NCBI GenBank assembly: GCA_947652605.1 | Contig: CANTFG010000129.1 | Location: 248,001-312,000 of the forward strand | DNA from: Elmis aenea | Taxonomy: Eukaryota; Arthropoda; Insecta; Coleoptera; Elmidae | DNA: 64,000 bases | Direction of reading: 5' to 3' | Shown: piece after piece, positions 1 through 64,000 of the stretch | Numbering within the stretch: position 1 is the stretch's first letter | Layout of the letters: each line of letters opens with the position of its first letter | Made by a program: the position numbers and the translations under genes | The notes under the pieces: generated by a model | The model's input: the letters and a program-made list of their open reading frames with translations, nothing else | What the model was told of the DNA's origin: nothing | The model's database searches: none

Positions 1-1374
1 TATTGAGGTTGACAAGAAGGAAGTGATAAATCGTTGGCCCATGTTAATTATGTTTTTCAACGTTCTTAAAGCTCATATTTAATATATTTATATTTGCAAC
101 TTTTTCCCATAAGCATGCCAAATGGAAACTTTGAAAAACAGAAACTTGTAAAATTAGTTTTAAAAGAGATTGTTTAATTTAACACTACTGTGGAAAAAAG
201 TTTTGTGGAAGTATGTGTAATTGAAGATGTGAACAAATAATAAGACTGATTTATCTAAGTCACTGAAAAATGAGAAAAATAAACATAGCGGAGCTAATGT
301 TCGCAAACCTAGTAGCGAATAAAATTTAAAAAAAGTAAAGTAAAACTTTATAAATAGAAATAGAAAACATACCTATTACCTAGACACGAATGGTAGAAAG
401 AAGTATAAGAAATGTTATGCGCTTAGTTTTATTTTATGTAAAATTTTGTTGCTGCGTTTTTTTAAGTTCAAAAAGATGGTTAAATAAAAACGACAAAGGT
501 TTTTTAATTACATGCTAAGTTTTTGTCTCGTTAACGTTAAAAGCAAACTTGTTTAAATAATTCATAACCCTAACAATAGTCCCCGATACTGCGTAAGGTT
601 TAAATATCAATTTTCTTAACGTCTTCGTAGAACCTGTTGCAAAGACAAAACTCATCACGTTTACATGAAAAGGAATTGTAGTCTGTGAGTGTGCACGTAT
701 GCATGCAATTTTCCTTTTTAATGGCAATATGTATTGTTAAGAGAATATCAAGTTCACGTTATATTGCGCGTGAGATGAAAATCACAATGATTAACCGATC
801 TGAATACGAATAATACATAACGAAATTTGGTCTCGCATGTAAAATGCTGCCGCACGACTTACTTTGTTGTACAACCAATAAAGCGATAAACAAAACTGAT
901 TGCTTTGCACGTTTTCAAACAGCTGAAGGGTTAATTAACGGAAAATTATAATGAAAACCGACACATTGTTACATTACCAATGATAATAACACGAGTTGGT
1001 GGATTCGTTAAAAAATACTGTATTTAATGAACTGCATGAGCAACTGTTGTTCCATTTAAAATATAAACTTTTTGTCAAAAAAAACATTCTAAATCATTTA
1101 AAGCCAATTATAATAACCTAAATGTCAATTAAAATGTACACAACCGTTTTTAAGACAATTCTTATTACTTATACAATTCGTTTTATGCATTTTGTTTACA
1201 CCCAGTTTGTTTTTCAAAATATTATTTAGTAGTTGAAGTTGAATTAATTTTGTATAATTAGTAAAATAGTTCTAGTAAAAGTGCCAATGAAGGCATTTTA
1301 TAACGTTTTGTTTTATATATTTTTAAAAATAATTTGTTTGAATCAATTTTTGTAAATAAACAAAAATGTTAATA
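1..1374. other. AT-rich stretch with no recognised feature
   Basis: No long ORF, RNA gene, terminal repeat or transposon protein fragment is visible on either strand. The only ORF of note (515-727, minus, 70 codons) has no recognisable motif and lies in low-complexity AT-rich DNA, so I treat it as chance. Confidence 0.6.
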
Positions 1375-2680
1375 TTGAACCAACGCAAAACACCGCGCTA
1401 AGAATAGCTACTGGGTCCTTTCGAACTAGCCCCATAGACAGCCTGCTAGCTGAGTCTGGTCAACTACCGTTAAAATATAGAAGATCCCAACTTTTACTTA
1501 AATATGTGACAAATGTAGCCAAAAATCCAAACAACAATGCCTATCCCAATATATTCCAAAATACCCCTACCTACGCCCCACAAAACTCAACCCCACTACA
1601 AAAGAAAATCTGCAATGACCTAGATAAACTAAACATACAATTACCACCACAAATTGAAGAGAACTACACGTACAACATTCCACCATGAACAATAAGAAAA
1701 CCCAAAATAAATTTGAAACAAGCTTATTTAAATAGAGAAAATACCCATCCAACCATATACATTCACGAGTTCAATAAATTAATAACACAGTACCAAAACT
1801 TTACAAAAATATATACAGATGGCTCAAAAATAAATAAAAACACAGGAGCAGCCATAATATTCGACAAAACCAGCTACACATATCACCTACCACCTCTAAC
1901 AAGTAATAACACAGCCGAAAGCTTTGCCATCCTAAAAGCAACGGAGAAAATAAAAGAAAGAGGCGGCACAAAGTACATCATACTAACGGACTCTCTAAAC
2001 ACGGTCAAAAACATACAGACAATATATACAAGTAGCAAAATCATTCAAAAGATCCAGGAGAATATTCACCAAATTTTAAACTCCAACATCGATATAACTA
2101 TCATGTAGGTCCCTGCCCATATGGGAATCATAGGTTATGAACAAGCAGACCAAGAGGCTAAAAAAGCAACAACAAAAGAAGATATAGAAAACATCCCCAT
2201 ACCAGCTTCAGACATTACATCAATCATTAAAATCAAAACAAAGCTCTCGTGGAATACGGACTGGTATAACACTGAAAACAACAAACTAAGAGAAATAAAA
2301 GAAAGTACCGAAAAGAGAATAAAATACTTCAACCGAAAGGACGAAACAATAATCACTCGACTAAGAATAGGACATACAAGGCTAACACATACACATCTAC
2401 TAAATGGAACGAACCCGGACCTTTGCGAAAACTGTGCGCTTCTTCTTACAGTCAAACATATCCTGATGGACTGCCCAAAGTACGAGGATGAAAGGAAAAT
2501 ACAGCTAATAGCGGGTACCTTTGGATCAGCTTTAAAGGACACAAAGGAGAACCTAAAGAAAACAATCGATTTTTTAAAACAAATAAAAATGTATAACAAG
2601 ATGTAATATAGGCAACTGACACTAATAACCTGAGCTGTTGAAGTGTCAATAAACCACAAATTTAAAAAAAAAATAGTGGG
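1375..2680 (+). mobile_element. 5'-truncated non-LTR retrotransposon copy
   Basis: This is the extent of the insertion carrying the RNase H pseudogene. A 3' UTR of about 60 bp follows the stop and ends in an A-rich tail near 2664-2674. The left end is set where protein similarity stops and is approximate. No clear target-site duplication was found. Confidence 0.7.
1383..2606 (+). pseudogene. Non-LTR retrotransposon 3' part: RNase H and C-terminal Cys/His segment
   Basis: This is the C-terminal third of a Jockey/I/R1-type polyprotein read in one frame. It opens with the post-RT segment ALRIATGSFRTSP (1395 on). The RNase H domain follows, with IYTDGSK near 1810, NTAESFAI near 1909 and ILTDS near 1978. 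RNase H normally degrades the RNA strand during target-primed reverse transcription. The distal part has LRIGHTRLTH and a C-x2-C...H-x4-C-like segment (ENCALLLTVKHILMDC, about 2428-2475), typical of these elements. Two in-frame stops break it, at 1686-1688 (TGA) and 2106-2108 (TAG). Both stand where the family usually has tryptophan (PPW-T and WVPAH), so each can be explained by one G-to-A change. Apart from these the frame is open to the TAA at 2604-2606. The endonuclease and RT are absent, consistent with ordinary 5' truncation. Confidence 0.88.
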
Positions 2681-4740
2681 TTCTTAAATGAATACTAAAT
2701 ATTCATATAAATAAGTAATTATTATTGTCCAGCACATTATTGTTCTTATTATTGAAGCGGAGGTGGTCGCCTTTCGGGTTCCAGTACTGCGACCTATTGG
2801 CCTATTGTACCCTCTGGTGGTACCTATCCCCTTAAAGAAGTCATGTGATTTTGAAAAAAACTAGGATTTTCTTTAAGGGTGTTTTTCTTAACTCTTTTTG
2901 ATTGGCTTTTTCCATTCCCAGAAATCTACGCGGATAGTGTGTGAATCCTTCACACTGACATAGTACGTGAAGAAATAAAAAATCTGAACTATTGCCAACA
3001 TAAATGTATTTGATAAATAAAAAGTTGTTTTCCTGATTAATTTCTGATAACATTTTTCACACATTTTACTTTATATTAATTTTAATTTGTAATACCAAGC
3101 AGAGTTAATTATTGTTAACATCGTGGTAACAGATACCACTATAACCACATGAAATATTTTTATGTATTGACTTAAACGCACCACAAATTTATGGCATTAA
3201 AAAAACTTTTTTGGAAATATGCACTGTCAGGGAAAACCCGAAAATTAAATTTCGAACAACTAATATGTTGAGATATATTTACCATTATCTTTATTAATAT
3301 TTATTTTTTGCAATCATCTTTCTGCTTGATATCTAACATTGCCCTTGATATCTTGAAACCTACAAAGTGGTTTACAAATTTGAATCTTCGTCTTCTTCTT
3401 AATCAAGTCCTCTTGTAACTTTCGGAGTGGAGGTTGTTTTCCTGGTTCTTGATTATGTTTCTCCATCATTGGCTAATTGTGACCCATCTCTCCAGCTGAC
3501 TCATTTTTCTTCCAGTCTGTCTCATTCGTTATCGTTATTCTCTCCTCATGTTTCGTTTTTCAACACATTTTTGCGAACCTACTTACTGGCATTGTAGATT
3601 TCTTAACCATCTTCATTGATTTATCTCCATCTTTTTCTTTGTGTGTTCACTGCTAGGCGTTTTTTGATTTTATCATTGCTAAAGTTATTAATAAGTCTAC
3701 ATTACATCCTGCTATTCTTTTCAAAAATCTTCTGCCTTGGTATTCTTTCTTTTTGCTTTCTTTTTAGTGCCCAAGCTTCTGAACTAAAGTATAAATAAGT
3801 AAGAATTAGTAAGTACACTGCATTAAATCCTCGTGTCTTAGTTTCTTTTGAGTTCTCCTTACTTATCAAACATTTGTTAGTGAGGTGGTAAAATTTTGTT
3901 GCTGCGGCTCTTCTCGCAATTTACTATTCTCTGCAATGATCGATCCCAAATACTAAAAATGATATCTTTTCGTTATAACCATGATCTTCTTTTATGTTGA
4001 TGCGCCTATTTTATCTTCCTTAATGTATCTGCCCATACCCCTAGATTATATTTGAACCTTCAGGCAAAAATTATCTCTGATTCAGAAATACATTTTTCAT
4101 AAACTTTTGACAACTGCCTTATATTGTGTTCCCTGGAAGATTAGCTCTCGGTATTATGAAATTGATTAATCCATAAAGAATTTGGAAAAGTTAATTTCTA
4201 TTCTGATTAAGTGATAAATTAAAATGATCATGAGTTGTCAAATTAAAGGTAAAAAAATATTTTCATTCCCAGTAATATCACAAAAACGAAATAACGCAAT
4301 CGCGAAGCTTCGATTTGGACAATTTTCGAGAAAATCCATTTAATTTTACAGCCTTTATTTACCCTCGCAATAAATTAGGAACTTTACCAAAGCAATACCG
4401 CTAATGAAACTATTAGAACTCATACCAAACATTTGTGTAATAGCAAAGTCGAAGACGGATAAATATCAAACAAAATATCAACCGCATCTTGACCCAAAAA
4501 CAACAAATTATGAATTAAATATAAAGATCTATAAATAGTTAATAACCTTGGGTTGGGGATTAATTATAAGAAAAGTAAATGTTTTTCAAGTTTCTTAATT
4601 ATTAATATAAATATCTGAAATTGAAACATAAACACATTAAAAGTCTACATTTATTATACTACCAAAATCTGTTGATGCAAGGAAATGTTTAAAATATGGG
4701 ACCATAACTCTGATAAGTTATACATTCAAGATATTGCTAG
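2681..4740. other. Mostly anonymous DNA; possible minus-strand non-LTR tail near 3.39-4.05 kb
   Basis: A short block of higher G+C lies at 2750-2830. From about 3385 the plus strand reads TCTTCGTCTTCTTCTT and then a segment containing TTTCGGAGTGGAGG. This looks like the reverse complement of a GAA-rich non-LTR 3' tail, followed by pyrimidine-rich sequence to about 4050. I could not find a convincing RT protein match in it, so this is a weak suggestion. Nothing is recognised in the rest. Confidence 0.3.
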
Positions 4741-5345
4741 GGGTGATTTATGGTAGGCTTTATCGAGAACTAATAAAAGATATCAACAACACAAATTTAG
4801 ATTTAGAAAAGGTCTGAAAACAAAACAAAAAAAACAAGATCAGGTATAACTGTAAATGGAAAAACAATCAATAATAAGACTGTAACATTCAAAGATAAGA
4901 TAATCGAACTGCAGAAGTTTCTAGAACGGACAAATACATATTGTAACCAATATGGACTTACTACGCATCTAAAGAAAACCAAATTAAAGGACATTTTTAA
5001 AATCTGGAACAAAAGAGCAAGTTAACAATAGACGTTGCGCAAGTAGAAAGAGACAAACATTAAAAATACCTAGGAACGTGGTTAACGAGCAAATGTAATA
5101 CAGCAAAAAAAAAAAAGATTCCGACTATTAACTGCCAGACAAGTCTTCGTTAAAATAAAGATGTTGTGCAATTGGAATCTGTTCTTAAACCTGAGTTAGA
5201 ACGCTCCACTGTTACGTGTTTTCAACATTGCGATAAATAGAGTAAAAAGATGGACCATGAAAAAATAACGTAAAAAAATTAGAGACATTTGAAATAGTAT
5301 GGTGCAACAGGAAAAAATTTCGTGGACTGAAAGGATAACGAATGT
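4741..5345 (+). pseudogene. Decayed non-LTR reverse transcriptase fragment
   Basis: Fragments of one RT can be read across several frames. FRKGLKT (about 4800) matches the FRKGRST-type block. GITVNGKTINN (about 4842) leads into LQKFLERTNTYCNQYGL and a KTK motif (about 4910-4985). This is followed by a YLGTWL block (about 5068), RQVFVKIK (about 5139) and KISWTERITN (about 5315-5343). These are the ordered landmarks of the RT palm, thumb and C-terminal region of RTE/CR1-like insect elements. The catalytic YADD block between INN and LQKFL is missing, so the copy carries an internal deletion as well as stops and frameshifts. A mariner arm begins directly after the last block. Confidence 0.72.
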
Positions 5346-5346
5346 A

Positions 5347-5632
5347 CAGGGTGTTTCTTAAATATTGCGAACAAAATCGGGAGGTGATTCCTTGGCGAAA
5401 ATTGAGGGGGGACTTTTAAATAAAAATTTTTCCTCAGACGTCTTCTTTCGGAGTTACATCCCCCTGAAGGGGAGCGGTAAAATTAGGTTTTCATTTTATT
5501 TCTCAAATTTGGATATAGAGAAGAATGCTATTTGGTAGATATTTTATGCTTATTAAAATGTTTCCCATAGTATTATTTTCAATGATCTCCCACCTACACA
5601 GGGGGTGAAAAGTGCGACCCCTGTTGATTTTT
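5347..5632 (+). repeat. Solo arm of a long-inverted-repeat mariner-type element
   Basis: It starts at TA|CAGGGTGTTTCTTAAAT and ends near GTGCGACCCCTGTTG. The same arm occurs in forward orientation at 24391-24690 and inverted at 24930-25194 and 15640-15932. Only one arm is present here, so the element has lost its centre and other arm. Confidence 0.8.
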
Positions 5633-6963
5633 TAATCAAAACACCTGAGTGTTCCATCCTGCCAAGTTTCCTTGTAATAATAATGAGCAATCATAATTAC
5701 TGCATGTTTCTATGTTAAATCACTCTAAAGATCTGGTCAATCCTTAAAAATTTCAGGTCAGATCACATCGATGGGCACTCGGCCTAAAAACGTCATTTTC
5801 TTAAAAATAACACATGAATAATACAGCAATTATTTGACTTCTGAGGTATGTCAATATGATAATTTGTTGCTTATATGTTACAATTATTAATTCGATTTAT
5901 GTGCATGTGTAATTCTGTTTTGTATTCATTTTTACATACTTTTATCATGCTGGGTAATCTTGCTTAATTGTTATTAAGTGTTGAATGTAGTGTCAAAACT
6001 TCTGCACATATTTTTCATTCGGAACCTATTTATAAGTCACTAAATGTTGCAAAACGGGAACAAAACCATTATTACATGCTATATTTTTTCATACTGATAT
6101 ATCGCTTTTGACAAACAAATAGAACTCTGTAATTAAACGAATCTTGATGCTCTGTGTATTTGTTGGCACGTACACTTTGCGTGTGTGTCGTTGTAATGTT
6201 CTCGAAGTAAAAATATTTAAAATAATTGTGCATACCGTCACTAACACTGACGTGAAAAAAATAATTTCAAATTTGCTGATTTCAATTCTCCGTGACATAT
6301 TTCTGGAGTAACTAACTGTGTCGTGTTTAATGCAAATGAAACCGACTTGGAACGGCGTAAATAGCGAGTACCTTCGTTTTACTTGAAAATATCACTAAAA
6401 GTTTTTACAACAATTCACCTGTGTATAGTGAAATCGGTCCAGTTACCTGATTATGTAGCCGTGGGGTTTTCCCTGTGGTGCGAATTAACCTTTTTCACAG
6501 AAAATTCTGCACGGGCGTGTGTTCTAACGAGGGAATCTCTTGACATTTTTAGTATGTAGGTCAAACTCATGAAACACATACTTTTGTAGTACGGTAGCGT
6601 GGTAACTTTTCGTTTAAACGATTTATTTTTATGGTATCATATCAGTTTAACTGTTCGTCGAAAGAATTAGGTGAAATGGTAGAATAATACTGAATACAGT
6701 ATATCATTATTGTGACAACCCTCTTGAGATCAATTATTTTATTTTACTTCAATTTTATTTCATTTACTTTTAAATGAATAACATTGCAAAAAATGCTGAT
6801 GCATCAGTTACTAAAACATGTAACACTTCAAAAAGGGCCAAGTTATGAGGATTTCAACTTTGGTAAAATACATTAACGTTAAAATATTACGGTCATAACT
6901 TGGCTCTTACGACGCCAGCATTTGGGTTTCGTCTATCAAGAAACGATTTGATGATAAAGTTGT
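5633..6963. other. Intergenic DNA with two small palindromes
   Basis: No protein similarity is visible. There is a perfect 12-bp palindrome CTGATGCATCAG at 6796-6807. A stem of 13 matches out of 14 bp lies at 6835-6848 (GGGCCAAGTTATGA) and 6893-6906, separated by about 44 bp. The two sit within 110 bp of each other. They may be a decayed MITE or a hairpin. Confidence 0.35.
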
Positions 6964-7075
6964 ACATCATAAGTAGAACAAACTACTCGCACAAATATGT
7001 GTTTATAGGAAAGAACGACAAAGATGCAACTACAACAAAAAAAGGGATAGCAACAGGGAACCTAAAATCTTGAGA
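6964..7075 (+). repeat. Interspersed repeat fragment, copy 1
   Basis: About 100 bp here aligns with 11531-11640. Shared blocks include TAAGTAGAACA, CAACTACAA and ACAGGG followed by AAAATCTTG. The family is not recognised. The second copy abuts the broken end of a Jockey RT, so this may be a mobile element end. Confidence 0.6.
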
Positions 7076-7584
7076 CAGTCGCGCTGGGTAATTAAGAACC
7101 AACCACCGAGAAATGTACAGCCAGTCGAAAAATAAAGGAGTTTGTTGTTAAGATTGTTGTGTTTTATTTGTTTCTTATTGTGTACTAATTGCTCTAGGCC
7201 TGTGTACTACGTAAAACAACGTTTGAGGGCCCAACCACGTTACAAAGACGATCACGAGCCATAATTAACAACAATAAATATAAGAGTATTAAGTAATCTT
7301 CCAGAACAGTGCGGCCTATGTACCTACAGTATGGTCCGTCACTTCATATTTGTATGGATTTTTTTTTAAATCTTGTGCATAAGCCACAGCTGAAAGATAA
7401 TATTTGATTTACGATTACTTTTTTTTTAATTTTACTATCCATAACTTTACTGTAAGTTGTTAAAATATTCCATAGGGTTTTTAACGAATAAAATAAATAA
7501 TATTAAACGGATATTTTAATTTATTAAGGTTAAAATATATGTCAGCAGTTTATATGCTTAGCAAAACGCAATAAAAATAAGATC

Positions 7585-8046
7585 TTGATACACTTATCTC
7601 CCGACACACTTAATTTAATTAACATCTCACGTGCTTACCCTACACGTGACAATGAAGAACGCCGCCCCATTACAAGCCTAATTGGATGTGAATCGGTCAA
7701 ACTTTACGCTACCCCTAATTTCAAACCACAACAACAGACGCATCACGCATATGTAACGTCGTACGTGACGATTCGATTATCCGCGGAAATAATATATTAC
7801 CTAACTGACCTATTAAACGGCATCACAACAAGCACACGTGTAACTATGACAAAATTTCTGGGATATGTGTTAAATCAACAATTTTACGTATGGGCACTTT
7901 TGAACGGAAAGTTTAAGACATTGACCTTTCGTTATTTTTTCAGACGTCGCTCTTCGGCTTCTGATATCGAACAAATAACGATGCGATGCGACACATTGCT
8001 GAAAATTTTCCCCTCGTTACGTTTCGTCGAATGCGAGACAGAGTAA
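7585..8046 (+). CDS. Hypothetical ORF of 153 codons, unrecognised
   Basis: This is an uninterrupted ATG-to-TAA frame in a block that is visibly richer in G+C and CpG than its neighbours. A frame of this length is unlikely by chance at the base composition of the window, but less so in this local block. The product would be basic, with no signal peptide, membrane helix or family motif that I can name. There is a short FRRRSSASD segment in the last third. It ends about 75 bp before the 5' end of a non-LTR insertion. It could be an isolated host exon, a fossil transposon ORF or a chance frame. No splice signals or promoter were identified. Confidence 0.28.
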   Translation: MIHLSPDTLNLINISRAYPTRDNEERRPITSLIGCESVKLYATPNFKPQQQTHHAYVTSYVTIRLSAEIIYYLTDLLNGITTSTRVTMTKFLGYVLNQQFYVWALLNGKFKTLTFRYFFRRRSSASDIEQITMRCDTLLKIFPSLRFVECETE

Positions 8047-8121
8047 ATAAGCGAATCAAACTTTGTCTGCAGTTTTAATAGTCCATGTAATAATATGTCT
8101 ATTTATCTACGTCCCACTTCT

Positions 8122-9787
8122 TACTAGGAAGTCTATAAAACCATAATGTCACTTAAAAACACAAAATCAACAGGAGAAGATGAAATCCCAACAAACCTCT
8201 TAAAATATACTGCCGACTTAATATCTGGACCTCTAAGTCACATTATAAATCTCTCATTAAAAAATGGCATATTTCCTAACAAACTTAAATGTGCAAAAAT
8301 CAAACCAATTCACAAAAAAGGGGATTTAAGTGACATAGAAAACTATAGACCCATAGCCATCCTCACAAACATTAGTAAGATATTTGAAAAAATAATCTAC
8401 AACAGAATTGAAAATTACGTAGAACACTTTGGCTTAATAAACAACTCTCAAAATGGATTCAGAAAAGGCAAAACAACTACCCGCGCTATTTATATGGCAA
8501 TCCGAAATGTACTTCAATCCCTCAATAAAGACAAACACACCATGGTCATGTGTGTTGATCTCTCAAAAGCTTTCGATAGTGTTGACCACGAGATACTGCT
8601 AACAAAATTAGAACACTATGGTATACGAGGGACCGCCCATAACCTTATAAAATCTTATCTTTCGGAAAGAAACCAATATGTTGCCGGAAAAGACTCGTCA
8701 GGTAAAATTCTAAAATCTAACAAAAAGAAAATCAAAAAAGGAGTCCCGCAAGGATCAATCTTAGGCCCCCTGTTATACATACTGTACACAAATGATCTTC
8801 CAGTTTTTGCCAAAACTTTCCTTATACAATTTGCCGATGACACATCTGCTATTATTAGTGACTCGGATTCAAAAAATTCTGAACAAAAACTCTTTGACTG
8901 CTTAGGCCAACTCCAACTTTGGTTCACATTAAACAATCTAACCTTAAATGTCAATAAAACTCAAGTAATAAAATTTTCACAAAGTAAATTAACCTCCGAC
9001 ATAAAACTTAAAAACAATTCCACAACTATAAATGTTGTTAATAAAATATCATTTCTTGGTGTAGGTATTGACTCTAGACTGGACTGGTCATACCACATCG
9101 AACGCCTGTCACAAAGCCTGTCACGGTATCCTTTCGCACTAAAAAACCTAAAAAAATTAGTCAGTACAAACGCGGCCAAAACTGCATATCATGCGTATGT
9201 TGAATCTAAGTTACGCTATGCTATAATTTTTTGGGGTAACGCTAGTGACTCTGCACGCCTCTTTATTATACAAAAGCGATGTATAAGAACTATTTTTGGT
9301 CTAAACTACCGAGATCATTGTAAAGACACTTTTCGTGACAAAGAAATATTAACTTTTTACGGCCTATTCATTCTCGAAGCCGTCCTTTTCGTAAGAAATA
9401 ATTTTGATCTGTTTGAAGTGAATATAAGAAACCATGCAGCCAATACACGACATAAAAAAAATCTTAAGCCCGATTGCTTCAAATATACTTATCTTCAAAA
9501 AAATGTTGCCTCTATAATTATTGCAATATATAACAAATTTAATACATCACCTGAGAGTATAAAAAATCTACGCACTCCCGACTTGAAGAAAAGATTAAGA
9601 AATGTCCTAATTTCTAAAGCTTACTATGGAGTTAGTGAATACCTTAATGACGATTACTTTAAAAACTCCTTTAAGTAATTATAATTGTGTTGTATATATT
9701 CGTATATATGTGTATTTTTATATCATTACTGTGACATGTTCTACGCCTTTTTGGATTTTTCAGAACAAATAAAGACTACTACTACTA
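8122..9787 (+). mobile_element. 5'-truncated CR1/Jockey-like non-LTR element with ACT microsatellite tail
   Basis: Similarity starts at about 8128, before the first ATG of the ORF, so the copy is 5' truncated. A 3' UTR of about 100 bp contains AATAAAG and ends in a run of ACT repeats at 9774-9786, the simple-repeat tail expected of this group. ACTTCT occurs at 8116-8121 and again at 9788-9793 and may be a 6-bp target duplication, but that is short enough to be coincidence. Confidence 0.85.
8146..9678 (+). CDS. Reverse transcriptase domain of the CR1/Jockey-like element, N-terminally truncated
   Basis: An open frame of 510 codons encodes the RT used for target-primed reverse transcription. 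Visible blocks, in order, are KPIHKKGDLSDIENYRPI (about residues 55-72), GFRKGKTTTRAI (about 104), DLSKAFDSVDHEIL with a catalytic Asp (about 141), GVPQGSILGP (199-208), FADD (229-232) in place of the usual YADD, LNVNKTQ and FLGVGID. The C-terminal tail contains SKLRYAIIFWGN and KRCIRTIFGL, as in CR1/Jockey groups that lack RNase H. There are no stops or frameshifts, so this is the best-preserved retroelement coding region here and probably a recent insertion. The true protein would begin upstream with an endonuclease, which is missing. The reading frame reaches about 18 bp upstream of the ATG, so the ATG is simply an internal Met. Confidence 0.9.
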   Translation: MSLKNTKSTGEDEIPTNLLKYTADLISGPLSHIINLSLKNGIFPNKLKCAKIKPIHKKGDLSDIENYRPIAILTNISKIFEKIIYNRIENYVEHFGLINNSQNGFRKGKTTTRAIYMAIRNVLQSLNKDKHTMVMCVDLSKAFDSVDHEILLTKLEHYGIRGTAHNLIKSYLSERNQYVAGKDSSGKILKSNKKKIKKGVPQGSILGPLLYILYTNDLPVFAKTFLIQFADDTSAIISDSDSKNSEQKLFDCLGQLQLWFTLNNLTLNVNKTQVIKFSQSKLTSDIKLKNNSTTINVVNKISFLGVGIDSRLDWSYHIERLSQSLSRYPFALKNLKKLVSTNAAKTAYHAYVESKLRYAIIFWGNASDSARLFIIQKRCIRTIFGLNYRDHCKDTFRDKEILTFYGLFILEAVLFVRNNFDLFEVNIRNHAANTRHKKNLKPDCFKYTYLQKNVASIIIAIYNKFNTSPESIKNLRTPDLKKRLRNVLISKAYYGVSEYLNDDYFKNSFK

Positions 9788-10440
9788 ACTTCTGCACTCG
9801 TTTTTTTTTAATTGGCACTAGAAGTGTGAGTGAACTCTTTAGTTATCCGAAGGTGGTTAATTAATAAGTTAATTGCTCACGTGTTCAAATAACTGACAGG
9901 CTGTCATAAGCATTGTACAGACCGGGTTACAAGACAATATTACGCCGGCTACCTAGTATACATTTGAAATTGACATAACATAATCTTCTAGTTATTATTT
10001 TCTGCTCTACTGAACATACCCATCATTTCCATGCGAATTTATTTTAAGGTAGATTGAAGTTTATTACACTTATTCGTAATCAGTTGTTATAGACATAGAA
10101 AATTGTTGCAGTAAACAAACTGTTCTGGAAGGGCGTGGGTGGGACCTCGCTCGAGCAATATGTAAGAACTACAAGATTGATGCAAACATATTTCGTATTT
10201 TCTTCCAACTGAAGACGTATCGTTTTATTTCTTTTGTTGTAAGTAAGTAAGCGAATTCAATTTTAAATTATTACGGTCATATAAGCAACATCACCCACAC
10301 ATACACAGAGTGATTGAAATTCGAGTTCCAACGTCGATCTTGCTTATTGTGGGAGCTAGAGTGTAGGTTTAAATTGGGCTATTTTTTTACTATAGTCATT
10401 ATTGTTTCTTATTATATATCCCGCCTGACATCAATTAGTT
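9788..10440. other. No recognised feature
   Basis: AT-rich DNA with one G+C-rich patch around 10120-10165 containing TTCTGGAAGGGCGTGGG. No gene, terminal repeat or RNA is supported. Confidence 0.5.
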
Positions 10441-11530
10441 TTGTTTACTTTAATCACATCAGAAATAAAGCGAAAAACTATAGGTAATGCCTACCCAAGA
10501 GATATAAAAGAACTAATAACTAAAAGGAGAAAGGCACGGAAAAAATGGCAAATTACCAGATTTCCTGAAAACAAAGTTACTCTAAATAGGCTAACACAAC
10601 AGCTAAGAAAGGAAATAAATGAAATTAAAAATGAATCAATAGAAACATACCTGAGAGAGCTAACAACTTATAAAGACACTGAATACTCCTAATGGAAAGC
10701 GACTCAAAAGGTAAAACGCCCAATAGTTCATATGCCACCAATAAAACAAGATAATGTAGGCACGATCAAATAAACAAAAAGCTGACGACTTTGCTAATTA
10801 TTTCGAAAAGATATTCCAAACAAATGAAGACCATGGATATGAACTAACAAACGAAGAAAATAAGAAAACTAGAAGAAATACTGATAGTAACACCTAAAGA
10901 AGTAGCCCAGGAAATCAAAGGAAAAATTAACTCTAAAAAAGCACCAGGGTATGATTTAATCAGGCGAAATATTAAAATATCTACCACGGAAAGCTATTGT
11001 TAAACTGGTTTATAATAAATGCTGCATTCCGACTGCAGCATGTACCAAACATGTGGAAAGTCGCTGAAGTCATAATGATAGCCAAACCTGGGAAACCACC
11101 TAATGACGCTAATTCCTATAGATAGACCAATATCCTTACTACCAGTCTTATCTAAAGTATTTAAAAAACACTCTTTTTGAAAAGACTGAAACCAATTATA
11201 AACAGTAAAAACTTAATACCTGAACACCAATTTGGATTTAGTAGCAAGCACTCCACTATCGATCAAGTGCACAGAATAATACACGAAATAGAAAAGGCAC
11301 TTGAGGAAAAAAAGATCTGTTTTCATTATTTCTAGACGTAGCCCAGGTCTTCAGCAGAGTATGACTCAAAGGCCTAGTACATAAGCTAAACAAATCTCTA
11401 CCAAAGCAAGATTGTGACATTCTAAAATCCTATCCATCAGACAGAATTTTCCGAGTGAAACAAGATGAAGAATATTCCACATTCAAAGAAATCAAAGCCG
11501 GAGTACCCCAAGGTAGTGTCCTTGGCCCGG
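10441..11530 (+). pseudogene. Decayed Jockey-clade reverse transcriptase
   Basis: An 83-codon frame (10441-10692) gives the linker before the RT: RKARKKWQITRFPENK, LNRLTQQLRKEIN and YLRELTTYKDTEYS. Downstream, after stops and frame changes, come KEVAQEIKGKINSKKAPGYD (about 10900-10955), a decayed ILLPVLSK-like block (about 11130), QFGFSSKHSTIDQVHRI (about 11228-11278), LEEKKI and AGVPQGSVLGP (about 11499-11532). The order matches Jockey elements. The fragment ends just after GVPQGSVLGP, before the YADD block. The QFGF..KHSTIDQVHRI segment is closely matched by the minus-strand copy at 52020-53075, so the two copies belong to the same or sister families. Confidence 0.8.
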
Positions 11531-11640
11531 TACATCTTAAGTAGAACATAGACAGGAATACAACTACAATAAAAAGGGGATGACAACAGGGAGCCAAAAA
11601 TCTTGGACGGTCCGTCACATTACCAAGGGTAATAAATAAT
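11531..11640 (+). repeat. Interspersed repeat fragment, copy 2
   Basis: This matches 6964-7075 in the same orientation. It begins exactly where the Jockey RT similarity stops, so the RT was interrupted or recombined here. Confidence 0.6.
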
Positions 11641-11894
11641 ATAATTAGGTGGTATGTTTTTGAAATAAGACAATAACTTCTAGTAACTTTTGTGTGAATA
11701 TAATTTAAATATGGCGCCTTCAAGAAACGCGAAAATTAAGGCCAACAATCTAAACCTTATTGACTTGGCAAAAATGTTATCTTCTCATTTTTTCGCCGCT
11801 CTGTCCTTTAGTTGTGAGGCGTTTGTTTCTTTTTGTATATGTAAACTCTGTTTGATGACTCGCTTTACTTCATTCTGTCTTTAACTAGAACTCT

Positions 11895-12249
11895 TAGGGT
11901 GACCAAATTTCCAGAATTTTGTGGGACATTCCGATTTTTGCCTTGAAAAAAGCGTTCCGAAAAACATCTAGACGGGATGCTATGTCTGCCGATTTATCCC
12001 ACCTTAAAAGGCAATGCCAATCTATATTCTTTTTAATGTGCCGTACATAATATTCATAATTGTATTAAATTTTTAATTTTTCTGCCGACTCCCCATCTCA
12101 GTTTGTTTTTTTCATTTCTTCCTCCTACCCATTAAAAAATTACTTACTTTCAATTGGCGTTAAAAAACTTAAATCCCAGTACTTTGTTGTTGGTCCCCGA
12201 TGTTTTACAACCGATGTCCCGAAATTTACTGAACAAGAGTTGGACCTTA
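11895..12249. mobile_element. MITE with TAGGGTGACC / TAAGGT ends, copy 1
   Basis: The left end reads TAGGGTGACCAAATTTCC and the right end, reverse complemented, reads TAAGGTCCAACTCTT. Both then contain GGGACAT about 30 bp inward. A second copy at 40822-41186 has TAAGGTGTCC and TAAGGTGATC ends with the same inward GGGACA. No coding capacity is visible. The superfamily is uncertain. Confidence 0.6.
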
Positions 12250-13108
12250 AATGTATAAAACTACCAACACTTTAATTGATTTTATAGTGATATAACGCGT
12301 ATTATATGAATTTTTTTAACCCATTTATACCCAGAACTATTTTTGGTTAGAAATTCTTGTGAAACTTTCAAAATCTATTATTTAGTGTCTAAAGAAAGCA
12401 TTAAAATTAATTGTAAATATAAATTTTAAAAAAATGTAGTTTTTGAGATTTTGAGCAAATCCATGACTTACCTGTTGTATACAAATAATAACGTAATATG
12501 GAATTAAAAAAAATTATAACTGCAAAATTTTTGTACAAAAATGAACAAATGTACACAATAACTTTTAAACACAAGTTTAATAACATTTATTTGTGATATG
12601 CACAAAAACGTTTAACGTGTAACGGTACATTACACTAATTGTTCGCTTAAATTTGTAACATCGTCCATTAAATTGATCAGCTAACTTCATAATTATATTT
12701 ATCGTATAATATTGAAACTAATAAAATTGTTTAGCCGGAAATATTTTTAACATTTTGAGAAAACAGCTATAGAATTTATTTAAGTGTGATATACAAATAG
12801 TTAATTTACCTTTAAATACTTGTATTAATTGTTAAGTAGGACAAGGTGTGGTTATACTGGTGATAAGACCGTGCATTGTGAGCTGCGTTATCTATTTCGA
12901 AACTTCGGGAAATAACAAGCATACAAATCACGAAAAACGGATATATGGTGAAGGAATAACAGGGGAAAGAGATAAAAATAAAAATATTAACAAAATAAAA
13001 GTAAGGTGGGATTAGTTAGTAACCCAAAACGATGAAGGTGTGATAAGGTCAAGGTAGAAATAAACTCATCCGAAATGTGGAATTGTAAGAATCTTTGACG
13101 CCTATTGA
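12250..13108. other. AT-rich DNA upstream of a non-LTR ORF1
   Basis: No feature is recognised up to about 12930. The purine-rich stretch from about 12940 may be the 5' UTR of the non-LTR element whose ORF1 starts at 13187, since its composition matches, but no boundary is visible. Confidence 0.4.
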
Positions 13109-13186
13109 TTGACAATAAGGGAAACAAATTGTAAGGGGAAAAGGGTCACTAAATTAAATAAAACCTGCATAGAGATAACTTACAGA

Positions 13187-13950
13187 ATGACAGATAGCGA
13201 TGAATACACTACGGACGAAGGGAAGAGAAAAAAAAGCACAGGGAAACTAGAGGAACTCTTTGGGAGGACCACAAAAAATAGAAAGGCACCGGAAAAACAA
13301 GTTAACATGGAAGAAACACTGGCAAAAATCATGAAAATGATCGGCGATTTCAGAACAGAGGTAAAACAAGACCTACAAAATATAAGGGAGGAGCAGAAAG
13401 ACTTTTGGAAAGAAGTAAAAGAAATAAAAGAAGAAAATGCGTTCCTAAAGAAAGAAAATAATGAAATTAAAAAAGAGTTACAACTGCTGAAAGGAAAAAT
13501 CGATCTAATGGATAAAGAAAAAGAAGAAACAATATTATAATACAAGGAGTACCGATAACTGCATATGAAGAAGACACCATAAAAGAGGGGATGAAAAGAC
13601 TATTAAAAGACAAGCTAGAAATAGAAGTCAAAATTAAAAATGTAAGGAAGTTAGGAGAAAAAACATGCCTTCTAGAGATGGTAAATAATACAGACAAGCA
13701 GTTAGTTATGAGCAATAAAAGCAAATTAAAAAATACAAAAGATATTAAGATCTATATTAACAACGATATGAACTCAGAAGAACGCGAAATACAAAAAATA
13801 ATAAGAGACAAGGCAAAGAACCACAGAGAAAAAGGAGAAACCGTTAAAATTGGATACCAAAAGCTAATTATAAATGGAAAAGCTAGATTCTGGAACAAGG
13901 AAAAAAAAACTCTAGAAGCCAAAACTGATAACAATCCAAAAAACTCATAG
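13187..13950 (+). pseudogene. ORF1 protein of a two-ORF non-LTR retrotransposon, one frameshift
   Basis: The likely start is the ATG at 13187, which begins MTDSDEYTTDEGKRKK and matches the acidic then basic opening common to these proteins. Residues about 42-115 are Lys/Glu-rich with heptad spacing and predict a coiled coil (EETLAKIMKMIGDF through EIKKELQLLKGKI). The first frame stops at 13538-13540. The protein continues one frame over as IIIQGVPITAYEEDTIKEGM, then KIKNVRKLGEKTC and the KIGYQKLIINGK block near 13848, ending at 13948-13950. Coiled coil plus an RRM-like C-terminal part fits an RNA-binding ORF1p that packages element RNA. The junction is in an A-rich run, so a single small indel explains the break. 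A second ORF1 of this type is at 33126-35870. Confidence 0.78.
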
Positions 13951-14027
13951 CTGGACAAGAGAGAGCCGAGAATAAAATTGATAACGACCCAGCAAAGGAA
14001 AAGGACAGAATAAAAACACGAACAAAT

Positions 14028-14125
14028 ATGGAAAAAAAGAGATATATTTGGAAATTAGGAACTTGGAACGTAAGGAGCCTATATGGAAAAGAAAAGGAAT
14101 TGATGCTCACGCATGAAATTTATAA
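14028..14125 (+). pseudogene. Start of ORF2 (APE-type endonuclease N-terminus) of the same non-LTR element
   Basis: It starts 78 bp after the ORF1 stop. It reads MEKKRYIWKLGTWNVRSL and then GKEKELM, the conserved opening of the APE-like endonuclease (LGTWNVRSL) that nicks the target DNA. Similarity ends near 14125, so nearly all of ORF2 is missing. This identifies the 13.2-14.1 kb block as the 5' end of an element, the reverse of the usual 5' truncation. Confidence 0.72.
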
Positions 14126-15322
14126 ATGGGAAACATACACAGAGAAAATGGACTCGGGACGCGAGACCATTATCCCTACACCTACGGGTAGATGGGAATT
14201 TGATTATGTATATATATTAATAAAAATAATCTTTTTTTTTCACCCTGCAGTTCAATATTTAATGGATAAAATTTTATAAAATAAAAAATATTGAACAAGT
14301 TTAAGCGTTTTAAAAACCGTTTGTTTGCTTCTGTCGGTCGTCGGCGTTTGACGCGGGCGCATACAAAACGCATTTTTTTAGTTGGTCTTCAGTATTCAAA
14401 ATTGGTTGATTATTTGCTGATATTTAGTATTCAATATTTGAATACTTTTTTGTCAGTATTCGGTATTTATATTAAAATACTTTTCATCCCCAGCTCTAAA
14501 AGGTACCTATGGCATTACATCAATTCACTGATAACCCAATATATCACAAGTTTTATCGACCCGCAATTGTTTCATTGTACTAATAAATCTAGGCTATCAG
14601 AAAATGTATCTCTAAACGAACCGTAAACATTACTAAATTGCCTTGCTCTATATTTACAACATAAAACTGACAGAATGTAACAGCTAAGGCCGTCAAAAAA
14701 GCATAATTATGTTTAGGTCTTTGCATGCAACTGATTCATGAAGCGTTTGCTCCGAGCTGAAACATTAAATTAAATAATAATTCCTCGTTACACCAACATT
14801 CATTAAACAAAATATCGACCCTCCTCAGTGTTCTAGAACAAGTGAAAATAGTAATTAATATTTAACGAGTAATAGTTTTTGTTCCGAACAAGAAATAAAA
14901 ACTGGCAATTTCTTTACACATATTTCTAGTTAGCTGAATGAAACTGTTTTAACCGTCTGCAACTAACAGCATGACACTGGTTTTAATGAAACATTACATT
15001 GGCGATAGATGCTATTACTAGACACGGTCGATGGCACGATCTGTCCATGTAAGCGTTGCTTGTCTGCTTTTCCTTTAAAAAACATTAGTTAGGCAATGGA
15101 TTTTATTAGCAATAATTGTATTTGTACGTTACTGTAATTATCTAGATTCTGGACTCTAGAAAGAAACTGAGAATTGCTTTGAAAGGATTTGGTTTAAGTG
15201 ACAACTGGTCGTACATTTTCAGGACAAAAAACCAAATAAACTGTGTCGATTACTAAAAGTAGTAAACGTATTCAAATTTTTGCCAAATTTATGATTTCTT
15301 TTAACTTTTTTTAAACTTACAC
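14126..15322. other. Anonymous DNA with a possible one-sided hAT end near 14.49 kb
   Basis: The sequence at about 14484-14497 reads TCATCCCCAGCTCT. Its reverse complement, AGAGCTGGGGATGA, resembles a hAT terminal repeat. No partner end was found. A G+C-rich patch lies at 14330-14365. The remainder to 15322 shows no gene or repeat I recognise. Confidence 0.35.
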
Positions 15323-15410
15323 CAGTGATTCTCAACCTACGGAGCGCGCTGACCGAGGGGGGCGCGAATTATCTGAAGGGAGGGCGATTCCGCGGTGAGG
15401 ACGCTAAAAC
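15323..15410 (+). mobile_element. hAT-like terminal sequence, one end only
   Basis: It begins CAGTGATTCTCAACC followed by G+C-rich GGGGGGCGCGAATTATC, a common style of hAT end (CAGTG-TTCTCAACC). No matching right end or transposase is visible, so this is a truncated or deleted copy. Confidence 0.5.
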
Positions 15411-15424
15411 GCCCGTCAATTCTA

Positions 15425-15932
15425 CCCAATATGAACATAAACAAACCAGGACAACCACCAAAATGAATCGTTTTATATTGGAATATTTTTTAATGGAGCC
15501 TGTTCACTTATATTATTTTTTACTCAGAAACTGTAGGTTTTACGATAAAAGTTAAATAATAAAAATAGTTTCTAAATAAATTAAGCTTCGAAACAAAATT
15601 TTTAAATTGCAAAATTTTAACCTACCAAAAACTTCTGATTAAAAAACCAACAGGGGTCGCACTTTTCAGCCCCATGTAAAGGTGGGAAATGATTAAAAAT
15701 ATTACTATGGAAAACTTTTTCATAAGTATAAAACATCTACCAATAATCATTCTCCTACATTTATCCAAATTTGGGAAATAAAATAAAAACCTAATTTTAC
15801 AGCTCTCTTTTAGGGGGGGTGTAACTCCGAAAGGAAACGTTTAAGGAAAACATTTTATATAAAAGAACCCCCTTAATTTTTGATAAGAAATTACCTTCCG
15901 GATTTTTATGCATTTTTTTGCGAAACACCCTA
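15425..15932 (-). repeat. Partial copy of the CAGGGTGTTTCTTAAAT mariner-type foldback element
   Basis: The part from 15640 to 15932 is the inverted arm, ending CGAAACACCCTA. The part from 15425 to 15560 matches the spacer of the complete element at 24391-25194 in opposite orientation. A copy inserted in reverse and missing its other arm explains both. Confidence 0.75.
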
Positions 15933-16245
15933 TAATACATATTATACAATACAGGTGCAGATCTCAAATTTGTAATGCTCATAGAAAGGGCACACCTTCA
16001 ACACATGTTACGATTTAGATTTAGAGTTTATAATAACAGTAAATGAAAAATCATAAAATATTATGAAATGTATAAATCTCTTTAAATTATTAAAGTTTTT
16101 ACTTTGTCGTGTTTAATTTAGTACAGCTAGCATATTTTATTGTTTTTAGTTTTTTCTAAATATTTAAAAAAGTTAAATGTGTAGGTCAAATATCAAAATG
16201 GAATTTAATTCGCCCTAAAATTCTGCTGAACTTCGCTATTTTAAC
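15933..16245. other. No recognised feature
   Basis: About 310 bp of AT-rich DNA between two transposon remnants. Confidence 0.5.
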
Positions 16246-16330
16246 CAGGGTTGGCCTGATTTAAATCACTATTAAATCAGCTGATTTAAAAAAATTAAAA
16301 TCATGATCAAAATCAAACTTTATTTATTTT
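16246..16330 (+). mobile_element. Left end of a hAT element of the GATTTAAATC family, truncated
   Basis: It begins CAGGGTTGGCCTGATTTAAATC. The complete element at 35880-38510 begins CAGGGTTGAGCAGATTTAAATC and carries the same palindromic GATTTAAATC subterminal repeats. Only the end is present here. No transposase sequence follows. Confidence 0.6.
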
Positions 16331-16557
16331 CACGATTTAACGTCACACCACACATATAAATTAAATGCACGTTTTACTTCCACCCGCTTAAACAACTCCA
16401 GTAAAATACGCCGGAATTATTGCCTATTGGCTTTTTATAGATCGGGGAGAAATAATGTCTCTTCTGGAATTTTCTTTTTAGAAACGCATTCCGGTAGAAT
16501 TGATTTGTAAATTTTCACAATATTTTTTAATTTTAGGGTCAAAAGATCCACAGCTTC

Positions 16558-16737
16558 ATTCAAAAAGTCTGCAACAATTGGAAAAGTTTTTTTATTATCG
16601 ATTTCTCAGAAAATTGTATTCTTGCTAAAAGCTTATGCATGACCTAAAACTGATTTAAGATGGAAAAAAAGTCATATGACACTAGATTTTAACGATTTTA
16701 AAAGTATTCGCAAAAGTAAAGTGCCCCCTATGTTAAG
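16558..16737 (+). repeat. Direct repeat unit, left copy
   Basis: About 180 bp here aligns in the same orientation with 18029-18203. Shared blocks include TTCAAAAAG, ATCGATTTCTC and GACACTAG. A hAT (16738-17911) lies between the copies. With the hAT removed, the unit start-to-start distance is about 300 bp, suggesting a decayed tandem repeat. Confidence 0.7.
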
Positions 16738-17911
16738 CAGGGACTGAGAACGGAACGAAAACGAAAACGTTAAACGAAATTAACCGAAATTTTTTTAAGA
16801 ACGAAAACGAAATTATTATTTTTCGTTCAAGAACGAAAACGAAATAAATATTTTCCAAAACCGATTTTAACCGGTTTTGTCGCTATTTCAATTTTATTTG
16901 TTAAACACAAACGCGAATTTACCTTCTGTGCTGGGGATACTCCACGAGGCAGTAAAAAATCTAACTTGAAATAAGTGAGCTTCACTTTTCTCCATATATT
17001 TACGTGAATATGTATTAACAACTTTATTGTTTATACTTGCAATTTCGTGTAACACAATTAACGGTACAGATATTCTCTATTTCTAATTAGCTTTTAGATC
17101 ATCAATATAGAATATACACTTGATTGGATATATATTATCAATGTGTATGTTTTATTTGCGTTTAGACATAATAATAGTAAAATTTATTCTTACTTCGAAA
17201 AGGACTAATGTAAAAGAAGATTTATTGGAAGATGTATTGCTAGTAAGATTTAACGGAATGTGAAAATGTATATTGTATGGTATGTACAAACTATAAAGTT
17301 AAAGTATATTTCATGTCAATATAAGTTTTTTTTAAATATCTTTTTTATTTATATCATTTAGTAAATTATCCACTTGAATTCATTCTTTTGTCTTTTTAAA
17401 TAATTACAGCAGGATCTTATTTAATTCAAATGCATAGATTTTTAGTACTAAAACAAATTTAAAACAGCACTTGCTATATTTTCATATTTTTAGTTAAAGA
17501 TCGTGTGTCTAATTTAACCTAATCACTTTGTGTTTTTGCACCTTACGGGTGTTAAACTTAATAAAATGGTTAAATGTTAATGTGTTTAACGATTTGGTAA
17601 ATTTAATATGGCAATGGTTCGCCTGTCTAAAATATGCTGTCCGTGATCATCAAACCCCATCGTCATCGTTTATATTTTAGTTGAGACGCAAATATTGTTA
17701 TCGTATTTATAGAGGATAGTGGTGACTAAAAAAAAAAAAAAAAATATTTGACGACAAAAAAAATATTGTAAAACCGGTTTTAACCGTTATTATTTCGGTT
17801 CACGAAAACGAAAAAAGAATTTTTCCGGTTAGAACGAAAAGAACGAAAACGATATATTTCGTTTTCGTTCCGAACAGAAACGAACGGAATTCTTTTCGTT
17901 TTTAGTCCCTG
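16738..17911. mobile_element. Complete non-autonomous hAT element, 1174 bp
   Basis: The ends are CAGGGACTGAGAACG and, reverse complemented from the right, CAGGGACTAAAAACG. The flanking 8-mers are ATGTTAAG (16730-16737) and ATTTTAAG (17912-17919), an 8-bp target duplication with one mismatch. The subterminal 100-150 bp at both ends are packed with GAACGAAAACGAAA-type repeats in opposite orientation, probably transposase-binding sites. The interior is AT-rich, with a poly(A) run near 17729 and no transposase ORF. Confidence 0.9.
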
Positions 17912-18028
17912 ATTTTAAGACTAACAAAGAAAATTCGCGTGGAAAAAATTGTTTAGAAATCAAAAATATGACAATACGAAATTTGACGTTAAATATTCAT
18001 TTTTAAAATGTATAGTAGTGTCAACATT

Positions 18029-18203
18029 CAAAAAGATTGCAACTAATAAAAAAGTTTTTTAGTATCGATTTCTCGGAAAATTTTATACCTGCATAGTCTG
18101 AAACTAATTTTAAGATAAAAAAAAAAGCTCGATCAAAATTCATACGACACTAGCTTTTAGCGATTTAAAAAATATTCGCAAGATAAAGTATCCTTATTCT
18201 AAG
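18029..18203 (+). repeat. Direct repeat unit, right copy
   Basis: Partner of 16558-16737; see that entry. The sequence between the hAT and this copy (17920-18028) would complete one repeat period. Confidence 0.7.
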
Positions 18204-18284
18204 AGATAAAAAAAAATCTAGGGAAAACGATATATTATATTAAGTAACATTTTTAAATTGTAAACAATTTTCTAGTAACACACC

Positions 18285-18985
18285 TTAGAACAAGTCCATA
18301 CTTTCAATTACTTGGGCGTGACAGTGTGACAAGCTGGAAAGAACAGTGTGAAGGAGATAATTCTGAAAGGAAATCAGGCATGTGGCAAAAACAAAACCCT
18401 ACTAAGCAAAAAAACAAAAATAAAAATATACAAAACTCTGATAAGACCTGCCATTGTAATATGCCATGGAAACAATAACAATAAATAAGAAAGAAGAGGA
18501 AGACTTAAAAATAGTGGAGAGAAAAGTAATGAGAGCAATACTAAGACCTAACGTAACAAGAGATGGAGAAGTAAGACTGAGAAGGAACAAAGAAATAGAG
18601 GAGGAACTCGGAGGAGAAAATATCATTCGACACATTGAAGCACGACGATTACAATGGGCCGGACACATCATGAGAAGGAAACCAACCGAAATGATCAGGA
18701 GGATAACACAATGGTTCCCTATTTGGGCCAGGAACAAGGGAAGACCAAGGAAAAGATGGAGAGACGCCTTAGAGGAAGACACAAAGGCATTGGGAATAAA
18801 TGACTGGAAATCGAAAGGCAAAGATAGGAAACAATGGAAGAAAATAACGGAGACAGCCAGGACCAACAACAGGCTTTAAAAATCAGAGGGAGAGGACCGA
18901 TCCACCTCAATAAATGGATTTAAAAAAACGCCTCGGCGTTAGCCATAATCCTAGGATTATACGGCTCAATGATGAAATATAAATG
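18285..18985 (+). pseudogene. Non-LTR retrotransposon C-terminus and 3' tail
   Basis: FNYLGV (about 18302) and KIYKTLIRPAIV (about 18424-18460) give the post-RT blocks. After a frameshift near 18470 a 137-codon frame (18466-18879) supplies KKEEEDLKIVERKVMRAIL, then HIEARRLQWAGHIMRR (about 18631-18678), GRPRKRWRDALEEDTKALGI and WKSKGKDRKQWKK. This is the standard C-terminal arrangement of insect RTE/CR1-related ORF2 proteins. The 3' UTR follows and ends in ATGATGA-type repeats near 18967-18988. The RT core is absent. Confidence 0.82.
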
Positions 18986-18989
18986 ATGA

Positions 18990-19989
18990 CTATTTATTAA
19001 CTTTCATTCATTTTGTAACTTGAAATAGAAATGATTTATATTAACTGGACGTAAATAATTATTTCTATTTTTTACATTGTCGTGGCATTTTTGGCTCCGC
19101 CATATCTTTCGCATATGTGCGTATACATCTTGTTAAAACGATTTATATCTTTTCGTTGCAACAGTATCGCAGATATTGTGGATTTTATGGCTTATAAATC
19201 AGTTATTACGGCACGCGCAATAATTAACAACATTGTGTAGCGTTGATTTGCCCTTGGCCCTAAAAGCTCCCACGAAATCATGACACGGATGCGGGATGAA
19301 AAGTACAGCAGACTCGGAAACATCGTTATTTACTTTTTACGTCGGTTTAACATGTTACGCTTTCTGGGGAACGTAAGGAACTAAAACCCTGACTCCAGTT
19401 ACCGTTAATTGTGCGTGTGAAGATGTTGCAAGAAGACGTTACCACGACGACGCATATGATCCTGACCTATATAAAGATCAGAGAATATTTATTGGTTTTG
19501 AATTATTAATATAACCTCTGGCGGTTGTGTAAGAAATTGTTTAAATAAGACATCTGTGTCTTATAAAACAGGTAATTTTACGTAAAATGTATAGTTCCCC
19601 GCATGAAATAATCTTGAAAAATGAAGATTTGCGTGCAAAGTGTCCAAAGTCAAAAGTATTGTGACCTAGAAAATTTGTAATGACATTTTTGGGTGAAGTG
19701 TTATGAACCAATATTGAACGATTTATCACCTTGACTAACGAATTAACGATTGGTAATACGAGTAAAAACAAGGTCAGGACATATTGGGGGTAATAACAAA
19801 CGACATTTATCATTATGATTGATCTATTTAAGTTGACAGTGAAAGAGAAAGTTTAACCCCTATCTTGTGTTTCGAGTTTATGCGACACTTTGAGTTTTTT
19901 AGTTGCTTTTAAATTCTTTTGTAAAGACTACAATAAACATTTTGATTACCTTAACATTTTTAATACGTATTTTAACGGTACAACTATTT
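18990..19989. other. No recognised feature
   Basis: One kilobase of mixed composition. A 90-codon minus-strand frame at 19541-19813 has no recognisable motif and is probably chance. Confidence 0.45.
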
Positions 19990-20744
19990 TAACATACAAA
20001 CTGTTTAATGGAAATAATAAAGTAAAATATAAAGAAACTATTAATAAGGAACTAGAAAGAAGAAAAATAAAACCAGCTGAATTAAATACTGAACAATTAA
20101 GAAAAAGTTTCAAAGAAACTATCAACGATTCGGCCAAAAAAGTGTGTGGAGTATGCAAATCCATCAACAATAATAAACAAACAGATTGGTGGGATGATGA
20201 AATTAAGAAAAAGGTAAATACGAAGAAAAGACACTGACAGAATTACTTATCCAAAAAAAACACCAGAGAAATACGAAAAAGACAAAGAACAGAAAAAATA
20301 GTCAAAAACTTAAGAACAGAAGCAAAACAAAATTCATGGAAAGAATTTGGAGAAAAACTAGAGACAGACAGTAAGGGAAATCAGAAACTATTTTATAAAA
20401 TACTGAAAAATCTAAGATCAGACCGTAAACCCCAAATAATAACTATTAATGATAAAGCAGGAAATACCCTAACAGACGAAAAAGAAATAATGGAAAGATG
20501 GAAAGAATACTTTGAAGAATTATTGAATACAAACAATAAAGATTTGACACCACACAATGAAAGAAAAGAACAGACAAAAATCAATAAAGAAGAACAAGAA
20601 GACGGCATAACATTAGAGGAACTACAACAAGGATTAAAGAAATTAAAAAACGGGAAGACGCCAGGACATGACAGAATAACAAGCAAAATGATGAAAAATA
20701 TGGGACCTAAAGGAACACTTTTACTTCTGGAAGTCATGAACAAG
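19990..20744 (+). pseudogene. Non-LTR ORF2, endonuclease-to-RT linker; 5' half of a split element
   Basis: The sequence reads VKYKETINKELERRK and QLRKSFKETINDSAKKVCG (about 20021-20145), DWWDDEIKKKV (about 20183), then after a stop QNSWKEFGEKLE (about 20330), MERWKEYFEELLN (20490 on) and LEELQQGLKKLKNGKTPGHDRITSKMM (20617-20697). This is the linker and the start of the RT fingers. It ends at LLLLEVMNK and is then cut by the hAT starting at 20745. The reading resumes at 31986 on the far side of the hAT. Fragments of the same family lie at 44512-45296. Confidence 0.85.
20737..20744. repeat. Target-site duplication (left) of the 11-kb hAT
   Basis: TGAACAAG, identical to 31986-31993. The duplicated bases are part of the VMNK codons of the interrupted RT. 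Confidence 0.95.
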
Positions 20745-20769
20745 TAGGGATTGCAATCACGGGATTCGG

Positions 20770-20850
20770 TATCCCGGGATCCCGGGATCCCGGTCGATTT
20801 TTGGTCTCGAAAATCCCGGGATTTTAAATGTAGAATCCCGGGATTTTCGG
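20770..20850. repeat. Subterminal CCCGGGAT repeats, left end of the 11-kb hAT
   Basis: Several overlapping ATCCCGGGAT palindromes are mirrored near the right end (31908-31955). These are probable transposase-binding repeats, by analogy with other hAT elements. Confidence 0.75.
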
Positions 20851-20859
20851 GATTTAAAA

Positions 20860-21240
20860 AATTTAACTATAAGTACATTATTTTGTAAAAAAAATTGCTC
20901 ATAGTTGGTATCTACTCAACGTGAATAAGTTGAACGATGCAATTTTGCAAGTTTAAGCTTGTTTACGTCGCCGCTCGCCGTCTTATGTATGATAACAAAG
21001 TTTAAAAAAATTCTTGTACTAAGATAATAATCATCCTAATTTCTTTTATTTTTGTTACTTATAAAACAGTCTATTTTTTAAATTTTTAGTGAATTAAAGT
21101 TGTGCTTTGTTTGAGTTTTTAACAGTTTCAGCAAATTTATGTTTATGTAATTAAGTATTCTAATGTATAATAAGTTCAATTTCATTTATTTAAATGTTAT
21201 ATCTAATAATTCGATTATTTCTATAATAATAAAACATAAT
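20860..21240. other. Anonymous AT-rich interior of the 11-kb hAT
   Basis: No ORF or repeat is recognised. Confidence 0.5.
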
Positions 21241-21249
21241 AGGTACGGT

Positions 21250-21252
<3 letters not shown>

Positions 21253-21286
<34 letters not shown>
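21253..21286. repeat. TA microsatellite
   Basis: About 17 TA units, directly followed by the first ACTCGCCTCC motif (21301). Similar AT runs accompany the other two motif clusters (near 27258 and 31671). Confidence 0.9.
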
Positions 21287-21288
<2 letters not shown>

Positions 21289-21300
21289 CACGCCTATCTT

Positions 21301-21552
21301 ACTCGCCTCCATACGTACAAAGGACGCACAGGCCTCCACCTTAAGGGATCGATTAATCTGTGTGTATTCTGCAGAAAATAATTAAATAATGTAGCACTAA
21401 TGCCGGTGGCAAAAGAGGGGAAAGGATTTTTCATTTTTATTATATACAAAAAAAGTGATAAACACAAAATAGTAACTGAACTCCACTCATAGAATGGTTA
21501 ACTCGCCTCCGGAGTATATAAAACACTAAAGATGTATGTTAAAGTTGCCTCC
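21301..21552. promoter_or_regulatory. Motif cluster A: ACTCGCCTCC-type sites
   Basis: Perfect ACTCGCCTCC occurs at 21301-21310 and 21501-21510, with relatives AGTTGCCTCC at 21543-21552 and GGCCTCCAC near 21331. These are G+C-rich islands in AT-rich DNA. The same motif recurs in clusters B and C of this hAT. Whether it is a protein-binding site is inference. Confidence 0.5.
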
Positions 21553-21999
21553 AGCAACGTTGCCATCATTCTGCAAGCTTAGTAGCATTGAGAAGCTATG
21601 TATCATATCCCAATCGGTGAATATATGCTTGACGCGCGAATTGTAAACAATCAAGTAGGTGGGTAATTTCGATTGTGATTGTTGGATAATTCGTGTCAAT
21701 TAATAGTTTTGAACTATGTACGTAATATTTTATTTTAATAACGCACCGTAGGTCACGTATTTGTTAAACCTTCAACTGAACAAATTATATGCAAACTTTT
21801 TAGTGACAGTTATGTAAATTATAAAGGAGATATTTTAATTATACCGATTTTGACTTATCAATATTTTTACATACAGGATGTCTTTTTTTGATAGTATCAG
21901 GGATGGAAAACGTAACGTAACGATACCCGATAACGTTATAATAACGATTCAACTTTAATTTTTTATACAATAACGTAACGATATTTTTATAACGTTATA

Positions 22000-24154
22000 C
22001 AGGGTGGTGCTTTTTTCGATGCTCACCATTGCTATCTTGGAAACGGTAAGAGATACAAGGTCGTTTAAATTAGAGAAAAGTTGTACATTTTTATGGCGAT
22101 TAAAAATCTGACAAGAAATCCTGGATATTTTGATTCGTTTTTGTTTTATTACAAAAAAACTGAAAAATGTGATTTTAGAAAAGTATTATTATCTTCCCTA
22201 CCACTGACTGTATTTCATTTAAACTTGGTCACTCTATGTTTTTGACCGTCCTGGGTTTGATGACGTCAACAGAAATTTTCTAAGCCTTCTAGATTTCAAG
22301 TTGCGATAGTCAACTTTTTTATTTCTTATGGCCGCCATATTGGATTTTTGCACCATCAGACAGACAAAAAAATTAGCTTTTCAAATTGGTAACCAAAATA
22401 CCTTTTTTCTTTCAAAAAACTTGTTGAAATTTGAAAATTTGTATAAATAATCTACAAAATCGAGAATGCTCTGAAAAACAATTGAAACTATCATATCAAT
22501 AATAGTGACAGATTGCGTGCAAGTGACGTACGTAGAGTTTCTTTATCGTCTTTTTTGATTATTAAGATGTTTACGAATGAAGAAAAGCAGGAAATGTATG
22601 ATTTCTACATTCGAAACCGTAAAAACTCTCTTTAAGCGTCTGAAAATTACGCAAATTTATATCCAGAGAGAAAGAGCAACCCCACAGGACAATGTTTACG
22701 AGGATTTCAAGAAGTTTGGGTAATTATGGCATGTTTAAAAGACCGCGAGGGCCGTATTGGAAAAGGATTAATGTTAATGAAGTGAATGTGTTGGCTCAAA
22801 TAGCAATTAATCCAGAAAACTCCACCCGGAAAATTGCTTAAGAGTGTAGTATTAATGATGCATATGCCAGAAAAATAATAAAAAAACATAACTACCACGA
22901 TTATAAATTCTCAAGGGTAAAAACTCTTCATCCTGGTGATACTAACAGATGATTGAACTTTTGTTATTGGTTTCGGGAAAAACTGCAACAAGACCCACAT
23001 TTTTCCAGAAAAATACTATGGACTGACGAGTCCTTATTCACAAACTCGGGAATGTTTAACAGGAAAAATGTTCATCATTACGCTACAGTGAATCCCCATT
23101 TAATAAGAGAGACTAGGCCGCAAATTCGATATTGGCTGAACGTATGGGCTGGTCTTTAAGATAATACGATTCTGGGTCCCTTTTTCATCGATGGACATTT
23201 GGATGGGCCTGGATATTTAAGATTCTTGGAAACAAATTTAGAAGATATGTTAGATGAATTGCCATTATTAACCATTCAAAATCTTCAATGGTTTCAGCAA
23301 GATGGAGCTGGTCCTCACAACGCCCGAATTGTAAGAGAATATTTAAATGCATGCTTTCAAAATTGGCTTGGTACGTTTGGTCCTGTTTATTGGCCTCCAC
23401 GATCGCCATGTTTAACGCCCATGGATTACTTTTTGTGGGGCAATGTAAAACATGTTGTTTATGCAACCCCCACGGATAATATTGAACATCTTCGTCGTAA
23501 AATAAAAAATGCATTTGACTCAATTCCGCGACAGTATCCTAAAGGCAGTGGACGAAATGAATTTAAAAACTGACCTCTGTATAATACATAACGGCGGACA
23601 CTTTGAACAGTTTAAATAATTACTTATATCTGGTGTTTTAAATTTATTTTCAATTTGTTATCATTAGACCAATAAAATGTTCAGTCTTTTATTTATATCA
23701 TAGTTTCAATTTGTTTTTCAGAGCATTCTCGATTTTGTAGATTATTTATACAAATTTTCAAATTTCGACAAGTTTTTTGAAAGAAAAAAGGTATTTTGGT
23801 TACCAATTTGGAAAGCTAATTTTTTTGTCTGTCTGATGGTGCAAAAATCCAATATGGCGGCCATAAGAAATAAAAAAGTTGACTATCGCAACTTGAAATC
23901 TAGAAGGCTTAGAAAATTTCTGTTGACGTCATCAAACCCAGGACGGTCAAAAACATAAAGTGATTAAGTTTAAATGAAATAGAGTCAGTGGTAGGGAAGA
24001 TAATAATACTTTTCTAAAATCACATTTTTCAGTTTTTTTGTAATAAATTCTCAATCGCCATAAAAATGTGCAACTTTTCTCTAATTTAACCGACCTTGTA
24101 TCTCTTACCGTTTCCAAGATAGCAATGGTGAGCATCGAAAAAAGCACCACCCTG
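22000..24154 (+). mobile_element. Mariner-type element with inverted repeats of about 460-500 bp
   Basis: It begins CAGGGTGGTGCTTTTTTCG and ends with the inverse, flanked by TA on both sides (21998-21999, 24155-24156). The left arm runs to about 22498 and the right arm from about 23695. The right arm lacks about 38 bp present in the left. The transposase pseudogene lies between the arms. The insertion site is inside an AACGTTATA repeat of the enclosing hAT. Confidence 0.92.
22567..23619 (+). pseudogene. Mariner-type transposase, frameshifted and catalytically altered
   Basis: It opens MFTNEEKQEMYDFYIRNRKN and then LYPER, the N-terminal helix-turn-helix (DUF4817-like) that binds the inverted repeats. 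A stop and frameshifts break it near 22633-22690. It continues as FTRISRSLGNYGMFKRP, NPENSTRKIA and KIIKKHNYHDYKFSRVKTLHP. A further stop precedes the DDE core: ILWTDESLF (first Asp, about 23026), WFQQDGAGPHNARIV (second Asp, about 23300) and WPPRSPCLTPMDYFLWG (about 23391-23440). In the last block the family normally has SPDL, and here Asp is replaced by Cys, so the third catalytic residue is lost. The spacing from the second Asp is about 35 residues. A short frameshift leads to the C-terminal GGHFEQFK before the stop at 23617-23619. The copy is dead several times over. Confidence 0.85.
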
Positions 24155-24390
24155 TATAACGTTATAATAACCGATAACGTTTCATTAAAAGTTATTTTAT
24201 ATCGTTATTTTCTATAAATTAAATTTTTATATGGCAATCTTTTTATTTTCAGAAGATATAATATTTTGTCTCTATTTTAAAAATTAAAATGAAAATAATA
24301 ATATCTCAACGTAATTTTGTACTATTTTTTAAATTTACTTTTCAGATTCCAAAAATAATTTCAGAGTTACAATTAATTATTATTTTTGTA

Positions 24391-25194
24391 CAGCATGTTT
24401 CTTAAATAATGCGAAAAAATTGTGGAGGTGATTCCTTATCGAATATTAAGAGGGGTCTTTCATATAATTTTTTTTTCTTTAGGATCTTCTTTCGGAGTAA
24501 CACCCCATTAAAGGAGATCGGTAAAATTGGGTTTTTAGTTTATTTCTCAAATTTGGGTTTATGTAGGAAAATGATATTTGGTAGATGTTTTATACTTATT
24601 AAAAGGTTTCCCATATTAATATTTTTAATCATTTCCCATCTTCACAGGGGGTTGAAAAGTGCGACCAATGTTGTTTTTTTTATTAGAACGTTTTGGCAGG
24701 TTGAAATCTAGCAATGTATTTTTTTTTTGAAAACTTGATTTATTTAGAAGTTTTTTTTTTCTTTAATTTTTTTCTTTAAACCTACAGTTTTTTGAATGAA
24801 TATGAACCATCAAATATTCCAATATAAAACGATTCATTTTGGTGGTTACCATGGTTTGTTTATGTTGTAGGATTTACGAGAAAAACTAAAGAATAAAAAA
24901 ATGTTCTAAATAAATTAAACTTACAAAAAAAAGTTTAAATCAACAGGGGTCGCACTTTTCAGCCCCCTGTGGAGGTGGGAGATGATTAAAAATATTACTA
25001 TGGGAAACCTTTTAATAAGTATAAAACATCTACCAAATATCATTATCTTACATTTATCTAAATTTGAGAAATAAAATGAAAACCTAATTTTACCGATCCC
25101 CTTTAGGGAAGACGTCTAAGAAAAATTTTTTATATAAAAACCCCACTTAATCTTCGATAAGGAATCACCTCCCGAATTTTTTCGCATTATTTAA
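24391..25194. mobile_element. Foldback (palindromic) mariner-type element, CAGGGTGTTTCTTAAAT family
   Basis: The left arm is 24391-24690 and the inverted right arm about 24930-25194, with a spacer of about 240 bp. The right tip is missing about ten bases. No transposase is visible. Single arms of the same family lie at 5347-5632 and 15425-15932. Confidence 0.85.
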
Positions 25195-25333
25195 GATAAT
25201 TTATGTAACGTTATATAACATAACAATTCATTTTTTTAATGTTATTTATAACGTTATGTAACGAAAACCAATAATAAATAACGTTATTCAATAACGTAAC
25301 GATTTAAAACGTTATTCCATCCCTGGATAGTAT

Positions 25334-25746
25334 TATGAACAGCTAATCCCACTCAACATTTCTAATCTAATATTAAACAATTAAACAATTAAGAGAATTA
25401 AAAAAAAAGAAAAATTAAATTTTTTTCTTAAAAAACCAGATACCTATATTAAAAAACGAATAACGTTTCATTACTAGTTAACTATTAAAAATATTTATTT
25501 AACAATAAAATAAATAACTAACTAGCTCTTATTTCATTCGGGTAAACTATCTCAAAAATCTCCATTTAATAAACCCTGATACACAAGGTACGAAAAATCA
25601 ATTCTTCTTATAAACATTTGAATTTTCAAAATATTTAAATTTTTAATCACTTTACTAATAAACTATAATTTTAAAATTTTTTTCTATCTAAATAACAAAA
25701 CAAAAAAATCATTTAATTAAAACAAATAAAAATAAATTAAAAAATT
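25334..25746 (-). pseudogene. Nuclear copy of mitochondrial 16S rRNA, 5' part
   Basis: Read on the minus strand it contains the conserved insect 16S 5' signature GTACCTTGTGTATCAGGG (about 25573-25590), AATAAGAGCTAGTTAG (25515-25530) and AACTAGTAATGAAACGTTAT (about 25463-25482). It lies next to tRNA-Val and 12S in the ancestral arthropod order. The 3' part of 16S is absent. It begins immediately beyond the target duplication of the nested hAT. Confidence 0.85.
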
Positions 25747-25816
25747 CAAATTAAATTGAATTGCACAATTAATTTTTTAATGTAAATAAAAAAACTTTCT
25801 AACAAGCTCTAATCTG
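25747..25816 (-). tRNA. trnV: Mitochondrial tRNA-Val(UAC) copy in a nuclear insert
   Basis: A 70-nt cloverleaf can be drawn on the minus strand. The acceptor stem pairs CAGATTA with TAATTTG (seven pairs, one G-T). The anticodon TAC is at 25782-25784 in an AT-rich loop. The D arm begins GAGCTTGTTAG. It lies exactly between 16S and 12S sequence, as in arthropod mitochondria. It is very unlikely to function in the nucleus. Confidence 0.85.
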
Positions 25817-26480
25817 ATCATTCTAGGTACACTTTCCAGTACACCTACTTTGTTACGACTTATCTCAAATTAAATGAGAGCGACGGGCGATATGTACATA
25901 TTTTAGAGCTTAAATCAAACTGCTTAATTAAACATTTTTACTTTCAAATCCAATTTAATGATAAATATTTCAATTATTAAACCATTTAAATAAATTTATT
26001 GTAACCCATTTCTTCTTTAAATTTTTATTTTAAAAATTGAACATTAAAATTCTTATAAAATATTTAAAACAACGACGATATACAAATTATTAAAGTAAGT
26101 AAAGTAAATCTCGTCAAAAGTAATATTTAATTTTTAAATTACTACAAAAATTATTGTTCCTATTTCTTTTGAAAAGAAAAGTTAGTAACCCCTTCCACAA
26201 ACTGATTTTTTTTAAATTCCAAGTTCCAATCTACATCACCTATTTCTTTTGTCAATAAATAATGACTATTACAGCAAAAGTTGTTTCATTTTATACCATA
26301 ACATTTGAACAAATAAATTATAATCATTTTACACAATTTTAGTATCACTTAGATCGGATGCTTCGAATTTTCTAACAAACCAATACATAAACAACAAATT
26401 GCATAAAAATTAACTAACATTTGAAGAGTTTCAACTCAAAACCCGCTTTAAATTTTTCACCAGTTTTTTTTAACTGTAGA
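25817..26480 (-). pseudogene. Nuclear copy of mitochondrial 12S rRNA, 3' half
   Basis: The 3' end is unmistakable: on the plus strand ACTTTCCAGTACACCTACTT and TTTGTTACGACTT (25830-25860), then GAGCGACGGGCGATATGTAC (about 25877-25896). ATTGTAACCCATT (about 25997) and AAACAACGACGATATACAAA (about 26068-26087) are further conserved blocks. Similarity weakens beyond about 26200. The usual block around GGTATCTAATCC is at best degraded near 26340, and GCTGGCAC was not found. The right boundary is therefore uncertain. Confidence 0.85.
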
Positions 26481-26913
26481 AAAAATAATTTATATTATTT
26501 TTTTATTTAATTTAATAATCAAGTTCAGTAACGTTTTTAAATTAATACTTTATTACGAATATCTAGAAACAGAATTAAGATAAAATTCGTTTGTTTTCAT
26601 CATCTAAATTGCAAATATTTATTAGCAGATTTTGGATCTAAAAAGCCACATAGCGGGCTTTAAATCTAGACACCTCATTTGTTAGATGTTAAAAGATTAA
26701 TTTCTTATTAATTGCTCTAATTTGGAAGTTGTTTACTAAGGATTACTCGTTTTTAGTAAGTATTGATCAATTTGCATCCAGAATATAATTTTGTGTGATA
26801 CCACTAAGTCCTAATTTTAAATGTGCTCCCGCCACTTATTTTACGCTATTCCACTTAAAACCCTCTTCAAACACCACAATGGTTATTTCTGATAAGCATA
26901 CATACAAAATACT
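26481..26913. other. Anonymous DNA, possibly the decayed 12S 5' half
   Basis: AT-rich, with no confident similarity. It may include the diverged rest of the mitochondrial insert. Confidence 0.35.
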
Positions 26914-27434
26914 AATGTGCCTCCTTGCGCGTTTGCCAAGTTTCGGACGCAAGAAAGTGTGTTGTGTGTGTGGAGGTCTGTCAGTCAAGCATGTCTATGG
27001 ACATGTATATGTGTATTAGTTGGTGGCGCCACCTAATAACATTTCTGTTAACTCAAGTGTATAACTGTATATGTATAACCATCGAACTAGCCTCCACCAT
27101 AAAATTCGCTATGCGCTTGTCCGTGATGTCTTTAAGCATTTAAATCACATATACACGGGGATACCTAGTCGCCTCCGATTTTACTTACTCGCCTCCGTTT
27201 TCGGAGGCGAGTAATACTTTTACACGTATACATACGGAGGCAAGTTTGACGTTTTGCATATATATATATATATGATCTCTGAACTAAGTGGCGTCCATCA
27301 ACATCCCTCGCACATTACATGTGGCGTCCCGTTACTAAGTGGACTCCGTATACGGACGCCACATAGTTTCTCTATTGAAACGGACTTTAAAGCACCGGTA
27401 CTGTGACTGGAATTAATTTTAGAGGGACGCCACA
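26914..27434. promoter_or_regulatory. Motif cluster B: ACTCGCCTCC and AGTGGCGTCC sites
   Basis: At least ten related G+C-rich sites lie in 520 bp. ACTCGCCTCC at 27187-27196 is paired with its inverse GGAGGCGAGT at 27203-27212 (stem with TTTT loop). AGTCGCCTCC is at 27167-27176, GGAGGCAAGT at 27235-27244, AGTGGCGTCC at 27286-27295 and TGTGGCGTCC at 27319-27328. AGTGGACTCC at 27337-27346 is paired with GGACGCCACA at 27353-27362, and a further GGACGCCACA lies at 27425-27434. A perfect palindrome GGTGGCGCCACC lies at 27022-27033. An AT run (27258-27272) sits in the middle. Such density suggests binding sites or a structured RNA/DNA element; the function is unknown. Confidence 0.55.
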
Positions 27435-29288
27435 AATCCGAGATTTTGTACAGTTTGAATATTATAGTTGGACCGTTGGCCGTTCTTGGATCGTGCGCTC
27501 GCGTCGCGTGTATATCGGAAGGGTATATATATTTTTTCGATTCACAGTGGAAGTGGCATCCAGGATATCGGCAATATATGTTTGTGTGAATTGTAAATTA
27601 AATATGCTGTGCGGCAACCATTAAAAAATACAAAATTAGAGCAATTTGAAATGTTGTTGATTCTGTAACTTTTACTGCCATTATTAACGTTTTTAATGAT
27701 TAACAACAATAAAGTTTGATAACAAACTGACAGTAGTGTCATGTACTATCATGATTTTGTGAACGTTATTTTAGTTATTATATTAATATTATTTAAAACA
27801 ACCAACCTTACATATAGAAATGTTTTGAAATGCAGTTTTCTATTCTGCATCCGAAAATTTCAAAAATACAGAATTTTATTGATAGGTATTTAAAAGTAAT
27901 TTTGTTGCGGTTTATAATGTAATTTTGTTGGAAAAGGTTTAAATTAGCTTCTACTACACATTTTTTGACAATATTCATTTAAACCTTATTCCCATTTTTT
28001 TAATGAAAATAATAATAATAATAATAATAACTAACTATATGTATATGAATTTATAGGTACTAACGATATAAAAAAAGTAGAATACAAATGTATCTAACGA
28101 TGGTTGATACAGCTTAAGTAAATTCCAAACAGGAAAGGTTTGAAAATGTACAAAAAAATTATAATGTAGAGTGAAGCCGTTTTTCAAAATTTTTTATTTG
28201 TGATTAAAGTCCGTGCGTGACTTAAAACTGATTATTTTTGTGTAAAATTAATATCGCCGTTTTTATGATAATTTACGGGCATCAACACAATATTTAATAA
28301 ACTTGAAGGCTTTGAAAATATTACGAAAATATGTTTTAAATAAAGGACACAAAAAAGTATTTGTCATTATTTATTGTTCCATTAGTTTTCAAATACATAA
28401 ATAAGTTTATATTGCTTGGAAAAGAACCGAGTCGACTTTTTGGTGAGTTTGAAGCATTGTTATTTTTAGTGTTGCACTTGTTCATTGTTACATTTTATGG
28501 GGGTGTCATATAAATTCGACACTATGATTTATTTTATTGTTGTGACAAACTAATTTGTCAAAAAATGGTAGAAGGTTTTTAACGCAAAATTACTGTGTAA
28601 AGCGCAACAAAATTACTTCCAAATAAAAATACATTTAAAGTATGTGTAATGCTATAATTCAAGCAAAGTGGTGCTACTTTAAATATGTCATTATTCACTC
28701 CACAAATTTTGAGTTAAAACGTACCAAAAATATTTCATACATTGTCTATGTATAAAGATATTGCCTTTTAATTAAAAATTATTTTAAGATATTTTTTTAA
28801 CTAAATAAATACATCCATACATTTTGTTAAGTTACGGTACTAATGTGTGGTATATGTTAACTGTTTCGTTCACTTATTTTAATTTGTTAATCACATATAA
28901 CTACTATTGAATAATAAAGCTGATTTAAAATTTCAACCCTATTGCCGTTTATTTAAGGAGTTTATTGACTTTATGGTAAAAAATTTAAAAAAAAGGTAAG
29001 TAATGTTTAATTAGGTAAGCAATGCATATTTATTTTTTTATGTGATATTAGCCCGTACTTGTAAGGCGTGTTATTTTATATTTTACCTCATCCTGTTTCC
29101 TATATAACTTTTTTTTCTGACCTACATTTCTTACCTAAATTACCTAATATGTTTATCTCCATGAATTTGGCCCGAACTTAGGAAGCACACAAAAAAAATC
29201 GATAAACAAAACTTCGAAAAAATGAAAAGGTTTTATTACTTAAAGTATAGTATTAACTAATACTGTTAAAACAATTATATACCCTATA
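27435..29288. other. AT-rich interior of the 11-kb hAT
   Basis: No transposase or gene is recognised. There is an AAT microsatellite at about 28008-28029. The 73-codon frame at 27403-27624 has no motif and overlaps cluster B. Confidence 0.5.
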
Positions 29289-30228
29289 CCGGGTGATTTA
29301 GTTTGACTGTAGCATCCCTATAACTTTTTAATTATTGAAAATTACCCCCAACAAACCTTATATTTTTCGAAACGGCGACAAATTTTCTATCAAGTGATGT
29401 GCATTTGTCATCTCTACGATGACGTATGTCAAATTCGCGATAGGCAACTGTTTTTTTTTTTAATTACATAGTATACATGTTTTTGTTGATTCGGATAGAA
29501 AATGTAATTCTGAATCCGACCATGTATTAAAAAAGTATGCATACATAAGAAAATTTTCGAGAAAAATCAGTTTAAAGTTTATTCAAATTGTAGCAAACAG
29601 TCTATTTAACATGACAAAAAAACTATCGGATCTTAAATATTATACTATAACAATCAATGGAAATATATTAAAAATAAATTTTTAGTAAAAATAAAAGCAA
29701 ATAATAAACGTGTATTAAAGCAGTTACAAATAGAGGACAACTGCGTTTGGAAGCGGGGGGCGGTCACTTTGAACATATTAAAGTCTAATTTTTTATGTCA
29801 ACGTTAATTAATTGTTTTTTATTTTATTAAAAACTAATTTTTAATACATTTCCATTGGTAGTCATAGAGTAATTTTCAAAATTTGATCATTGTTTTTTGT
29901 TATGTTAAATAGACTGTTTGCTATAATTTGAATAAACTTTGAACTGATTTTTCTCGAAAATTTTCTTACTTATGCATACTTTTTTAATACATGGTCGGAT
30001 TCAGAATTACATTTTCTATCCGAATTAACAATAAAATGTATACTATGTAATTTAGGAAAAAAATTAGTTGCCTATCGCGGATTTGACATACGTCATCGTA
30101 GACATGACAAATGCACATCACTTAATAGAAAATTTGTCGCCGTTTCCAAAAATATAGGGTTTGTTGAAACTATTTTCAATAATTAAAAAGTTATAGCACC
30201 CCTATAACAGTCAAACTGAATCACCCGG
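29289..30228. mobile_element. Foldback mariner-type element, CCGGGTGATT family, 940 bp
   Basis: Arms of about 430 bp (29289-29720 and 29800-30228) begin CCGGGTGATTTAGTTTGAC and are flanked by TA. The short spacer keeps the very end of a transposase, reading QLRLEAGGGHFEHI (about 29739-29780). That is the C-terminal motif also seen as GGHFEQ in 22567-23619 and GKHFEHLL near 34340. It is thus an internally deleted mariner of the same broad group. Confidence 0.88.
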
Positions 30229-30230
30229 TA

Positions 30231-30662
30231 TTGATTTTTATATAAGGAGTTCATTTGCATTTTAAATTTCACAAAAACAATAATTTTACTGCCAGGATAA
30301 ATACTTGTGAGTTTTGATGATAAACTTATTTACTAATATTCATTGCGTTATTCCCTTAAATTACAAAATTTAAGTCAGTAGCAGGTTAGGCACACTTTTA
30401 TGATAGGGCTTTAAACCACACATAAAATACAATTCGTTTCATTCAGAACTAAGGCAGTAAATCTCCAATGATTTTTTTTGAATAAGTACTAAAAAAACGA
30501 CATGTCGTAAATCTTATTTGTACATTACCCTTTTTACTTCAATTTTTTTTTTTTTAAAACCCCTTCGGTCTTGAACATTCGTAGCGCTTGTAATAGCTGT
30601 CTTTACTTCAGTTCTTTTTCGTAATAAATTTTTTTAAAAACAGTTGTAAACATATCCCAAAT
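30231..30662. other. No recognised feature
   Basis: AT-rich DNA with a T run at about 30542-30556. Confidence 0.5.
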
Positions 30663-31050
30663 CAGTGTTCTCCCCAGAATTTATTTTTTGCCGGGCGCCC
30701 CCCCTCGCCCCCAATGAATTTTCGGTCTTATTATTTTATAATTACATATAATTTTGTATTATTAGTTTTTAAATTTACACAAATATTTTGTTCCAAACAA
30801 AATTATTTATTTGTAATAAATATTGCATTTTAAACAATAATATAATACAATTTAATTTAAGGAATTTTAAGAATTTAAAGAAACTTTGTTTAACTAAATA
30901 AAAAACAAACTATTCGCTAAAAGAACCTTCGTCCTCTTCAACTTCCTGGTTTGAAACCAAAGTTGTTTTAGATTGCTTTTCATTGTTTTGAGCACTTTCT
31001 TGTTTTTTAAAAAAACTAAATAAATTAGTCTGATTTGACTTTAAAGTTAT
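30663..31050 (-). mobile_element. Possible hAT remnant with one terminal repeat and an N-terminal coding piece
   Basis: CAGTGTTCTCCCCAGAA at 30663 followed by GCCGGGCGCCCCCCC resembles a hAT end. On the minus strand, 31045-30910 reads TLKSNQTNLFSFFKKQE followed by an acidic stretch VEEDEGSF and a stop. This is compatible with the N-terminus of a hAT/ZMYM-like protein, but the piece is short. No second terminal repeat is visible. Confidence 0.33.
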
Positions 31051-31059
31051 TATTCATGT

Positions 31060-31390
31060 CTGAAGTATAAAATAAAATTAATAATTAACAGTGTGGTATC
31101 TTTATATGTTCAAAACTTATTGATTTAATGGAAATATGACATAATTTTTTTGCTAAACAATTTATAGATTTGATAGTGGCCAATAAATAATAAGCAGTAA
31201 CAGTTGTTCTCTATTACTTTAACTATAATATACAGAGGAAAACGCATACACACATACAAGTACGCTGGATGCACACACATTGTTAAAAAACACAAGAAAA
31301 TTTTGACCAATTTACATTAATTTAAATATTTAGAAATAGTTAGTACGGTGTTATACCCGTACTAAAGCTAATGAAAAGCAGAACAACGCA
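31060..31390. other. No recognised feature
   Basis: AT-rich interior of the large hAT. Confidence 0.5.
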
Positions 31391-31690
31391 GGACGTCACT
31401 TGGTACGTAATTTTTTAAAGTGTATACGTTGCGGACGCCTCATAATTGGTATTTTATATAGAGGTTATTTATTGCGTTGATTATACGGACTTCAAATATC
31501 ACGCAAATTGTATGAAAATTTGTATCACAATTTTGTATTGTACCATCGCCATCTGTTTGTAAAGGTGATAAAACGGAATATACATTAAACAGATTTCATA
31601 TATTCCAGCTCAATCTAGTGGACGCCAAAATACTGCAACACATGTTGGACGCCACATGGATAGTGAGATGTATATATATATATATATATT
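31391..31690. promoter_or_regulatory. Motif cluster C and TA microsatellite
   Basis: GGACGTCACT is at 31391-31400, GGACGCCTCA at 31433-31442, GGACGCCAAA at 31620-31629 and GGACGCCACA at 31647-31656, followed by a TA run at about 31671-31690. The orientation is opposite to cluster A near the left end. The pattern is therefore roughly mirrored about the element, as subterminal sites would be. Confidence 0.5.
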
Positions 31691-31907
31691 TCAATTATTA
31701 TTAACATCTTTGCACCTATGATATAATTAAAAGATTAAAACAAATTAACAGAAATTATAGAGGAAACAAATTAAATAAAAAGTTAATAAAAATAATTGGT
31801 AATTACTAAATTATTCAATAATTATGTAAATCATTTGTAATCAAAAAATATATATACACTGCATTGTCTTCTGTTTTTAAGCAAATACTTCACATTATAT
31901 AATATAA

Positions 31908-31955
31908 TCCCGGGATCCCGGGATTAAAACATCTGCAATCCCGAAATCCCGGGAT
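31908..31955. repeat. Subterminal CCCGGGAT repeats, right end of the 11-kb hAT
   Basis: ATCCCGGGATCCCGGGATT and a further ATCCCGGGAT mirror those near the left end. Confidence 0.75.
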
Positions 31956-31985
31956 CGCAAAATTTGATCGGGATTGCAATCCCTA

Positions 31986-31993
31986 TGAACAAG
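31986..31993. repeat. Target-site duplication (right) of the 11-kb hAT
   Basis: TGAACAAG, identical to 20737-20744. Confidence 0.95.
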
Positions 31994-32375
31994 GCATGGT
32001 CAGAAGAAATAATACCGAAAGACTGGGAGATAGGGATGATACTGTCTATAATTAAGAAGGGGGACAACAAAGATTGCAATAATTACAAAGTCATAATGCT
32101 TCTTAACACAGCACTAAAATTGTACGAACAAATACTAGCACAGAAGCTAACGAAAATATTAGATAAAACATTAACAGAATTACAAAGTGGATTAAGAAAA
32201 GGTAGGAGTGTTCAGGATCACATATTCACAATTAAACAGATTATAACTAAAACACAACTAAAAACAGAAAAAGCATACTTCGGATTTATAGATCTACAAA
32301 GAGCATTCGATAAAGTGCCTAAACGAAAAGTTTTGTAGATCCTTGAGGAAAGAAAGGTAGACAAACACCATTGGT
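31986..32375 (+). pseudogene. Non-LTR ORF2 RT domain; 3' half of the element split by the hAT
   Basis: It continues the 19990-20744 reading as MNKAWSEEIIPKDWEIG, LSIIKKGDNKDCNNYK (family PI-KKGD..C.NYRGI), LKLYEQILAQKL, LQSGLRKGRSVQDHI and FGFIDLQRAFDKVPK with the first catalytic Asp (about 32290). A TAG at 32336 and the loss of similarity near 32375 end it. The PQGS and YADD blocks are absent. The same stretch is repeated in 44527-44880. Confidence 0.87.
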
Positions 32376-32689
32376 GATCATTTAAATCTAAAATTAATAT
32401 TTCTTGAATTATTACGTCTTATTTAAAAAAATATCTATCAATTTCTTTAGAAATTGTATGATATGCAGTGTAATTGTATGCAATGCCTAATTTGGCATAT
32501 TGACAGAAGTATGAACAAATGAAACAATCAAGTTAAAGCTTAAAATACTCTCTAAACTTTATTACACATGCTCCACAAAATTTATCTTAAGCTATATAAT
32601 TTTGATGTGTGAGAAAGACAATTCATTATTGCGAAAAATTACATCACTACAAAACGATCAACAAAACACGAGCAACATTATCGCGAAAG
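32376..32689. other. No recognised feature
   Basis: AT-rich DNA between the RT fragment and an unassigned minus-strand frame. Confidence 0.45.
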
Positions 32690-32965
32690 TTATTGTGTGT
32701 TCCTGGCCTTGCCACATATTCTACAATTATTTGTATTAAAATCAATTGCAAAACTATAGTTAATCAAACGACTTAGCCAAAGATTTCGATTTCCACATCC
32801 AGAAAATATTTCTGAGTCACAATAATGGGGTTAGTTATCGGGAATACGGACCATATGTTTGTCGTACACATTCCCAAATATACGGTCAAGTATCATTGCC
32901 ATGAAATTATTTTGGTCGTCGGTTGATCCAGCAGTTCTTCTTATTGCCACATCATCACAAACTTT
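32690..32965 (-). pseudogene. Unassigned cysteine-containing coding remnant
   Basis: On the minus strand a frame of about 90 codons reads KVCDDVAIRRTAGSTDD, FMAMILDRIFGNVYDKHM, an in-frame TAA (32831-32833), then YCDSEIFSGCGNRNLWL and NNCRICGKARNTQ before the final TAA (32690-32692). The composition is protein-like: few Lys/Asn runs, six Cys, amphipathic stretches. It is unlike the retroelement fragments around it. I do not recognise the family. It could be a broken host exon or a captured gene piece. The upstream limit is an in-frame TGA next to an AG, so an exon edge is possible but not shown. Confidence 0.3.
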
Positions 32966-33125
32966 TCATATCAAAATATTGCTTAATTGTATATCAATTT
33001 CGTTTATTTTTATACATGTCCACACAACTAATTAGCTCGATTAATTATACATGTTGCGTTAATCCAATCCAATTATTTGTCTTTCTTTGAATATCATAAC
33101 TATATAAGACTAACAAGGTTAACTT

Positions 33126-33547
33126 GACCAAAGAACGATGAACATGATCAAGGAAGTAATGACAGATATAAAAGAAATAAAATATGACCAGAGGTCATAT
33201 CAAGAGAAACTGAACGAACTGAAACAGAAAAATTAATTGCTGAAAAATGAAAACAAGATAATAAAAGAGAAGATGAAATCCGTAGAAGATAGGAGTTAGT
33301 AGACTGGAAAAAGATAGAACCAAAAGTGATATCGTTGTGACAGGCTTGGAGATAAAAACTGATAACAAAGCAGACCTCATACATGAATTTGAACACCTTA
33401 TTGAAAAACGGAACGGGTATAAAAGTTCAGATTAAAAACGCCATACAGATAGAAACAAAAGCATGTAAGTTAGAACTAGTCAAACCACTAGAAAAAGAAA
33501 AGGTAATGAAAAACCAGTATAAGTTAAAACAACTCCAAGAAATAGTA
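33126..33547 (+). pseudogene. Non-LTR ORF1, 5' part, split by a mariner
   Basis: The sequence reads MNMIKEVMTDIKEIKYDQ, EKLNELKQKN and KNENKIIKEKMKS (coiled-coil type), then KSDIVVTGLEIKTDNKAD (about 33320-33374) and, one frame over, GIKVQIKNAIQIETKACKLELV and KNQYKLKQLQEIVY up to 33548. The layout matches the ORF1 at 13187-13950. It is broken by stops and a frameshift and then by the mariner at 33550. The remainder resumes at 35407. Confidence 0.75.
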
Positions 33548-33549
33548 TA

Positions 33550-35404
33550 CAGGTCCTGCATTAGTACGTCGGGCTTTCATAGCGCCCCGCCCGTAGGAGA
33601 TAGACAAAAAACTTAAAGGCGTAAAATTATTGGTTTAAAAAGATCTACGTCGTAAAATTATTTTCAACTATACAGGGTGTTCCATTTTCGCGCTATAGCA
33701 AAAACAAAGATTTTTTTAAATGGAACACCCTGTATATGTTTAGGTCTTCGGATGTAATTTTTTAACCTCTACATGAATGTCTTTTCATTTTTTGATTTTG
33801 TGGCAGTGTTGCCAACTTATTAATTTTTTTCCGAAAAATCTGACATAAGCAGGCTTAACTTTAAAAAATCGTAGCGACCTCGTTTCTTGAAGTGAAGAAA
33901 TAAGTTTTAACAATAATGTTAGTCCAGTTAGGGAGCAACATTTTAAAAATAAAAAATTTAACTTTATTGATACAGGGTGTTCACAAAAAAATGCCAAACT
34001 TTTGAAACTTCAAAGTGACATAACTCATTTTTTTCAAATGTAAACACCCTTGTTTTATTATGCTATTCGATAGCATTCTTTCTCCCCTTCAATTTTTATG
34101 AAGGGTGTCCTATGTCTAAACCCCGTAGTTGTTGAGATATTCAATACTTTTCAAAAAAGTAGCCATTTAATTGCATTTTTATGTACCGAAGTAGAAACAA
34201 GTGCCAAAATATAAGCAAGTGTCAACTTAACATTTGAATAAGTTTAGAATTTAAGCGGATATTAATTACGTAATACAATTAATCGTTTTTATTCAGAAAC
34301 TATGAAAAGTAACAAATTGAAAATACATAAAAGAGAAACGAGTACAATAAATGTTCGAAATGTTTTCCATTTTCATCCAGGCACAAATCTATTCTCTGCT
34401 TAAAAGATCTTTGCACTCTTCTTAATATTTCAGGTGAAATACTTGTAAAAACGTCAACAATTCGTTGTTGCAAATTTATTGCTGTTGTCGGTGGTTCGTT
34501 ATACACAATTCCTTTCACTTATCCCCACAAAAAAAATCAAGTTTAGTCAAATCAGGTGATCTGGCAGGCCACCTGGTGGGTCCACTTCTACTAAAAATGG
34601 AATATTGTAGTCGTTTATCTTTCATGTATTTTCAATTAGTTACTTTTTCATAGTTTCTGAATAAAAACGATTAATTGTATTACGTAATTAATATCCGCTT
34701 AAATTCTAAACTTATTGAAATGTTAAGTTGACACTTGCTTACATTTTGGCAATTGTTTCTACTTCGGTGCATAAAAATGCAATCAAATGGCTACTTTTTT
34801 GAAAAGTATTGAATATCTCAACAACTACGGGGCTTAGACATAGGACACCCTTCATAAAAATTGAAGGGGAGAAAAAATGCTATCGAATAGCATAATAAAA
34901 CAAGGGTGTTTATATTTGAAAAAAATTAGTTATGTCACTTTGAAGTTTAGAAAGTTTGACATTTTTTTGTGAACACCCTGTATCAATAAAGTTAAATTTT
35001 AATTTTTTAAATGTTGCTCCCTAACTGGACTAACATTATTGTTAAAACTTATTTCTTCACTTCAAGAAACGAGGTCGCTACGATTTTTTAAAGTTAAGCC
35101 TGCTTATTGTCAGATTTTTCGGAAAAAAATTAATAAGTTGGCAACACTGCCACAAAATCAAAAAATGAAAAGACATTCATGTAGAGGTTAAAAAATTACA
35201 TCCGAAGACCTAAAAATATACAGGGTGTTCCATTTAAAAAAATCTTTGTTTTTGCTATAGCGCGAAAATGGAACACCCTGTATAGTTGAAAATAATTATA
35301 CGACGTAGATCTTTTTAAACCAATAATTTTACGCGTTTAAGCTTTTTGTCTATCTCCTACGGGCGGGGCGCTATGAAAACCCGACGTACTAATGCAGGAC
35401 CCTG
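33550..35404 (-). mobile_element. Mariner-type element with inverted repeats of about 750 bp, internally deleted
   Basis: The ends CAGGTCCTGCATTAG and CTAATGCAGGACCCTG are flanked by TA (33548-33549, 35405-35406). Joining the flanks brings the two halves of an ORF1 together. The arms are 33550-34315 and about 34620-35404. Each arm holds, at mirrored positions, a short unit bounded by CAGGGTGTTCCATTT and AAATGGAACACCCTG (33674-33735 and about 35219-35281). Each also holds a second unit starting CAGGGTGTTCACAAAA (33973-34051 and its mirror). The centre keeps only a transposase tail. Confidence 0.92.
34300..34590 (-). pseudogene. C-terminal remnant of a mariner-type transposase
   Basis: On the minus strand a degraded WPPxSPDLTKLDFF-like block (34540-34590, around the third Asp) is followed by PPTTAINLQQRIVDVFTSI, PEILRRVQRSFKQRIDLCL and GKHFEHLL. 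This is the tail of the DUF4817/DDE_3-type transposases. The N-terminal helix-turn-helix and the first two catalytic residues are deleted. The natural stop is lost and the frame runs into the arm. Confidence 0.75.
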
Positions 35405-35406
35405 TA

Positions 35407-35870
35407 TAAACATCGAAATGACGAAGCAGGAACTGGAAATTCAAAAGAAGCTAAAACAAATAGCGGAAGAAGAGAGACAGAAAGAAAGAACAACGAAAAT
35501 AGGATATTAAAAGATCACAATTGATGGACAAGAATGAAGATGGGACAGGGAGCAGAAAAAGTTGAAAGAAAATAAAACAACAACAAACCTCCAAAAAACT
35601 GAGAGTAAAGAATAACAGAAATATTAGGTCAACGATACAGCCAATGAAAAAGGAGAAAGAAAATAAATTTAAAAAAAAAAGAAATAAGAAAAGATAACAA
35701 GAGGACATCGGAAATGATACAAGCAATGAAAAAGGACATGCGAAAGGAAATAACAGAAAAGAGAAAAACACAAAAAGAACTCGACTCCAGAAACAACTCC
35801 AGAAAAAACGCCAGAAAAAAAACTCCTTACACCTTCATAGGTAGATAGGCTTTAGGATTAAGTAAGTATT
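35407..35870 (+). pseudogene. Non-LTR ORF1, 3' part
   Basis: It resumes after the mariner as NIEMTKQELEIQKKLKQIAEEERQKER (about 35410-35490), then KIGY and KITIDGQE, equivalent to the KIGYQKLIINGK block of the ORF1 at 13187-13950. Stops and A-rich indels follow. It ends at the hAT inserted at 35880. Confidence 0.7.
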
Positions 35871-35879
35871 AGAGTAAAG

Positions 35880-38510
35880 CAGGGTTGAGCAGATTTAAAT
35901 CAATTGATTTAAATCATGATTTAAATCAAGTGATTTTTTTAAAAAAATCATTGATTTAAATCACGATTTAAATCAAGTGAAAAAAAAAACATCTATTTAA
36001 ATCACTTATTATATGAGTAGGTAATAAAACATTTATAACAAAACAAAATTTTATTTTCTCAAATAAAAAAAACATTAGGTATATGGTATTTATGTATATA
36101 AGTATTAAAAAAAAAACAACAGTTCTTATATGTGTATACGTATTAAATACATACTTATACGTAACGTAACGAAACGTAATTCATTTAAAATAATATATAA
36201 TAATATACATTTATAAATTTTTGGTATTGTAATGTTGGAATAAAAATACCAGTTTTGCAGCCTTTTCAGTTCCCAGTTTATTTCTTATTGTCGAATGGAC
36301 CAATCCAAATGTTGAAAAAATTCTTTCAACTGAGGCCGAAGAAGTTACACTGCACATTAGTTGTGTTAATATTGGCAACACTTTATTAATATCGGAAACA
36401 TCTTTTTGTGATTTTCACCACTGTATTGGAGTAACATTATTAATAATTTCCTCACTAAACATAACAGATTTAAATGGATCAGATTTAGCTTCAAATTTTA
36501 TTATTATGTGTAATAAACCACTGTGTGGGTAACTTTCTGCTGCTACTTTTAAAGCTGCGTCTTTTTCATTATATTTTAAAGGAAATTTTGTTTTTCTAGG
36601 GTCTAATAAATAAGCCAAAAAATGGTCCGGTGTCAAAGCTTGAGTATATCGTTTTTGAAATGCAGCCATTTGTTTAATATTTAATGTAATAGTATCATCA
36701 AAAACAGCCTCAAGTTCTTTCCATGCTTCTACAGCATCAGCTAAAAATGCATCTGTTCTTTGTAATTTGTCTAAAGTTACGGAAATTGGTTTTATTATTT
36801 TTAAAAAATCTTTTGCCCATCGTTTCAGTTTAATGTTAGACACCTTTTGGAATATTAAAGAATCAATTTGGTCTTTGTTCTCTTCACAAATTTGTAACAA
36901 TTTCTGCCATTCTTGTGTAAATATTTCCAAGCAATCTGCAAGAGTATTCCATCTTACGTCTTGAGGCAATATTAACGCCTTACCTCCGGCAGCTTTATAT
37001 TTAGCACTTGCCAAATGATTATTACGGAAATACTTAACAACATGCACAACATTTTCTTTAATATCGCGTATCTGCAAGTCCTTGGAAAGTAAATTTAGAA
37101 TGTGTGCTGAACATCCATAGGTTATCACATTTACATCGGTTACTTCATTTTTAATGTTTTCTCTCATTTTGCTCATATTAGCTGCATTATCTGTAACGAA
37201 ACTTGAAACTGCACAATTATATTGAGTTTTGCACTTATTTATTAAACTGATTGCTTTACTTGTTAAATAATCGGCTGTATGTGCATGTCCTGATGTATCT
37301 ATACTTTCAAGGAGGAAGGTTGATCCATAATCTGTTGTTACAGTAGCGCAAATTATCGGTTCGTTATGTACATTTGACCAACCATCTAAGGAAAGGCAAA
37401 CCGAACTATTTGTTAATTTTGCAAGACATTTTTCTTTTTCTTCCATGTACACTTCATTTAATAATGTTGAAGATACAGCGAACCTAGAAGGTGGTGAATA
37501 ACCTGGCCGTAACATTTCGATTGCTTTTATCACTTCTGGTTGTTCGATACATCTGAAACTACTATTTGTCGCATAAATAGCTTTTGCGATTTGTCTATCA
37601 AGATTTTTCTTTAACTCGTTAGAAGTACGCACTACAAATGATTTCATTAATAAATTTTCAGTCATTTCTTTTTTTTTTTAGCAGGTGGTGAGCTTATATT
37701 TGTATTTGTATCCATTCTAGACGTACTAGGTTGTGGATCAAAAAACTCTTTCGGTTGACTTGTTTCTATGGTGGTAGGATTAGAATCTGTGTCAGTATCT
37801 TCTGTATTACATTCAGTAACTTCATTCATATGCATTTGTTTCTTCTGACATTTTTCACGGTGTGCTTTTAATCTTTGTACCAGACCTTGTATTTCTTCTT
37901 TGCAATATTTACAAACTGCTCTGCTCCCAGCTTTCCCTTTCAATTTGTTTGATTTTTCTATAAAATGTTGCCAAACACTATCCCTTTTCCTTCCTGACAT
38001 TATGTTGCGTTTATTTATGTGATGTGTACACGTTTGCTAACTAAAATGAACTGAATAACAGAATCTGGGATACCCTTACATACAAAACTGCATTTGCATG
38101 TTTAGACAAGTATTTTCAGGCATAGAATTCGATCACAGGTCACATATAGTTGATGATGAATAGCAAGCATGGTTTTGTAGATCATATACTACACTTTAAA
38201 ATGTAAATATAATCATACTGTTTATTGCTTGTTAAGACAAAGACTTAATTATATATAACATCACTATTTAGCACTGATTTTTTTCGAAATTTTTATTCAT
38301 TATATTTAATGTTTTATTTTAACAAAAATTCTCCAATGAATTAAATATATTGGTTATTAAATATATTAGCACAAAACAGAAATAGCATGCAAATATGAAC
38401 ATTTCATTTAATTTTAAAAAAATCTGATTTAAATCAAAAAAATCTGATTTAAATCAAATAAATCGATTTTTTTGATTTTTTTTTTAAAATCATGATTTTT
38501 ATCAACCATG
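35880..38510 (-). mobile_element. Full-length hAT transposon with near-intact transposase, 2631 bp
   Basis: The ends are CAGGGTTGAGCAG and, reverse complemented from the right, CATGGTTGATAAA. The perfect 8-bp duplication GAGTAAAG is at 35872-35879 and 38511-38518. The subterminal regions are rich in GATTTAAATC palindromes (about 35890-36000 and 38420-38470). One gene fills most of the interior on the minus strand. A truncated end of the same family is at 16246. Confidence 0.95.
36211..38000 (-). pseudogene. hAT transposase with BED zinc finger; one frameshift and one stop
   Basis: Residues 1-112 (38000-37665) carry a BED finger: W-x2-F near the start, then CKYC and LKAHREKC as the C-x2-C and H-x5-C ligands. 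The frame shifts in a run of A's (about 37670-37680), where the first frame ends and the next starts at overlapping ATGA. The second frame (37665-36418) contains the RNase H-like core: CLSLDGWSN (first Asp), FVTDNAANM (second Asp), YGCSAHILNLL and DVRWNTLADCL. An in-frame TGA at 36415-36417 follows QW. The same frame then continues as KSQKDVSDINKVLPIL and the hATC dimerisation segment SASVERIFSTFG and STIRNKL, ending at TAA 36211-36213. The total of about 595 codons is normal for the family. With only two lesions this is one of the youngest coding elements here. Confidence 0.93.
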
Positions 38511-38518
38511 GAGTAAAG

Positions 38519-39615
38519 CATTCGAATTTGGTCTACCCTATACAGGTAGCTTTATTAGTCATTTGCATTTTGAACACTAAACCACGTGTAATCTCCTTTT
38601 AATCACTTAATTAACAATTCGTTGTAAAACAAGTGAATAAATCAGTGGTTTAAAACACGTGTGTCCGTTCTATAAACTATAAAGAAACTATTACACAGAA
38701 AAGCAAGCTAAACTGCATGTTTCAAGGCGGTTAAAGGCTTCTAAATTGAAGAGAGTTGCTCTATTTGTTTGACACACATCAAGAATTAGGTTATTTAAGT
38801 TAGGTTACCATGTCATACGCCATTCTCCTGAGTTGTGGTAGTCCCACTGGCACAATCCCGAATCTATTGGAACATTTAAAAAATGTGCCCACGTAAAGAA
38901 TTGCGATTCTGATTAATTGAAAATCGATTCTGCTTATTCCATTTACTCCGATGTAGGTCATTACCGTACATTTTTTGGAGTTAATGTTGGATTGGTTTCT
39001 TGGTGTCGCTTTATCCGTATGTTGAAGTATCGGAGAGTTAAAAGCGACGCAGAAATACACACACGTGCCGATTATAAACGTATAATAAAGATTAACTGCG
39101 ACATATTTCGTGAAAAATGCATGATTTGTTGGGTTTCATTATTCGCTGCATTGTATTGGATGCCACAAAGATTTTTACATTTTGTGTTTCATGCTAGGCC
39201 CACGCATTTATTTCTGCTGGAGTGATCGAAACAATTTTGCAGGCATAATTGTTACATGTCAGCTATACGTGACTGCTATTGAATAATAAATGTAGAAAAA
39301 AAAATTCTGAAGCGAATTATTTTAAGGCTTCTTACTAATTTAAATTTAAAGAAATCTTAATTATTCTTATAATAGCTTAGACAACTGCCATGGCATATCG
39401 ACTTTAACTTTTTAACGTTTCTTTAAAACTTTCTTAGGCGACAGTAATTTGTTAAATTGTTATTTATATTACATTTTTACACCAATTCACAGGGTGAATA
39501 AAGTTCAAGGATAGTCATTGTTACGTTGCTCTTTTTTTTACCACGCCACTAGCAAATAATGCTTGATAAGTAAGAGGGAGATATCTAAAGAAACTAAAAC
39601 ACGAGTATTTAATGC
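38519..39615. other. Anonymous DNA with overlapping antisense ORFs near 38.8-39.2 kb
   Basis: An 86-codon minus-strand frame (38800-39060) and a 102-codon plus-strand frame (38917-39225) overlap in a patch of higher G+C. Neither has motifs that I recognise. The minus-strand frame has an RIAILYVGTFF stretch that could be a short hydrophobic segment. They may be chance frames or host exon debris. Confidence 0.25.
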
Positions 39616-39623
39616 AGTGTACC

Positions 39624-41509
39624 CAGGGCCCGATCTAGCTTTTCCGCCGCCCTGGGCAAAAACGATTTTTGTCGCCCTTTATATTTAATTATAAATTATT
39701 TTTTTTAAGTATAATTTTTTGCAGAGAGTGTAATTTTTGCAGGTATTTATTGAATAACAAGTCTTTTGTTTCATAAAAAAATTTAAATCCATAAAAATCA
39801 GTAACATAAAATGAAAAATATAAGTAGGAGATAGGTACATGTTTTTTCTTAAAAAAAAAAAGAAACAACACAAAATATTTTTTTTAAATTAATAAAAAAA
39901 CAACATAAAAATTAAATATTTTACTGCTTCGCGAGGGATATTCATATTATTATTATATGCAACGACAGATTGGTATTACATATATCACAATACAGAGGAT
40001 GTTGACTGAAAATATCGTACAAAGGACTATACCATACAAAATTAAATATTTGCAAATATTGGCTTCCATGATTATTTTACGACAAAAGTGTAAACATAAA
40101 AGTTTTTCATAATCAAAAACTACTTAAGATTCTTCACTTGCATTTTCAATTTGGTTACCATTTTCGCTCCCATGCGTTAACATCAGCAAAATGGCACAAT
40201 TTTTAAATTTTTTTAGACATTTCTCACTTTTCTAGAATTTGAAATTTTTACTAAATGAATATGAAATGGCAAATAAATAAGCGCTATTATATCTTGCATG
40301 AAGGTAAGTTTAATGTGATCTAAATTTTAAAAGTGCAGTTGGCATCATTATTCGGAAAATAACAGTGTTTAAAAAAACTCTACACGCCAGGACGCTACAA
40401 AGACAAAGATATCTGAGTTCTGTTTGTTCCAAAAACTTCGTTAATATTTTGTAATAATTTCGTCTTGATATAGTAGTGACCTATTTATATAAATTAAAAA
40501 AAGTTCTCATATGTGTCATTTTACGCTACACGCGCTTTCCAAAATTTACGAGGTCGCACCTTAAAGTTATTTGACAGGTAAAGAATAATTTTTCACAGTA
40601 CAATTTGGCCAATCGATGAGAATAATTTTAAAAAATCGCCGAAATATGATAATAAATAAGTAAGATCAAGTTTTACCCATAAAAAATAATTTAAAACGCA
40701 AATTTTTCACCTTTCATAAAATTACGTCGTAATTTTACGTTGTAAAATGATCAGGAGAAATGATCAGGAGAAATGATCAGGAGAGCCAACACTTGCAACT
40801 AATTAATTTTGCATGCTAAAGTAAGGTGTCCAATTTTTTCTCACAAGTTTCGGGGACACTAACCAAGGGTTATGAAAAAAAACTCGACGAATTTTCGCGG
40901 AAATCATGCAAAATTCAATTAAAGAGCGGGAAGTTCAAACTCGGACAGTTTTGCTCATTTCAAAACTTCCTCCTATTCCAGTTTTCGTTTCCAATGAGCG
41001 ATTACACTGTTACAATATTGCCAGACAATAGGATTTGCATAATTTTGCAGTAATGCCGTACCATAGCTTCCATTAATTATTTTAAAAATTCATGAGAAAA
41101 TTATGTAAATCAGGACAAGAATTATCCGGGACTTGGGTCTTGTTTCGGGGACTGTCCCCGAAAATCGGGGACGAATGATCACCTTATGCCCTTATGGTAA
41201 AGTCCTTTTGTACAATACTCTCAGTCAACCTTGTATGTAAAACATAGTAAGTGACATTAAGTAAGAGAATTAGAATGAAAATAAATTTCAAAGTGGAATG
41301 ATTAACTTTAAACTAATCCTAAACGCTTTACCATCGGAGAACTATTATTGTACCCACTCTAAAGTACACTAAAACTCTGATGTATTTCTGTATACTCTAC
41401 TTTTTATTGGTTTTTTTGATTTTAATTTTCTCTTTCTACCAATTTTGCCGCCCCCAAATTTGCCGCTCTGGGCAGTTGCCCTGCTCGCGCCCCCCTGGAT
41501 CGGGCCCTG
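39624..41509. mobile_element. Non-autonomous hAT element, TSD AGTGTACC, 1886 bp
   Basis: The ends are CAGGGCCCGATCTAG and, reverse complemented, CAGGGCCCGATCCAG. The 8-bp duplication AGTGTACC is perfect (39616-39623 and 41510-41517). G+C-rich subterminal GCCGCCCTGGGC-type sequence is mirrored at both ends, and the interior is AT-rich. No transposase is visible. It contains the MITE at 40822-41186. Confidence 0.93.
40822..41186. mobile_element. MITE with TAAGGTG ends, copy 2, nested in a hAT
   Basis: The left end is TAAGGTGTCCAATTTTTTC and the right end, reverse complemented, is TAAGGTGATCATTCGTCC. GGGGACA lies about 30 bp inward on both sides. It is the same family as 11895-12249. A 75-codon frame inside (40826-41053) has no motif and is a by-product of the repeat. 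Confidence 0.65.
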
Positions 41510-41524
41510 AGTGTACCCCTTGTC

Positions 41525-41705
41525 AATCAGTCCATTTTAAAAGAATTTTATTTATGCATAGGACCTACTGTGTAGGTTTAGTGCGAAAATTGCTAATTCT
41601 TGCTTCCCACCTATACATTTTTCTGGTCATTGTATTTGACACATACATCCTGTAGAAGCTTCATGTCCACCTTGGGGGTCCTTGGCACCCTGGTATAGAA
41701 CACCT
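41525..41705 (+). repeat. hAT-type MITE, first copy
   Basis: It aligns with 42300-42470. Shared blocks include AGTCCATTT(T/C)AAAAGAA, TTTATTTATGCA, TTCTTGCTT and GGTCATTG. The right end GGTATAGAACACCTG resembles a hAT-type end. Its left part is cut by the hAT at 39624. Confidence 0.6.
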
Positions 41706-41706
41706 G

Positions 41707-42230
41707 TCTTACGGTATTAAAGTTATCATCCTATATGCGGTATATATTGCAAAAGAGGTACCGACGCTTGGGCGTCTTTTGCTAAAATTGACAAAATGGC
41801 TTCGACCATGTTAGCTAAACATGGCCAGCTAATTTGAGAACCATGACTTTCATATATTTCTAGTTATTTTATCTTATACGGGGTGTTGTCTTACGGTATT
41901 AATGTAAATATCCATATATGAGGTATATATTGCAAAAGAGGTATCGACGCTTGGACGTCGTTTGCTAAAATTGACAAAAACGGCTTTGACTATGTTAGCT
42001 AAACATGCCCAGGTAGTTTTAGAACATTGGCTTTAATAATTTTCTAGTTATTGTATCATATACGGTATTCATGTTATCATCTACATATGCGTTATATATT
42101 GCAAAAGAGGTACCGACGTTTGGACGTTCTTTCGCTAAAATTGACAAAAACGGCTTGGGCCATGTTAATTAAACATCCCAGGTAATTTTAGAACGCTGAC
42201 TTTAATAATTTTCTAGTTATTGTATCTTAC
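41707..42230 (+). repeat. Three-copy tandem repeat, unit about 172-181 bp
   Basis: Units start near 41707, 41888 and 42061. Each contains TATATTGCAAAAGAGGTA, a GGACGTC-like word, GCTAAAATTGACAAAA and TTTCTAGTTATT. It is flanked on both sides by copies of one MITE and is unrelated to the satellite at 54 kb. Confidence 0.88.
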
Positions 42231-42235
42231 CGCAG

Positions 42236-42470
42236 TGGTTTTGAATTCATTTCCATCAATGTACCTCTTGGCTTCACTGTGAAGCGTCATGTACTTCATG
42301 CCAGTTGGTCCATTTCAAAAGAACTTTATTTATGCACAAAACACACAAAATGTAAAAATATTTAGGGCGGAAATTGTTGGTTCTTGCTTTCCACCAATAA
42401 ATTATTCCGGTCATTGAATTTGATACGTACCTCTTGGAGGTCCATGGACCCCTGGTTTAGAACTCCTGGA
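42236..42470 (+). repeat. hAT-type MITE, second copy
   Basis: It runs from CAGTGGTTTTGAATTCA to GGTTTAGAACTCCTG. The terminal repeats are imperfect. The 8-bp flanks do not match, so the ends are provisional. Confidence 0.5.
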
Positions 42471-42784
42471 CTGGAAGAAAAAGGAGTCAGCTGCAGGGAT
42501 TTGTCACAGTTAACAAATGATAGACAAGGGAGAAATAACATAATTACTAGAAAAAAATACTTTGATCCTTGCACCAAAAGGTACAAAAAAAACCGCTTAA
42601 AAGAGAAGAAAGAGAGAGAATTAAATATTGGTTGTGCGTAGATCAAAAACATAATACCAAATTCTTTTTACAATATTACCAATAATCGTGGCATCTCTAA
42701 AGATTAAAAGCAAATTCATTTATAACCATTCAAAATTTATAGCTTTCTATATTTCGGTATTAAAAATATATACATATTACAACT
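42471..42784. other. No recognised feature
   Basis: About 310 bp. ORFs on both strands here are short and without motifs. Confidence 0.4.
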
Positions 42785-43620
42785 AAACACGAGAAGAGAC
42801 TAACGGCAGCTGAAATGAAATTTTGAAGAAAAATAGCAGGAAAAACTAAAAAAGACAAAAGTAAAAATAAAGAAATACAGAAAAACCTAAAGCAAAAACC
42901 AGTGTTCCAAAGTAAAGAAGAAAAACAGCTAAAATGATATGGGCACGTACAGGGTGGTCCAAATTCGATGGGATTACATGGGTATCTCGCTTAATAGTCA
43001 AGATAGAGAAACGGTTAAATTACCAAAAATGTGCAGTTTTTTGAGATAAACTATAGCCTCTATTCAAAAAAAGGTAAGTTTGTGTCATAACCTTTTAGCG
43101 GCGAGCGTAAAAAAAATAATTTAGGGCTATCATCTAGGTACATAAAAATATCTAAAAATAATCTTCATAGTTTTTTTTCGATATTTTAAACAATAAGGGA
43201 GATATAACATTAAAAATATTTTTTTTAAAAAACAGGTTTTTTTTTAATAACTCAAAAATCGGAAATGATAGAATATTTTTGAAAACGGTTCTAAGTTCGT
43301 CCCAAACAACTGCACATTTTTGGTAATTTAACCGTTTTTCTATCTTGACTATTAAGGAGATACCCATGCAATACCATCGAATTTGGACCACCCTGCACCC
43401 TGTACAGAGGATTGACAAAAAGAGTAACGGAATCAAGGAGGTTTGGGAAGAGGCGGACGGGTAGCCCAACAACCAATAAGGAAAAAATAATTGAAGAGCT
43501 AGCCCGCGAACGAGGGAGAACAGTTAAGGAGATGAGGGCAGTCAGAAAGGAATGAAAAGGATGGGTGGAGAACCCTTAAAAGCAGACGCCGTAAGGCAAA
43601 AGGTGATAGAAAAAGAAGAA
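42785..43620 (+). pseudogene. Non-LTR ORF2 C-terminus and 3' tail, split by a mariner MITE
   Basis: The left part reads TKHEKRLTAAEMKF, RKIAGKTKKDKSKNKEIQ and EEKQLK*YGHV (42786-42949). The right part, from about 43404, reads QRIDKK (adjacent frame) and RRFGKRRTGSPTTN, then a GRPR/W-type C-terminal tail, LKADAVRQK in the 3' region and a GAAGAAGAA tail near 43611. Removing the MITE and one TA gives YGHV-QRIDKK in frame. This is the conserved C-terminal end of RTE-like ORF2 proteins. Confidence 0.8.
42950..43402. mobile_element. Mariner MITE, CAGGGTGGTCCAAATTCG family
   Basis: Inverted repeats of about 100 bp (CAGGGTGGTCCAAATTCG and inverse). It is flanked by TA at 42948-42949 and 43403-43404. 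The right tip carries an extra CACCCTG, so the original end is at 43395 or 43402. There is no coding region. Confidence 0.88.
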
Positions 43621-44511
43621 GAAATACAGATTAAGCGGTAATAAATGAAGATATAGTAATAAATTAAACATGAAAGTTAAGTAAAAAATTCTCCAGGAAA
43701 AAATTGTGCTGTAAATTAATTTAATTCATGTTAAATTCGGATACCAATCTACAAAAAAGATCTTCAAATAAGCATTTTCTTATTTAAAAGTTAACAAATG
43801 ATTTCTTTTTTCGTATCAGTTAAATATATGTTTAAAAGATACAAATTAGCGTAAGATACAAAAACGTTTCAATGAAATTAGGTGGCATAAACCTGCAATC
43901 TTGTATTAACAAAAAATTATAGATACATCATTTTCTCCGGTGAGTGTAAAATACTGTGACAAGGTTGTATTTACGCCTCGTAAGAAAGTCACATTAATGT
44001 TATAATCGAGCGATATCTAGTTACCTGTTTCAATGTCAACGGTGTAGGTTTTCAGATAAATATAAATATTACTTACCCACTTCAATCAAAGCGCAAAAAA
44101 TGTGGGTTAGAATTACAACTGAATGGACACGCAAATAGAAACGAGGTGCTATAAAAGTTTATAAAAACATTTGTCTATAATGTGTAAAGAGTAAAAATAT
44201 TTACCTTCACCTTGGTGTAATAAATGGTTGTTGAGTTAGAGCGTCACATACAAACACAAACCTTGACATAGTCGTAAACTCGCAAAAAAAGTGAATTAAT
44301 ATAGTTTATGAGTGATTACATTTTAAATAATGTTTAATATTTCTTAACACGGTTGTAATTTTAGAATTTGTGAGTCTCATAAAAAAAAATTGTTGTAGCA
44401 TAGGTAAAAGAACTGAAATGCAGTGTATAAAACGCGTTTTCAAAATCAGACTATAGTTTTTTGCACATCTTTAAAACTAACGGTAACAGAGCAACCAAAC
44501 GTAATTCAACT
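43621..44511. other. No recognised feature
   Basis: AT-rich intergenic sequence with no ORF, terminal repeat or RNA supported. Confidence 0.5.
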
Positions 44512-45296
44512 ATTTTAGAGAAGTCATGAACAAGGCATTGTCAGCAGAAGTAATACCGAAAGACTGGGTTATAAGTATGATACTGCCTATATTTAAAAAG
44601 GGGGACAACAAAGAATGCAATAATTAAAGAGGCATAAGGCTTCTTAGCACAGCACTAAAATTATACGAACAAATACTAGAACAGAAGCTAACAAAAATAT
44701 TAGATAAGACATTAACAGAATCACAAAGTGGGTTTAGAAAAGGTGGGAGTGTTCAGGATCACATATTTACAATTAAAAGATTATAACAAAAACACAACTA
44801 AAAAGGGGAAAAAAAGCATACTTCGCATTTATAGATCTACAAAAAGCATCCGATAATGTGCCTAGACGAAAAGTTTGGGAGATCCTTAAGGAAAGAAGGT
44901 AGACAATACACTAAGAAGAAATATCAGCTGCTTGTATACGAAGACAATAAATTATGTGGTAACGAAAAATGTTAAATCAGACTCTTTCAATACAGAAGAT
45001 GGATCAAGACAAGGAGGTGGAATGAGTCTTATACTGTTAACGATATTAATGGACAATATAATTAAGAAATGAAAACAAAAAGTTTAAAGTTTATGCGTAG
45101 GTTACAAGAATTTACAGAAGGTTGAAATAACAGAGCGAGCATTTGCAGCAATGTAGCCATTATGGCAGCGATCGAAAGGGAACTAAAAGCTAATATAGAA
45201 ATTTGGAAAGAAGTATTAGAAGAAAATGGAATGGAAATAAATCACAAGAAAACAAAAGTGATGGCGACAAACCCAGGAAACGAGACAAATTTTCAA
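44512..45296 (+). pseudogene. Non-LTR RT fragment, same family as the element split by the 11-kb hAT
   Basis: It starts at EVMNKALSAEVIPKDW (44523 on) and keeps PIFKKGDNKECNN, LKLYEQILEQKL, SQSGFRKGGSVQDHI, then the AFDKVP-equivalent block (about 44830-44870) and DGSRQGGGMS (about 45000). In the later 70-codon frame it has ERELKANIEIWKEVLEENGMEINHKKTKVM (45180-45260). Several frameshifts are present and the YADD block is not seen. Its first 30 bp are uninterrupted at the site where the paralogue carries the 11-kb hAT. Confidence 0.85.
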
Positions 45297-45612
45297 ATTT
45301 CAACAAGTTTTTTAAAAGAAAACGGTTATGTTGGTTACCAGTCTGAAAAAAACCCAGGATGGTTAAAAACATGAAGTTACCAAGTTTAAATTAAATAGCG
45401 TAAATGGTAGGGAAGTAATAATATTTTTCCAAAATCACATTTTCCAGTTTTTTTGTAACAAATCAAAAACGAATCAAAATATCCTAGATTTCTTTTCATA
45501 TTCTCAATGACCATAAAAATGTGCAACTTTTCTTTAATTTAACCGACCTTGTATCTCTTACCGTTTCCAAGATAGCAATGGTGAGCATCGAAAAATGCAC
45601 CACCCTGTATAG
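45297..45612 (-). repeat. Solo right arm of the CAGGGTGGTGC mariner family
   Basis: It matches the right arm of 22000-24154 (GGTTACCA, GTGGTAGGGAAG-like, GTATCTCTTACCGTTTCC) and ends GCACCACCCTGTA. It has internal deletions. It cuts the RT fragment to its left. Confidence 0.85.
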
Positions 45613-46499
45613 CGTCATTCATAAAGTATCAAAGTTTTTACAGACTTAACAGTTTAATACGACCACAGGTTCGCGAGTGCAACAAAACCGGTCAGCCAAG
45701 TGTTGGTATTTAGCAGGCTCGCTAAAATGATGGATTGCGCTAGGCTCGGCTCTCACTTTTGCTCGCAAATGTGGACGAGGCTTTAAGTGTCAAATTTGGA
45801 ACAATATCGTCTAAAGCAACTACCTGCGGTTATTACAGTTATTTTTTAAGCTTTAATTGGTTTAAACGTCAACACTAGTCGTTAAAAGCTTTTTGAGTTT
45901 ATTTAGGGTTCATTTGTCAAGCAGACATTAACGTACATTTATTAAAATATGTTGATAAAGATTCGCTTTGGTTCTAAAAAGGCTACATGAGTTTATGAAT
46001 AACGAAGAACGATCTAATTATGAAGAATGAATGCATATTAAACCAGATTTTTCTTTGGTCTAATTAGATAAGCATGCTGATATTAGATGCACGTAAAACA
46101 CACACATTCTACAAATATTAGGTCAGTACTGATTGATTTTGTTAACCTACTTTGTAGCGTATGCAACAAACCTACTTTACTTTAATTCATAAACATTAAC
46201 AAAATATCCTTGAAGTCCTGTACACATGGGAAACTTTAAATCCGGGTTGAAATATTGTGTAGGTGTTTCATACCGCCTGAATGATCCCGCGGCATTAAAG
46301 AACGCCAAAGCAACAAAAAGTAATCTAAAGCAAGGAACAACATAATGCTGATGTAAGCATATTTCAGCTGCATTACATTATTTGGCATTTACGTGTTACT
46401 CGTATTACATTTGATTCTGGTGGTCTCTGATCCTATATTTTGTGCCAAACCGTAATGTACAACAAAACTAATTTAGTATTGTTTTGTTATTCGATAGTT
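45613..46499. other. No recognised feature
   Basis: A G+C-rich patch at 45670-45780 (GCTCGGCTCTCACTTTTGC) might be a hAT end, but no partner was found. Confidence 0.4.
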
Positions 46500-46745
46500 T
46501 TTGTAGTAATTGTTATAATTATGGCTACATATAAAACCAACAAAAAATTTTACATGTTAAGATGCTACATTCTTTGCCATAAAAACTGTACAGAAGCTGA
46601 GCGAATATACTTTGAGCTGTATCCCGAGATAAGCAACGAATGAATGGTGCGTAATTACAGAAATTTGGAAGTAAATTTAAAAGAATATGGTTTCTTCGAG
46701 AAACCAACCAAAACTTCAAAACAAATCAATGAAGAATTAGAATGA
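46500..46745 (+). pseudogene. N-terminal helix-turn-helix of a mariner-type transposase
   Basis: The sequence reads MLRCYILCHKNCTEAERIYFELYPE, a stop (46641-46643), then RNYRNLEVNLKEYGFFEKP, SKQINEELE. The pattern (x-Y-x3-C-NC-x-A-x-Y-x-E-YPE ... L-x-x-YG-F-x-KP) is the DUF4817-like DNA-binding domain seen at the start of 22567-23619. The catalytic domain is missing. Confidence 0.65.
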
Positions 46746-46939
46746 TCTGTTTTTACACAGTTTCTATGGCAAATAATGTAGCATCCCAACATTTCAAATT
46801 TTTCATTATTTGTAAATGTGTCTCCCCATAATCATTATCGTCGATGGAAAGCAATTTTGCTGTAAACGCCAAATCTACAACTTTACAGGAGAGGCAAAAA
46901 ACAATTTAAGTTTTGGAAAAATAATTACTGTCCTTTATA

Positions 46940-48759
46940 CAGGGTGAGTCACGACGGACGCGTCGGAGTTTTATGGCGAAACGGTATATATTTTCCAATT
47001 TTTGTTGCTGTTACATTATGTAAGTCAATAAGGGCTACATTTTAAAAATATTTTCAAACATACAGGGTGCTCCAAAAAAGAGTGGCATATCAAAGTTATA
47101 CTTTTTCTTATGGAACACCCTGTATATTTTTACATTTTTGGATTCCTCTTTAAATTTAATTAAAAAGATGTATAAGGTCATATGGGTCTAAAGTCAACCG
47201 TTCTCGTGAAAATTGCATTTTCATGAAAATACAGTATTTTCAAAAATTTTCAACATTTAAAAACTTTGACAAGTCTGAAGAAATTCGCTTGGAGATAAGA
47301 TTGACAATAGATTATGTAACACTTTGCACCACCTACATTTTTAAAATATTATACAGGGCGTTTTTTACGCTTGGTCAAACTTGTGAAACTTTAAACATCG
47401 ATAACTCATTTTTTTTAAATACAACACCCTATATTTTTTTACACCGTCTTATAGAAAATTTAATTCTTTTTCGAAAACATTAAGGCTGTTTTTCATCTAA
47501 AATTGATATTTTCCGAGATATCGTGATTTTATTGTTAATTATTAGGGCAAAGTAATATTTTCAAGTAGGCTATGAAGGTAGACAGCGGTAATTTGAAACA
47601 ATTGAAAGAAAAAATAAGACACTTATAATTTTATCGTTTGACTACACACTTTTGACACATTTTTATAGGAAAGTGGTAGTTTTACCATACTTACGTTTAA
47701 ATAGACATTTTTTAAAATTGTTGATGCATTTATTTATTGGACCTGTGTTATAAGATAATTACTAAATCCTATAAACCATTTTTTGTCTGTTAACGATACG
47801 ATACTACGACACTCTACCGAAAACAGTACCAACCATGTTTTTTTTTTAAATGTAAAATTAGACAAGTCAGTATTACTTTTTTTTTTAATCAGCGTTCCGT
47901 TCTCGTACCTAATACATTATCAATCGGTTTTTAGGACTTAGCAAACGATCAAACTCAATTATATGAAAAATATTGTGGCCCTGATGAGAAACCTATATTT
48001 AAACGTAAAAATGGTAAATCTACAACTTTCTTATAAAAAAATGTCAAAAATGTGTAGGCAAACAACAAAATTATAAGTGTCTTGTTTTTTCTTTCAATTG
48101 TTTCAAATTACCGCTGTCTACCTTCATAGCCTACTTGAAAATATTACTTTGCCCTAATAATTAACAATAAAATCACGATATCTAGGAAAATATTAATTTT
48201 AGGTGAAAAACAGCCTTAATGTTTTCGAAAGAGAATTAAATTTTCTATAAGACGGTGTAAAAAAATATAGGGTGTTGTATTTAAAAAAAATAAGTTGTCG
48301 ATGTTTAAAGTTTCACAAGTTTGACCAAGCGTAAAAAACGCCCTGTATAATATTTTAAAAATGTAGGTGGTGCAAAGTGTTACATAATCTATTGTCAATC
48401 TTATCTCCAAGCGAATTTCTTCAGACTTGTCAAAGTTTTTAAATGTTGAAAATTTTTGAAAATACTGTATTTTCATGAAAATGCAATTTTCACGAGAACG
48501 GTTGACTTTAGACCCATATAACATTTTACATTTTTTGAAGTAAATTTAAAGAGGAATCCAAAAATGTAAAAATATACAGGGTGTTCCATAAGAAAAAGTA
48601 TAACTTTGATATGGCACTCTTTTTTGGAGCACCCTGTATATTTGAAAATATTTTTAAAATGTAGCCCTTATTGACTTACATAATCTAACAGCGACAGAAA
48701 TTGGAAAATATAAACCGTTTCGCCATAAAACTCCGACGCGTCCGTCGTGACTCACCCTG
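46940..48759. mobile_element. Palindromic mariner-type element with arms of about 770 bp, 1820 bp
   Basis: The ends CAGGGTGAGTCACGACGG and inverse are flanked by TA (46938-46939, 48760-48761). The arms are 46940-47710 and about 47995-48759. Each arm holds a short unit bounded by CAGGGTGCTCC and GGAACACCCTG (47063-47123 and mirror), and a second unit starting CAGGGCGTTTTTTACG (47355-47430 and mirror). The two frames at 47223-47483 and 48216-48524 are the same sequence read from opposite arms. No transposase remains. Confidence 0.92.
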
Positions 48760-48761
48760 TA

Positions 48762-50132
48762 TAATGATTTTATCGAAAAAATGTTCAAGGAATGTAGGTG
48801 TCAAATAATTAAATGAATATTATTAGAACAATGAAAATCGTCCGTTTAACTATAAATTAATGGCGTTTTGGCGCTGTAGCAAAACACACATTGAAAATGT
48901 TGCTCGATTGAAATGTCGTAAACGCCATGTCACAATGCTTGGAATTAAATTCAGGTAGTAATAATGACCTTCTAAATGTAGTACAGACAAAAAATGTAAG
49001 TAAACGTATGTTTTGTGGGTTGTAAATGCAACTACATAAACTGTTATATTCCATTTGTCTTGTCGTATACACAGAAGTGTAGGTATGTATGTAATGTTGT
49101 TTGAAGTACATGGGAATTAAATAATTTACCAATGTTATAATTATAATGCCCACAAAAACCACGTTTAAATAAATGATTATAATTCTTCGAGGTATTCAAA
49201 GAACAAAAAGAAACTAATAATAAATAATTATTTTTTAGACTTTAAGGAATCATAAAAAAACAAATATATAAGTTACTCTATTAAACAAAAACTAGTATAA
49301 ATGCATCAAACGTAACTTCTTTAGGTGGGTAATATAAAACTAAACCATTTTAAAGCTTCTATTTGCAATCATCTCCTTCTTACCTTCCTTTTAATAACTA
49401 TCTTCTTCGTCTGTATCATTTAAACTTAAACAATCAGATATTGTTGAGTTGGATAATAAATTAATATACTAAGGTGCATAATTCTTTGGTATTATATATT
49501 TTTCACAAGATTTTTTCGGTCTTTATATTTTGCCTGTGCTGAATTGTTTGATTATACAAATTAAAGTTGGGTTGAGCACCTTCTAAAACGTTTATTGTGT
49601 AGATAGATGTGGTGACAAACACCCTTACTTAACACATACGGTCACGTCAATTGCACGTTGCATACGCAAAGAACAATTATGACGTATCACAACCCCAAAA
49701 CAATCTATCTTTAGTAGGTAATTCGAATTGTATTAACGTTATAAATACAGTATAACTAGATCTAGTCAAATGCTTTAAAAACAATATGTTCTTTAATTGC
49801 ATCCGTATAAATCGCTGTTACAAACCAAATATTCTAAAAAGATAACCTATTGTATGTGGTAACCGGCATGACTTAAAATACTTGGGCGGCATAAATGCTG
49901 TATACGCCACATCTTAAATTAAGTAGTTGCTGTAAACGAAATCTCTTTTAAAGTGACGACAGGATGATTGCTTTATACGCCAACATAAGAAAAAAGAGCG
50001 ATTTTAATGGCTTGTACTGCATAATTTCTTTCAATTTGAACAACATAACAGTACTTTTGAATTAGCGTTCAGTAGACCATCCGACGCAGAAAAAAGACTG
50101 AGAAAAAGGATGTAATAAAAATTTTTTGCATA
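48762..50132. promoter_or_regulatory. Scattered TGCTGTAAACGCC-like motifs
   Basis: Relatives of the inverted-repeat core recur: GTCGTAAACGCCATG near 48916, TGCTGTATACGCCACAT near 49898, TGCTGTAAACGAAAT near 49930 and TTGCTTTATACGCCAAC near 49969, with a diverged GGCGTTTTGGCGCTGTAGC near 48863. A repeated word of this kind near a terminal repeat suggests subterminal binding sites. The rest is anonymous AT-rich DNA. Confidence 0.45.
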
Positions 50133-50170
50133 ATTTGGCGTTTACAGCAAAATTGCTTTCCATCGACGAT

Positions 50171-50995
50171 ATGATAACAAATTTGCTACAAAGACTATCG
50201 AGTTACACAACAATACTATAAAATTCTAACAAACAATACAGCAGACAAATGGTTACTGTCGTTTGACGTTTAATTAGTTGTTTTTTGTCTCTTATTTTCA
50301 TAGATAGCTTGATAAGTGATTGGTAAAATACGATTTTTCTTGATTTTGTGACTTATTTATGAAAATACATATAGCAAGTAATATCTTATTAAAAAAAAAA
50401 AAAAGCCTACTCTTAAATTCGGCTCTGATTTTATCAGAAGTAGACGTTTTTCATCTGCCTGAACAGTATGGATTCTCAGTGCTTAAACAACCACGTCTAG
50501 AGCCCTTAACCCTTAACCCATATTTTAACTGTTGAAAACTATCAAGAAGGCTCGTCCAAAGTGAATGCAACTCATTGTCAGTTTATATTCCGGTTGCAGA
50601 TAAACCCTTGATATGGAAGCATTTTATCACTGCGCCTACTTCGGTTTTCTACACAATGCAGAATTTGTTTATTTTAATGGACTGTCAAATGTAAACCACT
50701 TGACAAAACCTCATAAAACTTTAAATTCCGACTCAGGAAACAGGGTCCTATCACGAAGAACAAATTTGTGCCCTCTATAGTCTAATGCGGAAACTATTCA
50801 TATCATCCTCATCTTAATCATCTTGATGTACTATGATTTTACTATGAATGGAGAGAAGCAACGGACTGACTATGATCGTTAAAGACTAAAATAACTTTGG
50901 ATTTGCAAAGCTACCAACCTCGCTTTATTCTCAAACTTAAATCTTAAATAATCATAATACTTTATGACCACAGTAATGTGGTTCAGATATTTTTT
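50171..50995. other. No recognised feature
   Basis: AT-rich DNA with a poly(A) run near 50391. Nothing is supported. Confidence 0.5.
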
Positions 50996-51271
50996 CTATA
51001 ATATAAGCTTAAATGCATATCTAAATAACAAAAATACAATAAATATTTGTGTTTTATATTGTAAGCAATAAGCATCAAGTTGTTGTGAGGAAATAATAAA
51101 TAAAACGTCTCGTGTTGCACAAGTTCCTGTATAACATATGCCATTAGCTTTTGGCACCTCTTCAAAATCTCCATTCATACCTAAGATATTTTGTAAAAAA
51201 TCACATTCCGAGTCTTGTTTATTATAGTGAGATTTCTCTTTATAACTAACCAGCAGTTCTACAACTTGCAA
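50996..51271 (-). CDS. Hypothetical ORF of 91 codons, unrecognised
   Basis: ATG to TAG on the minus strand. It reads SECDFLQNILGMNGDFEEV, then NGICYTGTCATRDVLFIISS and a hydrophobic tail IFIVFLLFRYAF that might be a membrane segment. The first 65 residues are protein-like. No family is recognised, no neighbour suggests a role, and no promoter or splice site is identified. It may be a host exon fragment or chance. Confidence 0.22.
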   Translation of the reverse strand: MQVVELLVSYKEKSHYNKQDSECDFLQNILGMNGDFEEVPKANGICYTGTCATRDVLFIISSQQLDAYCLQYKTQIFIVFLLFRYAFKLIL

Positions 51272-52019
51272 AGTTTGAAACTATTTTTCAGATTAGTTTA
51301 TTTATTCTTTGTACATAAAAACTATAAAATATTTTTTTTTAAATAATAAACGAGTTAGTTATTTAAAGGTTCATGTTGACCTTGATGTCTACCAAGTGTT
51401 GCCAAAGAATGTTTGCGGTGGTTTGAATTAATTTAACAATATTTATATTTTACTAGATATCAGGTTAAATATAGTGTTCTGGTTGTGATTGTATTATAAT
51501 GTTTGTGATTGGAACGTACGTAGCCGTAATGGTATAGGCTTGTGCAGTAGATATTATTATTATTGAAAACACTTCTGTTTGTTTAAAGATTCTATTTAAA
51601 AGAATGTAAAGATGAATGAGTTAAGTACCTGAAGATATTTTAAAAAGAGGCTTGAACAGCAAAACTTATATCTAAAAACTTTCTACACCGTTATTTTTAA
51701 GAATTACCAAAATGTTATCTGTTTGCTATTGGTCAACCTAGCAAAGGGATTTATCCAGAAACACATGTGTTAAAAACAAAACGGACTCTCAAGTGCCCCC
51801 CCCCCACAATAGGGGTTCTTAAGAGTACATGCGGGTGGTTGAAAAAATGATTATTTAACCAAATTTACGACTTCCTAACTATTCTTTAAAATTAGAAATA
51901 TATACAGAACAATAAACATACGTACAAATTCGAACTTTACAACAATTATCGTGTTTTCATACAACAATATTATTTTATCCGTTCAGTCATTATCCGTCAA
52001 GTTTCTTTTGTTTTTTGGC
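51272..52019. other. No recognised feature
   Basis: Contains a C-run (about 51797-51806) and AT-rich sequence. No gene is supported. Confidence 0.5.
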
Positions 52020-53075
52020 GATTCCACCTCATTTTATCTAGTTTCTTTTCTGTCTTTCCCTATTATTTCTTATAGACGGAATCCATGTCCATCTTTGATG
52101 TTTACCCTTTTTAAGTCTTTTACATGTTGATGGAGTCTTTCTAAGTGGTTCCTGGCAAACTTCTTAGGTGTTAGTTACAGCGTTACAGTGTCCATGTTGA
52201 GGTCCCGATATATGTCACTATTTTTGCAGTACCAAGGTGCATCAGGGATGTTCCTAAATGTTTTGTTCTGGAATCTCTGGATGACCTGAATATTACTTTG
52301 TTTGGTGCATCCCCATAGCTGTATCTAATATCTCCATACAGGCTTTAAAATTTGCTTGTAAGGCAAAAGTTTATTACGTAGGAACAGAGAGGAGTGTCTT
52401 TCGATTTTTTATATTTGATACCTATTTCTTCGCGTTTTTCTTGACATGAGCCTTGCAGCGTAGCTTAGAGTCCAATGTAATAGGTAAGTATTTTGCTGTG
52501 TTGGAGTATGGAATTTGTTTATTGTTTAAGTTAATTGGTACATTTTCAATTCTCTTGTTGATAAAATTGACATGTACTGACTTAGTTTCATTTAACTTTA
52601 TATGCCATGTTTTTGTCCAGTTGTTGATCTCATTGGCAGCTGCTTGTAATTTCTCGGATGATTTCATATTGTTTCTTCCCACTGCTAAAATAGCCGTGTC
52701 GTCGGCAAAGGTCGCTATAGTACAGTTTTGTAACTTTGGAATATCACAAGTATATAATAGGTATAGGACCGGACCTAGTACACTTCCTTGTGGAACTCCT
52801 GCTTTAATTTCTTTAAGTTCTGAATATGATTCTTCTTGCTTTATTCTGAAGTGTCTTTCTGAGATATAGGACTGAAGAATCTGGGAGTATTGCTTTGGGA
52901 GAAGCGAGTTTATAATTTAAACCATCATGCCACACTTTGTCGTAAACCTGCGCCACGACTAGAAATATAGTAAAACAACTTTCTTTTCTTCTAGGGCCTT
53001 TTCTATGAAATTCGTAATTCTATGTACTTGGTCAATAGTTGAATGTTTATTTCTAAATCCAAATTGATGAATAGA
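52020..53075 (-). pseudogene. Jockey-clade reverse transcriptase, 5' truncated, decayed
   Basis: From 53075 downward the minus strand reads HQFGFRNKHSTIDQVHRI, IEKALEEKK, then VAQVYDKVWHDGL, LQSYISERHF, IKAGVPQGSVLGPVLY (about 52815-52765), FADDTAIL (about 52710-52690), NEINNWTKTWHIKLNETKS, KAHVKKN (52422) and the post-RT QTK-IQVIQRFQ-like tail to about 52020. The catalytic FADD and PQGS are present. The frame is interrupted at several points, and the tail after 52420 is heavily mutated. It overlaps in family and domain with 10441-11530, which stops before FADD. Confidence 0.85.
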
Positions 53076-53989
53076 ATTAATAGAATTAAGTAACTTATTA
53101 GTGTGAGATTAAACATTAAGTAATTAAACGAATCTGTAACTGTGTGACTAAAATATTTAATTTGAATCACATCACTTTCAAATTTGCTATTTCTGATAAA
53201 TCTGTTTAGTAGATATTAAATTGTACAATAAAAACAAAATAATCGCATCCATTCATTTATGAATACTAACACATAAATATATGTTTCATTAGACTGTTTT
53301 TTTTTGCATTTTGGGTCCCTGTTAAATAAAACTTAGGGTGCTCGTTTCTGTTGTGAAAGATACATTTTTAGTCAACTTTTATGAATTTATTTAAAGTGAA
53401 CGGAATTCCTTAACTAAAAATTGATCGGTGACTAAGCCATACGAATAACTCCATGAAAAGCTGTGATTGGAAAAGTTTTAATGATGAACTTCCTGTGTAA
53501 TAAAATTGTAAAGCGCCAAGAATGGAGCGCCTATAGTTACGATTATACTTAGAAGTGGCCAATGACACACAAAGAAGTCAACGTCTTGGAGCGAATTTAA
53601 AGTTTATAGTGCATTTTAAAATATGACATGAACAAAGTGTATTCATACTACAATTTTACTCAAGGTCGGGGCTCTTAAATGTACTAATGCAGTTTATTTT
53701 AGGGTTGACTACTCATTCAACGCTTGCTTGATAGTAGATACGATCGTAAAACCGAACCGCGCATACCATACTTGATAGTTTCATACCAAGACATACAAAA
53801 TATAGATTATTCGTGTTTGGATAATTTTAAGGGCGACGATAAAGTTCAAAGTTTGCTTATGAATTCTAAACATTTCGGCATTTAGTATCTTTCGCGAACA
53901 TCTTGAATTCAAGATGTTGCTTAACTAACATGTGGTGTAAGACCGCGTACTTTAATAAAAATATTTTTAATTAATAAATTTATATTCAG
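53076..53989. other. No recognised feature
   Basis: AT-rich DNA between the Jockey fragment and the satellite array. No gene is supported. Confidence 0.5.
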
Positions 53990-54139
53990 GACCGAACTCG
54001 CCAGGGAGTCAAACCCATCCTGCATGCATAGTGCGCTAGTCCTTACGCACGGTATGCAAAAAGCACACTTGTATAGAAATGTCAAAGTAGGCTTATGTCA
54101 AACTTGACAGTTAACAGCGTACGTACAAGTGTGTTTACG
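53990..54139. other. Satellite left flank with tRNA-like boxes and a hairpin
   Basis: On the minus strand GGTTTGACTCC (54005-54015) is close to a pol III B box, and TAGCGCACTATG (54027-54038) loosely resembles an A box, but only about 11 bp separate them. An inverted repeat of AGCACACTTGTA (54062-54073) with its near-inverse TACAAGTGTGTT (54124-54135) borders the array. Confidence 0.3.
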
Positions 54140-57100
54140 GCTCCAGGGATCGTTTCCTAAATTAGTATTTCGTTGTAGATAAGCATGATAAACATATCCT
54201 AAAAAATTCAAGTCAATATCTTAAGCGGTTGAAAAATAATTCGGAAATATGTGTCTCGAAAGGTGGTTAATAGTAAGGAAATTTTTTCTTTGTTGAGTTA
54301 ATTGTTGAAGTTTCTTACAAACAGAATATTGGATCGTTTCCTAAATTCTGTTTTTCGTTGTAGATAAGCATTGTAAACATATCCTGAAAATTTCAAGTCA
54401 ATATCTTAAGCGGTGGAAAAATTATTCGGGAATATGTGTCTCGAAAGGAGGTGAATAATAAGCAAAATTTTGCTTTGTTGAGTTAATTGTTGAAGTTTCT
54501 TACAAACAGAATATTGGATCGCATCCTAAATTATTTTTTTCGTTGTAGATAAGCATTGTAAACATATCCTGAAAATTTCAAGTCAATATCTTAAGCGGTT
54601 GAAAAATTATTCGGGAATATGTGTCTCGAAAGGAGGTTAATAATAAGGAAATTTTGCATTGTTAAGTTAATTGTTGAAGTTTCTTACAAACAGAATATTG
54701 GATCGTATCCTAATTTATTTTTTTGTTGTAGATAAGCATTGTAAACATATCCTGAAAATTTCAAGTCAATATCTTAAGCGGTTGAAAAATTATTTGGGAA
54801 TATGTGTCTCGAAAGGAGGTCAATAGTAAGGAAATTTTGCTTTGTTGAATTAGTTGTTGAAGTTTCTTACAAACAGAATATTGGATCGTATCCTAAATTA
54901 TTTTTTCGTTATAGATAAGCATTGAAAACATATCCTGAAAATTTCAAGTCAATATCTTAAGCGGTTGAAAAATTATTCAGGAATATGTGTCTCTAAAGAA
55001 GGTTAATAATAAGAAAATTTTGCTTTGTTGAGTTAATTGTTGAAGTTTCTTACAAACAGAATATTGGATCGTATCCTAAATTATTTTTTTCGTTGTAGAT
55101 AACCATTGTAAACATATCCTAAAAATTTCAAGTCAATATCTTAAGCGGTTGAAAAATTATTCGGGAATATGTGTCTCGAAAAGAAGTTAATAATAAGGAA
55201 ATTTTGCTTTGTTGAGTTAATTGTTGAAGTTTCTTACAAACAGAATATTGGATCGTATCCTAAATTATTTTTTTGTTGTAGATAAGCATTGTAAACATAT
55301 CCTAAAAATTTCAAGTCAATATCTTAAGCGGTTGAAAAATTATTCGGGAATATGTGTCTCGAAAAGAAGTTAATAATAAGGAAATTTTGCTTTGTTGAGT
55401 TAATTGTTGAAGTTTCTTACAAACAGAATATTGGATCGTATCCTAAATTATTTTTTTGTTGTAGATAAGCATTGTAAACATATCCTGAAACATTCAAGTC
55501 AATATCTTAAGCGATTGGAAAATTATTCGGGAATATGTGTCTCGAAAAGAAGTTAATAATAAGGAAATTTTGCTTTGTTGAGTTAATTGTTGAAGTTTCT
55601 TACAAACAGAATATTGGATCGTATCCTAAATTATTTTTTCGTTGTAGATAAACATTATAAACATATCCTCAAACATTCAAGTCAATATCTTAAGCGGTTG
55701 AAAAATTATTCGGGAATATGTGTCTCGAAAGGATGTTAATAATAAGGAAATTTTGCATTGTTAAGTTAATTGTTGAAGTTTCTTACAAACAGAATATTGG
55801 ATCGTATCCTAAATTATTTTTTCGTTGTAGATAAGCATTGTAAACATATCCTGAAAATTTCAAGTCAATATCTTAAGCGATTGGAAAATTATTCGGGAAT
55901 ATGTGTCTCGAAAAGAAGTTAATAATAAGGAAATTTTGCTTTGTTGAGTTAATTGTTGAAGTTTCTTACAAACAGAATATTGGATCGTATCCTAAATTAT
56001 TTTTTTCGTTGTAGATAAGCATTGTAAACATATCGTGAAAATTTCAAGTCAATATCTTAAGCGGTTGAAAAATTATTCGGGAATATGTGTCTCGAAAGGA
56101 TGTTAATAATAAGGAAATTTTGCTTTGTTGAGTTAATTGTTGAAGTTTCTTACAAACAGAATATTGGATCGTATCCTAAATTATTTTTTCGTTGTAGATA
56201 ACCATTGTAAACATATCCTAAAAATTTCAAGTCAATATCTTAAGCGGTTGAAAAATTATTCGGGAATATGTGTCTGTAAAGGAGGTTAATAATAAGGAAA
56301 TTTTACATTGTTGAGTTAATTGTTGAAGTTTCTTACAAACAGAATATTGGATCGTATCCTAAATTATTTTTTCGTTGCAGATAAACATTATAAACATATC
56401 CTAAAACATTCAAGTCTATATCTTAAGCGGTTGAAAAAATATTCGGGAATATGTGTCTCGAAAGGTGGTTAATAATAAGGAAATTTTGCTTTGTCGAGTT
56501 AATTGTTGAAGTTTCTTACAAACAGAATATTGGATCGTATCCTAAATTATTTTTTCGTTGTAGATAAGCATTGTAAACATATCCTGAAAATTTCAAGTCA
56601 ATATCTTAAGCGGTTGAAAAATTATTTGGGAATATGTGTCTCGAAAGGAGGTCAATAGTAAGGAAATTTTGCTTTGTCGAGTTAATTGTTGAAGTTTCTT
56701 ACAAACAAAATATTGGATCGTATCCTAAATTATTTTTTTGTTGTAGATAAGCATTGTAAACATATCCTGAAAATTTCAAGTCAATATCTTAAGCGGTTGA
56801 AAAATTATTTGGGAATATGTGTCTCGAAAGGAGGTCAATAGTAAGGAAATTTTGCTTTGTTGAATTAGTTGTTGAAGTTTCTTACAAACAGAATATTGGA
56901 TCGTATCCTAAATTATTTTTTCGTTGCAGATAAACATTATAAACATATCCTAAAACATTCAAGTCTATATCTTAAGCGGTTGAAAAAATATTCGGGAATA
57001 TGTGTCTCGAAAGGTGGTTAATAATAAGGAAATTTTGCTTTGTTGAGTTAATTGTTGAAATTTCTTACAAACAGAATATTGGATCGTATCCTAAATTATT

Positions 57101-58189
57101 TTTTTGTTGTAGATAAGCATTGTAAACATATCCTGAAAATTTCAAGTCAATATCTTAAGCGGTTGAAAAATTATTTGGGAATATGTGTCTCGAAAGGAGG
57201 TCAATAGTAAGGAAATTTTGCTTTGTTGAATTAGTTGTTGAAGTTTCTTACAAACAGAATATTGGATCGTATCCTAAATTATTTTTTCGTTGCAGATAAA
57301 CATTATAAACATATCCTAAAACATTCAAGTCTATATCTTAAGCAGTTGAAAAAATATTCGGGAATATGTGTCTCGAAAGGTGGTTAATAATAAGGAAATT
57401 TTGCTTTGTTGAGTTAATTGTTGAAGTTTCTTACAAACAGAATATTGGATTGTATCCTTAATTATTTTTTTGTTGTAGATAAGCATTGTAAACATATCCT
57501 GAAAATTTCAAGTCAATATCTTAAGCGGTTGAAAAATTATTTGGGAATATGTGTCTCGAAAGGAGGTCAATAGTAAGGAAATTTTGCTTTGTTGAATTAG
57601 TTGTTGGAGTTTCTTACAAACAGAATATTGGATCGTATCCTAAATTATTTTTTCGTTATAGATAAGCATTGTAAACATATCCTGAAAATTTCAAGTCAAT
57701 ATCTTAAGCGGTTGAAAAATTATTCGGGAATATGTGTCTCGAAAAGAAGTTAATAATAAGGAAATTTTGCTTTGTTGAGTTAATTGTTGAAGTTTCTTAC
57801 AAACAGAATATTGGATCGTATCCTAAATTATTTTTTTGTTGTAGATAAGCATTGTAAACATATCCTGAAAATTTCAAGTCAATATCTTAAGCGATTGGAA
57901 AATTATTCGGGAATATGTGTCTCGACAAGAAGTTAATAATAAGGAAATTTTGCTTTGTTGAGTTAATTGTTGAAGTTTCTTACAAACAGAATATTGGATC
58001 GTATCCTAAATTATTTTTTTCGTTGTAGATAAGCATTGTAAACATATCCTGAAACATTCAAGTCAATATCTTAAGCGGTTGAAAAATTATTCGGGAATAT
58101 GTGTATCGAAAGGATGTTAATAATAAGGAAATTTTGCATTGTTAAGTTAATTGTTGAAGTTTCTTACAAACAGAATATTGGATCGTATC

Positions 58190-59040
58190 CTAAATTATTT
58201 TTTCGTTGTAGATAAACATTATAAACATATCCTGAAACATTCAAGTCAATATCTTAAGCGGTTGAAAAATTATTCGGGAATATGTGTCTCGAAAGGATGT
58301 TAATAATAAGGAAATTTTGCATTGTTAAGTTAATTGTTGAAGTTTCTTACAAACAGAATATTGGATCGTATCCTAAATTATTTTTTTGTTGTAGATAAGC
58401 ATTGTAAACATATCCTGAAAATTTCAAGTCAATATCTTAAGCGATTGGAAAATTATTCGGGAATATGTGTCTCGAAAAGAAGTTAATAATAAGGAAATTT
58501 TGCTTTGTTGAGTTAATTGTTGAAGTTTCTTACAAACAGAATATTGGATCGTATCCTAAATTATTTTTTTCGTTGTAGATAACCATTGTAAACATATCCT
58601 AAAAATTTCAAGTCAATATCTTAAGCGGTTGAAAAATTATTCGGGAATATGTGTCTGTAAAGGAGGTTAATAATAAGGAAATTTTACATTGTTGAGTTAA
58701 TTGTTGAAGTTTCTTACAAACAGAATATTGGATCGTATCCTAAATTATTTTTTCGTTGCAGATAAACATTATAAACATATCCTAAAACATTCAAGTCTAT
58801 ACCTTAAGCGGTTGAAAAAATATTCGGGAATATGTGTCTCGAAAGGTGGTTAATAATAAGGAAATTTTGCTTTGTCGAGTTAATTGTTGAAGTTTCTTAC
58901 AAACAGAATATTGGATCGTATCCTAAATTATTTTTTCGTTGTAGATAAGCATTGTAAACATATCCTGAAAATTTCAAGTCAATATCTTAAGCGGTTGAAA
59001 ATTTTTTCGGGAATATGTGTCTCTAAAGGAGGTTAATAAT
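58190..59040 (+). repeat. Higher-order block of the satellite, copy 1
   Basis: About 4.6 units with shared diagnostic variants (AAACATTATAAACA; ATTGGAAAATTATTC; CTGTAAAGGAGG; ATACCTTAAG; GAAAATTTTTTCGGG). They recur in the same order at 60022-60872, offset by exactly 1832 bp (ten units). The middle of this block also recurs around 56160-56540, offset by about 2381 bp (13 units). Confidence 0.88.
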
Positions 59041-60021
59041 AAGGAAATTTTGCTTTGTTGAGTTAATTGTTGAAGTTTCTTACAAACAGAATATTGGATC
59101 GTATCCTAAATTATTTTTTCGTTGTAGATAAGCATTGTAAACATATCCTAAAACATTCAAGTCTATATCTTAAGCGGTTGAAAAATTATTCGGGAATATG
59201 TGTCTCGAAAGGAGGTTAATAATAAGGAAATTTTGCATTGTTAAGTTAATTGTTGAAGTTTCTTACAAACAGAATATTGGATCGTATCCTAAATTATTTT
59301 TTTGTTGTAGATAAGCATTGTAAACATATCCTGAAAATTTCAAGTCAATATCTTAAGCGGTTGAAAAATTATTTGGGAATATGTGTCTCGAAAGGAGGTC
59401 AATAGTAAGGAAATTTTGCTTTGTTGAATTAGTTGTTGAAGTTTCTTACAAACAGAATATTGGATCGTATCCTAAATTATTTTTTCGTTATAGATAAGCA
59501 TTGAAAACATATCCTAAAAATTTCAAGTCAATATCTTAAGCGGTTGAAAAATTATTCAGGAATATGTGTCTCTAAAGAAGGTTAATAATAAGGAAATTTT
59601 GCTTTGTTGAGTTAATTGTTGAAGTTTCTTACAAACAGAATATTGGATCGTATCCTAAATAATTTTTTTGTTGTAGATAAGCATTGTAAACATATCCTGA
59701 AAATTTCAAGTCAATATCTTAAGCGATTGGAAAATTATTCGGGAATATGTGTCTCGAAAAGAAGTTAATAATAAGGAAATTTTGCTTTGTTGAGTTAATT
59801 GTTGAAGTTTCTTACAAACAGAATATTGGATCGTATCCTAAATTATTTTTTTCGTTGTAGATAAACATTATAAACATATCCTGAAACATTCAAGTCAATA
59901 TCTTAAGCGGTTGAAATATTATTCGGGAATATGTGTCTCGAAAGGAGGTTAATAATAAGGAAATTTTGCATTGTTGAGTTAATTGTTGAAGTTTCTTACA
60001 AACAGAATATTGGATCGTATC

Positions 60022-60872
60022 CTAAATTATTTTTTCGTTGTAGATAAACATTATAAACATATCCTGAAACATTCAAGTCAATATCTTAAGCGGTTGAAAA
60101 ATTATTCGGGAATATGTGTCTCGAAAGGATGTTAATAATAAGGAAATTTTGCATTGTTAAGTTAATTGTTGAAGTTTCTTACAAACAGAATATTGGATCG
60201 TATCCTAAATTATTTTTTTGTTGTAGATAAGCATTGTAAACATATCCTGAAAATTTCAAGTCAATATCTTAAGCGATTGGAAAATTATTCGGGAATATGT
60301 GTCTCGAAAAGAATTTAATAATAAGGAAATTTTGCTTTGTTGAGTTAATTGTTGAAGTTTCTTACAAACAGAATATTGGATCGTATCCTAAATTATTTTT
60401 TTCGTTGTAGATAACCATTGTAAACATATCCTAAAAATTTCAAGTCAATATCTTAAGCGGTTGAAAAATTATTCGGGAATATGTTTCTGTAAAGGAGGTT
60501 AATAATAAGGAAATTTTACATTGTTGAGTTAATTGTTGAAGTTTCTTACAAACAGAATATTGGATCGTATCCCAAATTATTTTTTCGTTGCAGATAAACA
60601 TTATAAACATATCCTAAAACATTCAAGTCTATACCTTAAGCGGTTGAAAAATTAATCGGGAATATGTGTCTCGAAAGGTGGTTAATAATAAGGAAATTTT
60701 GCTTTGTCGAGTTAATTGTTGAAGTTTCTTACAAACAGAATATTGGATCGTATCCTAAATTATTTTTTCGTTGTAGATAAGCATTGTAAACATATCCTGA
60801 AAATTTCAAGTCAATATCTTAAGCGGTTGAAAATTTTTTCGGGAATATGTGTCTCTAAAGGAGGTTAATAAT
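60022..60872 (+). repeat. Higher-order block of the satellite, copy 2
   Basis: Counterpart of 58190-59040. It ends where type 1 units give way to type 2 units. Confidence 0.88.
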
Positions 60873-62339
60873 AAGGAAATTTTGCATTGTTGAGTTAATT
60901 GTTGAAGTTTCTTACAAACAGAATATTGGATCGTATCCTCAATTATTTTTTCGTTGTAGATAAGCATTGTAAACATATCCTGAAAATTTCAAGTCAATAT
61001 CTTAAGCGGTTGAAAATTTTTTCGGGAATATGTGTCTCTAAAGGAGGTTAATAATAAGGAAATTTTGCTTTGTTGAGTTAATTGTTGCAGTTTCTTACAA
61101 ACAGAATATTGGATCGTATCCTCAATTATTTTTTTGTTGTAGATAAGCATTGTAAACATATCCTGAAAATTTCAAGTCAATATCTTAAGCGGTTGAAAAA
61201 TTTTTCGGGAATATGTGTCTCTAAAGGAGGTTAATAATAAGGAAATTTTGCTTTGTTAAGTTAATTGTTGAAGTTTCTTACAAACAGAATATTGGATCGT
61301 ATCCTCAATTATTTTTTCGTTGTAGATAAGCATTGTAAACATATCCTGAAAATTTCAAGTCAATATCTTAAGCGGTTGAAAAATTTTTCGGGAATATGTG
61401 TCTCTAAAGGAGGTTAATAATAAGGAAATTTTGCTTTGTTGAGTTAATTGTTGAAGTTTCTTACAAACAGAATATTGGATCGTATCCTCAATTATTTTTT
61501 CGTTGTAGATAAGCATTGTAAACATATCCTGAAAATTTCAAGTCAATATCTTAAGCGGTTGAAAAATTTTTCGGGAATATGTGTCTCTAAAGGAGGTTAA
61601 TAATAAGGAAATTTTGCATTGTTGAGTTAATTGTTGAAGTTTCTTACAAACAGAATATTGGATCGTATCCTCAATTATTTTTTCGTTGTAGATAAGCATT
61701 GTAAACATATCCTGAAAATTTCAAGTCAATATCTTAAGCGGTTGAAAATTTTTTCGGGAATATGTGTCTCTAAAGGAGGTTAATAATAAGGAAATTTTGC
61801 TTTGTTGAGTTAATTGTTGAAGTTTCTTACAAACAGAATATTGGATCGTATCCTCAATTATTTTTTCGTTGTAAATAAGCATTGTAAACATATCCTGAAA
61901 ATTTCAAGTCAATATCTTAAGCGGTTGAAAAATTTTTCGGGAATATGTGTCTCTAAAGGAGGTTAATAATAAGGAAATTTTGCATTGTTGAGTTAATTGT
62001 TGAAGTTTCTTACAAACAGAATATTGGATCGTATCCTCAATTATTTTTTCGTTGTAAATAAGCATTGTAAACATATCCTGAAAATTTCAAGTCAATATCT
62101 TAAGCGGTTGAAAAATTTTTCGGGAATATGTGTCTCTAAAGAAGGTTAATAATAAGGAAATTTTGCATTGTTGAGTTAATTGTTGAAGTTTCTTACAAAC
62201 AGAATATTGGATCGTTTCCTAAAGTATTTTTTCATTGTAGATAACCATTATAAACATATCCTAAAACATTCAAGTCTATATCTTAAGCGGTTGAAAAAAT
62301 ATTCGGGAATATGTGTCTCGAAAGGAGGTTAATAATAAG

Positions 62340-63435
62340 GAAATTTTGCATTGTTGAGTTAATTGTTGAAGTTTCTTACAAACAGAATATTGGATCGTAT
62401 CCTCAATTATTTTTTCGTTGTAGATAAGCATTGTAAACATATCCTGAAAATTTCAAGTCAATATCTTAAGCGGTTGAAAAATTTTTCGTGAATATGTGTC
62501 TTTAAAGGAGGTTAATAATAAGGAAATTTTGCTTTGTTGAGTTAATTGTTGAAGTTTCTTACAAACAGAATATTGGATCGTATCCTCAATTATTTTTTCG
62601 TTGTAGATAAGCATTGTTAACATATCCTGAAAATTTCAAGTCAATATCTTAAGCGGTTGAAAAATTTTTCGGGAATATGTCTCTCTAAAGGAGGTTAATA
62701 ATAAGGAAATTTTGCATTGTTGAGTTAATTGTTGAAGTTTCTTACAAACAGAATATTGGATCGTATCCTCAATTATTTTTTCGTTGTAGATAAGCATTGT
62801 AAACATATCCTGAAAATTTCAAGTCAATATCTTAAGCGGTTGAAAAATTTTTCGGGAATATGTGTCTCTAAAGGAGGTTAATAATAAGGAAATTTTGCTT
62901 TGTTGAGTTAATTGTTGAAGTTTCTTACAAACAGAATATTGGATCGTATCCTCAATTATTTTTTCGTTGTAGATAAGCATTGTAAACATATCCTGAAAAT
63001 TTCAAGTCAATATCTTAAGCGGTTGAAAAATTTTTCGTGAATATGTGTCTTTAAAGGAGGTTAATAATAAGGAAATTTTGCTTTGTTGAGTTAATTGTTG
63101 AAGTTTCTTACAAACAGAATATTGGATCGTATCCTCAATTATTTTTTCGTTGTAGATAAGCATTGTTAACATATCCTGAAAATTTCAAGTCAATATCTTA
63201 AGCGGTTGAAAAATTTTTCGGGAATATGTCTCTCTAAAGGAGGTTAATAATAAGGAAATTTTGCATTGTTGAGTTAATTGTTGAAGTTTCTTACAAACAG
63301 AATATTGGATCGTATCCTCAATTATTTTTTCGTTGTAGATAAGCATTGTAAACATATCCTGAAAATTTCAAGTCAATATCTTAAGCGGTTGAAAAATTTT
63401 TCGGGAATATGTGTCTCTAAAGGAGGTTAATAATA
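62340..63435 (+). repeat. Three-unit duplication within type 2 satellite
   Basis: A trimer of about 547-549 bp occurs twice in tandem. The markers TTCGTGAATATGTGTCTTTAAA, GCATTGTTAACAT and GTCTCTCTAAAGG recur at a spacing of about 547-549 bp (for example about 62612 and 63159). Confidence 0.85.
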
Positions 63436-64000
63436 AGGAAATTTTGCTTTTTTGAGTTAATTGTTGAAGTTTCTTACAAACAGAATATTGGATCGTATCC
63501 TCAATTATTTTTTCGTTGTAGATAAGCATTGTAAACATATCCTGAAAATTTCAAGTCAATATCTTAAGCGGTTGAAAAATTTTTCGGGAATATGTGTCTC
63601 TAAAGGAGGTTAATAATAAGGAAATTTTGCTTTGTTGAGTTAATTGTTGAAGTTTCTTACAAACAGAATATTGGATCGTATCCTCAATTATTTTTTCGTT
63701 GTAGATAAGCATTGTAAACATATCCTGAAAATTTCAAGTCAATATCTTAAGCGGTTGAAAAATTTTTCGGGAATATGTGTCTCTAAAGGAGGTTAATAAT
63801 AAGGAAATTTTGCATTGTTGAGTTAATTGTTGAAGTTTCTTACAAACAGAATATTGGATCGTATCCTCAATTATTTTTTCGTTGTAGATAAGCATTGTAA
63901 ACATATCCTGAAAATTTCAAGTCAATATCTTAAGCGGTTGAAAAATTTTTCGGGAATATGTGTCTCTAAAGGAGGTTAATAATAAGGAAATTTTGCATTG

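What the first reader, a model, noticed from the sequence alone, without database searches (positions are those of the whole stretch)
20737..31993. An 11.2-kb hAT with perfect ends, no transposase and an empty-site paralogue in the same window
Seen: 14-bp exact terminal repeats, exact 8-bp duplication TGAACAAG, mirrored CCCGGGAT subterminal repeats. The two flanks join into one RT reading, and a paralogue at 44523-44545 shows the unfilled site. Known: non-autonomous hATs are usually far shorter. Inferred: this copy either mobilised as a large cargo element or grew by later insertions. The interior still leaves several kilobases unexplained after the recognised nested transposons are removed.
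Basis: partly seen in the sequence, partly recalled or inferred. Interest (0 to 1): 0.75.

Follow-up and report, generated by a model that had tools for sequence, protein, structure and literature searches.

The report
Microsatellite-targeting transposon array inside a transposon
The 11-kb "giant" transposon in this insect genome is really an ordinary 0.8-kb transposon whose inner run of TATATA was hit by two large mobile elements that insert almost only into TA repeats, and which may be moved by a tyrosine recombinase.

Summary
The hAT is real: 14-bp inverted ends, exact 8-bp duplication, 204+207 exact end matches in the host genome against 3 for the reversed control. It is not a large cargo hAT. 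Of 36 listed end-pairs 23 are about 0.8 kb, and such copies have a central (TA)n. The window's interior fills that (TA)n with two units, X1 (6.0 kb) and X2 (4.4 kb), each bounded by (TA)n, with 40 and 24 near-identical copies genome-wide. Of 48 ends read, 47 abut three or more TA units and 43 five or more; 82 kb of other DNA held no (TA)5. X1, X2 and two further families, X3 and X4, stand end to end in non-nested arrays and share spaced subterminal motifs of family-specific sequence. X1 carries a mitochondrial-rRNA-like cargo. X3 keeps a C-terminal remnant of a beetle tyrosine recombinase; 8 of 56 recombinase-like loci lie within 10 kb of X1/X2 (0.18 expected; MULE control 0 of 74). Shown: composite structure and (TA)n targeting. 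Inferred: movement by the recombinase, probably through circles; its coding elements could not be read, so that link is unproven. Closest known: plant SaTar/MuTAnT arrays, Cryptons, microsatellite-integrating nimaviruses.

The parts
20737..20744 (.). Left target-site duplication TGAACAAG of the hAT
20745..21252 (+). Left arm of the ~0.8-kb non-autonomous hAT (14-bp TIR, CCCGGGAT subterminal repeats)
21253..21284 (.). (TA)16 tract at the hAT arm / X1 junction
21286..27257 (+). X1: 6.0-kb (TA)n-inserted unit; 40 left-end matches genome-wide, window included; motif ACTCGCCTCC near both ends; no long ORF of its own
21898..25325 (+). hAT-2 (TIR CAGGGATGGAA, TSD GATAGTAT) nested in X1 and carried by it
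   Evidence: read; 21290-23380 collinear at about 98.8% in most of the 19 other X1 copies read there, whole X1 in L016 at 97.7%
22000..24154 (+). Tc1/mariner-like element with long inverted arms (TA duplication) nested in hAT-2
   Evidence: family by my reading, the 137-aa frame inside has no Pfam match
24389..25207 (.). Fold-back MITE nested in hAT-2; relatives at 5343-5642 and 15434-15918
25334..26600 (-). Mitochondrial-like segment (12S 3' end, tRNA-Val, 5' part of 16S; limits approximate); amplified with X1
   Evidence: rRNA motifs recalled; Rfam found nothing
27259..27272 (.). (TA)7 between X1 and X2
27276..31672 (+). X2: 4.4-kb (TA)n-inserted unit; 24 full-length left-end matches, window included; motif AAGTGGCGTCC near both ends; core shared with X3
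29286..30231 (.). Inverted-repeat MITE with TA duplication (CCGGGTGATT ends) nested in X2
31671..31688 (.). (TA)9 between X2 and the right hAT arm
31689..31985 (+). Right arm of the hAT with 14-bp TIR
31986..31993 (.). Right target-site duplication TGAACAAG

Best explanation
SHOWN: a ~0.8-kb non-autonomous hAT with a central (TA)n jumped into a retrotransposon, and that (TA)n holds two mobile units, X1 and X2. X1-X4 are families of large (3.5-6 kb), non-coding or nearly non-coding elements found in (TA)n tracts, including the tracts beside other X elements, and so they form non-nested arrays. INFERRED: they are internally deleted or cargo-filled relatives of an element that encodes a beetle-type tyrosine recombinase with N-terminal zinc motifs. 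The recombinase would bind the spaced subterminal motifs of its own family (each family has its own motif), synapse the two (TA)-flanked ends, release a circle with TA repeats at the joint, and recombine that circle into a genomic TA tract. This would give insertion without a target duplication and tandem growth without nesting. My confidence: composite structure and (TA)n targeting 0.95; recombinase as the mover 0.55; circular intermediate 0.4.
For: X1 left end: 40 matches at 96-100% (40 scored of 41 candidates), 38 of them over all 591 bases. TA units abutting the ends read: X1 left 18 of 21 with five or more, X1 right 15 of 15, X2 left 10 of 12; at least three units in 47 of 48 (two of the 48 are the window's own); 82,257 bases of other DNA hold 5 tracts of (TA)4 or more and none of (TA)5. 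Between different loci the 160-bp neighbours beyond the TA tracts match only where they are X elements. In 9 of 48 ends the next sequence is another X element; by nominal lengths 6 pairs of listed X1/X2 copies are directly adjacent; L078 reads X3-(TA)-X4-(TA)-X3-(TA)-X1. Motifs fall at like distances from 7 of 8 reference ends: 15-21, 45-54, in several 61-87 bp. X3 holds a C-terminal coding remnant with 22 matches in the genome, four of them (33-48% identical) in open frames of 678-758 aa, and 66% identical to a beetle protein. That family has tyrosine-recombinase features: Phage_integrase in 7 of 29 (best E 1.6e-5, under Pfam's cut-off); R410 28 of 28, K455 29 of 29, R530 27 of 28, H556 28 of 28, Y565 27 of 27 rows with a letter there; Foldseek's first six PDB hits are XerH, XerD and a staphylococcal integrase, probability 0.99-1.00. 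8 of 56 recombinase-like loci lie within 10 kb of the 64 X1/X2 copies, 0.18 expected if uniform; MULE control 0 of 74 within 20 kb. At C6:21825738-21826224 an X3 end stretch (bases 126-206, 96%) runs straight into a match to the recombinase family. X2 and X3 share a collinear core at 89-93%.
Against: No recombinase-coding copy could be read, so it is not shown that one is bounded by (TA)n and X-type ends. X1, X2 and X4 hold no recombinase remnant; among the loci held the only ones with a match are X3 stretches. The Pfam matches are below the curated cut-off, and no fold match reaches E 1e-3 (best 1.3e-3), from a model of mean pLDDT 74 that is poor around the active site. The histidine usual in the second catalytic box is a serine or threonine here. 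Six of the 8 nearby recombinase-like loci are only 24-30% identical to the query, two of the 8 flank one and the same X2 copy, several belong to multi-copy groups, and one (C127) has 11 stops: they are neither independent nor proven recombinases. Nearness may partly reflect shared repeat-rich regions. A TA duplication cannot be told from pre-existing repeats, so a DDE enzyme is not excluded. X4's left end did not pass my 7-mer detector, which was written after the motifs had been seen and also fired on 3 of 30 unrelated flanks.
Confidence: 0.6

Rival explanations
1. X1-X4 are non-autonomous elements moved by a cut-and-paste DDE transposase with (TA)n preference, such as a MULE (as plant SaTar/MuTAnT) or a Ginger2-like enzyme.
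For: (TA)n-targeting MULEs form the same non-nested arrays in plants (PMC5907723, PMC4486113). A Ginger2-like DDE enzyme is credited with (AT/TA)n insertion of crab endogenous nimaviruses (PMC10871703, passages). X1 and X2 have imperfect inverted ends (my reading). The genome has 74 MULE matches.
Against: The 12 best-scoring MULE loci (of 74) have no (TA)5 tract within 1.5 kb and no motif cluster; 0 of 74 lie within 20 kb of an X1/X2 copy. Ginger2 was not searched.
Confidence: 0.25
2. No dedicated enzyme: (TA)n tracts recombine with one another (homologous recombination, template switching) and spread whatever lies between them.
For: The boundaries read are (TA)n with one exception, and X1, X2, X3 occur in different orders and orientations; the SaTar authors proposed homologous recombination of circles.
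Against: The units have constant ends with spaced inverted motifs, 15 of 15 X1 copies read at both sides end at the same bases, and copies are 96-100% identical over the stretches compared. Passive recombination should give varied units.
Confidence: 0.12
3. A true cargo hAT: the 11.2-kb element or its 6.8-kb relative moves as a hAT with its load, with X1 flipped later.
For: Both have perfect ends and exact duplications, so the hAT could have jumped after loading. L016 is the window's nearest of 13 copies compared in both arms: 99.0% left (next 98.8%), 94.7% right (next 93.7%).
Against: X1 is inverted in L016; the margins are small and the arm trees do not group the two with support; X1 sits in unrelated (TA)n elsewhere. 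I raised this from 0.03 to 0.05 after noting the arm identities again.
Confidence: 0.05

Closest known systems
SaTar arrays and MuTAnT/TAFT/Micron elements of plants
   Same: Insertion into (TA)n; [quoted passage not shown] imperfect inverted ends (PMC5907723 abstract, section 13, section 16 part 1; PMC4486113 abstract, results, discussion)
   Different: The non-autonomous plant units are about 0.2-1.7 kb and tied to MULE transposases; here 3.5-6 kb, in an insect, with no MULE link seen and a tyrosine-recombinase remnant in one family
Cryptons (tyrosine-recombinase DNA transposons)
   Same: A tyrosine recombinase as the enzyme; non-autonomous derivatives; circle and short identical sequences proposed for recombination (PMC3212892 passages)
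   Different: Animal Cryptons are reported without terminal repeats or C-terminal domain; this family has N-terminal zinc-like motifs, an extra C-terminal domain, and the X elements have motif arrays at the ends and (TA)n targets. DUF3504 did not appear among Pfam matches of the 10 proteins scanned
Endogenous nimaviruses of crustaceans
   Same: Giant mobile elements that insert into microsatellites; their telomere-repeat-specific tyrosine recombinases also typically carry a C2H2 domain (PMC10871703 passages and section 10)
   Different: Those are virus genomes with many genes; the (AT/TA)n-specific ones use a DDE enzyme. Sequence relation of the two recombinase families was not tested

Membership tests
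hAT (outer element) | 8-bp target duplication and short inverted ends | tested here: met
   exact in window, 17 of 20 copies perfect
hAT (outer element) | hAT transposase | tested here: not met
   no frame inside long enough; remnants not searched. Non-autonomous; assignment rests on ends and duplication
SaTar-type microsatellite-targeted arrays (X1-X4) | units flanked by (TA)n, stacked without nesting in one another | tested here: met
   at the junctions read:
MULE (X1-X4) | ends shared with a MULE transposase-coding element | tested here: inconclusive
   12 of 74 loci read (1.5 kb each side), none with (TA)5 or a motif cluster; 0 of 74 within 20 kb; ends farther out not read
MULE (X1-X4) | 8-11-bp target duplication | tested here: inconclusive
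   hidden by TA repeats; the one odd site (L030/L050) lies in a TATCGATA repeat
Crypton-like tyrosine-recombinase transposon | element encodes a tyrosine recombinase with R-K-R-H-Y | tested here: inconclusive
   met for the mostly beetle proteins; X3 holds only a C-terminal remnant, X1, X2 and X4 none
Crypton-like tyrosine-recombinase transposon | recombinase gene bounded by the recombining ends | not tested
Crypton-like tyrosine-recombinase transposon | YR phylogeny groups it with Cryptons | not tested
   no Crypton reference was fetched
NUMT | nuclear copy of mitochondrial DNA | tested here: inconclusive
   12S 3'-end motifs unique in window, tRNA-Val call between 12S- and 16S-like parts; Rfam silent; ARAGORN mt mode gave 18 hits in the window and 125 in 200 shuffles, 3 of those Val(tac)

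The most novel reading that the evidence does not exclude
Beetles carry a lineage of DNA transposons moved by a zinc-motif tyrosine recombinase whose crossover site is the (TA)n microsatellite itself. Each family has diversified the sequence but kept the spacing of its subterminal binding motifs, so recombinase and ends have split into separate specificities, and arrays record successive site-specific integrations. One family has taken on a mitochondrial rRNA segment and spread it to about 40 nuclear sites.
Probability: 0.5. Interest if true: 0.85.

Novelty: new variant of a known kind. Interest (0 to 1): 0.7.

Why it matters
Stacked, microsatellite-targeted transposon arrays were described in plants and tied to MULEs; a parallel in an insect, with units several times larger and a possible recombinase route, would suggest that the strategy arose more than once and by another chemistry. 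It also gives a natural set of recombinase-motif families for testing how site specificity evolves, explains an apparently giant hAT without a cargo-hAT, and warns that NUMT counts can be inflated by a transposon that carries one. In my listed searches of the paper library I saw no report of (TA)n-targeted tyrosine-recombinase transposons or SaTar-like arrays in insects; that covers only the held open-access papers, those terms and the rows listed.

Tried and rejected
Cargo hAT: not preferred, because X1 is inverted in L016 and occurs in unrelated (TA)n, though L016 is the window's nearest copy by a small margin. MULE as mover: no support, not excluded. Rfam on the mitochondrial-like part: nothing; patterns for mitochondrial 12S in viral contigs and genome contigs and for the hAT end in viral contigs: no hits. 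Paper search for the hAT end sequence: none. Pfam and PDB sequence searches with the 53-aa X3 peptide: nothing. Pfam with a 43-aa open reading at about 30,903-31,030 in X2, which looks like a PCNA-binding motif to me (recalled): nothing. A protein search with the nearby hAT transposase at 36-38 kb, made to learn the host's name, gave only a widespread family. A paper search on NUMT-in-transposon gave nothing to the point in its listing. X4 copy number could not be obtained. One search repeated and was wasted. A KDZ family search did not complete. Searches with the longer X2 and mitochondrial stretches did not complete and were replaced by shorter ones.
Full report
OBSERVATION. The ends, the 8-bp duplication and the CCCGGGAT repeats are exactly as described. 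The genome that holds the window (516 Mb, 302 contigs; window at C126:248001-312000) has 204 forward and 207 reverse exact copies of the 14-bp end against 1 and 2 for the reversed control. I fetched 20 members chosen for sizes from 719 to 6,827 bp; 17 of 20 have a perfect 8-bp duplication. By my pairing of the first 100 places listed (of 411), 23 of 36 pairs are 719-830 bp. The family is therefore mainly a small non-autonomous hAT. The claimed empty-site paralogue shares 116 bp of right flank at 87% but only 7 bp of left flank beyond the duplication.

WHAT FILLS THE ELEMENT. In six of the seven fetched copies of about 0.8 kb the left arm (window 20745 to about 21250) runs through a short, partly imperfect (TA)n into the right arm (about 31690 to 31985); the seventh, L027, lacks that part. 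In the window the (TA)n is replaced by (TA)16, a 5,972-bp unit (X1), (TA)7, a 4,397-bp unit (X2) and (TA)9; these are the only three tracts of six or more TA in the 64 kb. Locus L016 is another hAT copy, with its own duplication CTCTTACC, holding X1 alone in the same (TA)n, inverted, at 97.7% over 6.06 kb. In both arms L016 is the window's nearest of 13 copies compared, but by small margins (99.0% against 98.8%; 94.7% against 93.7%), and the arm trees do not group the two with support. I read this as two separate insertions of X1.

X1 AND X2 ARE MOBILE. A query of 591 bases from X1's left end has 40 matches at 96-100% (40 scored of 41 candidates, window included), 38 of them full length. I read 21 of the 40: 20 are preceded directly by three or more TA units and one (L030) by a TATCGATA-type repeat. 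For 15 of the 21 I took a stretch 5.7-6.5 kb away: 15 of 15 hold the other end, at the same base and in (TA)5 to (TA)16. X2's left end has 24 full-length matches at 97-100%, window included, among 48 matches (40 scored of 245 candidates, so a lower bound); 12 of the 24 were read and all 12 abut three or more TA units. The 160-bp neighbours beyond the tracts match one another across loci only where they are X elements. Control: 82,257 bases of other DNA (12 MULE loci plus the window outside the element and the satellite) hold five tracts of (TA)4 or more, 40 bases in all, and none of (TA)5. In the X1 copies read over 2 kb the left part of nested hAT-2 with its mariner is present, at about 98.5-99% in most, 97.1% in L036 and L048, and rearranged in L033; L049, of the 96-97% group, has an extra 1.2 kb inside. 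So the unit moves with its nested passengers.

ARRAYS. Next to X1 or X2, past the TA tract, stood X1, X2, X3 or X4 at 9 of 48 ends (one of the nine is the window's own X1-X2 joint), and a hAT arm at one, the window. From listed coordinates and nominal lengths six X1/X2 pairs are directly adjacent, in different orders, one of them head to head. L078 is a run of four: X3-(TA)-X4-(TA)-X3-(TA)-X1. None of these joints is nested. X3 (4.3 and 5.2 kb in the two copies read) and X4 (3.5 kb) were found this way. A 358-base query from X3's left end has 9 matches, six of them full length.

SHARED ARCHITECTURE. Each family repeats its own short motif near both ends: X1 ACTCGCCTCC, X2 AAGTGGCGTCC, X3 AAGTSGAGATC, X4 ACAAATTCACCTC. 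In 7 of 8 reference ends the first copy lies 15-21 bp from the TA tract and the second at 45-54; in several, partly inverted copies follow at 61-87 and at about 150-280; X4's left end differs (49, 79, 95). A 7-mer detector that is given no motif, but was written after I had seen the motifs, fired on 7 of the 8 reference ends and on 3 of 30 flanks that are not X elements. X2 and X3 share a collinear core at 89-93% but differ at both ends.

THE LIKELY MOVER. Near its right end X3 has a 53-codon open piece. It has 22 matches in the genome, four of them in open frames of 678-758 aa at 33-48% identity, and is 66% identical to the end of a 467-aa protein of the scarab Holotrichia oblita. That protein has 49 further relatives above threshold among 7,996 scored candidates; those with a name are beetles except one planthopper (that they are beetles is from my knowledge). 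In an alignment of 29, seven match Phage_integrase (best E 1.6e-5, under Pfam's cut-off) and the residues expected of a tyrosine recombinase are kept almost without exception, apart from serine or threonine for the second-box histidine. A model (mean pLDDT 74.4, low around the active site) finds XerH, XerD and a staphylococcal integrase as its first six PDB hits, best E 1.3e-3. N-terminal zinc-finger-like motifs are visible in the sequences (my reading; weak Pfam zinc-finger matches). Holotrichia's protein lacks the catalytic stretch. Of 80 genome matches to it I dropped 5 X3 remnants and merged 19 neighbouring pieces by hand, leaving 56 loci (one of them, C3:61797928, later proved to be beside an X3 end); 8 of 56 lie within 10 kb of the 64 X1/X2 copies (0.18 expected if uniform), none of 74 MULE loci within 20 kb. 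Six of the 8 are 24-30% identical to the query and were not themselves tested for recombinase residues. At C6:21825738-21826224 X3 end sequence runs into a match to the family, with one stop. tblastn of 50 family members over the window and the loci then held found matches only in X3. I could not read the recombinase genes themselves.

MECHANISM. A tyrosine recombinase typically acts on sites of two inverted repeats around a short spacer, and Cryptons were proposed to move as circles (PMC3212892 background passage). TA repeats flanked by inverted family-specific motifs fit that. A DDE enzyme with a taste for TA, as in plant MULEs, fits the targets but has no candidate here. Passive recombination between TA tracts fits the arrays but not the constant ends.

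THE MITOCHONDRIAL-LIKE CARGO. Inside X1, minus strand, lie a sequence that I recognise as the 3' end of insect 12S rRNA (GTACATATCGCCCGTC and AAGTCGTAACA occur once each in the window), a tRNA-Val call and a 16S-like start. ARAGORN's mitochondrial mode is permissive (18 hits in the window; 125 in 200 shuffles), and Rfam found no rRNA, so the identification rests on the recalled motifs and their order. A 401-base piece has 45 candidates, 40 scored, at 93-100%; 38 of the 40 lie within 8 kb of a listed X1 left end, one of the other two is an X1 beside X2 (L069), and C2:60099111 was not looked at. All 40 scored matches cover the piece nearly whole; none could be told to be the host's mitochondrial contig.

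LITERATURE READ. PMC5907723: abstract, section 13, section 16 part 1 of 2. PMC4486113: abstract, results, discussion. PMC10871703: passages and section 10. PMC3212892: passages. PMC13359780: two passages; its only mention of TA microsatellites is the MuTAnT title in its reference list. Others were seen only as search listings.

Noticed in passing
36415-38036 (minus): A second hAT-type transposase: DUF659 and a BED finger in two overlapping frames, with GATTTAAATC-like repeats around it; a 99%-identical protein exists in a public assembly.
   Followed up: partly
54147-64000: 183-bp satellite, about 54 copies at 95%, running to the window's end.
   Followed up: no
41892-42226: Two-copy 169-bp tandem repeat.
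   Followed up: no
8128-9678 and 52422-52916: Reverse-transcriptase frames (RVT_1); the first is open for 516 codons.
   Followed up: no
30663-31050: In X2, a sequence that looks like a hAT end (CAGTGTTCTCCCCAGAA) beside a short open reading with a QxxLxxFF motif; possibly a truncated third hAT (motif recalled).
   Followed up: partly
27887-28625: Old inverted-repeat element inside X2; the start of this region has pieces at 71-82% elsewhere in the genome, some in inverted pairs.
   Followed up: no
L013, L014, L018, L020: A 2.7-2.8-kb class of the hAT with the left arm split and rearranged relative to the window's arms; could be a subfamily nearer to an autonomous source.
   Followed up: no
Genome C8:18949059-18983399: Within 35 kb: X2, X1, a recombinase-like open frame, X3, X4, X3 and X1.
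   Followed up: partly
Genome, places: Groups of recombinase-like open frames of 536-539 (5 loci), 750/699 (4) and 868 (5) codons with equal or nearly equal scores, which suggests recent spread; another cluster of matches at C2:41.3-41.9 Mb.
   Followed up: no
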